Shown in pieces: positions 1-64,000 of a stretch of 64,000 bases of DNA (the first letter of the stretch is position 1; every line of letters begins with the position of its first letter). The position numbers and the translations under genes were made by a program. Location of the stretch: positions 140,001-204,000 of the forward strand of contig CAUYUJ010022404.1 in the NCBI GenBank assembly GCA_963575745.1, in the 5' to 3' direction. The notes beneath the pieces are model-generated. The model was not told the DNA's origin, did no database searches, and was given only the letters and a program-made list of their open reading frames with translations. Origin of the DNA: Prorocentrum cordatum. Taxonomy: Eukaryota > Sar > Dinophyceae > Prorocentrales > Prorocentraceae.

Positions 1-244
1 GCTGATCGTCGTTCAGCTTGGACGCGACGTCGCCCACACCGATGGCCACAACAGGCCGGGTGGGCTGTGCAGCACCACCTGGTGCCGAGGCGGGCTGCGC
101 AGCGCTGCTGAACGCCTCACTCCGCCAACATCGGGACATGAGCGTGGGCGGCTTTGTGGCAGGGCCTCCGGGCTTGAACCGACATGGTTACGGAAGGCAC
201 TGCTTGCGGGGGCTCCGGTCCGGCCATCGAGGCTAGCTCGGCAT

Positions 245-690
245 CTGTCGCACATTGCTTTTGCTTTGCCTTTCTCTTGCTTTGCTTTTGCTTTTGCTTT
301 GCTTTGCTTTGCGTTGCTTGTGCTTTGCTTTGCTGTCGCTGCTGTTGTTTTGCCTTTGCTTTGCCACTATGCAATGCTATGCTCTGCTGTGCTATGCTAT
401 GCTATGCTATCCGCGCTGTGCTATGCTGTGCTGTGCTGTGCTGCGCTATGCTATGCTATGCTATGCTATGCTGCGCTATGATATGCTATGCTGGGGTTTG
501 CTATGATATGCTATGCTGCGCTATGCTATGCTACGCTGTGCTATGCTATACTGTGCTCTGCTAGGCTAAAGCTCAGCGAAGCTAAGATGAAGGTAAGCTA
601 AGCTAGAATAGACCTGAGGTAAGATAGAGCTAAACTAAGCTAAGATGAATAAGCCAAGCTAAGATGAGATAGGCAATGCTAAGCTAAGGG
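245..690. repeat. Pentanucleotide satellite, first block
   Basis: The block runs through three 5-bp words in succession: TTTGC (about 250-365), TATGC/TGTGC (about 365-560), then TAAGC (about 566-690). Each variant differs at one or two positions of the pentamer, so the block looks like one satellite in which sub-arrays homogenised separately. Short Leu/Cys-rich open frames across it are products of the repeat and are not genes. Confidence 0.85.
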
Positions 691-700
691 GGCGTAGCTG

Positions 701-821
701 GGGGAACCGCGGGGCGGATACTGGGGGAACCGCCCGGGCCGGTTCCCATTGCCCGGCCCTTTACGCCAAGAGAGCAACAATCTTCTAGACAGAGCCTAGG
801 TAGGGAAAGATCGAGTCCTTG
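701..821. repeat. 120-bp direct repeat, copy 1
   Basis: This copy begins GGGGAACCGCGGGGCGGATA and ends after GCCTAGGTAGGGAA and a GAGTC..TTGG block. A second copy in the same orientation lies at 1581-1704. Both copies are flanked by pentamer satellite or its edge. No coding or RNA fold is recognised. Confidence 0.8.
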
Positions 822-965
822 GGTGGGGCTCCTCTGGTGCGCGAGAGGGCAAGAGAGAGATTGGAGGGGGTGGGCTCTCCTGTTCTCCGCGCGGAGAGAA
901 GAAGAGAAAATTACCCCAGTGCGACCCTACCTGGAAGTGGGAGCCCCTAGGAAAGCAGCATTAGT

Positions 966-1377
966 TGTTATGCTATGCTGTGCTATGCTGCAATGTCATG
1001 CTATGTTGCGCTATGATATGCTGTGCTGTGCTGTGCTGTGCTATGTTATGATATGCTATGCTATGCTATGTTATGCTATGATGCGCTGTGCTATGCTATG
1101 ACATGCTATGCTGTGCAAAGCTATGCTATGGCATACTGCGCTGTGCAATGCTGCGCTATGCTATGTTGTGCTATGATATGCTAAGCAGCGCTATGCTATG
1201 ACATTGTATGTTACGAAATGGTATGCTATGTTATGCCATGCTATGATATGCTGCGCTATGCTATGATATGTTATGCTATGTTCGGTTATGTTATGCGATG
1301 CTATGATATGCTAATGCAGCGCTGTGCTATTCTAAGCTCAGCTAAGTTAGGCTAAGCTAAGCTAAGCTAAGCTAAGC
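966..1377. repeat. Pentanucleotide satellite, second block
   Basis: Same TATGC/TGTGC words as the block at 245-690, again passing into TAAGC at 1331-1377. It separates the two copies of the 120-bp direct repeat, suggesting that satellite and segment were duplicated together. A third partial match to the segment's GAACCGAGGTAGGGAAG part follows at about 1385-1403. Confidence 0.8.
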
Positions 1378-1580
1378 CTCTAGGCAGAACCGAGGTAGGG
1401 AAGTACACCCATGCTAATTACCGAACAAAACTAAACTGACAACGCGGTTGGCGCACACGAGCGCCACAAAATACACCCACAGATCCGGGGCAGGAGGACC
1501 AGGAACTGGATGACGGTTAGGATGACGAGGGGGAGCAGGTGGGAGCTCCAACCTTTAGGTGGGGTCGCACCGGGCTCCCA

Positions 1581-1704
1581 GGGGAACCGCGGGGCGGATA
1601 CTGGGGGAACCGCCCGGGCCGGTTCCCACTGCCCGGCCTTTTAAGCCAAGAGAGTAAGAACCCTTCTGGGCAGAGCCTAGGTAGGGAACAAATCCGAGTC
1701 TTGG
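1581..1704. repeat. 120-bp direct repeat, copy 2
   Basis: Second copy of the segment at 701-821, with a handful of substitutions and small indels. It is followed by about 580 bp with no gene that I can support, containing GGA-rich (about 1876-2035) and CTC-rich (about 2121-2146) runs. Confidence 0.8.
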
Positions 1705-2287
1705 AGAGGATAGGGGTCGGGGGGTTGCCCCCCCTTCGCCTGCCAGGAGGTGCCCTGGGGTGTCTTCATCGAGAGGTTTCGTAGGTTCCAGCTTCAAAAA
1801 AAAAATCTGGTCGTCGTCTTTCGTATTAATAGGTTCCTTTTTATATGTGTTCTCATATGTTTCGGCCAGTTAGAGGTGGTGGAGGAGGCGGTGGAGGAGG
1901 ATGAGGCGGTGGAGGAGGTGGAGGACGAGGAAAAGAACGAGGAGGAGGGAGGAAGAGGAGGAAAAGGAGGAGGGAGGAGGAGGGAAGAGGAGTAGGAGGG
2001 AGGAGGAGGGAGGAGGAGGAATAGGAGGGGGACGAAGGAGAGTGACAGATGATGTAGGGTAGGCGGCAGAGCAGTGTGAGGAATGTTGCAGGATGTGCAA
2101 GTGTGCTGCGCATTGACATCCTCCTCCTCCTCCTCCTCCTCCTCGCGGGCCGCAGCGCTTTGCGCCGGCCGCGCGCGTCCGCCACGGGCCCCCTCCCGAG
2201 GCGGGGCGCCTGTCTGGCTGGGGCGGCGGCGTCGATGACGACGGCGACGACGGCGACGATGAGAACGGCGATGATGACGACGACGTA

Positions 2288-2348
2288 CGAGAACGATAAA
2301 GGAAAAGAGGAAGCCTTGAAGGCGCCCTCTTTTCCTTTATCGTTCTCG
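2288..2348. mobile_element. Perfect 61-bp hairpin (MITE or introner-like)
   Basis: Arms at 2288-2310 and 2326-2348 are 23-bp perfect inverted repeats (CGAGAACGATAAAGG...). The 15-nt centre itself contains the palindrome GCCTTGAAGGC. Nothing in the flanks looks like a gene terminator, and the size and architecture resemble a miniature inverted-repeat element or an introner. A similar but unrelated inverted repeat forms the intron at 8757-8854. Confidence 0.6.
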
Positions 2349-2698
2349 TGTTCTCGTGCGTCCCCTCCCCAAGGCCCAAGAGCCAATGCGCACCGTGCCG
2401 CCGTGGCCGTCATGCGAGCTAACGCGCGCACGGGCACGTCGCCAGCTTGAAAGAATTGTGAGGGTGCCTCGGGCGAGAGCGCCGTTCCTGAGTTTTGGGG
2501 CCTCTGGCCATAGCGTCTCGGGGTACAGTGTGGGGAGGTGGAGAAGACGGGAGCGGAGGGGGATGAGTTTTTTTTCAGGCTGCAGATCGGTCGCGAGACC
2601 CTGGATTCCCGAAGGTATCCTTACCCAACGCTTCCAAAACGCCAAGATGGGACGATAAGGGAATGCTTAACAGCAAGGGTCCCAGGGTCCAAGGGTCG

Positions 2699-2723
2699 TC
2701 CGCGTAGCCATTTGGGCTCAAAG
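2699..2723 (+). other. Dinoflagellate spliced-leader relic
   Basis: The segment reads TCCGC then GTAGCCATTTGGGCTCAA. The conserved dinoflagellate spliced leader ends GTAGCCATTTTGGCTCAAG, so the core at 2704-2721 differs by one base, with a 2-nt insertion just upstream. Spliced leaders are added in trans to mRNA, so a genomic copy directly before an ORF implies that a processed mRNA was reverse transcribed and reinserted. The ATG of the next gene lies 17 nt downstream. Confidence 0.8.
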
Positions 2724-2740
2724 TTTGCTTCGGCACGACA

Positions 2741-5700
2741 ATGCTTCGGACTGAGAGTTCGATCGCCACTCAGATTTTTCAGCACCTGAGTACCAGGAAG
2801 CATGTCACCAGAACGATTGTTTCGACAGGCACTCTCAGCGCTCGAGCCATCAGAGATATGTTGGGTGCCTTGCGTCTGGACGTGCAGCCCAAAACGATAA
2901 AGGACATTATATCCAGCCTCGGCATGCGTGCGGATAATCACGGCATCAGGTTCGAATGCTTTCACTTGTTGGTCAACTCGTTCCTGGGCGCCGCTGTTGT
3001 GTCAGAGGCCACGCTGGTAGAAGTTTTTGAGAAGCTGGCAGAATCGATTGACGTCCCAGTTATCCAGGCGCCCGACGGTAACGAGGTCAAGGATGCGCTG
3101 GCGCTCGCAGCTGAGATCCAAGGCAGCTTCGACGTGGTCCAGCGCCCGAGCGTCTCTGTCTACTACGAGATGCCCAAGTACGGTTTAGCAGTGCAGATGG
3201 TGGAGCGAGACAACGAACTAACACTCTTGCAGTCCGAACTCAAGCAGGTGAAACGACGGCTGGCGACGACGGAGCAGCGCTTGGGGCTACACACAAAAAA
3301 ATCTCGGATCCTACACGACACCCACCGTTCACTTGTGCAGAAAACGAACTTCAGACCAGGCAAGCGCTGCGTCAGCATAGGGGCGGCTACCATTTGGCGT
3401 ACAAGAGGTCTCACGGCTGCAGCAGCGCACGATCTGTCGTGGCCATGTGTGCTGGCGAGGAGTGGCAGGGGTCCTTCACAGACGGCGCCAAGAACGTGGT
3501 CATCCGCTTCGAGCATAACCTGTCCATTGCCAGGACCGTGGTCGTCAAATCATTCTATGACTCGGTCAATCACTTGCACGCGACATCGAATGAGATATGC
3601 ATCAACTACGCGAGGGCGGCGTCTCTGGACAGTGGGGATATGGTGGCGTTGATTGGGAACAAGTTGTTCAGCTTCGAATTCTTCGTGTTCAGGGGCGACG
3701 CCACGAACCAAGAGGCAGTCGACAAGGCAAAAGTGTGGACAGGTGAAGCCAGTTACATTGCAACGTGCCCAGAGGCGCTGAGCGACATCAGCAGCGACAC
3801 CAACTTCGACAGTGACGACCTCAAGCTGACATTCTTTCGGGAAGTGCTGGACTTGCAGACAGTTCGGACGGGCGGTGCAAAAGAAACCACAGACTTGGTG
3901 ACGCGACAGTTTCGCAATGCGGGGCTTCCGACGTGGATGGAGGCCGCATGCCGAGATGGACCTAGCTTTCGGAGTTATCATTTTTGCTTAGATAGCGGAC
4001 CTGACTGTGTAGGCCTCGTTCGAGCTGCAGTCGCAGCTGTTCCTAACGTCCGTTGGGTGATGATATCTAGTTATTTTTGCCGCTTCCATCAGAACGCGCT
4101 GATCCAGCAGAGCATGGTTGATATCACGAACAATTGGGAATGGCATACGCCCTGGGGATCTTCTTCGTTTCTTTCTGGTTTGAAGGTTATCGCGAACACT
4201 CTGAGAGGCACAGGCGCCCCACGGAAAGTCAGAGAAGCAGCTGCCGAGCTCAAGTTCCCACCCAAGGTTGTCAAATAATCTGTTGGCAACACCATTCATC
4301 GGGTTATCGCGACGCGGTGGGGCTCCGTTGACGACATCGAGATGTACTTGAGGAATGGTCGGCATGTACTTGGACCCGCTGTCAGACGCGCGTGGCCGAA
4401 GTTCGACGACACAGGCGCAGACAAGACAAAGAAGAAGACAAAACAGCTAGACGGTGAGGGCGCTGAGTGGTGCGAGAAACGCCGAAACTACCGCCAGACC
4501 ACGGTTGCCTTGTTGAATGACAAGTTGTTTTTGGGGACAGCTGAGATCGACCTCGTCGCGAAGGGGCCCCTTGCTCATTTCCAGCGTTGGGCGCAGCAGG
4601 AGAGCAAGATTGAGCGAGAACACCGATCGGAAGCATCAAAGCAAGGGACCGCCTACACGGGTCCAACCTTCGTTTCTAAGTTCGTGTCGGGCAAGGCCAA
4701 GGTTATCTTAGACGAGTTCAACGCCCTCCTGGACGACGACGCCACGCTGACGCACTGGGTCGGCACCTGGAGTCTGATTCGAGCTGACGATGTACCAGAA
4801 CATGTCGAGGAGGTTCGCAACGCCAAAAGAAACTTCACAACAATGAAAATACACCAGTTGGTTTTGAGTTTTCGGTTCGTTTTCGGTGGTCTGATTTCGT
4901 TTGGCGTTCGGGCCTCCTCGAAGGCATTGTGCTTGATCGTGACCTTGGTGGTGCGTGGCGCTCTTGATTGGGAGCCACGGATGTGCGACCCCACGCAGAG
5001 GTTCCCACTCGACTTTCTCAACGTCTTGGAGGCGGGCCCTGAGGAGGCCTCGGCTCCTCGCAAAGCCTTAGCCCATCGGTTGATGACTGCGTCCAAGGAG
5101 AACTTAGAGTGGCAGGGTGGCGTGTACAACTCCTTCAGCTTCAAGTTACGTGCCATGTTCTATGAAGATTTCGTCATCATGCGGGGCACTGGTAAGTGCA
5201 CGAGGATGGCATGTATATTTCTTTCAGGCTGGCGTGCGTTATTCAATGGCGAGACGCAGGAGATCGAGGGCTGGAACAGTACGTTGAAGAATATGTGCGA
5301 AAGGGCTCCACGCACTAAGGTGAGACTGGCATCGGATCGCCTCAAGAACAGAGTTGGCGAACGGACTCCCACCGACGAGGCCGTCGCAGTGCGCAAGAAG
5401 GTCGTGGAGTTCTCAAAGACAGATGCGAACATGTTTCGCTTCAGCCCCCTCACAGACAAGGAGCGCGATGCCAGCGCAGGGCCTCATCCTGATGCTGTCC
5501 CTCTTATTGGATCGAGCAATGCGTCCGCCAAGCACTTCGTCGGTGACCTGCCCGACAATGCCAGAGAAGCACTTCCGATATCTGATAGCATATTTGATGT
5601 GACTGACTTGGGGGGCCAGGTCTGCGTATGTGATTGTCGGCCCAGGCGCACCTGATACACGCGCACTTGCTTTAGATCGCAGCGTCGTATTCTTGGCGGG

Positions 5701-6936
5701 GACTTCGCACTACAAGACGATGTATTGCGCAACTGGCCACGTGGACGAGCTATGCCATTTTCACTTGCACGTTCCAATTGTCAAACGTACCGCGTGTGCT
5801 CTGGTTGGTGAGGCCCTACATGCATTTCACCCTCTTCCAGCTGGGCGGAAGCAGCGTCCTCGCTTGCATCTGGTCCAGTACATGTTGTCGTGGGCGTCGT
5901 TGAAGGCCGCCTCGGTGATCGCTGACACTGCCCAAGTGGCGCCGCTGTGCAAGCGGGCCTACAATGGCCCCAAGAAAAAAGAATGCACACACAGTCGACG
6001 CCGAGGGCGGTTTGCCTGACATGCTTGAGGACGACGACGGCTTCTCTGAGGAGCTTGAACGATTGATTGCCCAGGACGCCATGGAGGAGGAGTGCGAGGA
6101 CCTCGAGGGCGCCAGCGAGGGCCTCGACAGCGACGGCAAGGATACGGACGTTGAGGGCGACGCTGGAGATCGACAGCCTGACCAACATAACCATGCAGGG
6201 CCTGATAAAAGCGACGTCTTTGACGCCATCTCTGGCGACCACCGAGCTGAGCTTCTCCGCAACGTGAGGGGCGCATGCGAGGCAAGCCGCACATCTGCTC
6301 GAGACGCGATGTACTTCGCTGAGGACTACGGCTTCAGGACTGACATGTCAGATGCTCCAGAGCGGGGCTTGGTATCGTTGGTTGAATTGCGAACAGTTGC
6401 AGAAGATGGTCAAGTTCATTACGATGTTGTCTTTGTTGCTTGGGAGGGTGTTGGCAGGTCTGCAAAAATAGCAAGGGTGGACCTCGAGCACCTGTGGTTC
6501 AAGTATAACGTGCCGTTTGCGACTGAGCATCTCAAGAGGGAGTGCGACAGGGACCACTGCAACATCATCATCGGGAACGTGCCTGTCAGGATCACGCGGC
6601 CCAAGGACTTGCGTGGGCGTGTGCCTGATTGGTGCTTGCTAATTATGAAGGCCTTCGCGGCCGAACTGTTTTCTGGTCCGATTGCTCGCGACTGTCTCTT
6701 CAGCTGCGACGCTCCCTGCGTTTTTTTGTGCGTGCGCAGACGCCATGGGCATGGATGTCAGGGTCGTCGGCGGCGGTGGTGCGCAGCCCGTAGAGCACTT
6801 TGATTCGTGCATATGTTCCGAGTGCGTTGTGTACTGGCACAGCGCGTGCGCAGAGAACGTGGCACGTGCTTTTGGGATGGGGTCCCCATTCGAAGAGGAG
6901 GGCCTTTTCGTTTGCCCCATTTGTCTGAACGAGTGA
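2741..6936 (+). pseudogene. Retroposed transposase-like gene with C-terminal PHD-like finger
   Basis: A nearly continuous frame of about 1,395 codons starts at ATG 2741, 17 nt after the spliced-leader relic. It has no evident introns. The frame shifts near 3380 (G4 run), about 5620, 5970 (A6) and 6722 (T7), and an in-frame TAA at 4276 interrupts one otherwise open frame running 3394-5655. The N-terminal part has a heptad-like stretch (about 3200-3290). A middle region has a D-x-G...C-x-x-H pattern (about 3990-4095), then TRWGS (about 4309-4323) and EGWNS (about 5268-5282), which recalls abundant dinoflagellate proteins that I believe have an RNase H-type transposase fold. An acidic segment (about 6020-6170) precedes a C-x2-C...H-x2-C...C-x2-C finger at about 6805-6933 that resembles a PHD finger. 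Nuclear DNA or chromatin binding is inferred. Whether it is dead or only carries assembly errors is open. Confidence 0.6.
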
Positions 6937-8506
6937 ATGCATTGCCCTGTGGGGTCAGGGTTGAACCATTGGTGCGCACCGCAGGGGATATGTTGGTGCT
7001 GCCGCAGGTGTAAGAAAGCCTCGACGTGGCGACTGCGAGGGAGGAGCGTGGGGGGAGGACGGGAGGAGGACAGGGGGGGCGGGGAGGGAGGGACAGATGC
7101 CGATGGAACGAGGAAACGCTGCGCCCAAGAGTGCTCGTTGAGGGATATGAGAGGAGGAGTCGAGGAGGAGAAGGTCGGGGTGGATGGATGGGGAAGGGAG
7201 TGAGGGAGGGAGCGCACGGCATCCCGAACAGTGAATTCCATGTCGCGGGGGCCTTCCAAACGCTGTAAGATCAGAAAGGCAACGGCAGTCTGACCCTTGA
7301 AAATACCAAGCTCACAGAGGAGGATATTGGGAAAATTCTAAGCGTCTTGAGGTGGATGTTGGGATTTTTCTAAGGTGCTTGAGGTGGATGTTAGAATTTT
7401 TCTAAGGTACTTGATCTTTATATATTGTTTCTTATTACAGCCAAGTGACCTTAGACTTTTTCTAAACTCCACATCGGGTCGCTCAGAATTTTTCTAATAT
7501 CCGCTTCGATTCGCGTTTGATTATTCTGATGTCTACCTTTGATGCTTTAAGGTCTCGTGAGTCTTGGGTCCGCTCTAGACCGACCCCCTGCGGCGCCGCG
7601 CAGCGCTGCCGACCCCTCCCTGAAAGCTGCGGGGCGGCCGTTCGGAGGGGTTCGACGACCTCGCGATCCTGGGGGGATGAGGGCCCTGGGGGGGGGGGGG
7701 GGAGGGGGATTCGGAGCGCCAGAACAACGGGGGCGGGTGGGGGGGGGAGGGGGGCCCAGAGGGGGGAGGGGGGGGGGGGCAGAGGAGGGGGGGGGAGGGG
7801 GGCGGGGGGGGCGGGCCGACAAATTCGAAGCGCCAGGGGGGGGGGAGCGCGGGGGGGCGGGAGGGTGGGGCGGGGGGGGGGCTGGCGGCGGGGAGGGGGG
7901 GGGGCGGGGGGGGGGGCGGGGGGAGGGGGGCGTGGGGGGGTGGGGAGGGGGGAGAGGGGGGGGGGAGGAGGAGGATTGGGGGGAGGCGCTCCGAAAAATT
8001 CCCCCCGCCCCCCCCCCCCCGCCTCCCCCGCCCCGCCCCACCCCCCTCGTCCGCACCGCCTCTCGGGGCCTCCGCGGTGCCGAGGCCGTAGGGGCCAGGG
8101 GGCCGGCAGCCAAAGGCCGGTGGTTCGCGGCAGGGGGTGAGCTCTCAGTGCAAATGTTTGCCCGTCTCTCCGCGCCATTATTTTTTCACCCCCCCCCTTG
8201 TGGCGAGACCCTTGGAGGCAGTTTCGCGGCCCTGCTCGACCTTGGCCCTCGTCCTCCGAGCGCTGGCCCTGGAACCCCTGAGATGAGTGGCCTGTGGTGG
8301 CCTTCCCATGACGTTCCCTGTCAGCCGTTTCTTGTCCGCTTATCCTATCCTCCCACCCTCCCCCCTCCATTCCCCTGCCTTTGCCAAGTCCTCTGCCCCT
8401 TTCTTTCTCCTCCTCTCCTCCCCTGCCATCGTCGCCCACGTTCTCTCTCATATCCAGTCCTTCTTTTGTCCTGCGAACGCTTGCTTCCGCCAGGCTACTC
8501 CCAGCG
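6937..8506. other. Non-coding, G-run-rich spacer with short repeats
   Basis: No gene is supported here. At 7330-7412 a unit of about 39 bp (TCTAAGGTGCTTGAGGTGGA) is repeated about 2.5 times. From 7689 to about 7980 the plus strand is almost pure G runs, followed by C runs at about 7999-8045. The motif TTCGGAGCGCC (7713-7723) recurs inverted at 7986-7996. Long open frames across this part are compositional: stop codons are rare in G/C runs. Confidence 0.7.
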
Positions 8507-11500
8507 ATGGCAGCTGCCAGCTCCCATGGCGACATGGCGCTCGTGCCCAAGGAGCCCGGCCCAAGATTGCAGACCCGTCCACGTTGTTCCTGAACGATCG
8601 TGCGAGGTTTCCGACGATATACGACAGGTTCGTCGGCTACGTGGCGGGTCCCGAGCTCGAGAATCTAGTGTTCAGGCTGTGCGCGCGTCAACCCCGATGG
8701 CTGCCCCTCGTGCACGAGGGCAAGTTCACCATGACCAGGGGCCCTGCCAACAGGAGGTGCCCCGAAGAAAACGGACGCTTAAGGACACGCGCGCACGGTT
8801 AATGATTACTGCGTCCTTAAGCGTTCGTTTTCTTCTTCAGAAACAGAAACATAGGTACAATATGGCGACAGTCTTGGACAGGTGCAAGTCAGTTGAGACG
8901 ATTGGCATATGCAGGGTCCGTAAGGGGCCATGGGTAATTCCAGCAGGCGAGAATCAATGGACTGTTCTACACTGGGCGAGCTTGCTTGAAGGTGCCAAGA
9001 TGGCGATGGAGAAAGATCCCCACAAGAAAAACATGACGGTTTGGATCGCTCTCGAGGCTGGTTGTGACTCTGCTGTGGAGTTCGACCCGAACTTACCAGA
9101 CGATGTGAAAGACTACGTCATCGAGCTAGGCAACGCCACCAACGCCAGCACTTTGGTGGTTACGGTGCTCCAGGTGTTCATGTCTACCGAGACGATTCTT
9201 CCTGGATGGGCAATCCAGAAGGAAAAGGTAACTGCTACTGGTGACAGTTGTGGCGGGGCGCTTACGCTCTACGCTCGCAGGCATGCCTATGCCAACACTG
9301 TATTCTCTGGCCGCTGGCGCTCACAGAACGCGCTCGACGTGACGATCAACACCTACAACTTTTTGCAGACAACGATGACATCAGCAGGCATTTCAGTTGG
9401 GGATCAGATGGTACCTTATTTCGAGACAAAGGCTGATTACATGCATGAGTACATGAAGGACACGAACGCGGTCATCCAGAACATCAGTTGCATTTGCAAG
9501 GTGCTGTGCTCTACTTATCCCGACTTCGTCGTTCCTGTCATTGCCCTCGTGATCCCGCGCCTCGAGTCTGAACCCCTCGGGGCGTGCCCAGCGCTGCCAG
9601 ATGGCATTCCGCAGGGCAAGTTGCGAAAGCTGTCAGAGGCCATGGTGAGGAACTTACTGGCGAGCATGGCCGACAGCGCGACTATGAAGGCGAAGGTCTC
9701 TGCGGGGTGCGCGTGCGCATCGGATGGGGACAACGACGTGTCTTTCCTGAGTGACGTGATCCAGTTCACCGCGATGCTCAAGCACAAGCTGAACGTCCCC
9801 CAGGACAACCTGAACGCATACTCGTCGACCCTGTGCTTCTGCCAGCTGCAGGGGGAGGTACAAGTTCCAGGGAATGGCAACACCCCAGCGAGGACGATCA
9901 GCAGATACACCGCGATGAAGCGCCACATCATCAACGCTGCATTCAAAGCATCTGGCATGGCAAAGAAGCCCAGCGACCTTGAGATCTACTACGCCGACGC
10001 AGGGGGCGACAGCCAGCTTGCAGAGTCGCCCAGCAAGGCGCCTCTGGAGGAGAAGACTGACGAGACGCTCTTGGACACCTTCAAGACCTTGCAGGACAAC
10101 GGTTCGGCGGCCCGCATGAAGTCCTACCTGATGGTGAACCCGATCGACAAGCCGATCCAGTTGCACATGGCAGTCTGCGGGATTACGAGCAAGGTCTACA
10201 CGTCTATGATTGGAGCATGCGGTGGTGCAGAGGGCAAGTCTGGAACTCCAGATAGCCAACGTGAGCTGATCGAAGAGGCCACGAAGCGCGTGGTCACTGC
10301 CGTCATGGATGAGATGCCGTTGGCGTTCGACGAGATAGTGATAAACTGTGGACAATTGTCGGAATTCAAATTTGCTTTGACAGCTGTTTCAACCAGGAGC
10401 GACTATGCCGACACGGAGCTTCTGAGGAAGACGTGCGAAGAGATGGGCGTGATCGGGGCCACCGGCCGCAAGAAGCTGAACATGGTCAGGCTGAACACGT
10501 TATTCGCACTGTGCAGCACGTTATCTACGATGCAGGTCCCCCTCAACGGCACTCCGAAATACATGTTTGGCTTGCTGTCTGTGCAGGACGTCTTCAAGAA
10601 GATCGCGGAGTCCATCGAGGGCCAGCGGTGCGGAGCGCAGGAGCCCATCGATATCAAGATCATCACCAAGGCCATCGACGGCGACGTGTCCATGGCTGTC
10701 TTCGGCGACAGTTTCAGCAAGGCTGCCAGTGCCATATATATGTCACCACAACCACGTTAGCCAGCCCCCTCCTGAGGAGGAGGCCAGCTGACGTGGAAGA
10801 TGTGGCACATATCTGGAGGCGTTTGCTGAACTGGTGGTGACGGTGAACAAGGTTTGCCCGACCAAGGCGAAGGCGCATCACACGCTCGTCGCGTGCCTGA
10901 GGGGGAAGCTGCAGGGCTTCACTCATACGCAGATGAAGGAGTTCGTCGTGTCGCAGGGCTTGCAGAATATCGAGGTGCCGCCATCCATGGGAATCTTCTC
11001 GTCTGTGAAAGCTGCGCTGGTAGAGGATGTCATGACTGCGGTTCAAAAGAAGTGCACCGACACGACCTTGGCAGCCACGATCCTCGTCGGCAACGTTGGC
11101 GACAAGGTGACGATCCTGCGCGACCAGCTGGCCAAGGCAAGCGCCACCACTACAACTGCGGCGGCAACAGCGGCGGTCGTGGCACCGACTGCGGGGCAGA
11201 CGACTACTCCAACCAAGACTGCCAAGGAACCAGTCCCCATCGCCGTCGACGACGGCAAGGGCATTCCCCAGGGCGACTTCAACCTGACCAGCCTGGGGGT
11301 CACGCAGTGGATCAGCATGCTCACCGACGAGGGCCGCTCGAAACTAACATACAATATTAATGACACCAGCTTCCTTCTCGCCCTCACTTCTTCTCCCCGC
11401 CTTTCCTCCCAAATTCGAGAGGAGCTGAAATCCAACGGGCCCGACCGCCTTGCCATGACCAGCGCGACGAAGGCGCGGGTGATCGCCTCTGTGCAGGGCC

Positions 11501-12243
11501 ATTTCATGCCACCCGCTGACGGACTGCAAGGCCGCTTTCTCCGCGACGTGCTGATTGACTTTTCCAGGAAGAAGAGCGTGGGGACCTTGATAACTCGTCT
11601 GGCGGCAGACGCAACGACCACGGAGGCTCCCGAGTTCGTTTGTTGGGGCAGGGTGGTAGATGCGATCGTTGCGAGGGGCCTTCCGCGTGGCACTCTGCTT
11701 CCACTGGGGACAAGCAACGGTTTGAGTTTGTTCCTGGATGGCTCGAAGCTCCTCAACCCTTTGGTTTCAGACGCATACATCGCATGGATGCTCCCGATGA
11801 TCAAGGACGACGTGGACGGTGAGACCAACGCCGATGCTGCCCCCTTGGTGGACAGCGCGGCCAACCCTGAGGCTGGTGCATGCGCAGCTGGCAGCAGCAG
11901 CGGTGCCCAGCCGCCCAGCAAGAAGCGCAAGGGCGCCTCCGCTGCCAAGGCGCAGCAGGCGCAGCAGGCAGCACCCCCAGCACAACCACAGCCGAAGATG
12001 GCTGGCAATCGCAAGAAGCTTTCTCACACGCACTCTGTCGAATTCGAGACCGTGCAATTTGATGTCGAGGTCGACTCGACTGCCAAGGTTTTCACTTTCG
12101 AGAGGCCTTTCTTGAAATCCAACCGCCCCCTCAAAGCAGGCGAGACTCTTCGTCGCAAAGCCTTCGAGTGGACGGAGGCCAACTCCCCAGGCGAGGTTTT
12201 CTCGGGCAGGACTGCGTCGGCGCGGATTTTTGGCATGTCTTGA
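8507..12243 (+). CDS. Unrecognised spliced gene, three or more exons
   Basis: I do not recognise the family. The best model is: exon 1 from about ATG 8507 to 8756 (with a one-base frame problem near 8560, so the start is uncertain); intron 8757-8854 (GT..AG, 98 nt); exon 2 8855-10741; a possible 58-nt intron 10742-10799 (GT..AG); exon 3 10800 to the TGA at 12241-12243. Both introns keep the reading frame across the join, and the total is about 1,190 residues. Exon 2 is a mixed-composition globular protein with several cysteines (ACAC region near 9708-9720, FCQ near 9838). Exon 3 has a Thr/Ala-rich linker (about 11145-11220), a basic PSKKRKGA stretch that could be a nuclear localisation signal (about 11910-11940), an Ala/Gln/Pro-rich segment, and a short basic C-terminal domain. 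It lies downstream of the transposase-like gene on the same strand, but no shared element boundary was seen. Confidence 0.6.
8757..8854 (+). mobile_element. Introner-like intron with 23-bp inverted repeats
   Basis: The intron begins GTGCCCC and ends ACATAG, and removing it joins codons AGG-AG and G-TAC in one frame. Inside it, 8764-8786 and 8813-8835 are inverted repeats matching at 22 of 23 positions (GAAGAAAACGRACGCTTAAGG). The repeats start 7 nt after the donor and end 19 nt before the acceptor, so nearly the whole intron is the inverted-repeat unit. Introners, transposable elements that create introns, are known in dinoflagellates, and this architecture fits them. An intron folding for another reason is the alternative. 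Confidence 0.7.
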
Positions 12244-13459
<1,216 letters not shown>

Positions 13460-13570
13460 ATAGGTGAAGGGAGGAGGACGAAGAGGAGAAGCAGGAGGAA
13501 TAGGAGGAGGACGGGGAAAAAGTGCAAGAGGGGTCGAAAGGAGGAGGAGGAGAAGGGGGAGGAGGAGGAT

Positions 13571-16079
13571 AACGAAGTGTTACATGGTCCTAAGCCGCTG
13601 CAGCCACCACCGCCGATGACAGCAACATCTACACCAGTAAGAAAAACATGGGTTCGAGTTCAGACCGACAATGACGTGGACGCTGTCGAGACACCTGTAC
13701 CCGATGATGACGATGATGATATTGAGATGGTTGGAACAACGGGTTTCCTTTATATAGACATTGCTGGTTAGCATTAAGTGGCCTCGATAACATCTGGGAT
13801 CTGTTCTTGGCACTGCCAGCTACATATGTATGCAATGCATTACGTATTTGTCCTGAGTGTTCGATGGTGTTTCGTCTCTGCAATGAGCTTGCTGCTTGCT
13901 TGCAGATCTTTGAGTTCGGCATCCCATATTTCATTTTTTTGTTGACTGTGGCAGCGGTCTGGTTTTGCTTACTTGCAGCACGGCGCACGGCGACGACGGA
14001 ATCCTATATTCTTGCTTCATGGTCAGTGATCGGCACGCACATGAGGTCGTCTATTTCTATCCGAGGGGTTGCGCCTTATTGCTTTTCTCCCATATGCTGT
14101 TTTTTCTTTTCCTTGCGCGGGCTCCAGTGAGGATCAGCCCACAGGAACGAACGAACGAATGAACGAGGAGGAGGAGGAGAAGGAGGATGAGGGGGAATGG
14201 GACAGGGCTTGAGGTGGAAATGGATGAGCTAGGAGGACAAATCAATACAGTTATTCGTTTCTTGTCGTCCTTCCCTCTCCTTCCCCCTGCCCTCCCCTGT
14301 TCCCGCGTGGCCCGATACGTTTACAGGGTGATTTCGTATCGTTATGGTTGCTTGCGTTTCCCCCCGGGTGAATTGCTGGATGCGATGTGTCATCGATTGT
14401 TATCCTCTGCACGCTACCGCCGATCTGCTGTTGATGAAAAACTATTAACACATTCTGGAAATGGTTTTCTTGGGAAGGGGGTTCCAGAGCAGCTTCTAGG
14501 TGGGTGGTGACCTCTGACGTCTTGATTCAAGTGGATCGCGCCGTTCTGCCGACCCCCAGAAGAGGGTAGGAGTCAACCGAAAACGCCAGGGCTAAGGGGA
14601 TAAGGTGGGAGTTTCAGAAATTCGTTCTGGCGTTCCCCTCAATCTTCAGCGCCTCTGACTGCCCTCTTCGCCGCTCTCCTATGGCCACTGCCCATCGTGA
14701 GTTCGGAAGGCCACTCTTTACGCCTGCTGTATCCCCGCCAACCCATGCAGAAACGATCCCCAGACGAGTTGCCTCGAACAGGACATTGTAGGAACATGTG
14801 GTGTGACCGAAGGTGGGGCAGCCGTCAAACCGAAGCTCGGACAGCCGTCGAACCGAAGCTCGGAACGAGCCTGTGCGGATCCACGAGTCAGCAAAAAAGG
14901 CCAGAGCAAACGCAGGAGACAAAGGCCTTCGCGGATTTCTCGCGGATTTCTCGACGTGAGGGCCGCTGTTGGGCCCCGCCGTGGGAGCTTCGGGCGTCCT
15001 CTTGGGGCCACTCTGGAGGCCATCGATCGAGAGGGGGTGGGTCTGAGGCCATCAATCAAAAGAGGCGGGGTGGGGAACAGGAGGAGGGAGACAACCAAGT
15101 CATCTCACACTCCCTTCCACCGCCAGCAATTGGGGATCGGAGGGCTTCGTGACGCGGGGCTCGAGAAATGCCGCAGAGGGCTGGGGTCCAGGGGCTTCCG
15201 GTCGTCAATTTCTCACGGAGGTGTATTTTTTCGCCGTGTCGGATCTGATGGGAGATGGTGGTGAACAGGGGGCTACCTGTCCTCGAAGCCCCAGCTACTG
15301 CGCCTCTAGGGGAACAGTCAACCTGCTCAGGCAGACTTTCTTGCCACTCTAAGAGCACGTTTCCCACTGAAAGTAGAGGTCAATCACCATCGTTAAACGT
15401 ATCCCCAACCCCCCCTGGGAAAGCCTTGGCCCCGCAGTCCGACCACTCCCCCCCGGAAGGGATCGCTGCCGTCTCCGTCGCGTTTCGCGGTATCCATCCC
15501 TACCTCGAGGGGGAAGGTTCCTGGCGCCAAAGAACCCTGGCCCAGCGAGGGTAGGGGTGCATCTGACGATGCTGAGCTGGGCAGGCTGGGCCAAGTAGGA
15601 AACACGTCCTTCCCCTAAGTGCCGCGAGCGATTGTTGGAGCCCCAGGGGGCGGAGCGATGCCCAAGCGGGGCAGGAGGACCCCAAGGGGCGCGCGAGCGC
15701 GCCGGCGGGCGAACGGGTCGGCCCTGCCCGGGAGGATCACAGCAACGCTGCGAACCTGGGTTACTGCTTCATCAACTTCACAGCGGCGAGCCCGCCCTGC
15801 CTTTCTCCCAGTTCATGTCTTTGTTCCTTACAGGCTCATCCGTCTTATATATGTATGTATACATATAACGGGCGCCCCGACCACAAATGTGGGGCCCGGG
15901 CGTCGTTTTCCTTTTGTTTTTACAAGGTTTCTGCGACCCGGGGCCAACAGGGCCCCAAGTGGCTGCAGGGAGGCCCCTGGAGGCCGCAGCGATGGCTCCA
16001 GACGCCTTTCAAGACGACTCCCATGACGCCAAGAAGGCTCCCGAAGGCCCCGAAGACGCCCCAAGAGGCACCCCGAGAG
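13571..16079. other. No gene seen
   Basis: Several short open frames occur, none with recognisable motifs or support. Two nearly identical short blocks centred on CCGAAGCTCGGA lie at about 14829-14862 (the phrase ACAGCCGTCGAACCGAAGC is near-duplicated). The sequence becomes GC-rich towards 15600 and passes into the tandem array that follows. Confidence 0.55.
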
Positions 16080-18250
16080 AGGCCCAATCAGCAAAAATCG
16101 TAGATTTCCTATGGGAAAGCTAATCTTTTAGGCGTGTTTGCCTTTTGCGCGTCCACTGCGTCCAAGACGGCCCAGGAGGCCTCCAAGACTGCCCCACAGG
16201 CCCCCAAGAGGGCTCCAATAGGACCCCAAGAGGGTCCCAAGACGGCCTGAGAGGCCCCTTAAGACAGCCCAAGGGAGCCCCAGGACGAGCCCCAGAGGGG
16301 TCCCAGAGGTGCACAACCATATTCAAATTCCGAGCTTTCGGCCCCAGACCCCAGAGGCTCCCAGGAGGCTCCAAGAGGTCCCCAGGAGGCCCCAAGAGGC
16401 CTCCCAGAGGCCCCAAGAGGCCCCCAAGAGACCCCCAGGAGGCTCCCAAGGCGCACTCTAATAGAGCCCCAATAAGCACAAATCGTAGATTTCCGATGGG
16501 GAACTGATATTTCAGGCGTGTTCGCCTTTTGGGCTTCCACTGCGTCCAAGACGGCCCAAGAGGCCCCCAAGACTGCCCCACAGGCTCCCAAGAGGGCCCC
16601 AATAGGACCCCAAGAGGGTCCCAAGACGGCCCGAGGGGCCCCAGGACGAGCCCCAGAGGGGTCCCAGAGGTGCACAACCATTTTCGAATTCCCAGCTTTC
16701 GGCCCCAGAGGCTCCCAGGAGGCCCCAAGAGGTACCCAGGAGGCCCCAAGAGGCCCCCAAGAGACCCCCAGGAGGCTCCCAAGAGGCACTCCAATAGAGC
16801 TCCAAAGCAGCAAACATCGTCGATTGCCTACAGGATAAATGATATTTCTGGCGTGTTCGCCTTTTCGGCTTCCACTGCGTCCAAGACGGCCCAAGAGGCG
16901 CCCAAGACGGTCGAGGATGCCCCCAACAGGGCTCCAACACGGCCCACGAGGGGGCCAAGACGGCCCACGAGATGCGAGCCATTCGGTCCAAGAGGCCCCC
17001 AGGAGACCCCAAGAGGCTCCAAGAAGCGCCCAAGAAGCCCCAAGAGGTCCCCAAGAGACCCGCAAAAACACCAAAAGAGGCCCCGAACACGCCCCAAGGG
17101 GCACTTCAATAGAGCCCCAACAAGCAAAAAACGTTGATTTCCTATGGGGTAACTTATATTTCTGGCGTGTTCGCCTTTTGGGCTTCCACTGCGTCCAAGA
17201 CAGCCCAAGAGGCACCCAAGCCGGTCGAGGATGCCCCCAAGAGGGCTCCCAGACGGCCCAGGAGCCTCCATGGGGGAATTCTCGAGGCCCCAGAGCCTGC
17301 AGAGGTCCCCCAAATGGCCCCGAGATGGGCCCCTCTTGGAGCCTTCATGGGAGATTTCTCGGGGTCCCCAGAGCCTGAGGAGGTCCCCAAGAGAGAGATT
17401 GCCCTAGTTAGTCTGGAAGACGGCCCTGGGAGATCCCAAGAAGGCCCAAGGAGGGCCACAGCAATTATGTACCCCCGGGCCTTCAGTTGGTACATAACTT
17501 TCGGTGCCCAATTTGGGCCATCTTGGGCCTCTCTTGGAGCCTCCATCGGAAAACTCTAGGCCCCCCGCCCTCGGGGGTCCCACACCTCCCCAGAACACTT
17601 GCGGAACGCTCCCAGTACCGCGCTTCCCAGCCTCTGGGGGAGCCCCCAAAACGGCCAAGGACAGCCCAAGACGACCCCAAAAAGCACCCAGAACGTAAAA
17701 GAACGGCCCAGGACTCTCCCAAGCAACCCAAGATAGCTTTCGGACGGCGCTCTATGCTCCCAAAGAGTCTCCAACAGACCTCAAGAGAGTTCCAAGAGGC
17801 CGCCCGAGAGCGCCCGGAGAGCGTGAAATCATTAATTGTAGTTTCTTTGTATAAAGGTTGGGCTTCTCACCATTTCATGCTTCCAACGCTCCAAGGCGGC
17901 CGAAGAGGCCCCCAATACCGCCCCCAAACCGCCTAAGAGGCGCCCAGGACGGCCCCAATACGGCAGGCCCAGAAGGTCCCAAGACTGCCGAAGAGGCGCC
18001 CAGGACAGCCCCAGACCACCCCAGAACAGGCACAATATGGGCCCAAGAGCGGGAGTAGGAGGCCTCCAGAGACCTCTGAGATGCCTCCAGGACCTTCAGA
18101 GGCCCCAAGGCGTCCAAAACAGCCCAAGAGAGCTTCGAGAGCCGTCCCGAGAGAGCTCGAAGAGTGTAAAATCGTTGAGTTCCGTTGGTTTTCTTCTAGG
18201 TTTTTCGCCTTCTCACGTTTTCCCGCTTCCAACGCTCAAAGACCGAGAAC
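16080..18250. repeat. Diverged tandem array, units of about 320-390 bp
   Basis: A recognisable unit head (an ATCGTAGATTTCC-like block, then GGCGTGTTCGCCTTTTGGGC and CACTGCGTCCAAGACGGCCC) recurs at about 16092, 16478, 16811 and 17127, and in weaker form at about 17822 and 18168. Each unit body is filled with a degenerate decamer close to CCCAAGAGGC. The array therefore has two levels: short repeats inside a longer unit. The apparent Gly/Trp/Ser-rich and Arg/Pro-rich frames are products of the repeat. Confidence 0.85.
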
Positions 18251-19699
18251 CTTTTTAAACATGGAATTCGAGTTTTTTTTTTTTGTTTTGTTTTTGTCTT
18301 CTCAAGTTGGGACTCCATGCTGGTTGGCTTGTCCTGGCACCAAGCGCTCCAATATGCCGCTCGATACGCCTGGCCTCAAGAGCCAGGCCCTTCCTATGCT
18401 GCTAAGTACAGTTGCCCGACGTGTCACATTCAATTCGCCACGGAGAAAGGGCTCAGCAGAGGATTCGGTCCCCTCCTCGGGCGTGTGCCCGGTATGCCGG
18501 GTCAAATTTGCATCCCGTTTGCGTCTGCTTGCCCTGGCAGCAGACGCGCGGCATCGCGGCAGACGGTCCATCGTGTGCAGAGGCTTGTTTCGCGTTGGTC
18601 TTGTTCCCCCGTTGCCGCCTCGCGAAATTCAGGCTGCAAGTGCTGAGGGCATGACTCTGAGAGGCGCCGCCCAGAAACGGGGACTGACGCAGCCTCGAGC
18701 CAGCTAGCCCGCAGAGAAGCGGCCGTTTCCCTCCATGGTGCCTCCCCACCGACCCTTTTTTCGGAGGTGCTTTGATTACGTTGAAAGCGGCCCCCCTTCT
18801 CCCCCGAGTGCCGTCAGGTGGGAGGAGGTGCCACCGCGAAAGCGATTGCGAGGGAAGGTCAGCCTCGCCGCATTTGCATTTTGCCAAGCCCAAGCTCCCG
18901 GCGGTTTCCTTGCATGTTTGAAATCCTTCCCGTCTGCACACACGGTTTCCCGTCTAGCCTCGCTGGAAAAAATGTGGATCCATATCCACCTCCCTCGCGG
19001 TGCTGGGAGATCGGTTCCCCAAGCGGTAGGTTTGCACAATCTTTGGCGTCGGATTTTCGTCGCCGCACAGAAGGCCACGAGCGACGGGTGTATCCATATC
19101 TATGCCCTCGCGGTTTGGGCATCGAGGTGCGATCCCATGGGTACGCGACGCGCGAGACGTCCGCGCCGCGCCGCCCTGTATATGTGAGGTCGTGGCCGAG
19201 GAAACCGGACCGCGAGGCCGTGAGAGCGTATACGTTTCCCACCCACGAGACAGTAAGGGTTGTCACGAGGGGGCGGAATCATTCACGGTTCGCCTTTCTC
19301 ATCCACATCCTCGTAGTCTTCTTCGTCTCCTCCAAACGGTCGGTGCGAAAGCTTAAGGTTCATCGCGTTTTGTGCAGCGCGAGCCGCGAGAAAGACTGTT
19401 CAAGGAGAGCGGGCGGGAGAGGGAGGGTATCTCAGGCATGAGGTCATGCTTCTTGGATCCAGGCGGTCTTTCCAGATTGTAAGCCCCAGGACATCGAACC
19501 ATCTGCGCCTCTCTTTGTCATGGGGATCGGTGCGGCCCGTTTCACCCAAAGCCGTGAGCCTCAGGAGGCCCGTCCACGGGAGCCGCTGAGGAGCAGCGGC
19601 CCAGGACGTCAGGCCCGCCCTGGAGATGAGAGGCCTGGGGGGCCCGCGCCGTGGAACTTCAGGGCGGTGTGTGGCGGTAAGCAGCTCATATATAGTCCA
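18251..19699. other. No gene seen
   Basis: Mixed-composition sequence with short frames only. Two similar segments containing ATCCATATC near 18978 and 19091, each followed by CCTCGCGGT, suggest an old local duplication. No recognisable protein. Confidence 0.5.
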
Positions 19700-19943
19700 G
19701 GGCTTGGCCCCCCCCCCCCCCCCCCCAATGCTGATGTCATTGGCCCCCCCCCCCCCCCCGCGCGATGGTCCCCCCCGCCCCCCCTGTGGGCGTGGCGTGG
19801 TGCTGCGCTGCGGTGCCCCCCCCCCCCCCTGTGGATGTGGTGTGGTGCTGTGGTGGTTCAGAAGTGGGCGTGGCGTGGTGCTGTGCTGCGGTGCTCCCCT
19901 CCCCCCCCCTGTGGATGTGGTGTGGTGCTGTGGTGGTTCAGAT

Positions 19944-19981
<38 letters not shown>

Positions 19982-19982
19982 G

Positions 19983-20033
<51 letters not shown>

Positions 20034-20211
20034 TCGTCGTCCTCGTCGTCCTCGTCGTCCTCGTCGTCGTCGTCGTCATCGTCGTCGTCGCCGTCGTCAT
20101 CGTCGTCATCGTCGTCGTCGCCGCCGCCGCCGCCGGCGTCGTCGCCGCCGCAGCCGGCGTCGTCGTCGTCGTGGTTGTCGTCGTCGTCGCCATCGTCGTA
20201 GTCGTCGCCGT

Positions 20212-20243
<32 letters not shown>

Positions 20244-20330
20244 TCTCTGGGACCATACCATCTGGGGGGGGGGCCCGAGGAATCCTGGGACCATACCATC
20301 TGGGGGTGGGGGGCCCGTGAATCCTCGACC
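19700..20330. repeat. Poly-C/80-bp duplication, (GTC)n array and 41-bp duplication
   Basis: Three parts abut. C runs with an 80-bp unit (GTGGGCGTGGCGTGGTGCTG) are repeated twice at about 19785-19942. A (GTC)n array with interruptions spans about 19943-20247. A unit containing GGGACCATACCATCTGGGGG is repeated twice at about 20248-20325. The Val/Ser/Arg homopolymer frames across the array are not genes. Confidence 0.9.
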
Positions 20331-21228
20331 CTGGATCATATATGCAGGAAACCTGATTGTATGTTACGTTTTACGTTCTAATGTACGCGTGTGCGTGTCA
20401 GTGTTGTTTGTTTTTCAGTCTCACGCTTGCCCTGTGTTATGTCGCCAATCTGCGACCCCCCCCGCCAGGGATAGCTGCAGGTCCGATGTCCAGTGTTCAG
20501 TGTCGGGGATCAGGGCCGTTGTGGCATCAGAGGCATCGCCTCCGCTTGTTCTGTGCCCACCTCAAGAGTGCCCAAGCGCACGAGAGACAGGAATTGGAGG
20601 AGGCCCTCCTCGGATAGCGGTGGAATAGGATAGCTCCTGCGCCGCGGGCGGCCGTGCGCCGACGCTCCAGCGCGGGCGCCGGGGCTCGGGAACGGAACCG
20701 CGCCAGCGGGGCCGGGAGTTGCAGGAACATCGAGGTGTCTCGGCACTGCCGGCACGACCGCAGCGCCAGGCGCCACCAGAGAGCAGCAGGGAGGGCCTCC
20801 AGGGTGGCAGGAAACCAGAGGAGGAGACACGGTATCAATACGGCCACCCTTCCCTCGTCGCCACGGCTGGATTTGCCTGATCAGCCCCTGGAGAGGTCTG
20901 GGGAGTAGTGGTGCCGGTGCCTTAGGGAGGGGCGACGGGCCGAAACGCGGGAGGAGGGCGCCCTCCTCGGCGCAGCGCCTCGGCGAGGAGCGGCCGCGGG
21001 GGCTTAAGGGTAGCGTAACAGAGATCTCCTAGAGACCTCCCAGAGATCTCCTCCTCTTGAGGGGAGCTCTCCGAGAGGTCTCCCCTGGTCCTCCAGAAGG
21101 TCTTCAGGAGGCCCCCTCTCCAGAGCAAGAGGCTTCCGCACCACCACCACCACCTCGGAGGTGCACGAGATTGGTTTTGCGGGATGCAGTCGTGTATAAT
21201 GCTTCCGCGAGAGCGCCCAAAACGGTAT
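20331..21228. other. No gene seen
   Basis: No convincing frame. The part near 21020-21130 has reiterated AGAGGTCTCC/AGAGATCTCC words. Nothing further is recognised. Confidence 0.5.
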
Positions 21229-21331
21229 ACACCACCACCACCACAACCACCACCACCACCACCACCACCACCACCACCACCACCACCACCACCACCACCA
21301 CCACCACCACCACCACCACCACCACCACCCT
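21229..21331. repeat. (CAC)n microsatellite
   Basis: About 100 bp of CAC/ACC triplets, with a short inverted counterpart (GGTGGTGGTGGTGGTGCTGG) at 21356-21379 that could pair with it as a hairpin stem. Open frames of Pro, Thr, Val or Trp homopolymer here are not genes. Confidence 0.95.
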
Positions 21332-21379
21332 TGAGCACCCCTGCCTCCTGCCTCCAGGTGGTGGTGGTGGTGGTGCTGG

Positions 21380-22685
21380 TTGTGCGTTTCATTGTCCCTA
21401 CTCCAGGGGTACCCTCCAGGCGATCTCACAGAGGCCCCGCGAGGGGTGGCGTCGGGCCGGGGCGGGAGGGCTGCCTCGGAAGCCTCGCGGTGTCCAGGGC
21501 AACCTAGTCCTACCCCTCCCATCCATCCCTTCCCACTGCGCTGGTTTGTTCTTTCTATCCGCCGACGCGTGCCATAGCGGACCCAGAATCCCAAGAGTAC
21601 CTCATCGTCTTATGCGCAATCTGAAAAGAAGGAGGAAGCGGTGGATGAGCAGGACGATGAGCAGACAGACCGACAGACATGCTCGTGGGATCCCTCGTCA
21701 GCTTGGCATCGAGACGGTAAGAAACTTCTGCACAGCTTAGATCCTGAGGGGTGAAACCGTTTCGGGCGCCAGTTAAAAGCGTGGGGAGCCGTGCGCACGT
21801 CGTGGAGGTAGATTCTGACTAGGGACCATCCCCTCCACCTAGCCTCCCGTACGACGGAGCCCGAAGGTCTCTTTTCGGGCATTTAGCCCTGAGGTGGGCC
21901 TCCGAGGGGGCTGGGAACTATCTCTACCACGGGAACTCCGACCGCGCCCGCGAGACGCCTGTCGGGGGAGAGCAATCGTCGGAACCGAGGTCTGATGAGG
22001 GGGTCTCGGCGGGAGGTGGCCAGCAGCCTGTAGAGCCTTACACCTCTCGCTCTGATACCAGTCGAAACTTGCCGACCTCGGACAGTGAGCAGGAGGATGA
22101 GGAGGGAGGAGGACGAGGAACAACAGCAGGAGCAGGAGTAGCAGGAGGAGTCTCCCAGAACACCGACTGCCTGGCCATCACGCTCCGAACAGTTGCGTGC
22201 ATGCTGACTTGACTCTCTCTCTTGGCAACTGGCCGCCTCCATGCGGATCTTCCTCTTGCACCAGTCCTGGCCTTCTTCGCTCATCTACTGGTCGCAACCT
22301 CGGGGCGTTGCCAGCTTACCATGCTGATCCAGCGCCTTTGTGATTCCTCCCCTCGATATGCCAGACTGCCATGGCCAACGCGTTCGCGGCAGCCTTCTCG
22401 CAGAAGAGGACCCGCCCGCGCAATTTTGCACCGGACTTGGCAGGGGCAGCAGCAGGCCATGGCAGCAGGACAGCATCAACAGCAGTGGCAGCTGGTGGTT
22501 TAATATTGTCGTGCTCATCGCGGTCTTCATCCTCACCCTATCGCTGTCAACCAGCGGGGTCGCGGGATCCCAAAATAATCTGGAGTCTAGCGGACGAACT
22601 TTTGCCCAGTCTTGACTGCAAAGGCAGACTTGGAGAGGCTTGCCCCTGAGAGCTTGTGTTACCGGATATTCTCCGCCTCCAACAG
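21380..22685. other. No gene seen
   Basis: Only short, unsupported frames; a GGA-rich run at about 22088-22155. No RNA or regulatory site is recognised. Confidence 0.5.
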
Positions 22686-23060
22686 GCTTGTCATCATCAT
22701 CATCGTCATCATCATCATCAGCATCATCATTAGCATTATCATCATCACCATTACATTATCGTCATCACATCAGTATCATTACCATTATCGTTATCATTAT
22801 CATGATCGTTACCATTACCATTATCATTATCATCATCATCATTATTATCATCATTATCATCCTCATCATCGTCATCATCATTATCAGGTACGGTCGTTCG
22901 TCATCATCATCATAGCTTTCGTTATCAATATCATCAGCACGATCATTATCATTATCAAATTCTCATTCTCATTACCTTTATCATTGCCAATATCGTTATT
23001 AGTATCGTAGTTATTATCAGTATCATTATCATTATCAGTATCATTACCATTATTTGTATA
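22686..23060. repeat. ATC/ATT microsatellite
   Basis: Degenerate (ATC)n with ATTATC hexamers over about 370 bp. Ile/His/Tyr-rich frames are repeat products. Confidence 0.9.
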
Positions 23061-23800
23061 ATAATCCTTGTCCGCGTCACATTGTTGGCATCAGCATCCG
23101 ATCGCCATTTGCATTGTCGTTGGCGTTCGCTTCCTGTCCTGCCCCTCACCTCCTTCGCAAGATGCAAACGGTATACTCAAACGGATCCTGGCCAGGCAGA
23201 TCCTGGGCTCAGGGTTGTCCTGGCCATGATGGGTGTACATGCGTAGATAGCGTCCTCCACCCCCTCGTTCTCATCTTCCACCGAGTCTTATATACCAGGA
23301 TTGGGTGAAGGTGCAAGCTTCTCGTGCGATGATTTCACCCAGCTCGCAGTGGAGGGCAGCGTCGATGCGTCAGCCGAGAACTGGGCCTGATCATGCGATC
23401 TATGTTTACGGGTTGCATTCCTGGTGAGCTGTCCTTGACCTCTAGCGTCTTGGGAAAATTGCGGCCGCCGGGTTTTCCAAGTTTGGCCCTCCAGAGGGTC
23501 GTTTCGGAAGCCATCAGGCCCTCTGGTGTCCCTCCTGGGCCGTGTTGGCGCCGTCGTGGAGACCTCTTGGGTTATCTTGAGCTCCTGTTGGACAGTCGTG
23601 GGGCCATCTCGGAGGCTCCTGGGTCATATTGGGCCGTCGGAAACCCGAAAGGAGGAGAACGGCAATAACCTTGAACACTGAAGGCTGGCAGATCAAATCG
23701 CTACTGCTACCATTACCAGTGCGAGTGGTACTACGGCTACTTCTTCTATTACGATTCCTAACGATTATAATTACTACCACCACCGCCACCTTTACTCTTA
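23061..23800. other. No gene seen
   Basis: Mixed sequence. A stretch at about 23460-23640 shares the GGCC/CTCC-rich style of the array at 16.1-18.2 kb but no clear unit. No gene. Confidence 0.5.
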
Positions 23801-24364
23801 CTACTGATACCGCTTATTACTACTACTACTACTACTATTACTACTACTACTATTATTATTACTACTACTACTACTACTGATACTACCACGACTACCCCTA
23901 CCCATTATACTTATTACTAATACTTCTACTGTTGCTAATACTTCCACTAAGACGACGACTACTACTACTACTACTACTACTGCTGCTACTACTACTACTA
24001 CTACTACACTGCTACTACTACTACTACTATTACTACTACGATTACTACTACTACTGCTACTACTACTACTTCTTCTACTATGGCTGCTACTACTACTACT
24101 ACTACTACTCTGACGACGAGGACGACGACGACGACGACGACGACTACTACTACCAGTACTAGTACTAGTACTAGTACTACTACAGTACTACTACCATTAC
24201 TACTACTACTACTACTACCACTACTACTACTACTACTACTAGTACTACTACTACTACTGCTAATACTACTACTACGACTACTACTACTACTACCACTCCT
24301 ACTACTACTACTACTGCTGCAACTACTACTAGTACTACTTCTACTACTACTACTACTACTACTG

Positions 24365-24397
<33 letters not shown>

Positions 24398-24465
24398 ACT
24401 ACTACCTACTACCTACTAACCTCTAACTGCTAACTGCTAACTGCTAACTGCTAACTGCTAATTGT
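23801..24465. repeat. (TAC)n array with variant patches
   Basis: Mainly TAC triplets, with patches of GACGAC (24111-24145), AGTACT (24150-24180) and a heptamer-like CTAACTG run (24420-24463). Tyr, Leu or Thr homopolymer frames are not genes. Confidence 0.95.
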
Positions 24466-25520
24466 TACTACTACTACTACTACACTACCATTACCACGAC
24501 TACTACGACGACTACGACGACTACTCCTACTTTTACTACCCTACTACCACTTCCCTACTACTACTACTCCTACTACTACTACTACTATTGCTATTGCTAT
24601 TACTATTACTATTTCTAATACTATTACTATCACTATTATTATTACTATTATTATTACTATTATTATTACTATTACTATTACTATTACTATTACTATTACT
24701 ATTACTAGTACTAGTACTAGTACTAGTACTAGTACTAGTACTATTACTATTACTAGTACTAGTACTAGTACTATTACGATTACGACTGCGATTACGATTA
24801 CTATTCCTATTCCTATTCCTATTCCTATTCCTATTCCTATTCCTATTACTATTACTAGTACGAGTACTATTACTATTACTATTACTATTACTATTACTAT
24901 TACTATTACTATTACTATTACTATTACTATTACTATTACTATTACTATTACTATTACTATTACTATTACTATTACTATTACTATTACTATTACTATTACT
25001 ATTACTATTACTATTACTATTACTATTACTATTACTATTACTATTACTATTACTATTACTATTACTATTACTATTACTATTACTATTACTATTACTATTA
25101 CTATTACTACTATTACTATTATTACTATTACTATTACTATTACTATTACTATTACTATTACTATTACTATTACTATTACTATTACTATTACTATTACTAT
25201 TACTATTACTATTACGATTACGATTACGATTACGATTACGATTACGATTACGATTACTATCACTATTACTATTACTATTACTATTACTATTACTATTACT
25301 ATTACTATTACTATTACTATTACTATTACTATTACTATTACTATTACTATTATTATTACTATTACTATTACTATTACTACTATTATTATTACTATTACTA
25401 TTACTAATACTATTACTATTACTAGTACTAGTACTCTTACTAGTACTCTTACTAGTACTAGTACTAGTACTATTACTATTACTATTACTATTACTATCAT
25501 CGCTGTTCTTAGGACTACTC
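24466..25520. repeat. 1-kb TATTAC hexamer array with variant blocks
   Basis: About 1,050 bp of TATTAC-type hexamers. Distinct sub-blocks are each uniform inside: TAGTAC (about 24703-24740 and 24750-24770), TATTCC (about 24799-24850), CGATTA (about 25213-25255), TAGTAC again (about 25425-25470). Block-wise variants point to replication slippage of single mutated hexamers. Confidence 0.97.
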
Positions 25521-25742
25521 TTATTAGTTTTATGATGATCAACAATTACAATTCCGATTACTTGTATGCTTACTATTATTATTATTACTATTTTCCGTAA
25601 GGGCTTCTGTCCATGCCCCCGGCCCCCTGTCTCGGATAATGGGAGACGCAAAAAGCAAAATCATGAGGTCTGGGCGCCGCCGTAAAGCAGTGTCGGGACC
25701 TATTTGTTTTTCTTCCCTGACCCTACGGATCTGCGTCATGGG

Positions 25743-26398
25743 TGCCACCGAATTTCAGACATGTGGCAAATCCCTTGTGTTTTTGGACCCTGACCCTACG
25801 GATCTGCGTGAGGGGTGATACCGAATTTCAGACATGTGGCAAATCTCCTGTGTTTTTGGACTCTGACCCTGCCGATCTGCGTGAGGGGTGCCGCCGAATT
25901 TCAGAAATGTGGCAAATCCGCGTGTTTTTGGACCCTGACCTTGCTGATCTGCGTGAGGGATGATACCGAATTTCAGAAATGTTGCAAATCCCCTTTGTGT
26001 TTGGACCCTGACCGCGCCCATCTGCGTGAGGGGCGCCACCGAATTTTAGAAATGTGGCAAATCTCATGTGTTTTTGGACCCGTACCCTTTCGATCTGCGT
26101 GAGGGGTGATACCGGATTTCAGACATGTGGCAACTCCCCTTTGTTTTTGGACCCTGACCTTACTGATCTGCGTGAGGGGTGATACCGAATTTTAGAAATG
26201 TGGCAAATCTCATGTGTTTTAAGACCCCCCGCCGATCTGCGTGAGGGGTGCCAGCGAATTTCAGAAATGTTGCAAATCCCATTTGTTTTTTGGATCCTGA
26301 CCCCGCCGATCCGGGTGAGGGGTGCCAGCAAGTTTCAGAAATGTGGCACATCCCTTGTGTTTCTGGACCCTGACCCTGCCGATCTGCGTGAGGGGTGT
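25743..26398. repeat. 73-bp minisatellite, nine units
   Basis: Units start near 25743, 25816, 25889, 25961, 26032, 26106, 26178, 26247 and 26321. The core reads CGAATTTCAGAAATGTGGCA, followed by a GTGTTTTTGGACCCTGACC block and GATCTGCGTGAGGGGTG. The word before the core alternates between a CCACC type and an ATACC type for the first six units, giving a 146-bp higher-order dimer, then drifts. Confidence 0.95.
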
Positions 26399-26585
26399 AA
26401 ATTTTTATTCACCCCAGCAATTCAGAGCACACGCTCAGGGCGTGCTAAAACTGCTCGTTTTCCACCCCCCTGTCACGCGGTCCATCAACAAGGAACAGTA
26501 AGCAGCAAGAAGCAGAACTGTAACAGTGGAAACTGGAAGTTGCAACTGGTACAGGAAACTGGTGGCCCCACAAGGGGGCCAGCGG

Positions 26586-26935
26586 ATTACTATTACGATT
26601 ACGATTGCTATTTCTATTAGTCTTACTATTACTATGTTTATTTCTATTACTAGCATTATTATTATTATCACAGTTATTATTACTACTATTGCTATTATTA
26701 TTCCCTTGCCTTATAGCCCTATAGCCCTATAGCCTTGTGGCCCTATAGCCATATAGCCCTATAACTCTATAGCCTTATGGCCCTTATGGCCCTTATGGCC
26801 CTATGGCTCTGTAGCCCTATAGCCCTATAGCCCTATAGCCCTACAGCCGATGAGCACCTCTAGTCCTATAGCCCTATAGCCACATAGCTTTATAGCCCTG
26901 TAGCTCTATAGCCCCATAGCCCTATAGTCCTACAC
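26586..26935. repeat. TATTAC tract and CCCTATAG octamer array
   Basis: A short TATTAC-rich tract (26586-26704) passes into an octanucleotide array of CCCTATAG (26705-26935). The octamer resembles the plant/algal-type telomere repeat CCCTAAA but differs in length and sequence, and the array is internal. Confidence 0.9.
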
Positions 26936-26979
26936 AGATTATGAATAGGTTTTTCTCCCGTATCATTTTCTTTAGTTCT

Positions 26980-27005
26980 CCTACCACTGCTACTACCACT
27001 ACCAG

Positions 27006-27036
<31 letters not shown>

Positions 27037-27052
27037 GGTACTATTGCTACTG

Positions 27053-27085
<33 letters not shown>

Positions 27086-27086
27086 T

Positions 27087-27136
<50 letters not shown>

Positions 27137-27232
27137 ATACTACTACTACTACTACTACCACTACTATTGCTACTGCTACTACTACTACGACGAATTCTAC
27201 GGCTAGTACTTCTATCATTTTTGTTGCTGCTT

Positions 27233-27265
<33 letters not shown>

Positions 27266-27860
27266 TATCTGTCCTTAATACTACTTCTACTACTACTACT
27301 GCTACTACTACTCCTACTACTAATACGACGGCTATTACTACTCCTACGACTACTATTAGTACCAGTACTAATTCTATTACTCCTACTAGCAATACTACTG
27401 CTACTCGTACTACTACATATATTACTACTACGGCTACGACTGCTACTACTACTATTACTACTACTACGACTTCTAGTTGTATTTTTGCCAGCACCCTCAT
27501 TGCTTCTACTACCACGACCTGCTACGACCTACTACGACTTACCACTACAACAACAACAACAACTACTACTACTACTACGATTACTACTACTACTACTGCT
27601 ACTACTACTACGACTACTACTACTACTACTACTACTACTCATGCTACTAGTAGTACTGCTACGACGACGACGACGACTACTACTACTACTACTGCTACTA
27701 CTACTACTACTACTACTACTACGACTACTACTCGTACCACTCCAACCACTACCACTACTACTACGGCGACGCCTACTACTACTTCTTTTACTGCCACTGC
27801 TACTACTACTACCGCTAATACTACTACTTCTACGATTTTTTCTTTTATTATTACTCTTAC
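26980..27860. repeat. (TAC)n array
   Basis: About 880 bp of TAC triplets with CGA/ACG interruptions. Thr, Leu and Val homopolymer frames across it are not genes. Confidence 0.95.
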
Positions 27861-29127
27861 TTTCACTACGATTATTGCTGCTACAATTCGGTGTCCTATT
27901 GCTAGTACCACTATTTCGATTGACTGCAGCTTGCAATCGACGGCTTTACATCTAACTTCTAATTGAGATGCCAGCGCGGGCCACAGTATCACCCATGCGG
28001 CCGAGCGCTGGTCCACACAAACATGTCCGGGGCCACACACACGCGCGCACACCCCGAACGAGCCACACAAACACGCGGTCGCTCCCGCCTGAGGTCTCCT
28101 AGGCGTTCAGTTTCATTCGGATTGCGTAGTTGCTGATGAGGAGTCCAGGAGCGAACATGAGTGCAGGCGACGCGTGTATCCTACACCCCAAGACCAATCG
28201 ACGCATGTATAGGATATTGCACGAGTGCGCATGCGGAGAATATTGCTTCCGCCCTGCCGCTAGGATGCGCCAGTTCAACTCGATCAAGACTGTAGTGGTG
28301 ATGCCTGCATCCATCCAGGGCTACGAGAGGACCGACATGCTGCTCCAGACGCTGATTGTCCGTGCGTCGCTCTCAGGTATCTGTCTGATTGTATGAGCAT
28401 TGGGCGACCTTTATTAGACTGAGTGTACGTCAGTAGATGATAGGTGTTCGCACGGACGCTTGTCAGAACAGCATATTCGACATGCAGGTATGGGTGTCGG
28501 CTTTCAGGAAAAAACTCAGTACGCTTGAACGGGGGAATACCGTTTCATACTAAGAGCATTCTGGATTAAGGTGGAATGGCGGGGATGATGCTGATGAATA
28601 GGAAACTCACACTCGGGAGTGACGGGGGCCAGAAGGAGAGGCGGAGGAGGACGTGGCAGGAGGAGGTAGAGTAGGAGGAGGATGAGGAGGATCACGAGGA
28701 GGAGGAGGAAGGAAGGGAAGGGACGCTGAGTACGAGCCGTGCGTGCGCGTGCGGCTGCGCGCCCTAAGAACTCAGCGGGTCTTGGTCTGCCCATCGCGCG
28801 GCGATCTACCCCACCCGTTCCAAGTCCCCCCCTCATAAACCTGTTACAGGAATTCATCATTGCGAGAGGTGCCCCCTTGAAATACGAGCGCCCAATGGTT
28901 CTGAAGTTCACTAAGGCGAGCCATGTTCGCAAATGAGTTGTCATCCTTTCTTCTAGCTAGAATAACAGCAACGAAGTACATTTGATTAAGTCCAAGGAAA
29001 CGTCCATCGAGAGCTCCGCTCTGAACAAGAGCAGTTCTCATCCCGCGCATGTTTTAACTGTTTAATTTACCAGGCATAGATCCCCAGGAATTCTCAAGCC
29101 AGAATCCCGTGACCGCCCGCCATCCGT
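27861..29127. other. Mostly no gene; one weak ORF
   Basis: A frame on the plus strand at 28157-28396 begins ATGAGTGCAGG and encodes about 80 residues with Cys, Arg and a C-A-C-G-E-Y-C cluster, followed by GGTATCTG at 28375-28382, which could be a splice donor. It may be a stray exon, but I cannot name it. The rest shows nothing. Confidence 0.35.
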
Positions 29128-29870
29128 ATCCGCGCATCTGTTACACGGTTGTAGAAAACCCTGGTCATCTAGATTTGGGGATATCGAATTAGAGTTCTAT
29201 GGTAAAATGAAGCCGCCCTCCATTCGTGTAATCTTGGGAGCGTTTGAGACGAGTGTGCGCGGCCCCAATGCGGGAGGCACGTTGTAACAACGACCCGCTC
29301 ACAATCCGCGTATCTCTTGGACTCTGTTAAGACGAGTGGACTCTTGGACTCTTGGACTCTTGGACAAAACTATATGCTCTCCACCCGCGCAGCCGCTAGA
29401 GGCGAAAACCACATTGGGCAAACTGGTAACACTCCGTATATGTGTACCTAGTGGAAGTTTTTGAAACGGATGTGCGTTACCCTGTTGCGGGAACCACAAT
29501 GTGACAACGATCCACCATCCATGCGTGTATCTCTTGGGCGTTCCTACAGACCAGTGTGCGCGGCACTCCGGTGAGAGTTACGTACTGAAAACGGTCCGCT
29601 CTGCATCCGTGTCATGTTTGAAGGTGTTTAGGACGGATGTGTTCGGCGCTAAGGCGAGAGTCACATTTTGAACACCGTCCGCCCTCGGTCCGTGCAGCTG
29701 ATTGAAGCTTTCACGACGAATGCGAACGGTGCTGTTGCAAGAGCCACGTACTGAAACATACCCGCCCTCTATCCGTGCAGTTGACTGTTGGATTCTTGAA
29801 GGCGACTGTGCGCGGCACTAAGGCGAGGAGCATTTTGAGAACGGTACCCTCCGTCCCTGCAACTCGAGGG
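29128..29870. repeat. Diverged tandem repeat, period about 84 bp
   Basis: About eight degenerate units, each with a CCATCCGTGYATC-like head, a GACGAGTGTGCGCGGC-like middle and a CAC.TT.TGAA-like tail. Heads lie near 29225, 29305, 29523, 29609, 29691 and 29776, with spacings of 80-86 bp where units are intact. Confidence 0.75.
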
Positions 29871-31900
29871 GATTGCAGGACATGCGCTCGTTTTTCTCTG
29901 GCAAACCCTGTCCTGGTGTGCCGTTGTGGGTATGCCTTCCTTTCGTTGTGAATATCTCCCGCACGTATGCCTGTTTTCTCAAGGCATTTTTCACGCACCG
30001 CTTGTGGAGGCCTTGTGGAGGCTATTCCAATGTTCGCGCTGGCCTCATGGAGCCGCCTTGTCGCTGGGATGTCCGATCTCTTTGTCTTCAGACAAAAGAA
30101 CTGGGAAGGAACGATCATGCGAAATGCCCGGCCTGCCCTACCCGGCACGTCTGGTGGTCAAACGAGAATTCTTTGAAACGGGGAAAGATGGGAATAGGCG
30201 GGAGAACGATGATGAGGAAGGATGTGGGAGGAGGGGGAGGAGGAAGAGGAGGAGGAGCAGGGTGACAAGGGAGGAGGCGGCGAGGGAGGCAATTGAGGGG
30301 GAGGAGTTTGAGCAGGGTGAGGAGAAGGAGGGAGGGCTTCCTCTCCTGCTTTCCCCCATCAAGCGGGCGTGCTAGGAACCACACCTACTACTCCTCCACC
30401 CGCGTGGTGCAGGCCGAGGACCAAGGGACGCGGCTCACGCCCCACTTCGTCTTCCCCTTCCCTCTCTTTCTCACCCTTCTCACGACCCCTCCCCTCCTGC
30501 GGGTTCGGGGCCCACGCTTGCTTCGGTTATCGCTGACCCGGGTCAGCGCGTCCCCCAGATTGACAGCTCGACGGCCGGGGAGGGCATGGGTGTCCGCGGC
30601 TCGGTCGGTCCAGCTGCGTCGCAGTCGGTTACGTTCGGTCGGTCTGTCCTCTTTCCCGTGCTGCCTGCGGCATGCCAGTTTCGGTTTCCGCTGCGGGTGC
30701 GGTCGGTTTCCGGATGCGTTGTCGCCGTGGACGTCATCGGCAGGGGGCGGGCAGGCTACGCGAGACATGCCTACACATGCGGCTTGTTTTTTGCCCACGA
30801 GGAGTCCCCAGAAGTTGCGACCCATTCCCAGGAAGTAAATATGTTTCTCTCCGCACCGTTATCGCGCCGCCCTTGCCATCACTACTTTTGTACTGATTGG
30901 TCATCTGCATCCGCCCAGATTCGAGAGGTATAGAAGATAGGAGCGAGCTAGCGCGCGCGCGCTGAGGGCCGTCCCCTCGTCGTCGTCGTGTCGTCGGCCG
31001 GCCGGCCTCTTCCCTCACACACATGTCTCTCTTATCTGCTTAACAGAACCTGCCTTCCAATCGTGGCCTTGTCCAAGCCCCCTGAGCATTCCTCACGAAA
31101 TGTAAATTCAGGGGGAACAGGATACCATATCAGATCGTGCTGCAGGGATAGCCAATATCCAGGCAAAAAGCTGGTTATCAGCCGAAACGACGGCTCAACC
31201 GTTGGCTTCGCTGGGCCAAGGACCAAAGGAAGGATCGCTCGGAGGAAGGACGCAACACAATCGTCCCGAGCGTATTGCCAAGGACGGCGCCCCTTGAGGG
31301 CGACCTCGTCCTCTCAACCGTCCCAAAAGACCAGTGCCAGAGTCGGTGTTTGATTTGACAGCGGGAGACTCCCCTGTGGGTCAGCAGCCAGAAAGCTCAA
31401 ACGCAAGGCAGGGGGCCTGGCTCAGCCTACCCGCGGAAGGCCATCAGAGATCGTCTCAGCACACTCGAGCCCGAGAATCTAAGTCCGCACGAGCTACGAC
31501 GAAAAGAGTTCGCCGGGAAATGGTCTCGCCAGCCCGCCCGGCGGGGATCATTTCTTCGACGGCCAAGCAATGCAGTTCGTAATGGCTGGGCAGGATGGAG
31601 AAGAGAGCGACGGGCAGTCAGGGGAAGAGAGCTTGCATTCAATCGAGAAAAATGAGGAATATGCCAACTTTCACATGTTCCTTGGGCCTCAAATCGTCCG
31701 CATCCTCTCCTGAACTCGCCCTGTTGCCGCGTCTCAGGTGGTGGCCAATTGGATACATAGACGATTGATTACGGGCCGACCGAAACGTTCCGAAGAACTG
31801 TCCTTGACTCTGGAGATCAATCAGCGGGGGCCGTCTTTGATAGCTCCTTCGCACGCAGATCTGCGTCCGACCCCCTCGCGTGGGGATCCCCTCGTGCTGG
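29871..31900. other. No supported gene
   Basis: Short mixed frames on both strands and a GGA-rich run at 30220-30340. A frame around 31334-31582 has balanced composition but no motif or start context that I can defend. Confidence 0.45.
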
Positions 31901-31910
31901 CGGCCCAGCC

Positions 31911-32567
31911 GTGTCAGCCGGGGGCGTTCAAGAATTGCAGGGTGGAGAACATTCTGACGACGTAAGGGCCCCCGGAGACGGTGCGCTGGGACGCGCAAGA
32001 GGGAGTTCCTCGGCTCAGCCGACGGTGCTCTCATCCGACGCCCCGCGTTTAGCTCGGCGCGCGAGGGGGCCGACTGGTGTGACTCCGCTGCCGAAGATAC
32101 AGAAGAACAAAAGCGATATCGATGACCTTAATCTTCCGCCGTTGAGAGAAGGATTCTATCGTCAAAGCCTTAGAACGGCAGTCGGCCAGCCGACTGAAAG
32201 CCTCGTGCCACCGAGGATGGACTACGGCAGGGTGCCAGAACTCGATGGACTTCTCATGCCAAATGAGAAGGACGAAGCAGAAGGCAAGCTGCAAATATCG
32301 CAACGGAACACGGGGTCAAGAGCGAGAGAGCAGAAAACGCCGACATCGAGTAGGGGTCGAGACAGGGCCCCGAGAGCAGGGCGCTCAAGCTCAGAGAAAT
32401 TTGGCGCCCTTGCGCCCCCGTGTCCACCGTCGGGGGGCCCGCTGGAACGCGAACTCGGACTGCCCGCCCCAGGCGGAGAACCGATGCCCGGGGAAAGCGC
32501 GCATGCCCGGGGGGTCCCGCGGTTGCCCCTCGTGTGTGCGGCGTTCTCAAGTATTCCCTACATGTAG
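31911..32567 (+). CDS. Unrecognised ORF, possibly part of a decayed gene
   Basis: An open frame of about 218 codons with mixed composition. Its middle (about 32090-32300) is charged and non-repetitive, with a YRQSLRTAVGQPTE-type segment that looks like real protein. The last third is Pro/Gly/Arg-rich. The ATG is not supported by context. It lies just upstream of the coiled-coil pseudogene on the same strand and may belong with it. No function is inferred. Confidence 0.3.
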   Translation: MSAGGVQELQGGEHSDDVRAPGDGALGRARGSSSAQPTVLSSDAPRLARRARGPTGVTPLPKIQKNKSDIDDLNLPPLREGFYRQSLRTAVGQPTESLVPPRMDYGRVPELDGLLMPNEKDEAEGKLQISQRNTGSRAREQKTPTSSRGRDRAPRAGRSSSEKFGALAPPCPPSGGPLERELGLPAPGGEPMPGESAHARGVPRLPLVCAAFSSIPYM

Positions 32568-32688
32568 TGCATCGTGGCTCTTCGAGGACTGCGTCGCAGT
32601 AGCAGAACGCAACTGACGATGTATCGCTTTTGGAGAATGGGAAGGGAAACGGCGACAGGAACGAGAGCAGTTGAGGTCAGCAAGTGTA

Positions 32689-33960
32689 CAAATCCAGCAG
32701 ATCCCCGGCCAGGCAAAGATAGATAGAAGGGCCACTGTTGACGCCGACCGCCGGCTCGCAGGGCCCGAAGCAGAAAAGCTCGCCATTGCCCGCAGATTCG
32801 AGGCTGGGAAGGAAGCTACTGCGCGCCATGCCGAGCAAGAAAAGGCCGATATTGCAGAGGACGCATAGAGGCGTATCAATCAAGCGGTGGCAGAAGCCGC
32901 TGAACTCGCGAGCGCGGTTCAACGGCGCCTCGCGCAGGAGGAACAAGAGATGCGCAGGATTCAAGGGGCGGCCGGGCATGTGATATCGCCGTCGCAACGC
33001 CGGGCGGAAAATGAGCGCGTCGAATCAGATATCGCTGCGAACGCCGCCAGACGGGAAGGAGAGAGAGCGGCCCGAGAACAGGCAGCACAGGAAACCAAAG
33101 GGATCCGCGACCAAGGTGACATTGCAAGGATCGAGGCTGAAAAGGAGCGGCGCGCGCCCTCCAAGAGCAGGGCCAAGAGGCCGAGGCCATAAGAGAGGCC
33201 GACCACGGGCGGAAGGCAGAGGCTTGGGCTCATGCCGAAGGGCGTGCAGATGAGCAGAGCAAGAATGATGCGCTCCTCATTCGCGCCGTCAGTGAAGAAA
33301 ATAGAAGGCCCAAGCCTGACTTAGAGCAACGTGGTCGGGCAAGAGAATCTCCGGCGAAATTTGCGATGGCGGGGCGGCCCAGCGCGGCCGCTGAGCGTGC
33401 TTGGTCGACGGGCCCGGCTCGGCCGAGGCGTCGCGTCGCGGGCGCGGGCGAGCTCGACGCCGGCTCGGCCGGCCCGTGTCGAACCACCCCCATCGGCAAG
33501 TTGTTCTTCGCCCCGTCCGAGCGAGAGCCGCTCGGCCGTCTCGACCTCGGGTGGGCGCGCAAGATGAGGCACTCCATATGTGCTCGAAGCCTATATCTCG
33601 GGTTTGCATGGGATGCGGGGAACCCACCCGTGAGGGTCGCAGGTGAAGGGGCCAAGAGATGCTCTGGGCGCGCCAAGAGCAAGGCTCCCAGAGAACAAGA
33701 TCACCCCGTTATAAAGGCAGAGCCATTCGGCATCCTTGAAGACATCTGCCGCAGGCAGGCCGAAGCAGGGAATGCGGCAGAACAAGCGGGCGAAGTGGCG
33801 CGGGAATACTTTGAGCGTTCGGAACAGTTTCTTCGACAGCGCGAGCTGCGGGTGCAGGGGCATGCGGATCGCGAAGCTGAGTTGGTCGCCATTAAGAAAG
33901 AGAGCAGCGTCAACATCAGATCAATGCGTGTTGCAAAAGTCAGATGGGGCGCGCGTCGCA
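32689..33960 (+). pseudogene. Decayed Glu/Ala/Arg-rich coiled-coil gene
   Basis: One frame (about 32689-33160) encodes a long charged helix rich in Ala, Glu, Arg and Gln (segments such as RRLAQEEQEMRR and AEKERR), interrupted by an in-frame TAG at 32866. Near 33160 the helix continues in another frame (about 33160-33365), and after a GC-rich interruption (about 33366-33690) it resumes at about 33690-33930. The order of pieces and shared composition suggest one coiled-coil protein broken by a stop, an indel and an insertion. Family unknown. Confidence 0.5.
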
Positions 33961-34068
33961 AGAGGGGGGCTGGGTTGGAACGGCAGGCCAGCAGCGTGAT
34001 AACGGCCGTGGGCGCGCCGCCCTTTCAGACCGTAGAATCAGACGTGGGCCGCCGCGTCGTCCATCGCC

Positions 34069-34260
34069 ATGTCGGTCAACGTCGCGGTGAGCAAGGGCAG
34101 CGTGAACCAGGCAGTCTTCCACGGCGAGGTTGGGGGCGGCCCCTGGCCATCCTTGGGCGAGGTCATGAGCGCGGTGTCCGACGAGGACGTGGTCGCACTT
34201 GCAGTCGGGCGCGTCGGCAGGGGCGAGCCTGTGATGGACGTCAGGAGGTGGGTGTTGCGC
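34069..34260 (+). other. Possible exon fragment
   Basis: The frame from ATG 34069 encodes about 60 residues of balanced composition (segment SLGEVMSAVSDEDVVALA) and then runs directly into the TAC array. It could be a real exon end or gene fragment. No partner exon is identified. Confidence 0.3.
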
Positions 34261-34262
34261 GT

Positions 34263-34752
34263 GCATGTACATTTATTATTATTACTGCGACTACGACTAC
34301 TACTACTACGACGACTATTACTATTACTATTGCTACAACTACTACGACGACGACGACGACTACTACTACTACTATGACTATTACTGCTACTACTACTACT
34401 ACTACTGCTGGTGCTGCTGCTGCTACTCCTATTACCACCGCTCCTACTACTATCACTACTGCGACCACGGCCACCTGGTAATACGACTAGTACTACGATT
34501 ATTTTTACTACTAACACTGTCACTACTACTTCTACGGCTCCTACCGCTACTCCTGCGACTACTACTAGTGCTACTATCACTAATAAAGATACTGTTCATG
34601 CGACGACTACTACTACTGCTACTACTACTACGACCTTCTTCTTCTACTACTACTACTACTACTGCTACTAATACTATTACTACTACTATTACTACTACAT
34701 TTTCAATAATAATAATAATACCACGAGTACTACTACTACTACGACTACTACG

Positions 34753-34793
<41 letters not shown>

Positions 34794-34809
34794 GATTACT
34801 ACTACTACG

Positions 34810-34843
<34 letters not shown>

Positions 34844-34862
34844 TTACTAGTACTACTACGTG
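34263..34862. repeat. (TAC)n array
   Basis: About 600 bp of TAC triplets with ACG interruptions and a short AATAATAAT patch at 34709-34722. Homopolymer frames are not genes. Confidence 0.95.
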
Positions 34863-35892
34863 GAAATTGCTATTACTAATGCGTCTCCCCCTCCCCCTCC
34901 AACTATTGGTGCTACCGCCGCTGCGACTACTACTTGCGTGCCCCACCCCCTGTCTCCCCCTTCGTGCCATCGCCCTGCGTTGCCTCATCCTCCGCCACCT
35001 CCTGCTCCCTCGCGCCCCCATCCCCATGCCCCATGCCCCAGTCTCCATCGCTTCCCCCCCCCCGCGCCGCGGGGCAGGGGGGGTCGCGTCGCTCCGAAGT
35101 CTTTGGTGCAGTACGTCCAGTGGTGCAAAGACTACAAGGAGCGCGACCTCCCAGCGGGCCACGCCTCCATGCGGCCGGTGCAAGCCATGCAGATGCAGCT
35201 GAGCGAGATGGCGTGTGCGGTCTGTGTTTCTTGTGGTGCTTCTCTGTTGCCGCCCGCTCGCCCCTCGCCCCCCGCGGGCCCCCCACTTGCCCCTCGACCC
35301 CGCGCCCCACGTGGCCGCTCGGCCCCGCCGGCGCCGCGCCCTTAGACCCCTCGACCCCGCGCATCTGGGCCGACGGGGGGCGGGGTCGGCGGGGCCCGGG
35401 GGCCGGGGTGCCGACGGGGTCAACGGGTCGAGGGCGCAATTGTCGATGGGCGTCGATGGTCGAGGGCGCGACGGTCGAGGCGCGGGGGTTGCAAGGTTCG
35501 AGTGCTGATGGCGAGGCGCGGGGGCTGCAATGTTCGAGGGCTGTTGGGGTCCAGGGGGATCCAGTGGCCCATCCTTGCGCTGCCCTCCTCTTCTTGTTTC
35601 GTGTGCTCTCCTCATCTCGCTTCGTCTGCTGCCTCGTCTCTCCCCCTCCTCCTCCTGGTTTGCATGCTCCTCTTCTCCGCCTCTCGCTTCGTCTGCTCCC
35701 CGCATCGCCCCTCCCCGCCTCCCCTCGCCCTTCTTCCTCGGCCATTCCCCCCCTCGCCTCGTTTTCTCTCCCGTCCGTGTCCTTGTGTTTGGCGGCTCGA
35801 GCGCAATGGCAGCCGCGTGGCGCGCCCTCTCGCGCCTTCCCGCGGCCCCGCCTGGGCCCCCGAGCTCCGATGCGTTGCGGTCTGCGCCTGGA
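34863..35892. other. GC-rich flank, possible short exon
   Basis: GC-rich, C-run-rich sequence bordering the retroelement end. One block at about 35093-35220 (plus strand) encodes a balanced peptide with KDYKERDLPAGHASMRP and could be an exon fragment. The long antisense Arg/Gly-rich frames are compositional. Confidence 0.35.
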
Positions 35893-36117
35893 CCCCGCCC
35901 CCGCAGTGCGGCGCTAGCGAAGGCGCGGCCTGCTGTAAGGCCGCGGGACGTGCCAGCCGCGAAGCGGTCAGAAGCGGGCCCTCAGGAGAAGATGATGATG
36001 ATACCAGCAGTGCAGCTCTCCCCCTTTTTGCTGCTGCGCTGGCCGCGCGCTCCTCCCGCCGGCGCTAGCGGCGCCAGGCGGGCCCCTCCTTCCGCCGCGC
36101 GAAGCGGGCCTCGCCGC
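35893..36117 (-). repeat. Split direct repeat B2 (3' end)
   Basis: About 225 bp, nearly identical in the same orientation to B1 at 36320-36544. Shared landmarks are GAAGCGGTCAGAAGCGGGCC and GATGATGATACCAGCAGTGC. It marks the inferred 3' end of the retroelement. Differences are scattered substitutions. Confidence 0.85.
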
Positions 36118-36320
36118 GGTGCCTTTAGGCACCGAGGCAAAGCCCAGGGTGGGCGGGCAAAAGAGGGCCCGTTCGGGCCCTGGGAGGGCTTTGAGCCCCG
36201 AAGGCTTGAGCGGGAGAGAGGGAGAGAGAGGGGCAGGCAGAGGCAGGGGCAGGGAGAAAGAGCAAACCCAAGCCGACTGGGGAGGGCGGGGCCCAACCGT
36301 TTAGGACAAACAACTAAGGC
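36118..36320 (-). repeat. Split direct repeat A2
   Basis: The 36187-36320 part repeats the 5' terminal segment A1 (61710-61842) with a few substitutions, including CCAACCGTTTAGGACAAACA and the GGGAGAGAGGGAGAGAGAG run. It lies exactly between the two B copies. The remaining 36118-36186 has no counterpart in A1 and begins with the palindrome GGTGCCTTTAGGCACC. Confidence 0.85.
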
Positions 36321-36544
36321 CCCGCCCCCGCAGTACGGCGCGAGCGAAAGCGCGGCCTGCTGCAAGGCCGCGGGGCGTGCCAGCCGCGAAGCGGTCAGAA
36401 GCGGGCCCTCAGGAGAATATGATGATGATACCAGCAGTGCAGCTCTCCCCCTTTTTGCTGCTGCGCTGGCCGCACGCTCCTCCCGCCGGCGCTAGCGGCG
36501 CCAGGCGGGCCCCTCCTTCCGCCACGCGAAGCGGGCCTCGCCGC
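36320..36544 (-). repeat. Split direct repeat B1
   Basis: Second copy of the B repeat, directly next to A2. Together with B2 it forms the B1-A2-B2 3' end seen in PAT-like and Ngaro-like retroelements. Confidence 0.85.
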
Positions 36545-37449
36545 CTTTGTTTTAGCGATGCTGGTGCTGCTGCCAGTGACCCTGCACGCTGGCCTGGCGG
36601 ACTCTGCACGCCGGCATTGCTGTGTGGGCGCCCTGATGGGCGCCATCAAAATTGGGTGCCGGGCTCTGTGCAGCCGGCACCGTCTAGACTCTGGGCCGTG
36701 CACAGCCGGGCGCAGGCGCCGGCGCGCACGTGAGGCCCAACTGGCCCTCCTGTCTGCCGATCGCCGCCAGGCAACTGATGCCGGCGTGCACGGCTGTCCT
36801 CCGTGAGGTTAGGCCTTGGGCTCGCGCCGGCGCACTGTTTGCTGGCGGAGCCTGACCTCGGGCCAAGGCTCGAATATGCCGTCGGTGGCACTTGGCACAG
36901 GCTGGCGCCCGGCGCCCACCGTGCGCGCTGCGGCCTCCAGTTTTCCCGGCTCCCCGCCCCCCCACGGGTGCTCGGGGCGGGCAGGGTCCGGCCCCTGACA
37001 GAGGGAGTTCCCCGGGCCGGCGCTGGGGTGCGGTCCTGTGCCTGTGCTCGAATTATGGTGCCGCGGCTGCGCGAGGCTATCAGGTTGCCAGCTGCCGTGT
37101 CCTGTGCTGACGTCAGTGCGCCCGGCAAGACCAGGCTCGACGAAGAGAGCCGGCGCGCCAGGCAGGCTTCAGCATGGCCCTTGTCCGGCGGTTGCGGAGG
37201 GCACCCACAGTATCCCAAGCACTAGCGGGGCCCCAGGCGGACGGGCCTGTGCGCGCATGCCCGCGCTGAGGTATTGGCCAGCGCCGAAGGCGCGGGTGGG
37301 TGTGCCCTGCGGGCGCGCGGCTGATCTGCCAGCGGCGCGGGTGGTTGAGTTGCGGCACTCAATTGAGCGCGCGCGGCGGTTAGGCCGGCGGCTTGGGCTG
37401 GGCGCGCGCCAGGTGTGCAAGCACCGGCGGCGCCCGCTGCGGCCCCTCA
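36545..37449 (-). other. Retroelement 3' non-coding region
   Basis: About 900 bp of GC-rich sequence between the recombinase stop and B1, with many short GC palindromes (GGCGCC, GCGCGC). No frame looks like protein. Long open frames on the plus strand are compositional. Confidence 0.55.
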
Positions 37450-38277
37450 TCATGGGCTCTCACGCCTGGCGCCCTCGGCGCCGGCGGCGGCCCCGCGGGG
37501 GGTGCTGTCCTTCGCCGGGTTGGTCAGCGAGGAGGTGTCCCTGGCCATCTTGCCGGAGATGCCCTTCATCGGCTCGTGCGACTCCCACAGGTAGCCGTGG
37601 AACGCGTCCGACTGCCAGCGCCCGAACCGGCGCACCCGGGAGAGGTCTTCGGTCACGTTGTACATCGCGGTCGCCCCGCCGATCTTCGGGGAGTGGCTGC
37701 CGATCTCCTCCCTAGAGAGGCCGGCGGCCAGCCCCGCGACCGTCGGGAAGTGCTGCACCTCCGCCCTGCGGATCGGTGTACCTGACGCCCAGCGGAAAAG
37801 GGGCAGCCGTTCTTCGGTGCCCTTTATCCGCTGGGGATGGTGAGCCTGGGGCCGCTCCATCGCCGCGATCGGGCAGAGCGTCGTGCCGGCGCGGTAGTGG
37901 TTCCTCACCGTCCCGACGTTGAGCTGGTCCGTCTTGCTGCCCTTGATGTAGATCACCATCTCGTCGGCGTCCTGGAAGCTGGGCACGCGCTTCCCGGCCT
38001 TCCTGGGCTCTACGTCCTCCCCGTGCAGCGCGCGCTCGAATGACCATGGGCGCCCGTCCTGAAGGAGGTACTCCGAGGCCCTCAGGAGAAAGAAGAACGC
38101 TGTCACAATTGCCGCCCAGATGACCACCGTATCCTCCTCGGGGAGCTTGGTTTTCTGCTGGAGAAAGCCGCGGAGCCACTCGAGCATGGCTGGGGTGACG
38201 GGCTTCTTCCGCTTGGTCTCGGGTCCCTGCCGGCGTTTCAGCCCCGCCAGGGTGCTCCAAAGGCGACCTCTGTGGAG
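37450..38277 (-). CDS. Tyrosine recombinase catalytic core
   Basis: The catalytic half of a DIRS-type tyrosine recombinase, which would integrate the circular cDNA. Visible landmarks are FLLRASEYL (first catalytic Arg), SHSPKIGGATAMYN (the H-x-x-R box, here H-x-x-K) and FGRWQSDAFHGYLW (the W box and the candidate nucleophile Tyr). The frame is the same as that of the upstream segment 38278-40554; only the TAG at 38278-38280 separates them, so the N-terminal arm-binding part lies before the stop. The missing second Arg and the in-frame stop suggest an inactive copy, or readthrough if the family uses it. The end of the protein (about 37450-37510) is Ala/Gly/Arg-rich. Confidence 0.8.
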   Translation of the reverse strand, partial: LHRGRLWSTLAGLKRRQGPETKRKKPVTPAMLEWLRGFLQQKTKLPEEDTVVIWAAIVTAFFFLLRASEYLLQDGRPWSFERALHGEDVEPRKAGKRVPSFQDADEMVIYIKGSKTDQLNVGTVRNHYRAGTTLCPIAAMERPQAHHPQRIKGTEERLPLFRWASGTPIRRAEVQHFPTVAGLAAGLSREEIGSHSPKIGGATAMYNVTEDLSRVRRFGRWQSDAFHGYLWESHEPMKGISGKMARDTSSLTNPAKDSTPRGAAAGAEGARRESP

Positions 38278-40554
38278 CTAGGGGTCCGAGTAGCCAGCCA
38301 CCAGGTGGGCGTAGCGCACCGCAACGAGCTTCTGCTTGATGGTCCCCTCAGTCCTCCCAACGACCCGCGCGGGGAGGACGGCGAAGTTGATGAGCGCCTC
38401 CTCGTCGGCCAGGCGCTCCTCGCGGTCGCGTCCTGGGAGCCAAGGGCGGAGCCCCTGTGCCTGGCGCACGGCTACCCAGAGCCGCCATCCCCCCTCGTAG
38501 CCCGCTCTCGTGCCTTCGCTGAGTTTTTGCAGCATGGCCTCCATCTTCTGCTGCGCGAACCAACTGGCGTAGTTGGCCCCGCCTGGCTCAGCGCGGCCAG
38601 CGGGGGCGAGCTCCTTCCCGGGGTAGTTGCTCTTCCGCGCGATGCCCAGCGCCTGTGGCTTCACCAGATTGGTCGCTGGCATCTCCTTGGCACGTCGGGG
38701 GCTCTTCTTACGTGGGCTCTTCGAGCGGGTCACACGCTTGTCCAGCTTGACCTCCTCTGCGGCTGGAGCCTCGCGAGGTCCGATGAGAGTGTCCTCGTCG
38801 ATCGCCCGGAAGCGGACTGCCTGGGCACGCCGACGATTCTTGTGCATCTCATCAGTGAGCGCCCCTCCCGCCCTTGCCTCGTCCTCCGCCGCCAGCACGA
38901 GCGCGGGCCGATCCGGTGCCTGTGCCCAGGCGCGGAACCAGCGCTTGGTAGCGTCCCACGCAGCCTGCTCCTCTGGATCATGGCATACTCCGGCGCGCTG
39001 CGTGCTGGCACTGCCGGGTGCCTCCGCCACCGCGGCCAGCACCGCCTCGGCGGTCCTCGGCGGGAGAGCTCTGGCCGCGCCCTTCAGGAGCTCGTCCTCC
39101 GTGGAGCCCTGAGCCCGCAGGTGGGCCCACTCGTCGTTGGTCCCTCCCTGCACCCGCCAAACCTCCTGGGGCGTCAAGGCACGGACCGTGCCTCTGCCTC
39201 CCCCGGTGACTCGGAGGAGCGTCGCACCGGGTCCTTGGGGTCCTGTCCCCGGCCAGCGGATGGTGCCTACAGGTCCTTCCTCACTGTAGATCAGGTGCTT
39301 CACTCCATCCTTTTTGAGATGCCCGACTGGCTTGAGGAGGAGGGGGTCGCTGGTGGACTGGATGCGGGGGTCCCACGACACTTCGCCTTGCTGGTCGAGC
39401 CAAAGGTGGTCCCTCCCCTTGTCCAAGAGTGGCTTGAAGCCGGCAGCTCGCGAGCAGGCCGGCGGCATATTAATGCACGCCAGGCCCGCCCCCGCTTTCC
39501 GACGCCCGCCCGTGAGCACCTGCCTGGTCCGCGTGGTGGCATCGCCGTGGTGCGTGCAGACCACCTCAAACTTCGAGACCACGTAGCCCAGCTGCTTGAG
39601 CGCCTTCTCGAACCTGGCCGTGTCCACTCCGTTCGGGGCGTCCACGATTACCACTTCAGGGCCTTCACTAGTCGCTGCAACGAGGAACGCCTCCATCTCC
39701 CTGCCCTTGGGGTCCAGAGACAGCGACGCCATGAGCCATTCTGCTTTCTGGTTCTCCTCGGGTTCTGATCCACCGAGGCGCTTGAGGGCCTTCACATAAG
39801 GGTTGAGGAGGCTCCCCACTTCTCTACCCAACTTCCTGTGGAGCGGGAGAGGTTTTGGCGGCCCATGCCCCCGCTGGAGTGCTCGGTTTCGAAGGGCGGC
39901 CTCGGCCACTGGGCCCGTCTCCCCTGGAAGACGAAGAAGGCGCTCCTTGGCGCCCTCCAGGATCTGGCCCCAGGCCGCGGGGGGCTCGAGGCGCTTCCAG
40001 CCCGCAGTAGCCAGCGTGTCGTGAACCTTCTTGACCTCCTCGCGGGTAAGCCAATCGGCCACCTCGTTGTGGTAGGTCCTGCGGCACCCGTGCATAGCTT
40101 CGATCCTCTCCACTAAGCGGATCAGGTGGCGCGCGAGGGTGTTCTTAGGGCTTCTTTTGGTGAGCCACGCCTTCACGTTCTGATTGTCGGTGACGTAGAA
40201 CACCAGCTCACCCTCCCACTTCGGGCCCTGCTTCGTGGCCAGCGCGACCACTGCCAACAGCTCGACCACCGCGATGATCCAGTCCTCCTCGCTGCTCTCA
40301 CCTCCGACCGCCTGGCTCAGGGCCTCGAGCAGAGGCCCGGCGTCCGCGGCCATGTACTCCGGCGTGGGCGTGGCTCCCCCTGCAGTTGCGCTCCCCCAGT
40401 CGATGGCGCCAATTGAGGAGGTGGTGGCGTCGCCCCCGGTCCACCTCGTGGTGCGTGCTGTTCCCGGCAACGCAAGGCGTTCACGTACTGAGAGCGCCTG
40501 CGTGAAGCTGGCCTGGAAGGTCGTGCTCCAAGGTTTGGGGACGTCGAAGAGCAT
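38278..40554 (-). CDS. RNase H, C5-methyltransferase-like C-terminus, recombinase N-terminus
   Basis: A 758-codon frame, part of the retroelement polyprotein. RNase H lies at about 40430-40030: an Asp near AIDWGS, Glu in ELLAV, Asp in VTDNQNV, and Asp in HNEVADWLTRE. At about 39680-39000 there is a segment resembling C5-cytosine methyltransferase motifs VIII-X: GDATTRTRQVLTGG (usually Q-x-R-x-R), LTPQEVWRVQG (usually the RE-x-x-RLQGFP region) and ALPPRTAEAVLAAV (usually GNAVPP..A.A). The SAM-binding and catalytic Pro-Cys motifs are not visible before it, so this half alone should not methylate DNA. The last part (about 38620-38281) is the N-terminal domain of a tyrosine recombinase (GTIKQKLVAVRYAHLVAGY). 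Cytosine methyltransferases inside dinoflagellate retrotransposons have been described. Confidence 0.75.
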   Translation of the reverse strand: MLFDVPKPWSTTFQASFTQALSVRERLALPGTARTTRWTGGDATTSSIGAIDWGSATAGGATPTPEYMAADAGPLLEALSQAVGGESSEEDWIIAVVELLAVVALATKQGPKWEGELVFYVTDNQNVKAWLTKRSPKNTLARHLIRLVERIEAMHGCRRTYHNEVADWLTREEVKKVHDTLATAGWKRLEPPAAWGQILEGAKERLLRLPGETGPVAEAALRNRALQRGHGPPKPLPLHRKLGREVGSLLNPYVKALKRLGGSEPEENQKAEWLMASLSLDPKGREMEAFLVAATSEGPEVVIVDAPNGVDTARFEKALKQLGYVVSKFEVVCTHHGDATTRTRQVLTGGRRKAGAGLACINMPPACSRAAGFKPLLDKGRDHLWLDQQGEVSWDPRIQSTSDPLLLKPVGHLKKDGVKHLIYSEEGPVGTIRWPGTGPQGPGATLLRVTGGGRGTVRALTPQEVWRVQGGTNDEWAHLRAQGSTEDELLKGAARALPPRTAEAVLAAVAEAPGSASTQRAGVCHDPEEQAAWDATKRWFRAWAQAPDRPALVLAAEDEARAGGALTDEMHKNRRRAQAVRFRAIDEDTLIGPREAPAAEEVKLDKRVTRSKSPRKKSPRRAKEMPATNLVKPQALGIARKSNYPGKELAPAGRAEPGGANYASWFAQQKMEAMLQKLSEGTRAGYEGGWRLWVAVRQAQGLRPWLPGRDREERLADEEALINFAVLPARVVGRTEGTIKQKLVAVRYAHLVAGYSDP

Positions 40555-41284
40555 CCTTGATCAGAAAGCCTACAGAAGCGTCCCACTCCTCCCAGGCGAG
40601 CTCGACTTCTTCGGGTGTGCCTTTCGGCTCTCCCCAGCTCGTCCCGCTGCTCAGGAGCCGGTCCAGGGCAGGTAACTCGGGGCGGAGGGCAGGCTGCGCC
40701 GACGCCCAGAACTGAGCGCAGCCTCGCAGCTCTTGGGCGACCTTCAAGGGGACCCGTCTTGACCCCCTGAGCTCCGGGAGGGCGAGCAGGTACTGGGCCT
40801 TGATGCACTTGGGCTCCGGAAACCTAACCACCTTCGTGTCGAAGTTCATGTGGGCCCCAGATCAGCTGTTCTGCGGCAAACTCCCTCGACGTCCAGCTTC
40901 TCCTCGTTGACCGCGTCCGGGCCCCAAACCCGCTTCATGGCCCCGTCGAGCTCCTCGGCCGAGAGCCAGGGTCGGAGGCCCACCAGCGGTTGGAGGACAA
41001 CCCCGTCGTCCATCAGCCACTTGGAGGCGTACTTGACAGTATCGTTGATCCTGGGCGCCGGCGGCTTCCTCCTCTCGTGCTCGCTCTTGGCCGCCCAGGC
41101 GAACGCCATGTGCTCGCCGGGGCTGCCGGCCCAGCCGAAGACCAGCACGCCATTGATCAAGATAACTCGCCCTGGCACCCCGACCTCCTTGCCCGGGAGC
41201 GTCGTCCCGAACTCCGGCACTGCAGCTGGCTCCAGGTGGTGCCACTTTAAGGCCCTGGCCACGTCCCGCCTCGCGACCACCTGT
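40481..41284 (-). CDS. Reverse transcriptase palm and thumb, two frames
   Basis: Two overlapping frames (41280-40846 and 40849-40481) together make the second half of a DIRS-type reverse transcriptase. Visible are RRDVARALKWHH (catalytic Asp of the first block), FGTTLPG, VFGWAGSPGEHMAFAWAA, and WLMDDGVV, the DD active-site box (usually YxDD or FxDD). The thumb region follows as MNFDTKVVRFPEPKC and LPLKVAQELRGCAQFWA-type sequence. A frameshift lies near 40855, another near 41285 joins the upstream fragment, and a third near 40560 leads to RNase H. The catalytic residues are intact, so the domain itself is recognisable despite broken frames. Confidence 0.8.
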
Positions 41285-42460
41285 TGAACGCCCGGGTGCC
41301 TTGCTTCCCACCAGAGGCTGAGCGCTTAGCTGGTGGGTGCTGCTCCTTCGGGGAGAAGGCGTTGGCCGCGCGCATGTCGTGGATCGGCCAGCCCTCCTTC
41401 GAGATGGCCCGGTCCAGCAACATCTTGGGGACCCTCCCGCTGGGCGACTCGACCAGCGCCGAGGCGGCGAGCACGTCTTCGACCTCGTCTGAGGCCCAGA
41501 GGACTACGCCGTAGCGGCTGTCCTTCCAGGCCTTCTCGAACATCTCCAGCGCGTGGTCCACCGCTGAAGAGTGCGACTTGGCCTGCGTGCGTACCCGCTC
41601 CTCCGCGCGCCGCACAGGGACTCCCTCGGTGGCCATCGCCCGGAGGTAGGCGGCGTGATGTGGGTCCAAGGACTTTTGCACGTTTTCCCCGAGCACACCG
41701 CCCAGCGGGTTCCCGTGGATCTCCTCCCGTGCGTGCTTCAGCAGCTCGGCGGCCCTCTCTACGCTGCCGACGAGGCGGAGGAGTGAGTTGCCTCGCCTCA
41801 CTACTTCTGGTACCCTCTCGGGCTGGAAGTTGGGGTGGTCTGCGCACCACTTGACGTGGGCGCGCGCCTCCTCCTGCTCCTTCCCTCTGCTGGTGGCTGC
41901 CGGCGCCTCCTCCAGCGGGGGACCTCCGCAGCGACCTCCACGCGGGGGGGCCGGCCAGGGTGGCGGCATCATCGGCGGCATGCCCGGCGGCCGGCAGATC
42001 TGACCTGGGAGGAGCGGGCGCCATCCTCTCGGCCTCAGCAACGGCTGGACTGTGTGGGCCGGGAGCACGGGTGGCCCCACTGGCTCGTCCTGGCGAGGCC
42101 CGGGCTGCGGGGGGCACCCTCTGGAGGTGGCTCGCAGCTGGGCACCCAGCGATCTTGGCCTGGGCCTGGGCGTGGGCGCCTCCTCGGGCGTTTCTGTGCT
42201 GCCGGCGTCTGCCCTCCCAGTGGGTGGGCCTCCGCTGGAGGTCGTCGACCTGCCTGCGGCCCGCCTGGCTGCCTCCACGACTGTCTCTGCTGAGCGGCTT
42301 CGCCTCGTAGGTGCTGCCTTTTGGGGGATCGTGGTGGCGGGTCTGCTCTTCTGATGTCGAGTCGAGTCTGAGGGGGCCTCGAGGGCCTCCGGCGGCGGCG
42401 GCGCGCCCGGCGGGGGCCCCGCGTCCGCGGCGGGGGCGGGGCCTCCGATGCCGCTCGCCC
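41247..42460 (-). CDS. Retroelement linker and start of reverse transcriptase
   Basis: Open frame up to the insertion boundary at 42461. Its first half is Pro/Ala/Arg-rich and probably disordered. From about 41880 it becomes globular (HVKWCADHPNFQPERVPE, ELLKHAREEIHGNPLGG) and ends with the N-terminal reverse-transcriptase block GWPIHDMRAANAFSPKEQHPP (about 41395-41333). In frame with this, on the other side of the 10.3-kb insert, lies the frame at 52804-53429. The codons of the two flanks fuse as Ser-Ser-Pro-Gly-Ala-Ser when the insert and one CA are removed. The extra residues this frame gains by reading on to 42611 belong to the transposon. Confidence 0.75.
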
Positions 42461-42462
42461 CA
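42461..42462. other. Left copy of CA target-site duplication
   Basis: CA just outside the left terminal inverted repeat, matched by CA at 52802-52803. Counting one CA copy as part of the insertion makes insert plus duplication 10,341 bp, a multiple of three, and restores the retroelement frame. Confidence 0.7.
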
Positions 42463-42489
42463 CTGGCGTAGCGACTTTGGGTTAGAAAA
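42463..42489 (+). repeat. Left terminal inverted repeat
   Basis: Begins CTGGCGTAGCGACTT, identical to the inverted right end for 15 bases and matching at 24 of 27 overall (mismatches at positions 16, 19 and 24). Confidence 0.9.
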
Positions 42490-42760
42490 CTTGAAGCTGG
42501 CCAGCTTTGGTTACAGCATGGTGTAAGTTGATACATAGCTAAGGTCATCTGAAGAACTAACATGCAACTACCCAACTTGATGTTAGCATAGATGGTTGCA
42601 TTGTTTACCACTTGTAATTGCAGCTGCCCAAGTTACCCAGGGATGTGACTATCGTAACTGCGAGTTGTAAGTTGCAGGCCAAAGAACTTATCAAAGTTAC
42701 AAATAACTTGTAAACTACTTGCAACTGTCTGAAATAAGTTAAATTTGGGCTCCTTTGCAA
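42490..42760. repeat. Left AT-rich subterminal zone
   Basis: About 270 bp that are markedly AT-richer than their surroundings, with recurring AAGTT, AACTTG, AGTTGCA and GCAACT words in both orientations (for example at 42522, 42563, 42574, 42669, 42689 and 42714). Reiterated subterminal words of this kind bind transposase in several DNA transposon groups. That function here is inferred. Confidence 0.6.
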
Positions 42761-42898
42761 CCCTCGAATTGTACATATCGCACATTATCATTCCCCTCTC
42801 CCCCCTCCTCCCCCGCGTACCCCCATCCCCCCGACGCCGCGTGGCTGCTGAGGCTTCGGATCGCAGACCGAAGAAAGAGGCGGATTGCGAGGGGGATG

Positions 42899-43001
42899 AG
42901 CGATTCAATCGCTGCAGGATCGCAGACCGAAGAAAGATGCGGAGTGGAGGAGGATGAGCGATTCAATCGCTAATGTTTTTTTGATGAGCGATTCAATCGC
43001 T
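42899..43001. repeat. Palindrome cluster 1 (3 copies), 3' of gene A
   Basis: Copies of AGCGATTCAATCGCT at 42899-42913, 42957-42971 and 42987-43001, all identical. The first two follow a 21-bp duplicated block (GGATCGCAGACCGAAGAAAG, at about 42858 and 42917). A run of seven T (seven A on the gene strand) lies at about 42976-42982 between copies 2 and 3. The gene A stop is 25 bp away. Confidence 0.95.
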
Positions 43002-43025
43002 GTCCTGGCAGATGTTGTTTTCCGC

Positions 43026-45226
43026 TCAGTGCAAAGCAAGAATGTCGCCAGAGGCGAGCTCCGACCAAGCGTGGCACATCTCAACCGATTCGCCGCTCCA
43101 CCACGCAAGAAGCAATTCGCCGTCCTTCCGCAGGACTGACGCGTTCGGCGTCCGCTTCTCGATCACGACGCACTCGTGCCCAAGAATGAATAGATCGTCC
43201 CCCCGTTGGCCCAGAGCTGCGACGCATAGAAAATTGTTCTGCATGCGCACCACGTCGCCTGCCCAAACAAGCAAGCCTTTGAAAGCAGCGCTGGATGAAA
43301 GGACGACGTCGCCGCCGACTGCTTCAGCCAGCAGGGGCGACAACTCCGCATCGCCCCCCCTGAGCCCTGGGCGCTCGTCGAAACTTTCGAGCTCCTGCAG
43401 GCGCGCCAACAGCACGCGAGAAATTGCAGCTTTCTCGAAGCCTTTCAGTATATCTTGGTTGTCCAGAATCATTTTCGGCAGAAGGTGCGACCTCTCAACA
43501 ACGAAGCAATCCAACACAACGTCGAATTTCTCCACTTGCTCGGGAATGTGCGTCGCCAAATGAAACTTTGGTTTCCAATTGTCGGCCCCGTATGCTTTTT
43601 CATGTGCGTCCGCGTGGCGATCAACTGCAGCTCCGAGGGCCGAGGCATCGATGTCGCCCGCCTTCGCCCGTTGAATTTTGTCAATTACAGCGAAACAATG
43701 GCAGAGGGAGGCAACTTCGTCGCGCAGCTCATCGAAATTCGGCAAGATAACAATGCAAGCAAAATGCCGCACCAGCGGGTAAATGCACAACAACTCTGAG
43801 GCGCTGCTTCGCCAATGCTCCTTGGATGCGTTCTCCCTGGCCTTGCAGAAAACAACGTGGGCCTCCCGACACTTGCGTCGGTGTTGCTGGGGGAAAGACC
43901 AGTCTGCCTGGCAGTGCCGTTCCAACTTCGGATAGATGTCCCTCAGAGCAGGAATGGCTTGGCATGCCGACATGAAGCAAAACATTTCCTGGGACGCAAC
44001 ACCATTGCACAAATATACATGCATCCAATCAAAATGGAGCGACGAAACAGGGCCGACCTGCCCTCGGAGGTCTGCGTCCGCCAACAACCCATCAGGATTA
44101 AAATTGATGCCGTGTGCTTTCTCGTGGCGCACAAATGCGGCTTTCGATATTGTCCCTTGTAAGTGCGTCAACTCGTCGTGGGCTCCCCATACGGCCTCGT
44201 CAGAATTACAAATGAATGCGCTGCGGTCCCTGCATGTGATTTCCACCAACCGATTGGGCGCGGCGCCAGCGCCAGCAATGCCTGAGCCTTTCTTGAGCAC
44301 GTTGGCGCACTTCAGACACGGTCGGATCCCTGCAGATCCTTTCACGCCGAGGCCCCTGGACAAAGCGACCTCGTCTCCCAAGTGTACGGCAAATTTCGCG
44401 AAGAACATTGTCGGCCCGCCCTGTAGCGGCAAGGCCACGCCATCCACGAGATTGCCGTCCTCAAGAAGCAAGCGACGCAGCAACGACTTGATCGTGCCCG
44501 AGAGGCCACCGCGAATTTTCTCCACTTGTGCCGACCTGATCACGCCCAGGGGGAACCAACAGCAATCGTGCCGAAGGGCATGCTTGAATTCTAGAAACGA
44601 AATGTAAAATGCAACGAACTTCCTGCGGTTATGCGGTCGCAGCACAGCTCCAGGCGTGACCTCGTCGTGCGCAAGGATCACGTTCCACGGCCTTGCTGGG
44701 GTGATAGGCGCGGCCGCGAACATGCGCTTCAGCGCTGGGGACACCTCGACTAACCGTTGAACCAAGCGGGCAGGCCTCAGCGGGATGCGCCAAGCAGGCG
44801 CGCCGCGAACCCCCTGCACCACCCCCTCCCGCCCTGGGGGGGGGGGGGGGAAGGGGGAAGGGGGGAATGGGTGGAGGGGGGGAAGGGGCAGGGGGAGAGG
44901 AGAAAACTGGCACCAGAAAAAAATCCAGATGCCGTTGTTGATTTTTTGCGGCCCAAGAAAGACGCGCTGCTTGGTGCGCCCCGCGACGTCCTTGCAATGT
45001 GCCACTCAAAGGACCCGCCGTCGCACAGCGGCAATTCCAGAGAACACGACATCTCTCTATCGTACTCCATCTTCGCGGCGGCCTTGGCCTCATGCGCAGA
45101 GACCTCCTCTTCGATGGGCGCTTGCCTCAGTCGGCGGAGGACCTCGCACAAACCAGCGCACGTCACGCCTGGAATGGTCACCAGCCTCCCAAGGCGGCGG
45201 CGCTTCTCGAGAACTTGCTTACCCAT
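43026..45226 (-). CDS. Gene A: transposase-like protein, 706 aa, one intron
   Basis: Exon 1 runs from ATG 45226 to 44914. An 80-nt GT..AG intron (44913-44834) has a long pyrimidine tract. Exon 2 runs 44833-43026. Lengths sum to a multiple of three and the phase fits, giving 706 residues without a stop. Landmarks: HDEVTPG at about 160, C-L-K-C at about 277, DWMH at about 373, KPKFHLATH at about 525 and VVERSH at about 550. The last pattern (PK-x-H...H, then ER-x-H) recalls the C-terminal part of CACTA-type transposases, and the whole belongs to a family common in dinoflagellates but without an accepted function. As the largest, best-conserved gene of the inserted element, it is the best candidate for its transposase, acting on terminal or palindromic repeats in the nucleus. 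Catalytic DDE residues cannot be assigned by eye. Confidence 0.7.
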
Positions 45227-45319
45227 GATGGCCACGCGGGCGCTGGGGCGCGGGACTCGGGCACTCCTGAGCCCAAGCGCTGAATGTAAAGCAGGTGAAG
45301 GGTGCAAGCCGTCGCGCCG

Positions 45320-45334
45320 AGCGATTCAATCGCT
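45320..45334. repeat. Palindrome copy 4, 5' of gene A
   Basis: A single AGCGATTCAATCGCT, identical to the three copies 3' of gene A, lying 94 bp upstream of the gene A start codon. Gene A is thus bracketed by identical palindromes. Confidence 0.95.
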
Positions 45335-45357
45335 TCCGAGAGAGGGCGCCGCTTCAT

Positions 45358-45540
45358 AGCGAGTGAATCGCTAACGAAATGAGCGATTGAATCGCTAACG
45401 AAATCAGCGAGTGAATCGCTAACGAAATGAGCGATTGAATCGCTAACGAAATGAGCGATTGAATCGCTAACGAAATCAGCGAGTGAATCGCTAACGAAAT
45501 GAGCGATTGAATCGCTAACGAAATGAGCGAGTGAATCGCT
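45358..45540. repeat. Palindrome array (8 copies, exact 24-bp period), between genes A and B
   Basis: Eight copies start at 45358, 45382, 45406, 45430, 45454, 45478, 45502 and 45526. The centre alternates between AGCGAGTGAATCGCT (copies 1, 3, 6, 8) and AGCGATTGAATCGCT (copies 2, 4, 5, 7). The 9-bp spacers read AACGAAATG or AACGAAATC. Just beyond, at about 45555-45561, lies T7 (A7 on the gene strand), 97 bp after the gene B stop. The Ser-Leu-Ile frame across the array is a repeat product. Confidence 0.97.
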
Positions 45541-45657
45541 AACGGAATGAATGATTTTTTTCTCCGACGCCGCATCTCAGCCCGAGAGATGTCAAGAGGC
45601 GGTCACTCGCGCAGCATGCTCGTTGCTGCACTTCCCCTCTCCTCCCGCAGGGGAGCC

Positions 45658-47280
45658 TCAGTCGTCGAAAGTGCTGAGCGCTGTCTCCGCCTGCGCGCAC
45701 TTCTTCTCAGCCGCGTCTGCCTTCTCCTTCACCGTCGCAAGCTGAATGGACAGCACGGCGTTCTTGGACAGGGTATCCTGGGCCGCGGCCGCGAGAGCGT
45801 CGAGGTCCTTGATGTGCCACGCCAGGGCCTTGCTGTGGTCCTTGTGCAGCTTGCTTGCCTTGGGGTTGTTCAACAACCCTTTTGCCTTGAAAGCGAGCGG
45901 GCTCACCTTGGCCAGGATCTTGACGGCGTCGCTCATCATCTTCTTGGTGGCTGAGGTTGGCGCGAGTTGCTCCTTTCCCTTGCCTTTGCCTTTGTTCTTG
46001 CCTTGGTGCTGCTGCGGGCTGGCGGTGCGCTCCTTTGCGGCGGTCAGGGACTGGCGGACCTCTTCCTCGACGCTTTTGTCGTCCTTGTAATCAATGTTCA
46101 CGCAGTAGAGCGTGCCGAGGACATCATCTTGTTTCTTGTCTTTGCACAGCCTCTTAATCCTCTTTGCGGAGTAGCCCTTCTTCTTGTAGACGCTGAGTGG
46201 GAGGTATTTCCCCTGCCTGCCTGAGGCGCGGCTCTCGCGGTATACCCTCGTGAACGTTTCCACCGCAATCTTCTCGACCTCTGCCTTCCCGTTCGCCTCC
46301 TTGACGTCGTTCCAAAAAGTATCTTTCTCTTCCTGTGAAAGCGACTTGAAGGATTGTGGCGGCCATCCTCCGAAAATCCTGTGGAGCTGAGTGTGCCGCG
46401 AACTGCGCGTTGAGCACTGCCAAACATTCCTTTTCTTGCCTACAATCCTTGCTGCGAGCGGCTCCACGGGCTTCTTGCACTTGGTGCAAACGGGGTTGCG
46501 ATCGAAGCGCGGCACCGCGTCGATAGCCGTCTGATCAGGGGCAGCGGCGCACGGTGGCTGGACCTCGGCGGGTTCTGTCGGGACCTCCGAGCTCCTCGGC
46601 GCGGCCGGTTTCTTGCGTTTCTTTTTGGCGGTCTTGGAGCGCTTCCCCTTGTTATTCCCCTTCTTCTTTTTCTTGGCCTTCTCGCCGTCCTCGCCGCTGA
46701 CGCCGTAGTCGGCGCCCTCGGCGCCGTCGTCTCCGCCAGTCCCGGCCTCGTCTGCGTCGGCGCCGTCGCCGTCGGCGTCGGCTGGCCAGCCTTCGGCGCC
46801 TTCGGAGGCCCTCCTCTTCTTGCCCCCCTTCTTCTCCTCAACTGCGGGCGCAGCCGCGCCGCCGCGGTCGCCTCCTTCGTCAAGGTGTTCGGGTTCGGGC
46901 CCCCACTCCCAGGACCAGTCGTCCTCCTCGGGCGCAAGGCCTGCCGCTGCCTTGGCTGCCCTGACCCTGGCCTTCTTGGGAGGGCGCTTGGCCTTGCCTG
47001 CGCGGCTGGCGCCGTGAGCGGCCACTTCGGCGGCGTCCTCTGGGGCCATCCCTAGCTCTTCGGCAAGTGTCACTGGCTCTCCCTCGGGGGTTTCCTCTGG
47101 CTCCTCGGGGGGGTCCTGTTTGACGTCGTCTAGCTGCCCCGCGCGGGCCGCCGAAGCCACGACGGAGAACTCGAACAGCGAGCGCTGCTTCTTGACCTCC
47201 ACGCGCTTGGGCGGGGCGGAGACGCGCGGCGGGGCGGCGGCCGACATCTGCTGCAGCAGGCACGCCGCAGGCTCGTCCAT
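45658..47280 (-). CDS. Gene B: basic/acidic protein with Cys motif, 540 aa
   Basis: The start at 47280 (ATG, frame open further upstream without a better ATG) gives 540 residues and one clean stop. The N-terminal half is disordered: acidic and Ala/Gly-rich with Lys-rich blocks (KKKKKGNNKGKRSK, KKKRKKP) that could be nuclear localisation signals. A globular part follows, with C-T-K-C at about 265-268, W-Q-C at about 287-289, FGGWPP at about 303-308 and TFW at about 321-323. This small zinc-finger-like module is one I associate with many unannotated dinoflagellate proteins. The C-terminus (about residues 440-540) is Lys/Ala-rich and helical, likely coiled coil. DNA or RNA binding is inferred. 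It is bracketed by palindrome arrays at 45358-45540 and 47391-47489. Confidence 0.65.
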   Translation of the reverse strand: MDEPAACLLQQMSAAAPPRVSAPPKRVEVKKQRSLFEFSVVASAARAGQLDDVKQDPPEEPEETPEGEPVTLAEELGMAPEDAAEVAAHGASRAGKAKRPPKKARVRAAKAAAGLAPEEDDWSWEWGPEPEHLDEGGDRGGAAAPAVEEKKGGKKRRASEGAEGWPADADGDGADADEAGTGGDDGAEGADYGVSGEDGEKAKKKKKGNNKGKRSKTAKKKRKKPAAPRSSEVPTEPAEVQPPCAAAPDQTAIDAVPRFDRNPVCTKCKKPVEPLAARIVGKKRNVWQCSTRSSRHTQLHRIFGGWPPQSFKSLSQEEKDTFWNDVKEANGKAEVEKIAVETFTRVYRESRASGRQGKYLPLSVYKKKGYSAKRIKRLCKDKKQDDVLGTLYCVNIDYKDDKSVEEEVRQSLTAAKERTASPQQHQGKNKGKGKGKEQLAPTSATKKMMSDAVKILAKVSPLAFKAKGLLNNPKASKLHKDHSKALAWHIKDLDALAAAAQDTLSKNAVLSIQLATVKEKADAAEKKCAQAETALSTFDD

Positions 47281-47390
47281 ACCTCGGTTGCGCGAGCGCT
47301 CCCGAGCGACCCGAGAGCAGGAAGCGCTGCTTTGAGCCCAGAGTGGCTGCAGCAAGGCGCAGTGGGGTCGTGAGCTCGGGAGCGCGTCTG

Positions 47391-47489
47391 AGCGAGTGAA
47401 TCGCTTGTCTGAGCGAGTGAATCGCTTGTCTGAGCGAGTGTATCGCTAGTCTGAGCGAGTGAATCGCTTGTCTGAGCGAGTGTATCGCT
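47391..47489. repeat. Palindrome array (5 copies, 21-bp period), 5' of gene B
   Basis: Copies start at 47391, 47412, 47433, 47454 and 47475 and read AGCGAGTGAATCGCT or AGCGAGTGTATCGCT, separated by TGTCTG or AGTCTG. The period is 21 bp, against 24 bp in the array at 45358, and the centres are a different mix, so each array has been homogenised locally. Confidence 0.95.
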
Positions 47490-47587
47490 AACCTCAGCAA
47501 GCGAAACAAGGTCTCAGCGATCCTCGCTCTCTCGCCCCCCCCGCCCCCATCCAAACAGAAAAGCGCAAACCACGGATGGCGACGTCA

Positions 47588-47775
47588 CGTTGGACCACCG
47601 TTGGACCACCCACGTTGGACCCCCGTTGGACCACCGTTGGACCACGGTGGTCCAACGCGTTGGACCCCTGTTGGACCACCGTTGGACCACCGTTGGACCA
47701 CCGTTGGACCACGTTGGACCACCTTCTGTTGGACCACCCACGTTGGACCACCGTTGGACCACCGTTGGACCACCA
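47588..47775. repeat. GTTGGACCACC tandem array with internal inversion
   Basis: About 15 copies of the 11-mer GTTGGACCACC and short variants. At about 47635-47655 the motif meets its reverse complement (GTTGGACCACGGTGGTCCAAC), a perfect 21-bp palindrome. The array lies between genes B and C inside the transposon. Short frames of this repeat (Trp/Ser/Asn or Pro/Leu/Asp) are not genes. Confidence 0.9.
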
Positions 47776-48047
47776 ATCGCCGTAGGGCTTGGAGGGTGGG
47801 TGGGCATGCGGCATCCGAAACCACACCAGAAACGAGCGTCAAAATTGTAACGAATATTGACGCTCCCTCTCGGGCCTTGTCCTTTTCTCTCTGATCTGTC
47901 CTTCTCGGTTTTTCTCCTCCTTCTCCTCCTCCTACTCTTCTTCATCCTCATCCTCTCTCAACCCTCCTCTTTACTTTCTCCTCCCCCCCCCTCCTCCTCT
48001 CCCCTCTCATCTTGGCGGGTCGCGCATGGGCGGGCTGAAGAGGAGCC
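47776..48047. other. C/T-rich spacer between genes B and C
   Basis: Mixed sequence passing into a CTC/TCC-rich tract (about 47900-48008). On the gene strand this is GGA-rich. No gene seen. Confidence 0.5.
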
Positions 48048-48101
48048 AGCGATTCGATCGCTCAAATGGGGTTTCGAGGAAGAGCCAGCGATTCGATCGC
48101 T
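48048..48101. repeat. Palindrome cluster (2 copies), 3' of gene C
   Basis: AGCGATTCGATCGCT at 48048-48062 and 48087-48101, inside a duplicated 39-bp unit containing GAGCCAGCGATTCGATCGCT. This centre variant occurs nowhere else in the element. Confidence 0.95.
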
Positions 48102-48197
48102 CAAGTTGGGTCACGAGGGTGCTATTATTTGTTCAAAGAATCGGCGGGCTCCCGAGACAGGCCGAGCGCAGGGCAGCAGGCCGCGTCTTGGAGTGGC

Positions 48198-48743
48198 TCA
48201 GCCCACGTGGCGCATGCAGATGCTCTCGAGCGTCTTCTTGGCGCCCGAGATCGCAGCAGCGCTGTCCTCGAACGCCTTCGCTGCGCTGCGTGCGATGGTC
48301 GCGGCGTGCTCCGTCGCAGTCAGAGACCTGTCAAGGCAATCCATGACCTGCTGCAGCTCGCCCTTGCGCACCGTGATGTCCCGCGTCACCACTGTCTTCG
48401 ACTTGTACTGGCCGACTGGTCCTGAAGACCGCTGTTGAACGGCCCGCCCTGGCTGCGGTTCCACGGATGGCGCGGGGCGCTTCTTGCTCTTCTGCGTGCC
48501 CAGCTCGTAGACAATGAACGCGTCATTGTCTGCCTCCTGCAACGCCGCCTCCCACTCGAGGGCGTTGTCCTCGTTGTGGTAGGTAGAACACCACAAGTGG
48601 TTCGCCACCTTTTCCTTCACGATGTCCCTGTCAGGGTCCGAGAAGATGCACGAGCCAGCTTTCTTGCAATCGCCGCGAGGGCAAAAGCCGCGCCACAGCC
48701 ATTCACTCCCGCTGGAACTCGCGGCCTCCGACGGCCCATCCAT
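48198..48743 (-). CDS. Gene C: small Cys/His protein, 181 aa
   Basis: ATG 48743 starts MDGPSEAASS. The frame is open further upstream but that part is Arg/Pro/Ser-rich. Residues 17-56 hold C21, C26, C32, H49, C52 and H56 in the pattern RGFCPRGDCKKAGSC...ANHLWCSTYH, which could bind zinc and is a module that I recall from many small dinoflagellate proteins. The middle is basic (KSKKRPAP). The last 70 residues form an Ala-rich amphipathic helix with TVRKGELQQVMDCLDRSL. A DNA-binding or adaptor role is possible. Function unknown. Palindromes flank it at 48048-48101 and 48853-48868. Confidence 0.6.
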   Translation of the reverse strand: MDGPSEAASSSGSEWLWRGFCPRGDCKKAGSCIFSDPDRDIVKEKVANHLWCSTYHNEDNALEWEAALQEADNDAFIVYELGTQKSKKRPAPSVEPQPGRAVQQRSSGPVGQYKSKTVVTRDITVRKGELQQVMDCLDRSLTATEHAATIARSAAKAFEDSAAAISGAKKTLESICMRHVG

Positions 48744-48852
48744 CGCTGCCCGCCGAGCGCGCCTTGGCCCTTGGCCGCTGAGAAAGAAAACCGTTCTAAA
48801 CAGATTGAGCCCAGACGAATGCAGATGACTACTCGCGCGGCCCGCCCCATGG

Positions 48853-48868
48853 AGCGAATGCAATCGCT
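48853..48868. repeat. Palindrome copy (16-bp variant), 5' of gene C
   Basis: AGCGAATGCAATCGCT, the only copy with a 6-nt centre. It lies 110 bp upstream of the gene C start. Confidence 0.85.
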
Positions 48869-48967
48869 GAGAGGAAATGCAACGGGCAGGGGTGCAAGGA
48901 TGCCGACGCATCGAATGGGGGCTGAGCGAGGAGGTCGAGCAAGCCGAGGCGACCGAAGGGGGGAGAG

Positions 48968-49265
48968 AACGGCCCGCCGCATCTGGGGCACTTCTTTGCG
49001 CCAGTAACTTCCCACGAGGGGCTCGCCAAATCTGGGGGCCTTCATTGCGTCAATAACATCCCACGAAGGGACCGCCAAATCTGGGACCCATTTTTGGCGT
49101 CAGTAAATTCCTAAAGGGCCCGCCCAAAAACTGAGACCAGAGATTTTGGCCTGGGTCGCTGCGGAGATTTTGACCTACGAACGGCGCCCGTGGCGTGGAT
49201 CGCCGCGGAGATTTTGGCCTGGATCGCGGCGGAGGGCGGCGTGGGGATTTTGGCCTGGATCGCGA
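48968..49265. repeat. Two short tandem repeats in the C-D spacer
   Basis: A unit of about 53 bp containing CGCCAAATCTGGG and GCGTCARTAA is repeated three times (about 48976-49125), followed by an 18-bp word GATTTTGGCCTGGATCGC repeated about five times in variable spacing (about 49143-49262). Neither is seen elsewhere in the window. Confidence 0.75.
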
Positions 49266-49303
49266 CGAAGAGAGGAGAGATAGACGAGAGAGGTGACCTG
49301 CAT

Positions 49304-49353
49304 AGCGATTCAATCGCTTGTGAACTGCATAGCGAGTCAATCGCTGTTTTTTT
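49304..49353. repeat. Palindrome pair and A7 tract touching the gene D stop
   Basis: AGCGATTCAATCGCT at 49304-49318 and AGCGAGTCAATCGCT at 49331-49345, then T7 at 49347-49353. On the gene strand the order is stop codon, one G, seven A, one C, palindrome. Gene D therefore has no 3' untranslated region between its stop codon and an A tract. Confidence 0.95.
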
Positions 49354-49354
49354 C

Positions 49355-50092
49355 TCAAATGTCCTCGAGGTCATGAGGGTCCCAGGCGGCCTGCGCCCGC
49401 GGCGCCCGCGTGCCTTCGGGGGCGCTGCCCTTGCTGCCCTTGCCGTCCTTGCCGCCCTTGCTGCGCTCGGAGAAGGCGCCGCCCTTGCTCTGCTCCTGGC
49501 CTTTGCCGCTCCTGGAAGAGGCGCCCTTGCCGCCGCCCATGCCCTTGTAGTCCGAAGGCCGTTTCGGCGCGTGGCCTGCTTGCCAGCCCCAGCCGCCGTA
49601 GCCGTACTTCTCCTCGAAGAACTCCTTGGACGTGCCACCGCGTTTCTTCCAACGCCGCTCGCCTTCTGACCATCTGTTGCCGCGCCACATCGTCGGCCCC
49701 CCCTCGCTTGGAGGAGGCGGGCCGCGCATGGCCCATGGCACGGCGAACTGCTTTGCCATGTCCTCCTCGTCCTTGAGAGCCTGCGGGGTGTTCCACAGGA
49801 AGGTCATCCTCGCTTGCTTGCGCCTCGGGTTCTCCGCGTCGCCGTCGCTGTCGGGCTCGCCCTTGCCGCTGGCGCGCCACCCGCCCTTGCAGCCTTTGCC
49901 CTTGTCGGCGGCGCTCCGCCCCTCGGACTCTGAGTCTGAGATGGGACTCATGCGGGGCTCTGAGTTTGAGGTTGGATTCATGCGCGATTCGTTGCCAGCG
50001 CCCCCGCTCTCCTGGGCCCCATCCTGGAACTGCGCAAAGGGGTCGCCCAAAGACAGCAACGATTGCAGTGGCCTCTCCGCGTCGTCGGCCAT
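49355..50092 (-). CDS. Gene D: Gly/Ser/Lys-rich protein, 245 aa
   Basis: ATG 50092 starts MADDAERPLQSL. The frame is open upstream, where it runs through two palindromes, so the later ATG is preferred. The N-terminal part is acidic and Ser-rich; the centre has a Trp/aromatic block (FLWNTPQALKDEEDMAKQ, WAMRGPPPP, MWRGNRWSEGERRWKK, YGYGGWGWQ). The C-terminal third is Gly/Ser/Lys-rich, resembling RNA-binding RGG-like tails. No named domain is recognised. The stop codon is one base from an A7 tract and the palindrome pair at 49304-49345. Confidence 0.55.
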   Translation of the reverse strand: MADDAERPLQSLLSLGDPFAQFQDGAQESGGAGNESRMNPTSNSEPRMSPISDSESEGRSAADKGKGCKGGWRASGKGEPDSDGDAENPRRKQARMTFLWNTPQALKDEEDMAKQFAVPWAMRGPPPPSEGGPTMWRGNRWSEGERRWKKRGGTSKEFFEEKYGYGGWGWQAGHAPKRPSDYKGMGGGKGASSRSGKGQEQSKGGAFSERSKGGKDGKGSKGSAPEGTRAPRAQAAWDPHDLEDI

Positions 50093-50182
50093 TGTCGCTG
50101 GCGCGGCCGCCGAGGCCTTGAGCCGAGGCCTTGAGCCGAAATGGCAATGCGAAGGCGCGGTCGCAGGGGCGCTCCGCGAGCA

Positions 50183-50263
50183 AGCGAATGCATCGCTGAC
50201 GCAGGGTTGAGGTGAAGGGAGCGCTGCTTCGATGGGAGGTCGGAGGAAAGCGAATGCATCGCT
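50183..50263. repeat. Palindrome pair (66-bp period), 5' of gene D
   Basis: Two identical copies of AGCGAATGCATCGCT at 50183-50197 and 50249-50263, inside a 66-bp direct duplication that includes GACGCAGGGTTG. This centre (ATGCA) makes the full 15-mer nearly perfectly palindromic. Confidence 0.95.
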
Positions 50264-50440
50264 GACGCAGGGTTGGGGGTTGGCTTGAGGGGTCGAGGCC
50301 TCATCCATAACTCTCCCCTCTCACCCTCCTCTCTTCCCTCTCCCCTCTCACCCCTCTCACCCCTCTCACCCCTCCTACCCCTCTCCAAGTCAGCGGTCCA
50401 TCACTCTCCCCTCTCACCCCTCTCACCCTGTCTATCCCCA

Positions 50441-50491
50441 AGCGAATGAATCGCTTAGCGAGTGGATCGCTGTTTTTTTTTTTTTTTTTTT
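50441..50491. repeat. Palindrome pair and A19 tract, 3' of gene E
   Basis: AGCGAATGAATCGCT at 50441-50455 and AGCGAGTGGATCGCT at 50457-50471, one base apart, then G and 19 T (19 A on the gene strand) at 50473-50491. The tract ends 282 bp downstream of the gene E stop. A CTC/ACCCCT-rich stretch (about 50310-50435) lies on the other side. Confidence 0.95.
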
Positions 50492-50773
50492 GTCATCGCA
50501 GGCAACGGTAAGGCACGCCCTCACAAGAGTAAAAGTGAGCGGCAGGGTTCCCTGGGGCGCTCGCGCGGCTTACCCAAACGCTAGGATGCGCTCTCCAGGG
50601 CCCCATATACAGAAGCGCGGTAGCGAAATGCATTGGACGCTCTGTCCGAAACACCGTAGCATGACTATGAGCGCGCGGCGTGTGGCACGGCTCAGGCCGA
50701 AATACATCTGGCAAAGTGCGTGGCGGACCCAGCGCGGCCGAGAGCGCCTCAGGAAACCTACACACATTATGAG

Positions 50774-52224
50774 CTACTTACCCAGCAGCTTTGAAATCCT
50801 GAGCCGCTCTTTGCAACTCGAGCACCCCTTTTTGGCGTAACGACACTTCGAACACCCGAGCTTCTTGATGGGCTTGAACAGGGGTGACACGGTGACGCCC
50901 TTCCCGTGGCCTTCGCCCGTCGTCTTAGCCCCAGCCTTCGTCGCCTTTGCTTTCGCCTTCCCCTTTGCCTTCCCCTTTGCCTTCGGCTTCGGCCCCCCCC
51001 CTTCTCCTTGGCCACGAGTCCGTGCAGGATGTCCTCGGTGACCGAGGCGACGTCCTCCTTCTTGGGGGGAGTCACGTTCTTTTTGGCGACGCTGGCTGCT
51101 GCAGGCGTCCCTGGCGACGGTGGCGTTGGCGCTGCTGGCGACGGTGCCCCTTCTGAGGCGGAAGATGGAAGAGAACTCGGGGCAGCGTCCTCCACGGCTG
51201 CGAACGCCGAGGCCGCGGCACGTTTCGCGCCGCCTCCCAGGATCTTGAGGTTCAAAGGGCCCGTCTGAGCGCCGACGTCCGCCCGCCGCAAGTTATCGAA
51301 CATGAGCTGCATCATCTGCAAAACGTCGGGCTGCGACGCCGAGGCGCTCATCATCTGCGCCCCCGTGGCCTGCTGCTTTGTGTTGCGGCATGGGTACGTA
51401 GCCTGGACGGAGCGAATCGCGGCTTCTGGCGCGGGGCATGCAGCTGGCAACTCGTCGCCATACACTTGCTTGAAGAAGCCAGGGTGGTCCTCGCAGAACG
51501 TCGAGGGGGGCGTAGGCAGCTCGGTCAGCCGAACGGGGGGCGCAGGAAGCCTCGAAACCTTCGTGGGTGAAATTGCGGCCAGGGGAAACTGCCTCCTCCT
51601 CCTCCTCCCCCTCCTCCTCCTCCTCCCCCACCCTCCCTTCTCCTAGGTCCCCCTCCCCTCGACGAGGGCCGCAATTTCAGCTGCAGCCTGGCGCTTGAAC
51701 ACGCGCTTGGTCTGCTGGAGGTACGAGTACTTTGCAGCCCACGCCAAATTCTTCGCGGTCTCGGCTCCGTCCACGGCCATGCGCCACATCGCCGTCAACA
51801 TCTGATACGTGCCTTCGGTCGGGTTGCGAAGACCTAAGCTAATCGCAACATCAACCAGCACGTTGAGCTTCGCTTCCTCGGGCACGTCGGTCCGCGCCAA
51901 CTGGTGCCACGAGCCCGCTGTCAGGTACCCGAAGATGCACTCATAATCCTGCTGAGCCATTCGCAAACCCACGGCGCTGCCAGAAGCCACGATGCTGCCG
52001 AGCTTCTCCAACAGCCTCCCCTTGGAAACCTCGGACCAGGGTTGCGCTGCGACGAGAGACGAGAGGGTTGTCACCTGCGTGGGCTGCAGCCTCGCGCTCC
52101 CGAAAGCCTGCACGAGCATCCTTTCCTGCGCGGCCGCCACCGTATCGAAACAGGGCTGCCCTTGCACTGCCTCGAGCAATCGCCCGACGGCCTCGACTTG
52201 GTCGCGCAAGCGCTGGGCAGCCAT
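50774..52224 (-). CDS. Gene E: helical protein with C-terminal Cys knuckle, about 458 aa
   Basis: ATG 52224 starts MAAQRLRDQVEAVG. Exon 1 (52224-51664) is followed by a purine-rich GT..AG intron (51663-51589, 75 nt, inferred from the TAG in exon 1's frame and the conserved-looking continuation) and exon 2 (51588-50774). The N-terminal 187 residues are helical (CIFGYLTAGSWHQLARTDVP, LGLRNPTEGTYQMLTAMWRM), a family that I recall as abundant in dinoflagellates. The middle is Ala/Pro-rich; the end is basic with GCSKCRYAKKGCSSC, a C-x2-C-x6-C-x2-C knuckle that could bind zinc and nucleic acid. Exon 2 needs a one-base shift at a nine-G run (50994-51002) to reach this knuckle; without it the frame ends in an Arg-rich tail at 50767. 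An assembly indel is likely. Confidence 0.6.
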
Positions 52225-52325
52225 GGCTATGCGGCCCCACCCACCCAAAAAAAAACGCGCGGGCTTGCGTATGCAAACGGCTTCGAATGATGGCGCAGTG
52301 GGGGCGGCATGGGCAGGGGCCTCAT

Positions 52326-52521
52326 AGCGAATTCATCGCTTATAGCGAATTGATCGCTCAGATAATTGCACAGCGAATTGATCGCTCAGAGAACCACATA
52401 GCGAATTCATCGCTTATAGCGAATTGATCGCTCAGATAATTGCACAGCGAATTGATCGCTCAGAGAACCACATAGCGAATTTATCGCTCATACCCAGGAA
52501 TGCGTTAGCGAATGCATCGCT
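52326..52521. repeat. Palindrome cluster (8 copies), 5' of gene E
   Basis: Copies at 52326, 52344, 52372, 52400, 52418, 52446, 52474 and 52507 (starts, each 15 bp). Six have AATTC or AATTG centres and lie in a 74-bp duplicated block (52326 to about 52399, and 52400 to about 52473); the last two read AGCGAATTTATCGCT and AGCGAATGCATCGCT. They occupy 102-297 bp upstream of the gene E start. Confidence 0.97.
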
Positions 52522-52607
52522 GTCCTCCTCCTTCCCCCCTCCTTTCTTCTCGCCGTCCTACTGGCTCACTACCGAACCACAGGGGGGGAGGGGAGGGGAG
52601 GGGCATG

Positions 52608-52774
52608 GAAATTGAAGAAGTTATGAAAGTTATGAAAGTTATAAGATGGTTATATGTCGATTATAAATTGTTGTGTAAGTATGGTTAGGGACACCGTGTA
52701 AGTATAGTTGCGGCTTCGGTAAGTACATTTGCATCTGAGACAGCTACTTCTATAAGTGTGATAAGGCACTCTAC
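52608..52774. repeat. Right AT-rich subterminal zone
   Basis: AT-richer than the interior, with GAAAGTTATGAAAGTTATAA and repeated GTAAGTA words (at about 52674, 52698 and 52720) plus AGTTGC at 52706. The AAGTT/AGTTGC vocabulary is shared with the left subterminal zone. Confidence 0.6.
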
Positions 52775-52801
52775 TTTGCTAAACCGAAGTCGCTACGCCA
52801 G
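52775..52801 (-). repeat. Right terminal inverted repeat
   Basis: Read on the minus strand it begins CTGGCGTAGCGACTT, identical to the left end for 15 bases and matching at 24 of 27. Confidence 0.9.
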
Positions 52802-52803
52802 CA
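52802..52803. other. Right copy of CA target-site duplication
   Basis: CA directly outside the right terminal inverted repeat, matching 42461-42462. The retroelement sequence resumes at 52804 with GGGGAGCTCC. Confidence 0.7.
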
Positions 52804-54450
52804 GGGGAGCTCCGGAACGGCTCTTCCCTACTTTGCCTGGCTGCTTCTGCTTGCCCAGGCCAGAGGCTCAGGGGGTCTGGGTCCTCTGGGATGGGTGGGG
52901 CTGGTCCCGCCCTTGTCCTCGCGTGCGGCTCCTCCACTGCCTCGCTCTCCGAGCTCTCGACGGGGTCCGCGTCGTCGCTCGGGGGTTCTTCCTCTGCCTT
53001 CTCGTGCACGATCCTCTGGCGCTTCTTCGCAGGGATATCGTCCAGCTCTCCTGCTTTCACCATCTTGCGGGTTAGCCTTTCAAGGATGTCGACGTACTCG
53101 CCCGCTATCTCGCCCTGCTCCTCGTAGGGGGTGCCAGTCCAGCTTCGCGGTAGGTCCTCAAACATGGAGCTGATGCCCTCGATCAGGAGTTCGCGGGCCT
53201 TCCTCCTCCGATCTGGCCCTGTGGGATCGTTGGCCGGGACCCCGAGATGCACTCTGCTTCGTGGCACTTGTTCTCCCCGTCCAGGATGGCCGATGGCAGG
53301 GGGGTCTCGTCTTCCCAGGCTGAGTCGAGCGGGGTGGCCGCGCTCTGTCCGCGGGGGGCTCAAAACTGGCCCGGCGGGGATGCCTGGCTTGCGTCTGCTC
53401 CTCCTCACGCTTGCCGGCATCCCTCGCACGACGGGCCCGGCGGCGTTCCTTTGCTTCTGCCAGCTGCATCTGCAGCTCCCTGATGCGTTTCTCTTCCTCC
53501 TCCAGGACGCCCACCTCTGCAGCTTTGGCGGCCTCGAGCTTCCTCCTTATGCTCTCCAGCTTTATGCTGTCGGCTGAGCTGCCGCCGCTGCTGGATCCTC
53601 CGGCGGGGGCCTCGCGGCTCTGCCTCTGGAGGGCCTGGGCAGCGGCCAGCTGGAAACGCTTTCCCCCGGGGGGCGGCGGGGGGGCCCGCCTGTTCCAGGC
53701 GACGCCAAGCTCCGGGCTGCCGAAACCCTGGGAGCTGGCTCGGTCCGCGATCCTCAGCGTGACGCTGCGGTGGGAAGCAGGAGTGGCTTCATTCTGATGC
53801 CGCGGCGCCTCCTCGCGCTCCTCGTCCACAGTTCTCTTGGCCCAGCGCGGCGCCCAGGTCGCCCAGTTCTCAATCTCCTCTCGCCCGATCCAAAGGATGA
53901 GGCGCTCCCCAGGTTCGACTTGATCTTCGTCTTCCAGAGGTGGTCCTTCTGCCCCCGCGGTGTCCCCTTCTTCGGTGTAGGCGAACAAGCGAAGCTCCTC
54001 GGGGCTGAGGACGTCGTCGCGCTGCCACCTGCAGGTCATGAGGACGCCCTGGAGTTCGTGGGTATACATGGGGGCCCCGGGGATCGGTATCCACCGGTCC
54101 CCTCGCTGCGGGAGGAGCACCTTATGACCGGCTCGTCGGCTTGCTGCTCGGCCTGCCTTGACTTCTTGACCCTCCTGGGTGGTTCCTTCTCCTCCTCTTC
54201 CTCCTCTTCTTCTCCTTCGTCTCCCCCAGGTTCGTCGCCTCCACCGTCTCCTCCAGGGCCTGGTGGCGGTGCTCCTCGGTCGGGGTCTCTCTTCCTCGCT
54301 TTGTTGCGTTTCCACCCTCCTCTCTTCTTGTCCCTGTTCGCGCACTGCCATCCCTTGGGCCCTGCTGGGTAGTCCTCCTCCGCCTCTTTCTCCATGACTG
54401 GCACGTCCTGGAGGCGAAAAAGAGGGGGGGGTCCGCCAGGTGACCCCTGT
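52804..54450 (-). CDS. Retroelement linker: acidic, coiled-coil region
   Basis: Continues the retroelement polyprotein upstream of the insertion, spread over three frames. From about 54420 to 54110 it is highly charged (EEEEEEEKEPPRRVKKSRQ). A globular stretch follows (about 54095-53840) with MYTHELQGVLMTCRW and LILWIGREEIENWATWAP. Then comes a Glu/Ala/Arg coiled coil (about 53560-53400) and a last segment (about 53210-52950) with SMFEDLPRSWTGTPYEE and DILERLTRKMVKAGELDD. No enzyme is recognised; a nucleocapsid or linker role before the reverse transcriptase is possible. The frame ending here is the one rejoined with 41247-42460 when the transposon is removed. Confidence 0.5.
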
Positions 54451-57400
54451 CGCCCGCCTCCGCCGCCATCTTGTCCCCAGCCCGCGTCGTGACGATGGGC
54501 TCGAGCTTCTTCAGGAGCTTCGCGGGGGGGGCCCCCGCCCCCGCGGCCTTGACGACTTCGGCCCAAGCAGCGCGCAGCTTCGTCGGGTACTGGCCGGCGT
54601 AGCGTGTGCGTCGACGTCCGCGTTGACCGACCTGGAAGCCAAGGGTGCTCAACTCCTCCCGGAGGGCCTTGGCCAAAGAGGGGGCCCCGCTGGGGACGCG
54701 TCCTCCACCCTGCAGATGTGGGGGGGGCCAGTGCGAGATCTTGGCCACGAAGTTGTTGGCCTGGTCGCGCCCGTAGTAGAGAGCCATAGTGCCCTCCGGG
54801 AGTTCCTCGAAGGCTTTCCTTGTGCGTGGCTCGACGCGGCTCCAGTGGAAGTTCGCGGGCCCCAGCTTGCCAACGAGGTCGTTCAGAGGGCGCAGCAGCT
54901 CGGGCCCGAGCTGCGGGGTCTCCAGGGCTTTGGCGCCAACGGCGAGACCTTGGGCATGCGCGCCCGCGAGGGCCAGCCGATTGGTCAGGCTCAGGATGTC
55001 CCAGGTGCTCAGAAGGGCTGAGGGCGGGCCCGGAGGAGTTGTAGTGGTCGATCTGGGTCTGGGTCAGGTCGTAGGGGAGAGGCCCCTCCAGGGCGACGTG
55101 CTCGTGCTGATTGGTGCAGCGCCTCGCCAGGGAAAGCGCCCAGGGGTAGAGACCTTTTGAGACCATCCAGAACGTCAGCTTGCGGTGCCGCTTCGCGGGC
55201 TCCTCCGGGGGCCCGAGTCCCCATTCGCACATGACGACGGATATGATTCTGGCCCCTGTGCGCTTCTGCAGCTGCTTGATCCTGGCCCGGTCCCAGATCT
55301 TCGGGTAGCGCCCGTCGCTGGCCGTGTTCTCGAGCATCCACTCCCGATCGTTGGCGTCGAGGCGCTCGCAGAGGTCGGCGGCGAAGTCTGTCATGATGTT
55401 GCTCTCGATCTCCGCCTGGACGGTCCCGTCGCGGTCTGGGTGCTCGAACGTGCGAGTCCCGCCATTCTTGAGGCACCAAGCCGAGTGGGTCGTACACGGT
55501 GGGGCCAGCTGGTAGACATTCGCCTCATCGGGCCCTGGTGCGCCTCCAGCATCGAGAAGGAGCCGTTCTCGCACCTGTGGGTCGAGGATGTCATGCTCGT
55601 CCTGTGGCCCGGCCTGGGCCAAGGGGTCCTTGAAGTACTCGGCGGGCGGGGCTGTCTGGAGCCCAGCGTCTCGCATCGTCTTCGTCCAGTCCCCAGTGCC
55701 CGCGAAGATCTCGCGGGTGCGAATGCCCCGCGCGAAGGCCGGCCTGCGCAGGAGGGGCGCGAGGCCGGAGAAGTCCTCCTCCTCGGGCTCCTGGTTCCCG
55801 ACGGCGCCTTCACGTGTTGGGAGCTGCGCCTGTTGCATGCGCTTGCAGTGCATGCAGGGAGGTGGCCGGCTGGGTATCACAGGCCCCGCAACCTCCTCCG
55901 ATTCCAGGTGCAGCTCCCAGCCTACCGTGAGCAGCTCCCGGACGGGCTTCCCAGCGAGTGTCCAGGTCTTGAGGATCTCCCCAAAGGCCCGGCCCCGCAG
56001 GTTGGATCCTTGGCTGGCGATGGTCGGCGGCCGGAGGACCCTCATGTGGCCGCGGTGGATCATGACATTGACCTCCTTCTCGCTGGTCTGCGTCGGCAGG
56101 ACGGAGTCTATCTCGAGGTGGTTCCAGTGGTTGGTCCTCCAGACCCTGACGGTGGTCTTGTTGAGGGCGCTCGGTGGGAAAACCGCGATGCACCTGAAGT
56201 CCTTGTCGTGGTGCGGGTGTTGGACGTCGTGGCAGTGCATCCTGAGCTCGGCTTCGCGCGGTGAGACGAAAGGAGGTGCGCTTCCCAGCGCGGCGGAGGC
56301 AGTAGTAGCACCGTCCCAGAGCTCTCGGCGGAGCTGAGCAGCCAGGGCCTTGACGGCCGGCGCGTCAGGCTCCTTGTCCTCCCACAGCAAGGCTGCCGCG
56401 ATGTGGAGAACCAAACGCTGCCTGAGCTCTGCGTCCCCCTCCTTGAGACCAAGTCGGGTGCGCATCTCTTCATCGGGGTGGAGCTCGTCCTGGAAGTCGA
56501 GGTAGTCCCACTCCTGGTCCTGCACTGTGAGCTTCCCACGCCCCACCCCAGCATCTTCGTCCCAGGTGGCGCCTCCGATGCTGAGGTCCTGCGTGCTGCT
56601 CCTCCCGGCCTTCGACCCGATTTTGTCGAGGGCTCGTCCTGCTTCCTCGGCGAGCGTTGGCCCCCCGTCACGGGTGGCCTCCAACAGGATCTCCTCCAGG
56701 CTCAGGGAGCTGCCCTCGGAGCTGGCGCGCGCGAGCCTGGCCAGGACGCGGGAGTGCAGGTAGTCGCCGATGTCGCCCAGGGTCGCGAGGGTCCCGTCTT
56801 CCAGGATCTTCTCGATGATGTTCCATCTCTCGAGGGCGGCTGGATGCGTCGTTTCGCCGGTGCCCTCCACCGCGGGCGCGTGAGCATGGGCGTCCAATAG
56901 GCAGTCTTCCTCAGGGCCCTGAACCGCCTGTCTGAGCTCCTCCTCGAGGGCGGTGGTCTGGATATCGTCGAAGGCGGCGGGGGGGGACCAGACAGCCGGC
57001 GAGCCTCCCGCTCGGCTGCCTCCTGAGGCTGCCCCGGGCGCCTCCCCGGCGCTCCCGCCAGCCCTCTTGCTGTCCGCTTCGGCCTTGGCCTGGGCTCGGA
57101 GCTGGGCTACCCGCCCGTCGACCGAAGCGGGATCAACCTTGGCTCCCGACTTCAGGCCGCCGCGCCTGATGAGCTGCGCCTGCGCAGTCCAGTCGAGGCT
57201 GCCGAGCCCCTTGATGGCCTCGTGGGAGTGAGCGCAGGTTCCCGCCGCCTTGGGGCAGCCAGCCCAGGTACAGGCATCCCAGCAAATGACTTTCCCGTTC
57301 TTGTCACGGGGGGCGTGCTTGACGGAGCGTCCGGTCTCGCTGGAGGTCAGCGCCTTGCCCGCTGGGTAGGCTCGAGCGGCGGGCCGCTTCTTAGCCGCAG

Positions 57401-57476
57401 CCTTCTTGACGGCGGCCCCTGCCTGTCCTGCGCCTATGCCCAGATCCCGCAGGTGCCTCTTGTTCGGCCGGGACAT
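54451..57476 (-). CDS. CCCH finger and methyltransferase-like domain of the retroelement
   Basis: Starts at ATG 57476 (MSRPNKRHLRDLG). A basic N-terminus is followed by a C-x8-C-x6-C-x3-H zinc finger at residues 65-84 (CWDACTWAGC...CAHSHE), typical of RNA-binding nucleocapsid-like modules. Residues of about 580-790 (about 55735-55110) resemble a C5-type methyltransferase fold: REIFAGTGDW (SAM-binding motif I), YQLAPPCTTHSAW (the Pro-Cys motif), WMLENTASDGRYPKIW (the EN motif) and CEWGL...KRHRKLTFWMVS. Comparable domains sit before the reverse transcriptase in dinoflagellate retroelements that I recall. The frame shifts near 55020; beyond it the better frame (SLTNRLALAGAHAQGLAVG, then MALYYGRDQANNF) runs to about 54430, where an eight-G run shifts it again. 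Activity is uncertain. Confidence 0.6.
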
Positions 57477-58575
57477 GCTCGTCGGCTTTCCCGGCCTTGG
57501 GAGTCTTCGAGGGGCCAGCATGCAGGTTCTGATGAAGGAACCTCTGGAGCCGCCGGGCCTGGCGGGGGACACACACCACCTGATAGTACCCGTCCGGCGC
57601 GTCGAGGTCGTATACGTTTGGGAATGTCAGCCACGCACTTCCGGTCGGCCCCGTAGGAGCGAGGGCGATGGTTTTGATGTCCTCCCTGCGCGGGCTGGTG
57701 AGGCCCAGGATGCGACATACTTCCCCCCCTCCGCTTCTCCCGAAGCTGTTCGCACCAGGTCGCGGCGAGCTCTTCCCAATGGCTGTGCACGTAGTCTGCG
57801 GGGAAGGCCACGTCGTCCTCCTCGCAAGCGAGGCGCAGAGTCTCCAGGGCCCGGCGCCTCTCCGGCTCGTGCATACGCCCATAGACCAGCCCGAGAACGG
57901 TGATGGCGTTCTCGGCCTGCCTCACCCACTGGGAGAAGACGACCGGGTGCCGGGGGCGCGGCTCGAGCTTGCACGTAGAGGGCATAGTGTAGGCGTCGAA
58001 CACTTCCGCTTTGCAGTGGGGAAAGTCGGCCACGGAAATCGACCACTCGGCTAAATCCTTGTGGTCCCGCCCCCCCCAACAGAAGGCGGCAATGCCGTGC
58101 GCCATCCTGTTCGTCACCGTGGTGGGCCAGTTCACCGCCTGCATCACGTGCTTAGCGTGCTCGCAGGCGCGTATGAGGCCATGGAACAGCTCCCGCCCGG
58201 TCAGAGTGCCGCAGACCTCCACATCGAGAGTGTCGCAGCCCCGGGCCAGGTACACGTCCAGCTCTTCGGCTCGCCCGATGGCACCAAGGGTGCCCCGCTG
58301 CGCCACCTTCTCCTCCTCGCCGGACCTGCGGAGGCTGTCCACCGCCTGCAGCAGCCGCATGCTGTCCAGGTGTTGCTGCTCCTGGCCGTTCTGGAGGACT
58401 TGCGCGTAGGTGGTGAAGGCGGCCGAGGGGTCGCTTTCTCCAGCTCCTGCGGCACGCCAACGATCAGGCTGCCCTGGGGGTTTGACCAGTCCCCCATGCC
58501 CGTAGGCGCCCCGGCTGGTGAACATTTGCCCGAGGTTCGGGACGAGGCCGGGCATCGAGCCCAGGGGGGCAAGGC
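57477..58575 (-). CDS. Gag-like region of the retroelement
   Basis: The region from about 58570 to 57725 is one clean frame of helical, non-repetitive protein (ELFHGLIRACEHAKHVMQAV, MAHGIAAFCWGGRDHKDLAEW, AVFSQWVRQAENAITVLG-type sequence, HSHWEELAATWCEQLREKRRGG). It has the size and helical character of a capsid domain and lies just upstream of the CCCH finger, the usual Gag order. It is joined upstream by a frameshift near 58566 (G6 run) and downstream by another near 57725 (C7 run), after which a conserved-looking stretch (TGSAWLTFPNVYDLDAPDGY) continues to about 57500. The Gag assignment rests on position and fold type only. Confidence 0.5.
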
Positions 58576-61500
58576 GCGTGGCTCCGGTACACGCACGCCA
58601 GGCGGGGTGGCCGGCGGCGGTAGGGGCGGAGCACTCGTCGCTGCTGCGTCCAGCCCAGGGGGAGCCACAGGTTGACTGGGCTCCTGGCTGGTGTCTGGTC
58701 TGCGCTCGGCGTCGAGCTTCAGGAGGCCGCTGGCGAGCGGCGGGTTCACACCTTCGTCTCTCTCGGCCCGAACGCGCTCTAGCGTTTTCTCCCACCGATC
58801 AATGTGCGTCTGGTACTTGGTTCGCTCATCGACTCCGCTGCTGCGCATAAGGCGCTGGGTGTACTCGATGAGATGCTCCAGAACGACGGTGATGTCTTCG
58901 TCGTAACCAGCCGCCGCGCTCTGCAGCGCAGAGGCGTCGTCTGACCCCTCCTCATGGGCTGCAATGTACAACCCCAGCAAGGCCTCCCCAGTGCTCTCCT
59001 CTTCGCGAGCCTTCCCCGGGCTGCGGGAAGAGCGGCGGGGGGCCGAGGGGGCCCGGTCGCCTTCTTCGTCCAGGCCCCATCCAACGCCAAAGGGCGGCTT
59101 GGGAGAGCTGCTGCGGTCGAGCCTCGCCCAGTGCTTCTTGAGCTGCGCGTCCATCTCGTCCGAGATAGGCTGTGGCACACCCTGGGCGTCGCCAGGGGTG
59201 CCCGCTGGGTGTCGGCACACAAGTAGGTCCCCACGGGCCCGAAGCTGAGCCCACTGAGGGCGGCTGATCCTCTTGATCTTCTTCCCGCCCACGGGGGCCC
59301 CGTTCCAAGGGCGCAGCTTCTCCCACATGGCGTTGCTCACGACAGTGCCGTGCACGCTGATCCCCATCTCCTCCGCTCCAAGCGGCGGGTGGTGCAAGAG
59401 CTCTTCGAGGTAGCCGGCGGGGAGCTTGGCCTGGTCGCTGGCTACAGGGGCGTACTCGATCCCCGCGGTCTTGAGGGTGAAGCAGATGCGCTCGTGATCC
59501 TCCGCGTGGCGGTCCTTGCAGCGCGGCTCCTCCACGTCTACCACGGTCGTGCTGCCGTCTCCCAAGGGCCCTTCCCCGGGTCTTGACTTTCCCAAGAATG
59601 CGACCCACTGCGGACCGGCGGCCCAATGCACCCGCACTCGTAGCACAAGGTGGTCGCCCTGCTCGGCCTTCTCGCCTGGGGCAGGACTGGCATCCCGCGG
59701 GAGAGGTACCTTCGGAGAAAGCGATGCCTCAAACCGATAACCAGCGGGCGGGCCCCGTGGTGAGGCTGGTGCGTCGCGAGGAGACAGTCCTGAGGCTGCA
59801 TGCCCACGGTGACTCTCGGGTCCTCGAACTCCGTCTGCTGGGGGGGTTGCTGCGGCGGAGGTGCCCGGCTCGCGCGCCCGCGGGCTGCGACTGCGGACTA
59901 CCCGACGCCTCAAGCCCAAGCTTGAGAGGATCCCGCGGCCCTGAACTGCTGCAGCTGCCTGTGCCGCTCTGCCCGCTTCTCCGCCCAGGTGAAGGAGACA
60001 AAGTGGCGCGCCCTCCGCGTTGCCGACCGCTTGGCGGTAGCAGGTCACCTGCGAGCACTTGTCACGATACCGTGAGGCCTGGTAGACCTGCGAGTGATGA
60101 GCGCAGAGGTGGGCGAAGGAGTTCCTCCCATCGCTGGGTGGCGGGAGGTCTGACGCCTGCCCGTCCTCGAGGAGCAGTGTGGTTGGCTCGGCCTCTGCGG
60201 CATCGCGGCAACCGTCTGGGGCCAGGGGGCGGGCGCCCCCACGAAGTACGATGCCCGCCCGAACTGCCTCGCATGGCTTATCCTCGGCCTCCACCTCCGA
60301 CTCGGATTCCTGATCGAGGACCTCTGCGACGCTCCCTGCAACGCCTGGCTCCGCAGCGCCTGTCTTGCGACGGCGGCGTCGCCGGCAGCAGAAAGAGCAG
60401 CCGCAGGATAAGATGCAATATGTGAACACAATGATCTTCCAGGTGCCGCGCCCCAGGTCGGTGAAAGTCCGCCGGAGCAAGAAGATGCCGCGGCAGGAGG
60501 TGAACCTGGCGTGAGAGCCGATGTCCACGATCGCCTCGGAGTCCAGCGCGGCGTACTCTTTGCAATGGTCCTCCCCAGGTTGATCCCGGCAAACCATGTT
60601 GCGGCACAGGTGGATCGAGCGGCCCTCGAGCGTCTCCAACTTCTGGCGGAGTGCGCGTGAGCTAGCCCCTTTCACGCTCAGGTAGTCTACCCAAAGGCCC
60701 CTCGGGTCGATCCGCTTGGGCTCCGCGAGGTCGATCTTCAGTGTGGCAACGTGGTCGTCAATCTTGACCAGCACATCGTTGGGTCGCCTCCCAGTCCCAC
60801 GACCCTTCACCTTCTTGCTGTAGTACTCGGTAGTCGTAGCTGGCCCGGTCTCTGGCCCCGTCCAGTGGATCTGGGCGAGGGCAGGCGGAGCCGGCGGCAG
60901 GTACCTCTCGGCAGCTGCATCGCCAGGCTCTCGCCGGCGGCACTTGAAGCACCGCGCCAGTAGACCAATCAGCCAGAGGGCGGCTGCGCATGGGGCCAAC
61001 AGAGTACGACAGATATGGGTAAGAAAGGCGAGCACCGCCAGGAAGGCCAGGAAGATGAACGTCCACGCCACGGCAGGCCATGCGGCTCCGAAGACCGTCA
61101 AGCCCAACTTCTCAAGGGCGTAGAAAGACCAGCCGCCGTCCTTGGTCAGCCAGCCCGTTTCAGCACGGGTGGAGAAAGCGCTCCCGAGGCTGTCCAGCTT
61201 CTCGCAGGCGACCCCGCCCATGCCACTCAGGCGCCAGGCCCGGGTGCCCTCGCTCAGGGGCCTCCACCCCGGCGCCCAGACACCCCAGCCGCCCACCCAG
61301 GACTCCTCACCACGTGGGTCGTCGGTGGGGTGGCTGCCGTTGTCGACTCCTCCGGCGGCGTGGACGGGGGGCGGGGGTGGCCCCCCCGGCGGCCCGCTGT
61401 CGGGCGGCGCCTGGGGGCTGCCTGCGGCCTCACCTCCCTCCTCGTGCTCGTCGATCTCCGCGCCGTACTCGGAGTCATCGTAGTACGGCACGGTGTGCCC

Positions 61501-61653
61501 GAACGGGACCTCGCGGGCCTCGGCCGGGCTGCCCCGCCCAGCACGGGCGACAGCTGTGCTGAGCGGCCCGCGCCAGTCGTAGGCGGTCGCGCCGGTGGCC
61601 AGCGCGATCAGCCCGCGTGCGGGGCCCGCCAGCGCCGGGCGCCAGGCGGCCAT
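58576..61653 (-). CDS. Membrane-spanning 5' protein of the retroelement
   Basis: ATG 61653 (MAAWRPALAG) is the first good start after repeat A1, 57 bp from its edge. The frame is open for about 1,025 codons. A Pro/Gly-rich N-terminal part (about 61500-61250) is followed by one or two strong membrane segments (WTFIFLAFLAVLAFL, ALWLIGLLARCFKCRRR; about 61085-60940). A Cys-containing ectodomain-like stretch (about 60840-60450, with HLCRNMVCRDQ) leads to another hydrophobic segment (WKIIVFTYCILSCGCSFCC) before a run of Arg (about 60440-60360). A His/Cys cluster (FAHLCAHHSQVY...CSQVTCY) and a longer globular part (about 59680-59150) follow. Tyrosine-recombinase retroelements do not usually encode membrane proteins. 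It may be a captured host gene or an envelope-like function; neither can be shown. Confidence 0.5.
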
Positions 61654-61709
61654 GGCACGCGCGCTTCCGGGCGCCCGAGGGCGCCCAGACCTCCTGAGGT
61701 CGGCTCCGG

Positions 61710-61842
61710 GGCTTTGAGCCCCGAGGCTTGAGCGGGAGAGAGGGAGAGAGAGGAGCAGGCAGAGGCAGGGGCAGGGAGAAAGAGTAAACCCAAGCCGACT
61801 GGGGAGGGCGGGGTCCAACCGTTTAGGACAAACAACTAAGGC
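61710..61842 (-). repeat. Split direct repeat A1 (5' end)
   Basis: About 133 bp matching 36187-36320 in the same orientation, with few differences, and ending at the same ...CAACTAAGGC edge. Beyond 61842 the sequence differs from that beyond A2, so 61842 is the inferred 5' end of the retroelement. Confidence 0.85.
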
Positions 61843-64000
61843 TAGTTCCTCGCGCCGCGGAGGCTCGCCCGTGATGGGCCCCCCGCGCCGATGTTGTCGA
61901 GGGCGCGGGTGAGCTCCCGCCTTCTGGTTCCTCCCTGCCGCGGCCGACGCCGCGGCGGGGGGGCGCCGCCCGTCGCGCCGGTGGCGCTGGTTCCCTCTCA
62001 GGCTCGGCGGCAAGGAGGGGCCGCGAGCGCAGGGCCCACGGCGCCGCGAGGTTCTCCCCGCGGCAGGTTGCGCGGACCAGAGGCGCCGCGCGCGGTGCAA
62101 GCACTTGCCCCTCGCCTGGGCGTGCCTCGACGGCACGCACCCCGCTTGCCGAGGCGCGCCCCTCGCGCCCCTTGGATCCCAAACGGTAGAGCTTATTTTG
62201 TTTTGCCAGTTTGTGCGAGCGCTTTCGCGCGCGCGTAGAGGTGCCGCCAGACGTGGTTCACCGTGAAGTTGCAGGGGGGGGGTCTCGTCGTGGCCCCTGT
62301 GCGTTGAAGGGCCAAAATTTCCGTTTGGTTTCCGACCCCCCTTCCCCTTCCCCCGAGCCCTCAGCGGCGTCCTCCTCAATTCCTTCCTTGTCCTCTCCCG
62401 CCCTTCCTGCCCTTCCTCATCCTCCTCCTGCTCCTCCTCTCCCGCTTCCCCCTCCTCCTCCTCCCCCTCCTCCTTCTCCTCCTCGCCCCCCCCTCTTCCT
62501 CCTCCTCCTCCTCCTCCTCCCCCTCCTCCCCCTCCTCCTCTTCCTCCTCCCTTTCTCCTCCTCCTCCTCCTCCTCCTCCGCCTCCTCCTCCCCCCCCCCC
62601 CATTGCCCTCCTTCTCCGAGCCCTCCTGGCGCTGGCCGCGAGCGCTTGCCGCCTTTCTCGGCGTCCAAGCAGCAGGGCGTTGCCGAGCTAGAGGATGTCA
62701 TCGCCGGGCATGGTGGCGCGCTCTCCGAGGGCGTCGAGGGCTTCAAGGCCATGCTTCCGCCCTCGACGGAGGCCGCGGGCGCGGAGATGTCGGGGCGCGC
62801 TGCCGGGGGGGCAGAAGAAGCAGAAGGGCGGCGAGGCGAAGCTCGAGACCTTCGTCGAGGATCTCCATCGGCGGGCCGCCAAGGCCGACATGGCGGCGCC
62901 CCCTCGGCCACGACTTCTTCAACGCCGCCTTCTCGAGCCCCCTGGAGATTGGGGGGGGGGGGCTCTTGCGCGCGTGCGACGGCGTTGATTCGGGCGTGCC
63001 TTTCTTCGTGAAGGACGTCCGTATCCCGTCCGTCCTACATTGGATGCTGGATGGGACTCGCGTCTTGATATGCCCGTCCTACGGCTTCACTAAAGCTCCC
63101 CCTTCCCAACGTCGCGCATGACGGTGCGCGCGCGTGCGTGCGTTCATTCTTGCGCGCGCGTATACTCGCAGACTGTGACCACGGCGTTGTGGAACCTGGT
63201 CCGAGCATGCATCTTTGCAGCGCGTGTGTACCGCTGTAGGGACTGTGTCGCGTGCATACCTGGTACATACATACGTAAAAATGCCCCCCGTGTGCATTTT
63301 TCTTTACAAACAAGAAATGCTGTTGGTGAGTGTGTATATATATATATATAGAAATGTACGTATATTCATTCGTAACGTACACGGACGCACGCGCGCACGC
63401 ATGCGCGCGCGCGGCCAGTCCGACCGGCCCCGCGTTGCCTGGGTGCCATGGGCACCCTTGGCCCATGGCAGATGCCCATTGCCGTCGCCCCGGTGCTCGC
63501 GGGGGCGGAGCGCGCATTCGACATCGACATCGCCCTCGCGCTCTCCCTCGACCCCCCCCCCTCGCTCCTGCGCCCCCCCCCCCGCCCCTGCGCCCCCCCC
63601 CCCGCCCCGCGCCCCTCCCCCCATTCCCCCCGTCGCCCCTGCGCCCTCCCCCCTCCGCCCCTGCGCCCCCTCTCCCGCGCCGCGCCCCCCCCCCCCCCCC
63701 CCTCCGTCCGAGCGCAGGGCGTGGGCGATATCCTCGCGTCGGCCGCCGAGAAGGGCGCGGCCGGCATCCCGGGGCACGGGCGCTCGAAGTCCCTCGGCCG
63801 CGGCAGGAAGCAGGCGCCCGCGCCGCCCCAGGAGGCGCCCGCGTTCCTGAAGTTGGCCGAGCAGTTCGCTGGATGGCATGCATATTGGAAGACGAGTGTT
63901 TTTTCTGTATTTGCCGCATGTCCCCATCCCGCGCCCCGCCCCCCGCCCTCCCCTCCTCTCCTTCGCCGCGCCGCTTCCGACCTTCCGCCTCCCCGCCCTG
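61843..64000. other. Flank: no complete gene, possible exon pieces
   Basis: GC-rich sequence upstream of the retroelement. A CTC/CCT-rich tract covers about 62400-62600. Two plus-strand stretches look like exon fragments: about 62660-62810 (ELEDVIAGHGGALSEGVEGF) and about 63715-63890 (DILASAAEKGAAGIPGHGRSK, EQFAGWHAYWKTS). They are separated by C-run sequence (63540-63705) and a TATA tract at 63332-63351. No frame joins them convincingly and no family is recognised. Confidence 0.4.

Follow-up and report, generated by a model that had tools for sequence, protein, structure and literature searches.

An oriented palindrome at the gene boundaries of a five-gene transposon of Prorocentrum cordatum: a candidate transcript-boundary signal

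Introduction

In nematodes, SL2 trans-splicing involves an intercistronic stem-loop together with the Ur element, and the attC sites of integrons are oriented, folded sites located between genes. Among DNA transposons, maize Spm/En carries subterminal TnpA motifs; a 2-bp target duplication is linked to the CMC transposons (CACTA, Mirage, Chapaev) and a 5-bp duplication to Transib in the narrow sense.

The separation of messages in dinoflagellates is poorly known. Passages of one study describe these organisms as devoid of the usual poly(A) signal and report that Amphidinium has its poly(A) sites marked by genomic AAAAG/C and its messages set apart by an excised spacer (PMC2488372). No palindrome at dinoflagellate gene boundaries or in Prorocentrum transposons appears in the titles and first lines of abstracts surveyed; PMC7789003 contains the word "palindromic" once, and the parts covered of PMC10666404 and PMC11453091 hold 0 uses of "palindrom".

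A five-gene transposon

The window, i.e., the whole stretch of 64,000 nucleotides analysed here, contains a DNA transposon whose host is Prorocentrum cordatum and which carries five genes (G1-G5), the gene models covering 63% of the insert:

42463..52801, minus strand (the gene strand): DNA transposon of 10,339 bp (~10.3 kb), with inverted repeats CTGGCGTAGCGACTT at both ends, target duplications and 49 anchor matches genome-wide
42463..42477, no strand assigned: terminal inverted repeat, 3' end on the gene strand; duplicated target CA at 42461-42462
52787..52801, no strand assigned: terminal inverted repeat, 5' end on the gene strand; duplicated target CA at 52802-52803
43026..45226, minus strand: G1, transposase with a RAG1/Transib-like fold and a C-terminal BAH-like domain; one intron at ~44769-45009, borders by eye
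45658..47280, minus strand: G2, protein containing a Cys-rich part that is conserved; 8 proteins found
48198..48743, minus strand: G3, protein of 181 aa whose initial part contains Cys and His residues; P0026 (181 aa) is 97% identical
49355..50092, minus strand: G4, low-complexity protein with an inferred start; ORF with a spliced-leader-like motif upstream
50774..52224, minus strand: G5, at least 2 exons by eye, with a frame change at a G run near 51003-51010; ORFs 51643-52248 and 50767-51465

Target duplications are 2 bp long in the four element copies looked at (TG, TA, TG, CA). Copies were counted with an element-specific 31-mer anchor (50441..50471, the 3' palindromes of G5), which has 49 matches in the genome. 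Since pN/pS among recent copies is 0.66-1.02, these copies are uninformative on protein function. The G1 model has matches among RAG1 and Transib transposases, and G1 is a DDE transposase of this type; in a Pfam scan of 17 homologues, nothing scored better than E 0.02 and no hit was to a named transposase family, and these homologues had no match among PDB sequences. Relatives of G1 and G2 are present in other sequence data as well. For six ORFs of the element, cargo included, Pfam returned no family and recognised no recombinase, and the 5 weak Rfam matches in the insert neither reached gathering score nor overlapped the palindrome.

The shorter start codons used here are backed by homologue P0001 for G1, P0018 for G2 (a P. 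cordatum protein matching G2 at 85% over the region searched and 77% over all, with an identical start) and P0026 for G3 (equal length only), and for G4 by the spliced-leader-like motif. Alternative longer frames of G3 (ATG 48911) and G4 (ATG 50308) would take in palindromes.

Copies, orientation and genome-wide distribution of the palindrome

The exact 15-nt palindrome AGCGA-N5-TCGCT occurs at 33 sites in the window, all within 42899-52521 (mean of 0.14 in 100 shuffles), and a copy with an N6 centre at 48853 brings the total to the 34 announced in the original prediction; a short N3 copy lies at 47516. The clusters of 3, 1, 8, 5, 2, 1, 2, 2, 2 and 8 copies are also as announced:

42899..43001, minus strand: 3 palindromes, 3' of G1
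45320..45540, minus strand: 1 + 8 palindromes between G2 and G1, the 8 forming a 24-bp tandem array
47391..47489, minus strand: 5 palindromes, 5' of G2, in a 21-bp array
48048..48101, minus strand: 2 palindromes, 3' of G3
48853..48868, minus strand: single palindrome with a 6-nt centre, 5' of G3; a decayed relative has an identical 16-mer at the corresponding place
49304..49345, minus strand: 2 palindromes, 3' of G4, immediately preceded by GAGAAAAAAAC
50183..50263, minus strand: 2 palindromes, 5' of G4
50441..50471, minus strand: 2 palindromes, 3' of G5, immediately preceded by a 19-nt A-run and C
52326..52521, minus strand: 8 palindromes, 5' of G5

Every gene had been said to have a cluster on both sides and none inside its coding region, and indeed all 10 gene ends have a palindrome and none of the 34 copies falls inside a gene model. 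The outer 436 and 280 bp of the element, which are AT-richer than the remainder, are without palindromes, which disfavours the suggested role as end sites bound by the transposase. The outer flanks of the first and last gene also carry palindromes, and the signal is thus not confined between genes.

A search of the window for N5 copies with one arm mismatch yielded none, and the arms are invariant there, as first noted, but the centre does not vary freely: throughout the 12 N5 forms in the insert, it reads T-N-V-A-H on the gene strand (33/33), with T1 and A4 fixed, and the palindrome is therefore oriented. The claim that copies within a cluster share their centre holds in part, the clusters at 42899, 48048 and 50183 being uniform and the others mixed. 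Because several clusters are tandem arrays, with periods of 24, 21 and 74 bp, the unrelated flank contexts (judged by eye) number ~10-12 rather than 34. Other simple repeats are also present in the intergenic gaps.

As the original prediction had noted, the rest of the window has no palindrome; a 200-kb portion of this contig outside the insert has none either. Genome-wide, there are 1182 paired palindromes versus 0 in a reversed control; most are explained by the 49 element copies, which account for ~1103 of them (~93%, an estimate), so that the palindrome looks private to the element rather than spread without relation to its genes. About 79 pairs are left unassigned, a minority of all places having been listed individually. 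Single sites number 4631 versus 3178 in the control, and this excess of 1453 is no larger than the yield of 49 copies with 30-33 sites each. A T-N-N-A-N centre on one strand is found in 3 among the 50 matches listed, ~6 being expected by chance, with no cluster at these 3 places nor at 4 further short loci. A host-wide gene-boundary signal of P. cordatum was considered and rejected from the genome counts of singles, pairs and anchors. Scans for the paired pattern gave 3 matches in prokaryotes and 0 in viruses, taken as chance.

Position relative to starts, leader-like motifs and A-tracts

The nearest 5' palindrome lies 93, 110, 109, 90 and 101 nt from the ATG of G1 to G5, respectively; this spread of at most 20 nt has a P of 4.5e-5 under a crude random-placement null. 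The distances are unchanged in three other element copies, save for one G5 value of 122. Two spliced-leader-like motifs were found in the same regions:

50130..50145, minus strand: spliced-leader-like GCCATTTCGGCTCAAG before G4, 15/16 to the dinoflagellate leader, score 28
47332..47348, minus strand: weaker spliced-leader-like AGCCACTCTGGGCTCAA before G2, score 20

With this scoring, background windows have a 99th percentile of 18 and a maximum of 34, the latter at a site near 2700. No leader-like motif precedes G5, and upstream of G1 and G3 there is GGCTCA only; this hexamer is located 41-52 nt downstream of a palindrome in four of the five genes. At the other end of the genes, an A-tract and C directly precede the 3' palindromes of G4 and G5; no A-run precedes those of G3, and that of G1 sits between palindromes. 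Four of the five A-runs of at least 6 on the gene strand of the insert end 14 nt or less from a palindrome, to be compared with 12.7% of intergenic positions within 17 nt of one. Predicted RNA folding of 5 of the 12 N5 forms yields -4.4 to -5.3 kcal/mol (z -3.3 to -5.2), and DNA folding is nearly as stable (-3.8 to -4.5).

Of the three roles originally put forward, that of a transcript boundary fits best, with the nearest 5' copies 90-110 nt before starts and, in G4 and G5, 3' copies that are touched by an A-tract and C. There is about an even chance that one multigene transposon family uses the palindrome as its private, oriented signal for transcript boundaries. It is possible, if on the unlikely side, that the palindromes are instead oriented regulatory sites in DNA (promoter-proximal, insulator or methylation-sensitive) for an element-encoded DNA-binding protein or the host silencing machinery, as would suit their perfect dyad, invariant arms, one CpG per arm, arrangement in arrays and narrow start distance, with repeated binding motifs in maize Spm as a precedent within a transposon. 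However, a fixed T1 and A4 would be superfluous in a site bound by a symmetric dimer, and this asymmetry, together with the single orientation (33/33), is unexpected of such a dimer; palindromes moreover lie directly after 3' ends.

Element copies and a decayed relative

Gene and cluster order is identical in the four element copies read, and at 38 of 46 G1 places a distance of 5-8 kb separates a G1 site from the G5 anchor, both being on one strand. The decayed relative has all five genes in the same order, with main blocks 68-82% identical and ~78% coding identity. Near-palindromes are present there at 6 of the 7 gene ends examined, at similar distances (119, 102 and 91 nt from 5' palindrome to start for G2, G3 and G4, respectively).

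Comparison of the copies showed 2 changes in 1045 arm letters versus 69 in 10,917 intergenic letters (p 0.09, leave-one-out count), and 2 in 208 T1/A4 letters; the decayed relative retains 59 of 70 aligned arm letters versus 494 of 634 other intergenic letters. In neither comparison are the arms significantly conserved. A first count that had suggested strong conservation was dropped, since its sites had been defined from the window copy. The four recent copies showed no change that preserves the stem, and the relative displays one double arm change, AGCAA..TTGCT, that two CpG transitions could explain. Array lengths differ between element copies.

Such non-significant conservation would be in keeping with passive tandem repeats or retroposition footprints, the genes having entered as processed messages and the repeats having grown in the gaps, as would the leader-like relic before G4, the A-tracts at 3' ends, the other simple repeats in the gaps and the common retroposition of dinoflagellates mentioned in parts of PMC11453091. 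This origin is nonetheless improbable, as identical arms and an oriented centre recur in ~10-12 seemingly unrelated flank contexts and positions are preserved in the old relative. Recombination sites for moving or swapping gene cassettes, in the manner of integron attC, are very improbable: oriented potential hairpins do stand on both sides of every gene, and tandem arrays of differing length among copies show local recombination, but gene and cluster order is constant (4/4 copies), as are the five-gene order in the relative and the G1-anchor spacing and strand (38/46 places), Pfam recognises no recombinase in six ORFs, most cargo being of unassigned family, and the three single matches elsewhere are no clusters.

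A possible message-punctuation code

If the palindrome is a transcript-boundary signal, the gene-strand transcript would fold into a 5-bp stem (6-bp in some copies) with a UNVAH loop, and this hairpin would sit in the RNA removed between adjacent messages. On the 3' side, it would lie beyond the gene end, in two genes in direct contact with poly(A) sites of the AAAAC type; on the 5' side, in four of the five genes, it would be followed ~40-50 nt further on by the leader-like GGCTCA of the next gene. An element-encoded protein, perhaps the Cys-bearing G2, G3 or G5, may read the hairpin and couple it to poly(A) addition and trans-splicing, thereby securing the processing of the element's own messages in any transcription unit in which it lands; a reader of this origin seems most likely because the motif is hardly used by host DNA. 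Taken in full, the scheme would be that of a transposon with its own message-punctuation code, in which each gene is bracketed by an oriented hairpin that host genes do not use and an element factor directs poly(A) addition and spliced-leader joining, giving separate messages from any host transcript. We regard this fuller scheme as possible but less likely than not; if true, a mobile element would possess its own expression grammar. A near-private, position-locked, repeated signal in a transposon present in dozens of copies also provides a compact test system for message bounding in dinoflagellates.

Comparison with known systems

The element resembles Transib/RAG1-like and CMC transposons by the match of its G1 model, its inverted repeats and its 2-bp target duplication, the latter (4/4 copies looked at) setting it apart from Transib in the narrow sense. 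Unlike these transposons, it has five genes, palindromes at every gene edge and a transposase with a BAH-like C-terminus, with no Pfam match better than E 0.02 or PDB sequence match. As in maize Spm/En, a short motif is repeated within a DNA transposon, but it is here located at gene boundaries, the outer 436 and 280 bp having none. With integron attC the element shares oriented, folded sites that lie between genes, whereas here Pfam recognises no integrase in six ORFs, gene order is fixed and there are several sites per boundary. In nematode SL2 trans-splicing, too, a short hairpin lies between genes, between poly(A) and trans-splice sites; in contrast, the present palindrome is private to one transposon, multicopy and also found outside the first and last gene. 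Finally, the words "hairpin", "palindrom" and "inverted repeat" are absent from the parts of PMC2488372 covered, but the dinoflagellate intergenic regions described there have the same order as this element: stop, A-rich site, excised spacer, acceptor and start.

Identity and cargo of the insert

The insert is a DNA transposon of RAG1/Transib/CMC breadth whose five genes share the minus strand, as indicated by its inverted repeats, its 2-bp target duplications and the structural matches of its gene G1:

42463-52801: insert, bounded by inverted repeats CTGGCGTAGCGACTT
43026-45226 (-): G1
45658-47280 (-): G2
48198-48743 (-): G3
49355-50092 (-): G4, modelled from ORFs and by-eye reading
50774-52224 (-): G5, modelled likewise

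These ends recur in three other copies set in different flanks, apart from one changed letter in the 3' repeat of one copy, and a 2-bp target duplication is found in all four copies (TG, TA, TG and CA). The predicted fold of G1 is confident (pLDDT 83.6), and most of the protein matches RAG1 and Transib transposases. At the sequence level, Pfam gave no good match to G1 and the PDB none. Behind the RAG1-like core (43026-45226), a BAH-like domain is predicted at the C-terminus, from which G1 might be a chromatin-reading transposase. By eye, the G1 intron (44769-45009) may use a GA donor, and residues dropped there by the annotated protein P0001 are retained in relatives such as P0002.

One protein of the insert, used as query, is matched at 100% across 89% of its length by a P. 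cordatum protein; the assembly that contains the window measures 4.13 Gb. Homologues of G2 comprise P0018 (a P. cordatum relative), six others and a distant one labelled Skav, presumably Symbiodinium kawagutii. For G3 (48198-48743), one protein is 97% identical, and the single partial match, P0027 (81% over 65% of the query), belongs to an entry labelled Pyramimonas sp. Between G3 and G2 lies an 11-bp minisatellite, CGTTGGACCAC (47588-47774), and similar repeats are visible in a decayed relative of the element. Long open frames at 38278-40554 and 54036-57572 (-), co-directional with the genes, flank the transposon and resemble retroelement parts by eye.

A directional palindrome at every gene end

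The window holds 33 exact AGCGA-N5-TCGCT sites and one with a 6-nt centre, against 0.14 expected. They are present at 10/10 gene ends and absent from the genes as modelled, from the rest of the window and from 200 kb of the same contig, in agreement with the original prediction of 34 copies, clustered on both sides of each gene, outside coding regions and with none noticed beyond the insert. The three other copies likewise have palindromes at all gene ends and none in modelled genes, with 34, 32 and, from a partial stretch, at least 31 sites. The arms were rightly described as invariant, since N5 sites with one mismatched arm letter are absent from the window, but the centre does not vary freely: on the gene strand it reads T-N-V-A-H in 33/33 N5 sites. 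The site is therefore directional, with every N5 copy in the window oriented with the genes. Among the other copies, a single site with a CTCGC centre departs from this pattern. Several clusters are tandem arrays, so that, judged by eye, there are about 10-12 independent contexts.

Genome-wide, where counts of repeats are lower bounds, there are 4631 hits to the single pattern versus 3178 for a reversed control, and oriented pairs number 1182 versus 0. Those pairs that were listed, a portion of the total, fall on six contigs, each carrying the element's anchor, a 31-mer from the G5 3' end that occurs 49 times. Since the copies read contain 25, 24, 20 and 21 pairs (both strands together), about 1103 of the 1182 could be accounted for by 49 whole copies, by estimate rather than assignment; on this estimate, the pairs appear concentrated at the element. 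A degenerate G1 pattern has 46 places. In 40 of these the anchor is on the same contig and strand, at a spacing of 6.3-6.6 kb in 34, elsewhere within 5-8 kb in 4 and outside that range in 2; the other 6 are on contigs without it. Distances of 33.0 kb and 3.7 kb, on contigs C15069 and C21843 of the P. cordatum genome (G000), perhaps reflect a nested insertion and a deletion.

A decayed relative

Recent copies differ by only about 0.4-2%, with pN/pS of 0.66-1.02, and hence cannot show constraint. A G2 pattern, found at 40 places, has one clearly divergent match, on contig C16264, where a 7.5-kb relative was obtained from two pieces. Its main blocks are 68-82% identical to the element (3555/4580 mapped coding columns) and keep the order G5, G4, G3, G2, G1, which speaks against the cassette swapping envisaged earlier. 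Both G2 and G3 have GTG at the position of the start codon, and most of the gap between G2 and G1 is missing.

At 6/7 assessable gene ends, a near-palindrome (at most two arm mismatches) is placed much as in the window. Upstream of G4, G3 and G2 the distances are 91, 102 and 119 nt (window: 90, 109 and 110); downstream of G4, G3 and G5 they are 11, 136 and 311 nt (window: 9, 96 and 302). The site downstream of G4 is weak, with two mismatches and without the first centre T; none was found 3' of G2, the seventh end. The copy with the 6-nt centre is identical to the window's in every letter, and the G2 array and the G5 pair have kept their spacings of 21 bp and 16 bp. Such sites number 14, versus about 4 expected by chance in this length, so some weak ones need not be real. 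Aligned arms keep 59/70 letters and other intergenic columns 494/634, no clear excess of arm conservation.

Position relative to messages

Upstream, the distance from the end of the nearest palindrome to the start codon is 93, 110, 109, 90 and 101 nt for G1 to G5, a range this narrow having P 4.5e-5 under a crude null. Between palindrome and start, a stretch resembling the dinoflagellate spliced leader is strong in G4 (15/16 letters), weaker in G2, reduced to GGCTCA in G1 and G3, and was not found in G5; GGCTCA begins 46, 52, 41 and 45 nt past the palindrome in G1 to G4. AG acceptors lie 40-83 nt past it, preceded by 65-80% pyrimidines. Elsewhere, a near-full spliced-leader relic, GCGTAGCCATTTGGGCTCAAAG, lies at 2700-2722 (+), with no palindrome of this family nearby.

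Given its direction, its position outside the inferred messages, its near-privacy and its age, the palindrome is most likely a signal read in RNA. Transcription would run across the palindromes, each would fold in the cell once transcribed, and a putative element-encoded factor would recognise the RNA, marking message ends. The main rival is an oriented regulatory site acting on DNA, where the palindrome would fold similarly and where each arm offers a CpG.

At the 3' ends, the first palindrome starts 24, 117, 96, 9 and 302 nt past the stops of G1 to G5. It is directly adjoined by an A-run plus C in G4 and G5; the A-run lies 14 nt ahead of it in G2 and between palindromes in G1, and none was found at the 3' palindromes of G3. 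The site of poly(A) addition is marked in the genome by AAAAG/C in Amphidinium, Karlodinium and Lingulodinium, and in Amphidinium an excised spacer lies between it and the next acceptor (PMC2488372). On that Amphidinium scheme, the palindromes would fall mostly within the excised spacer, framing each message.
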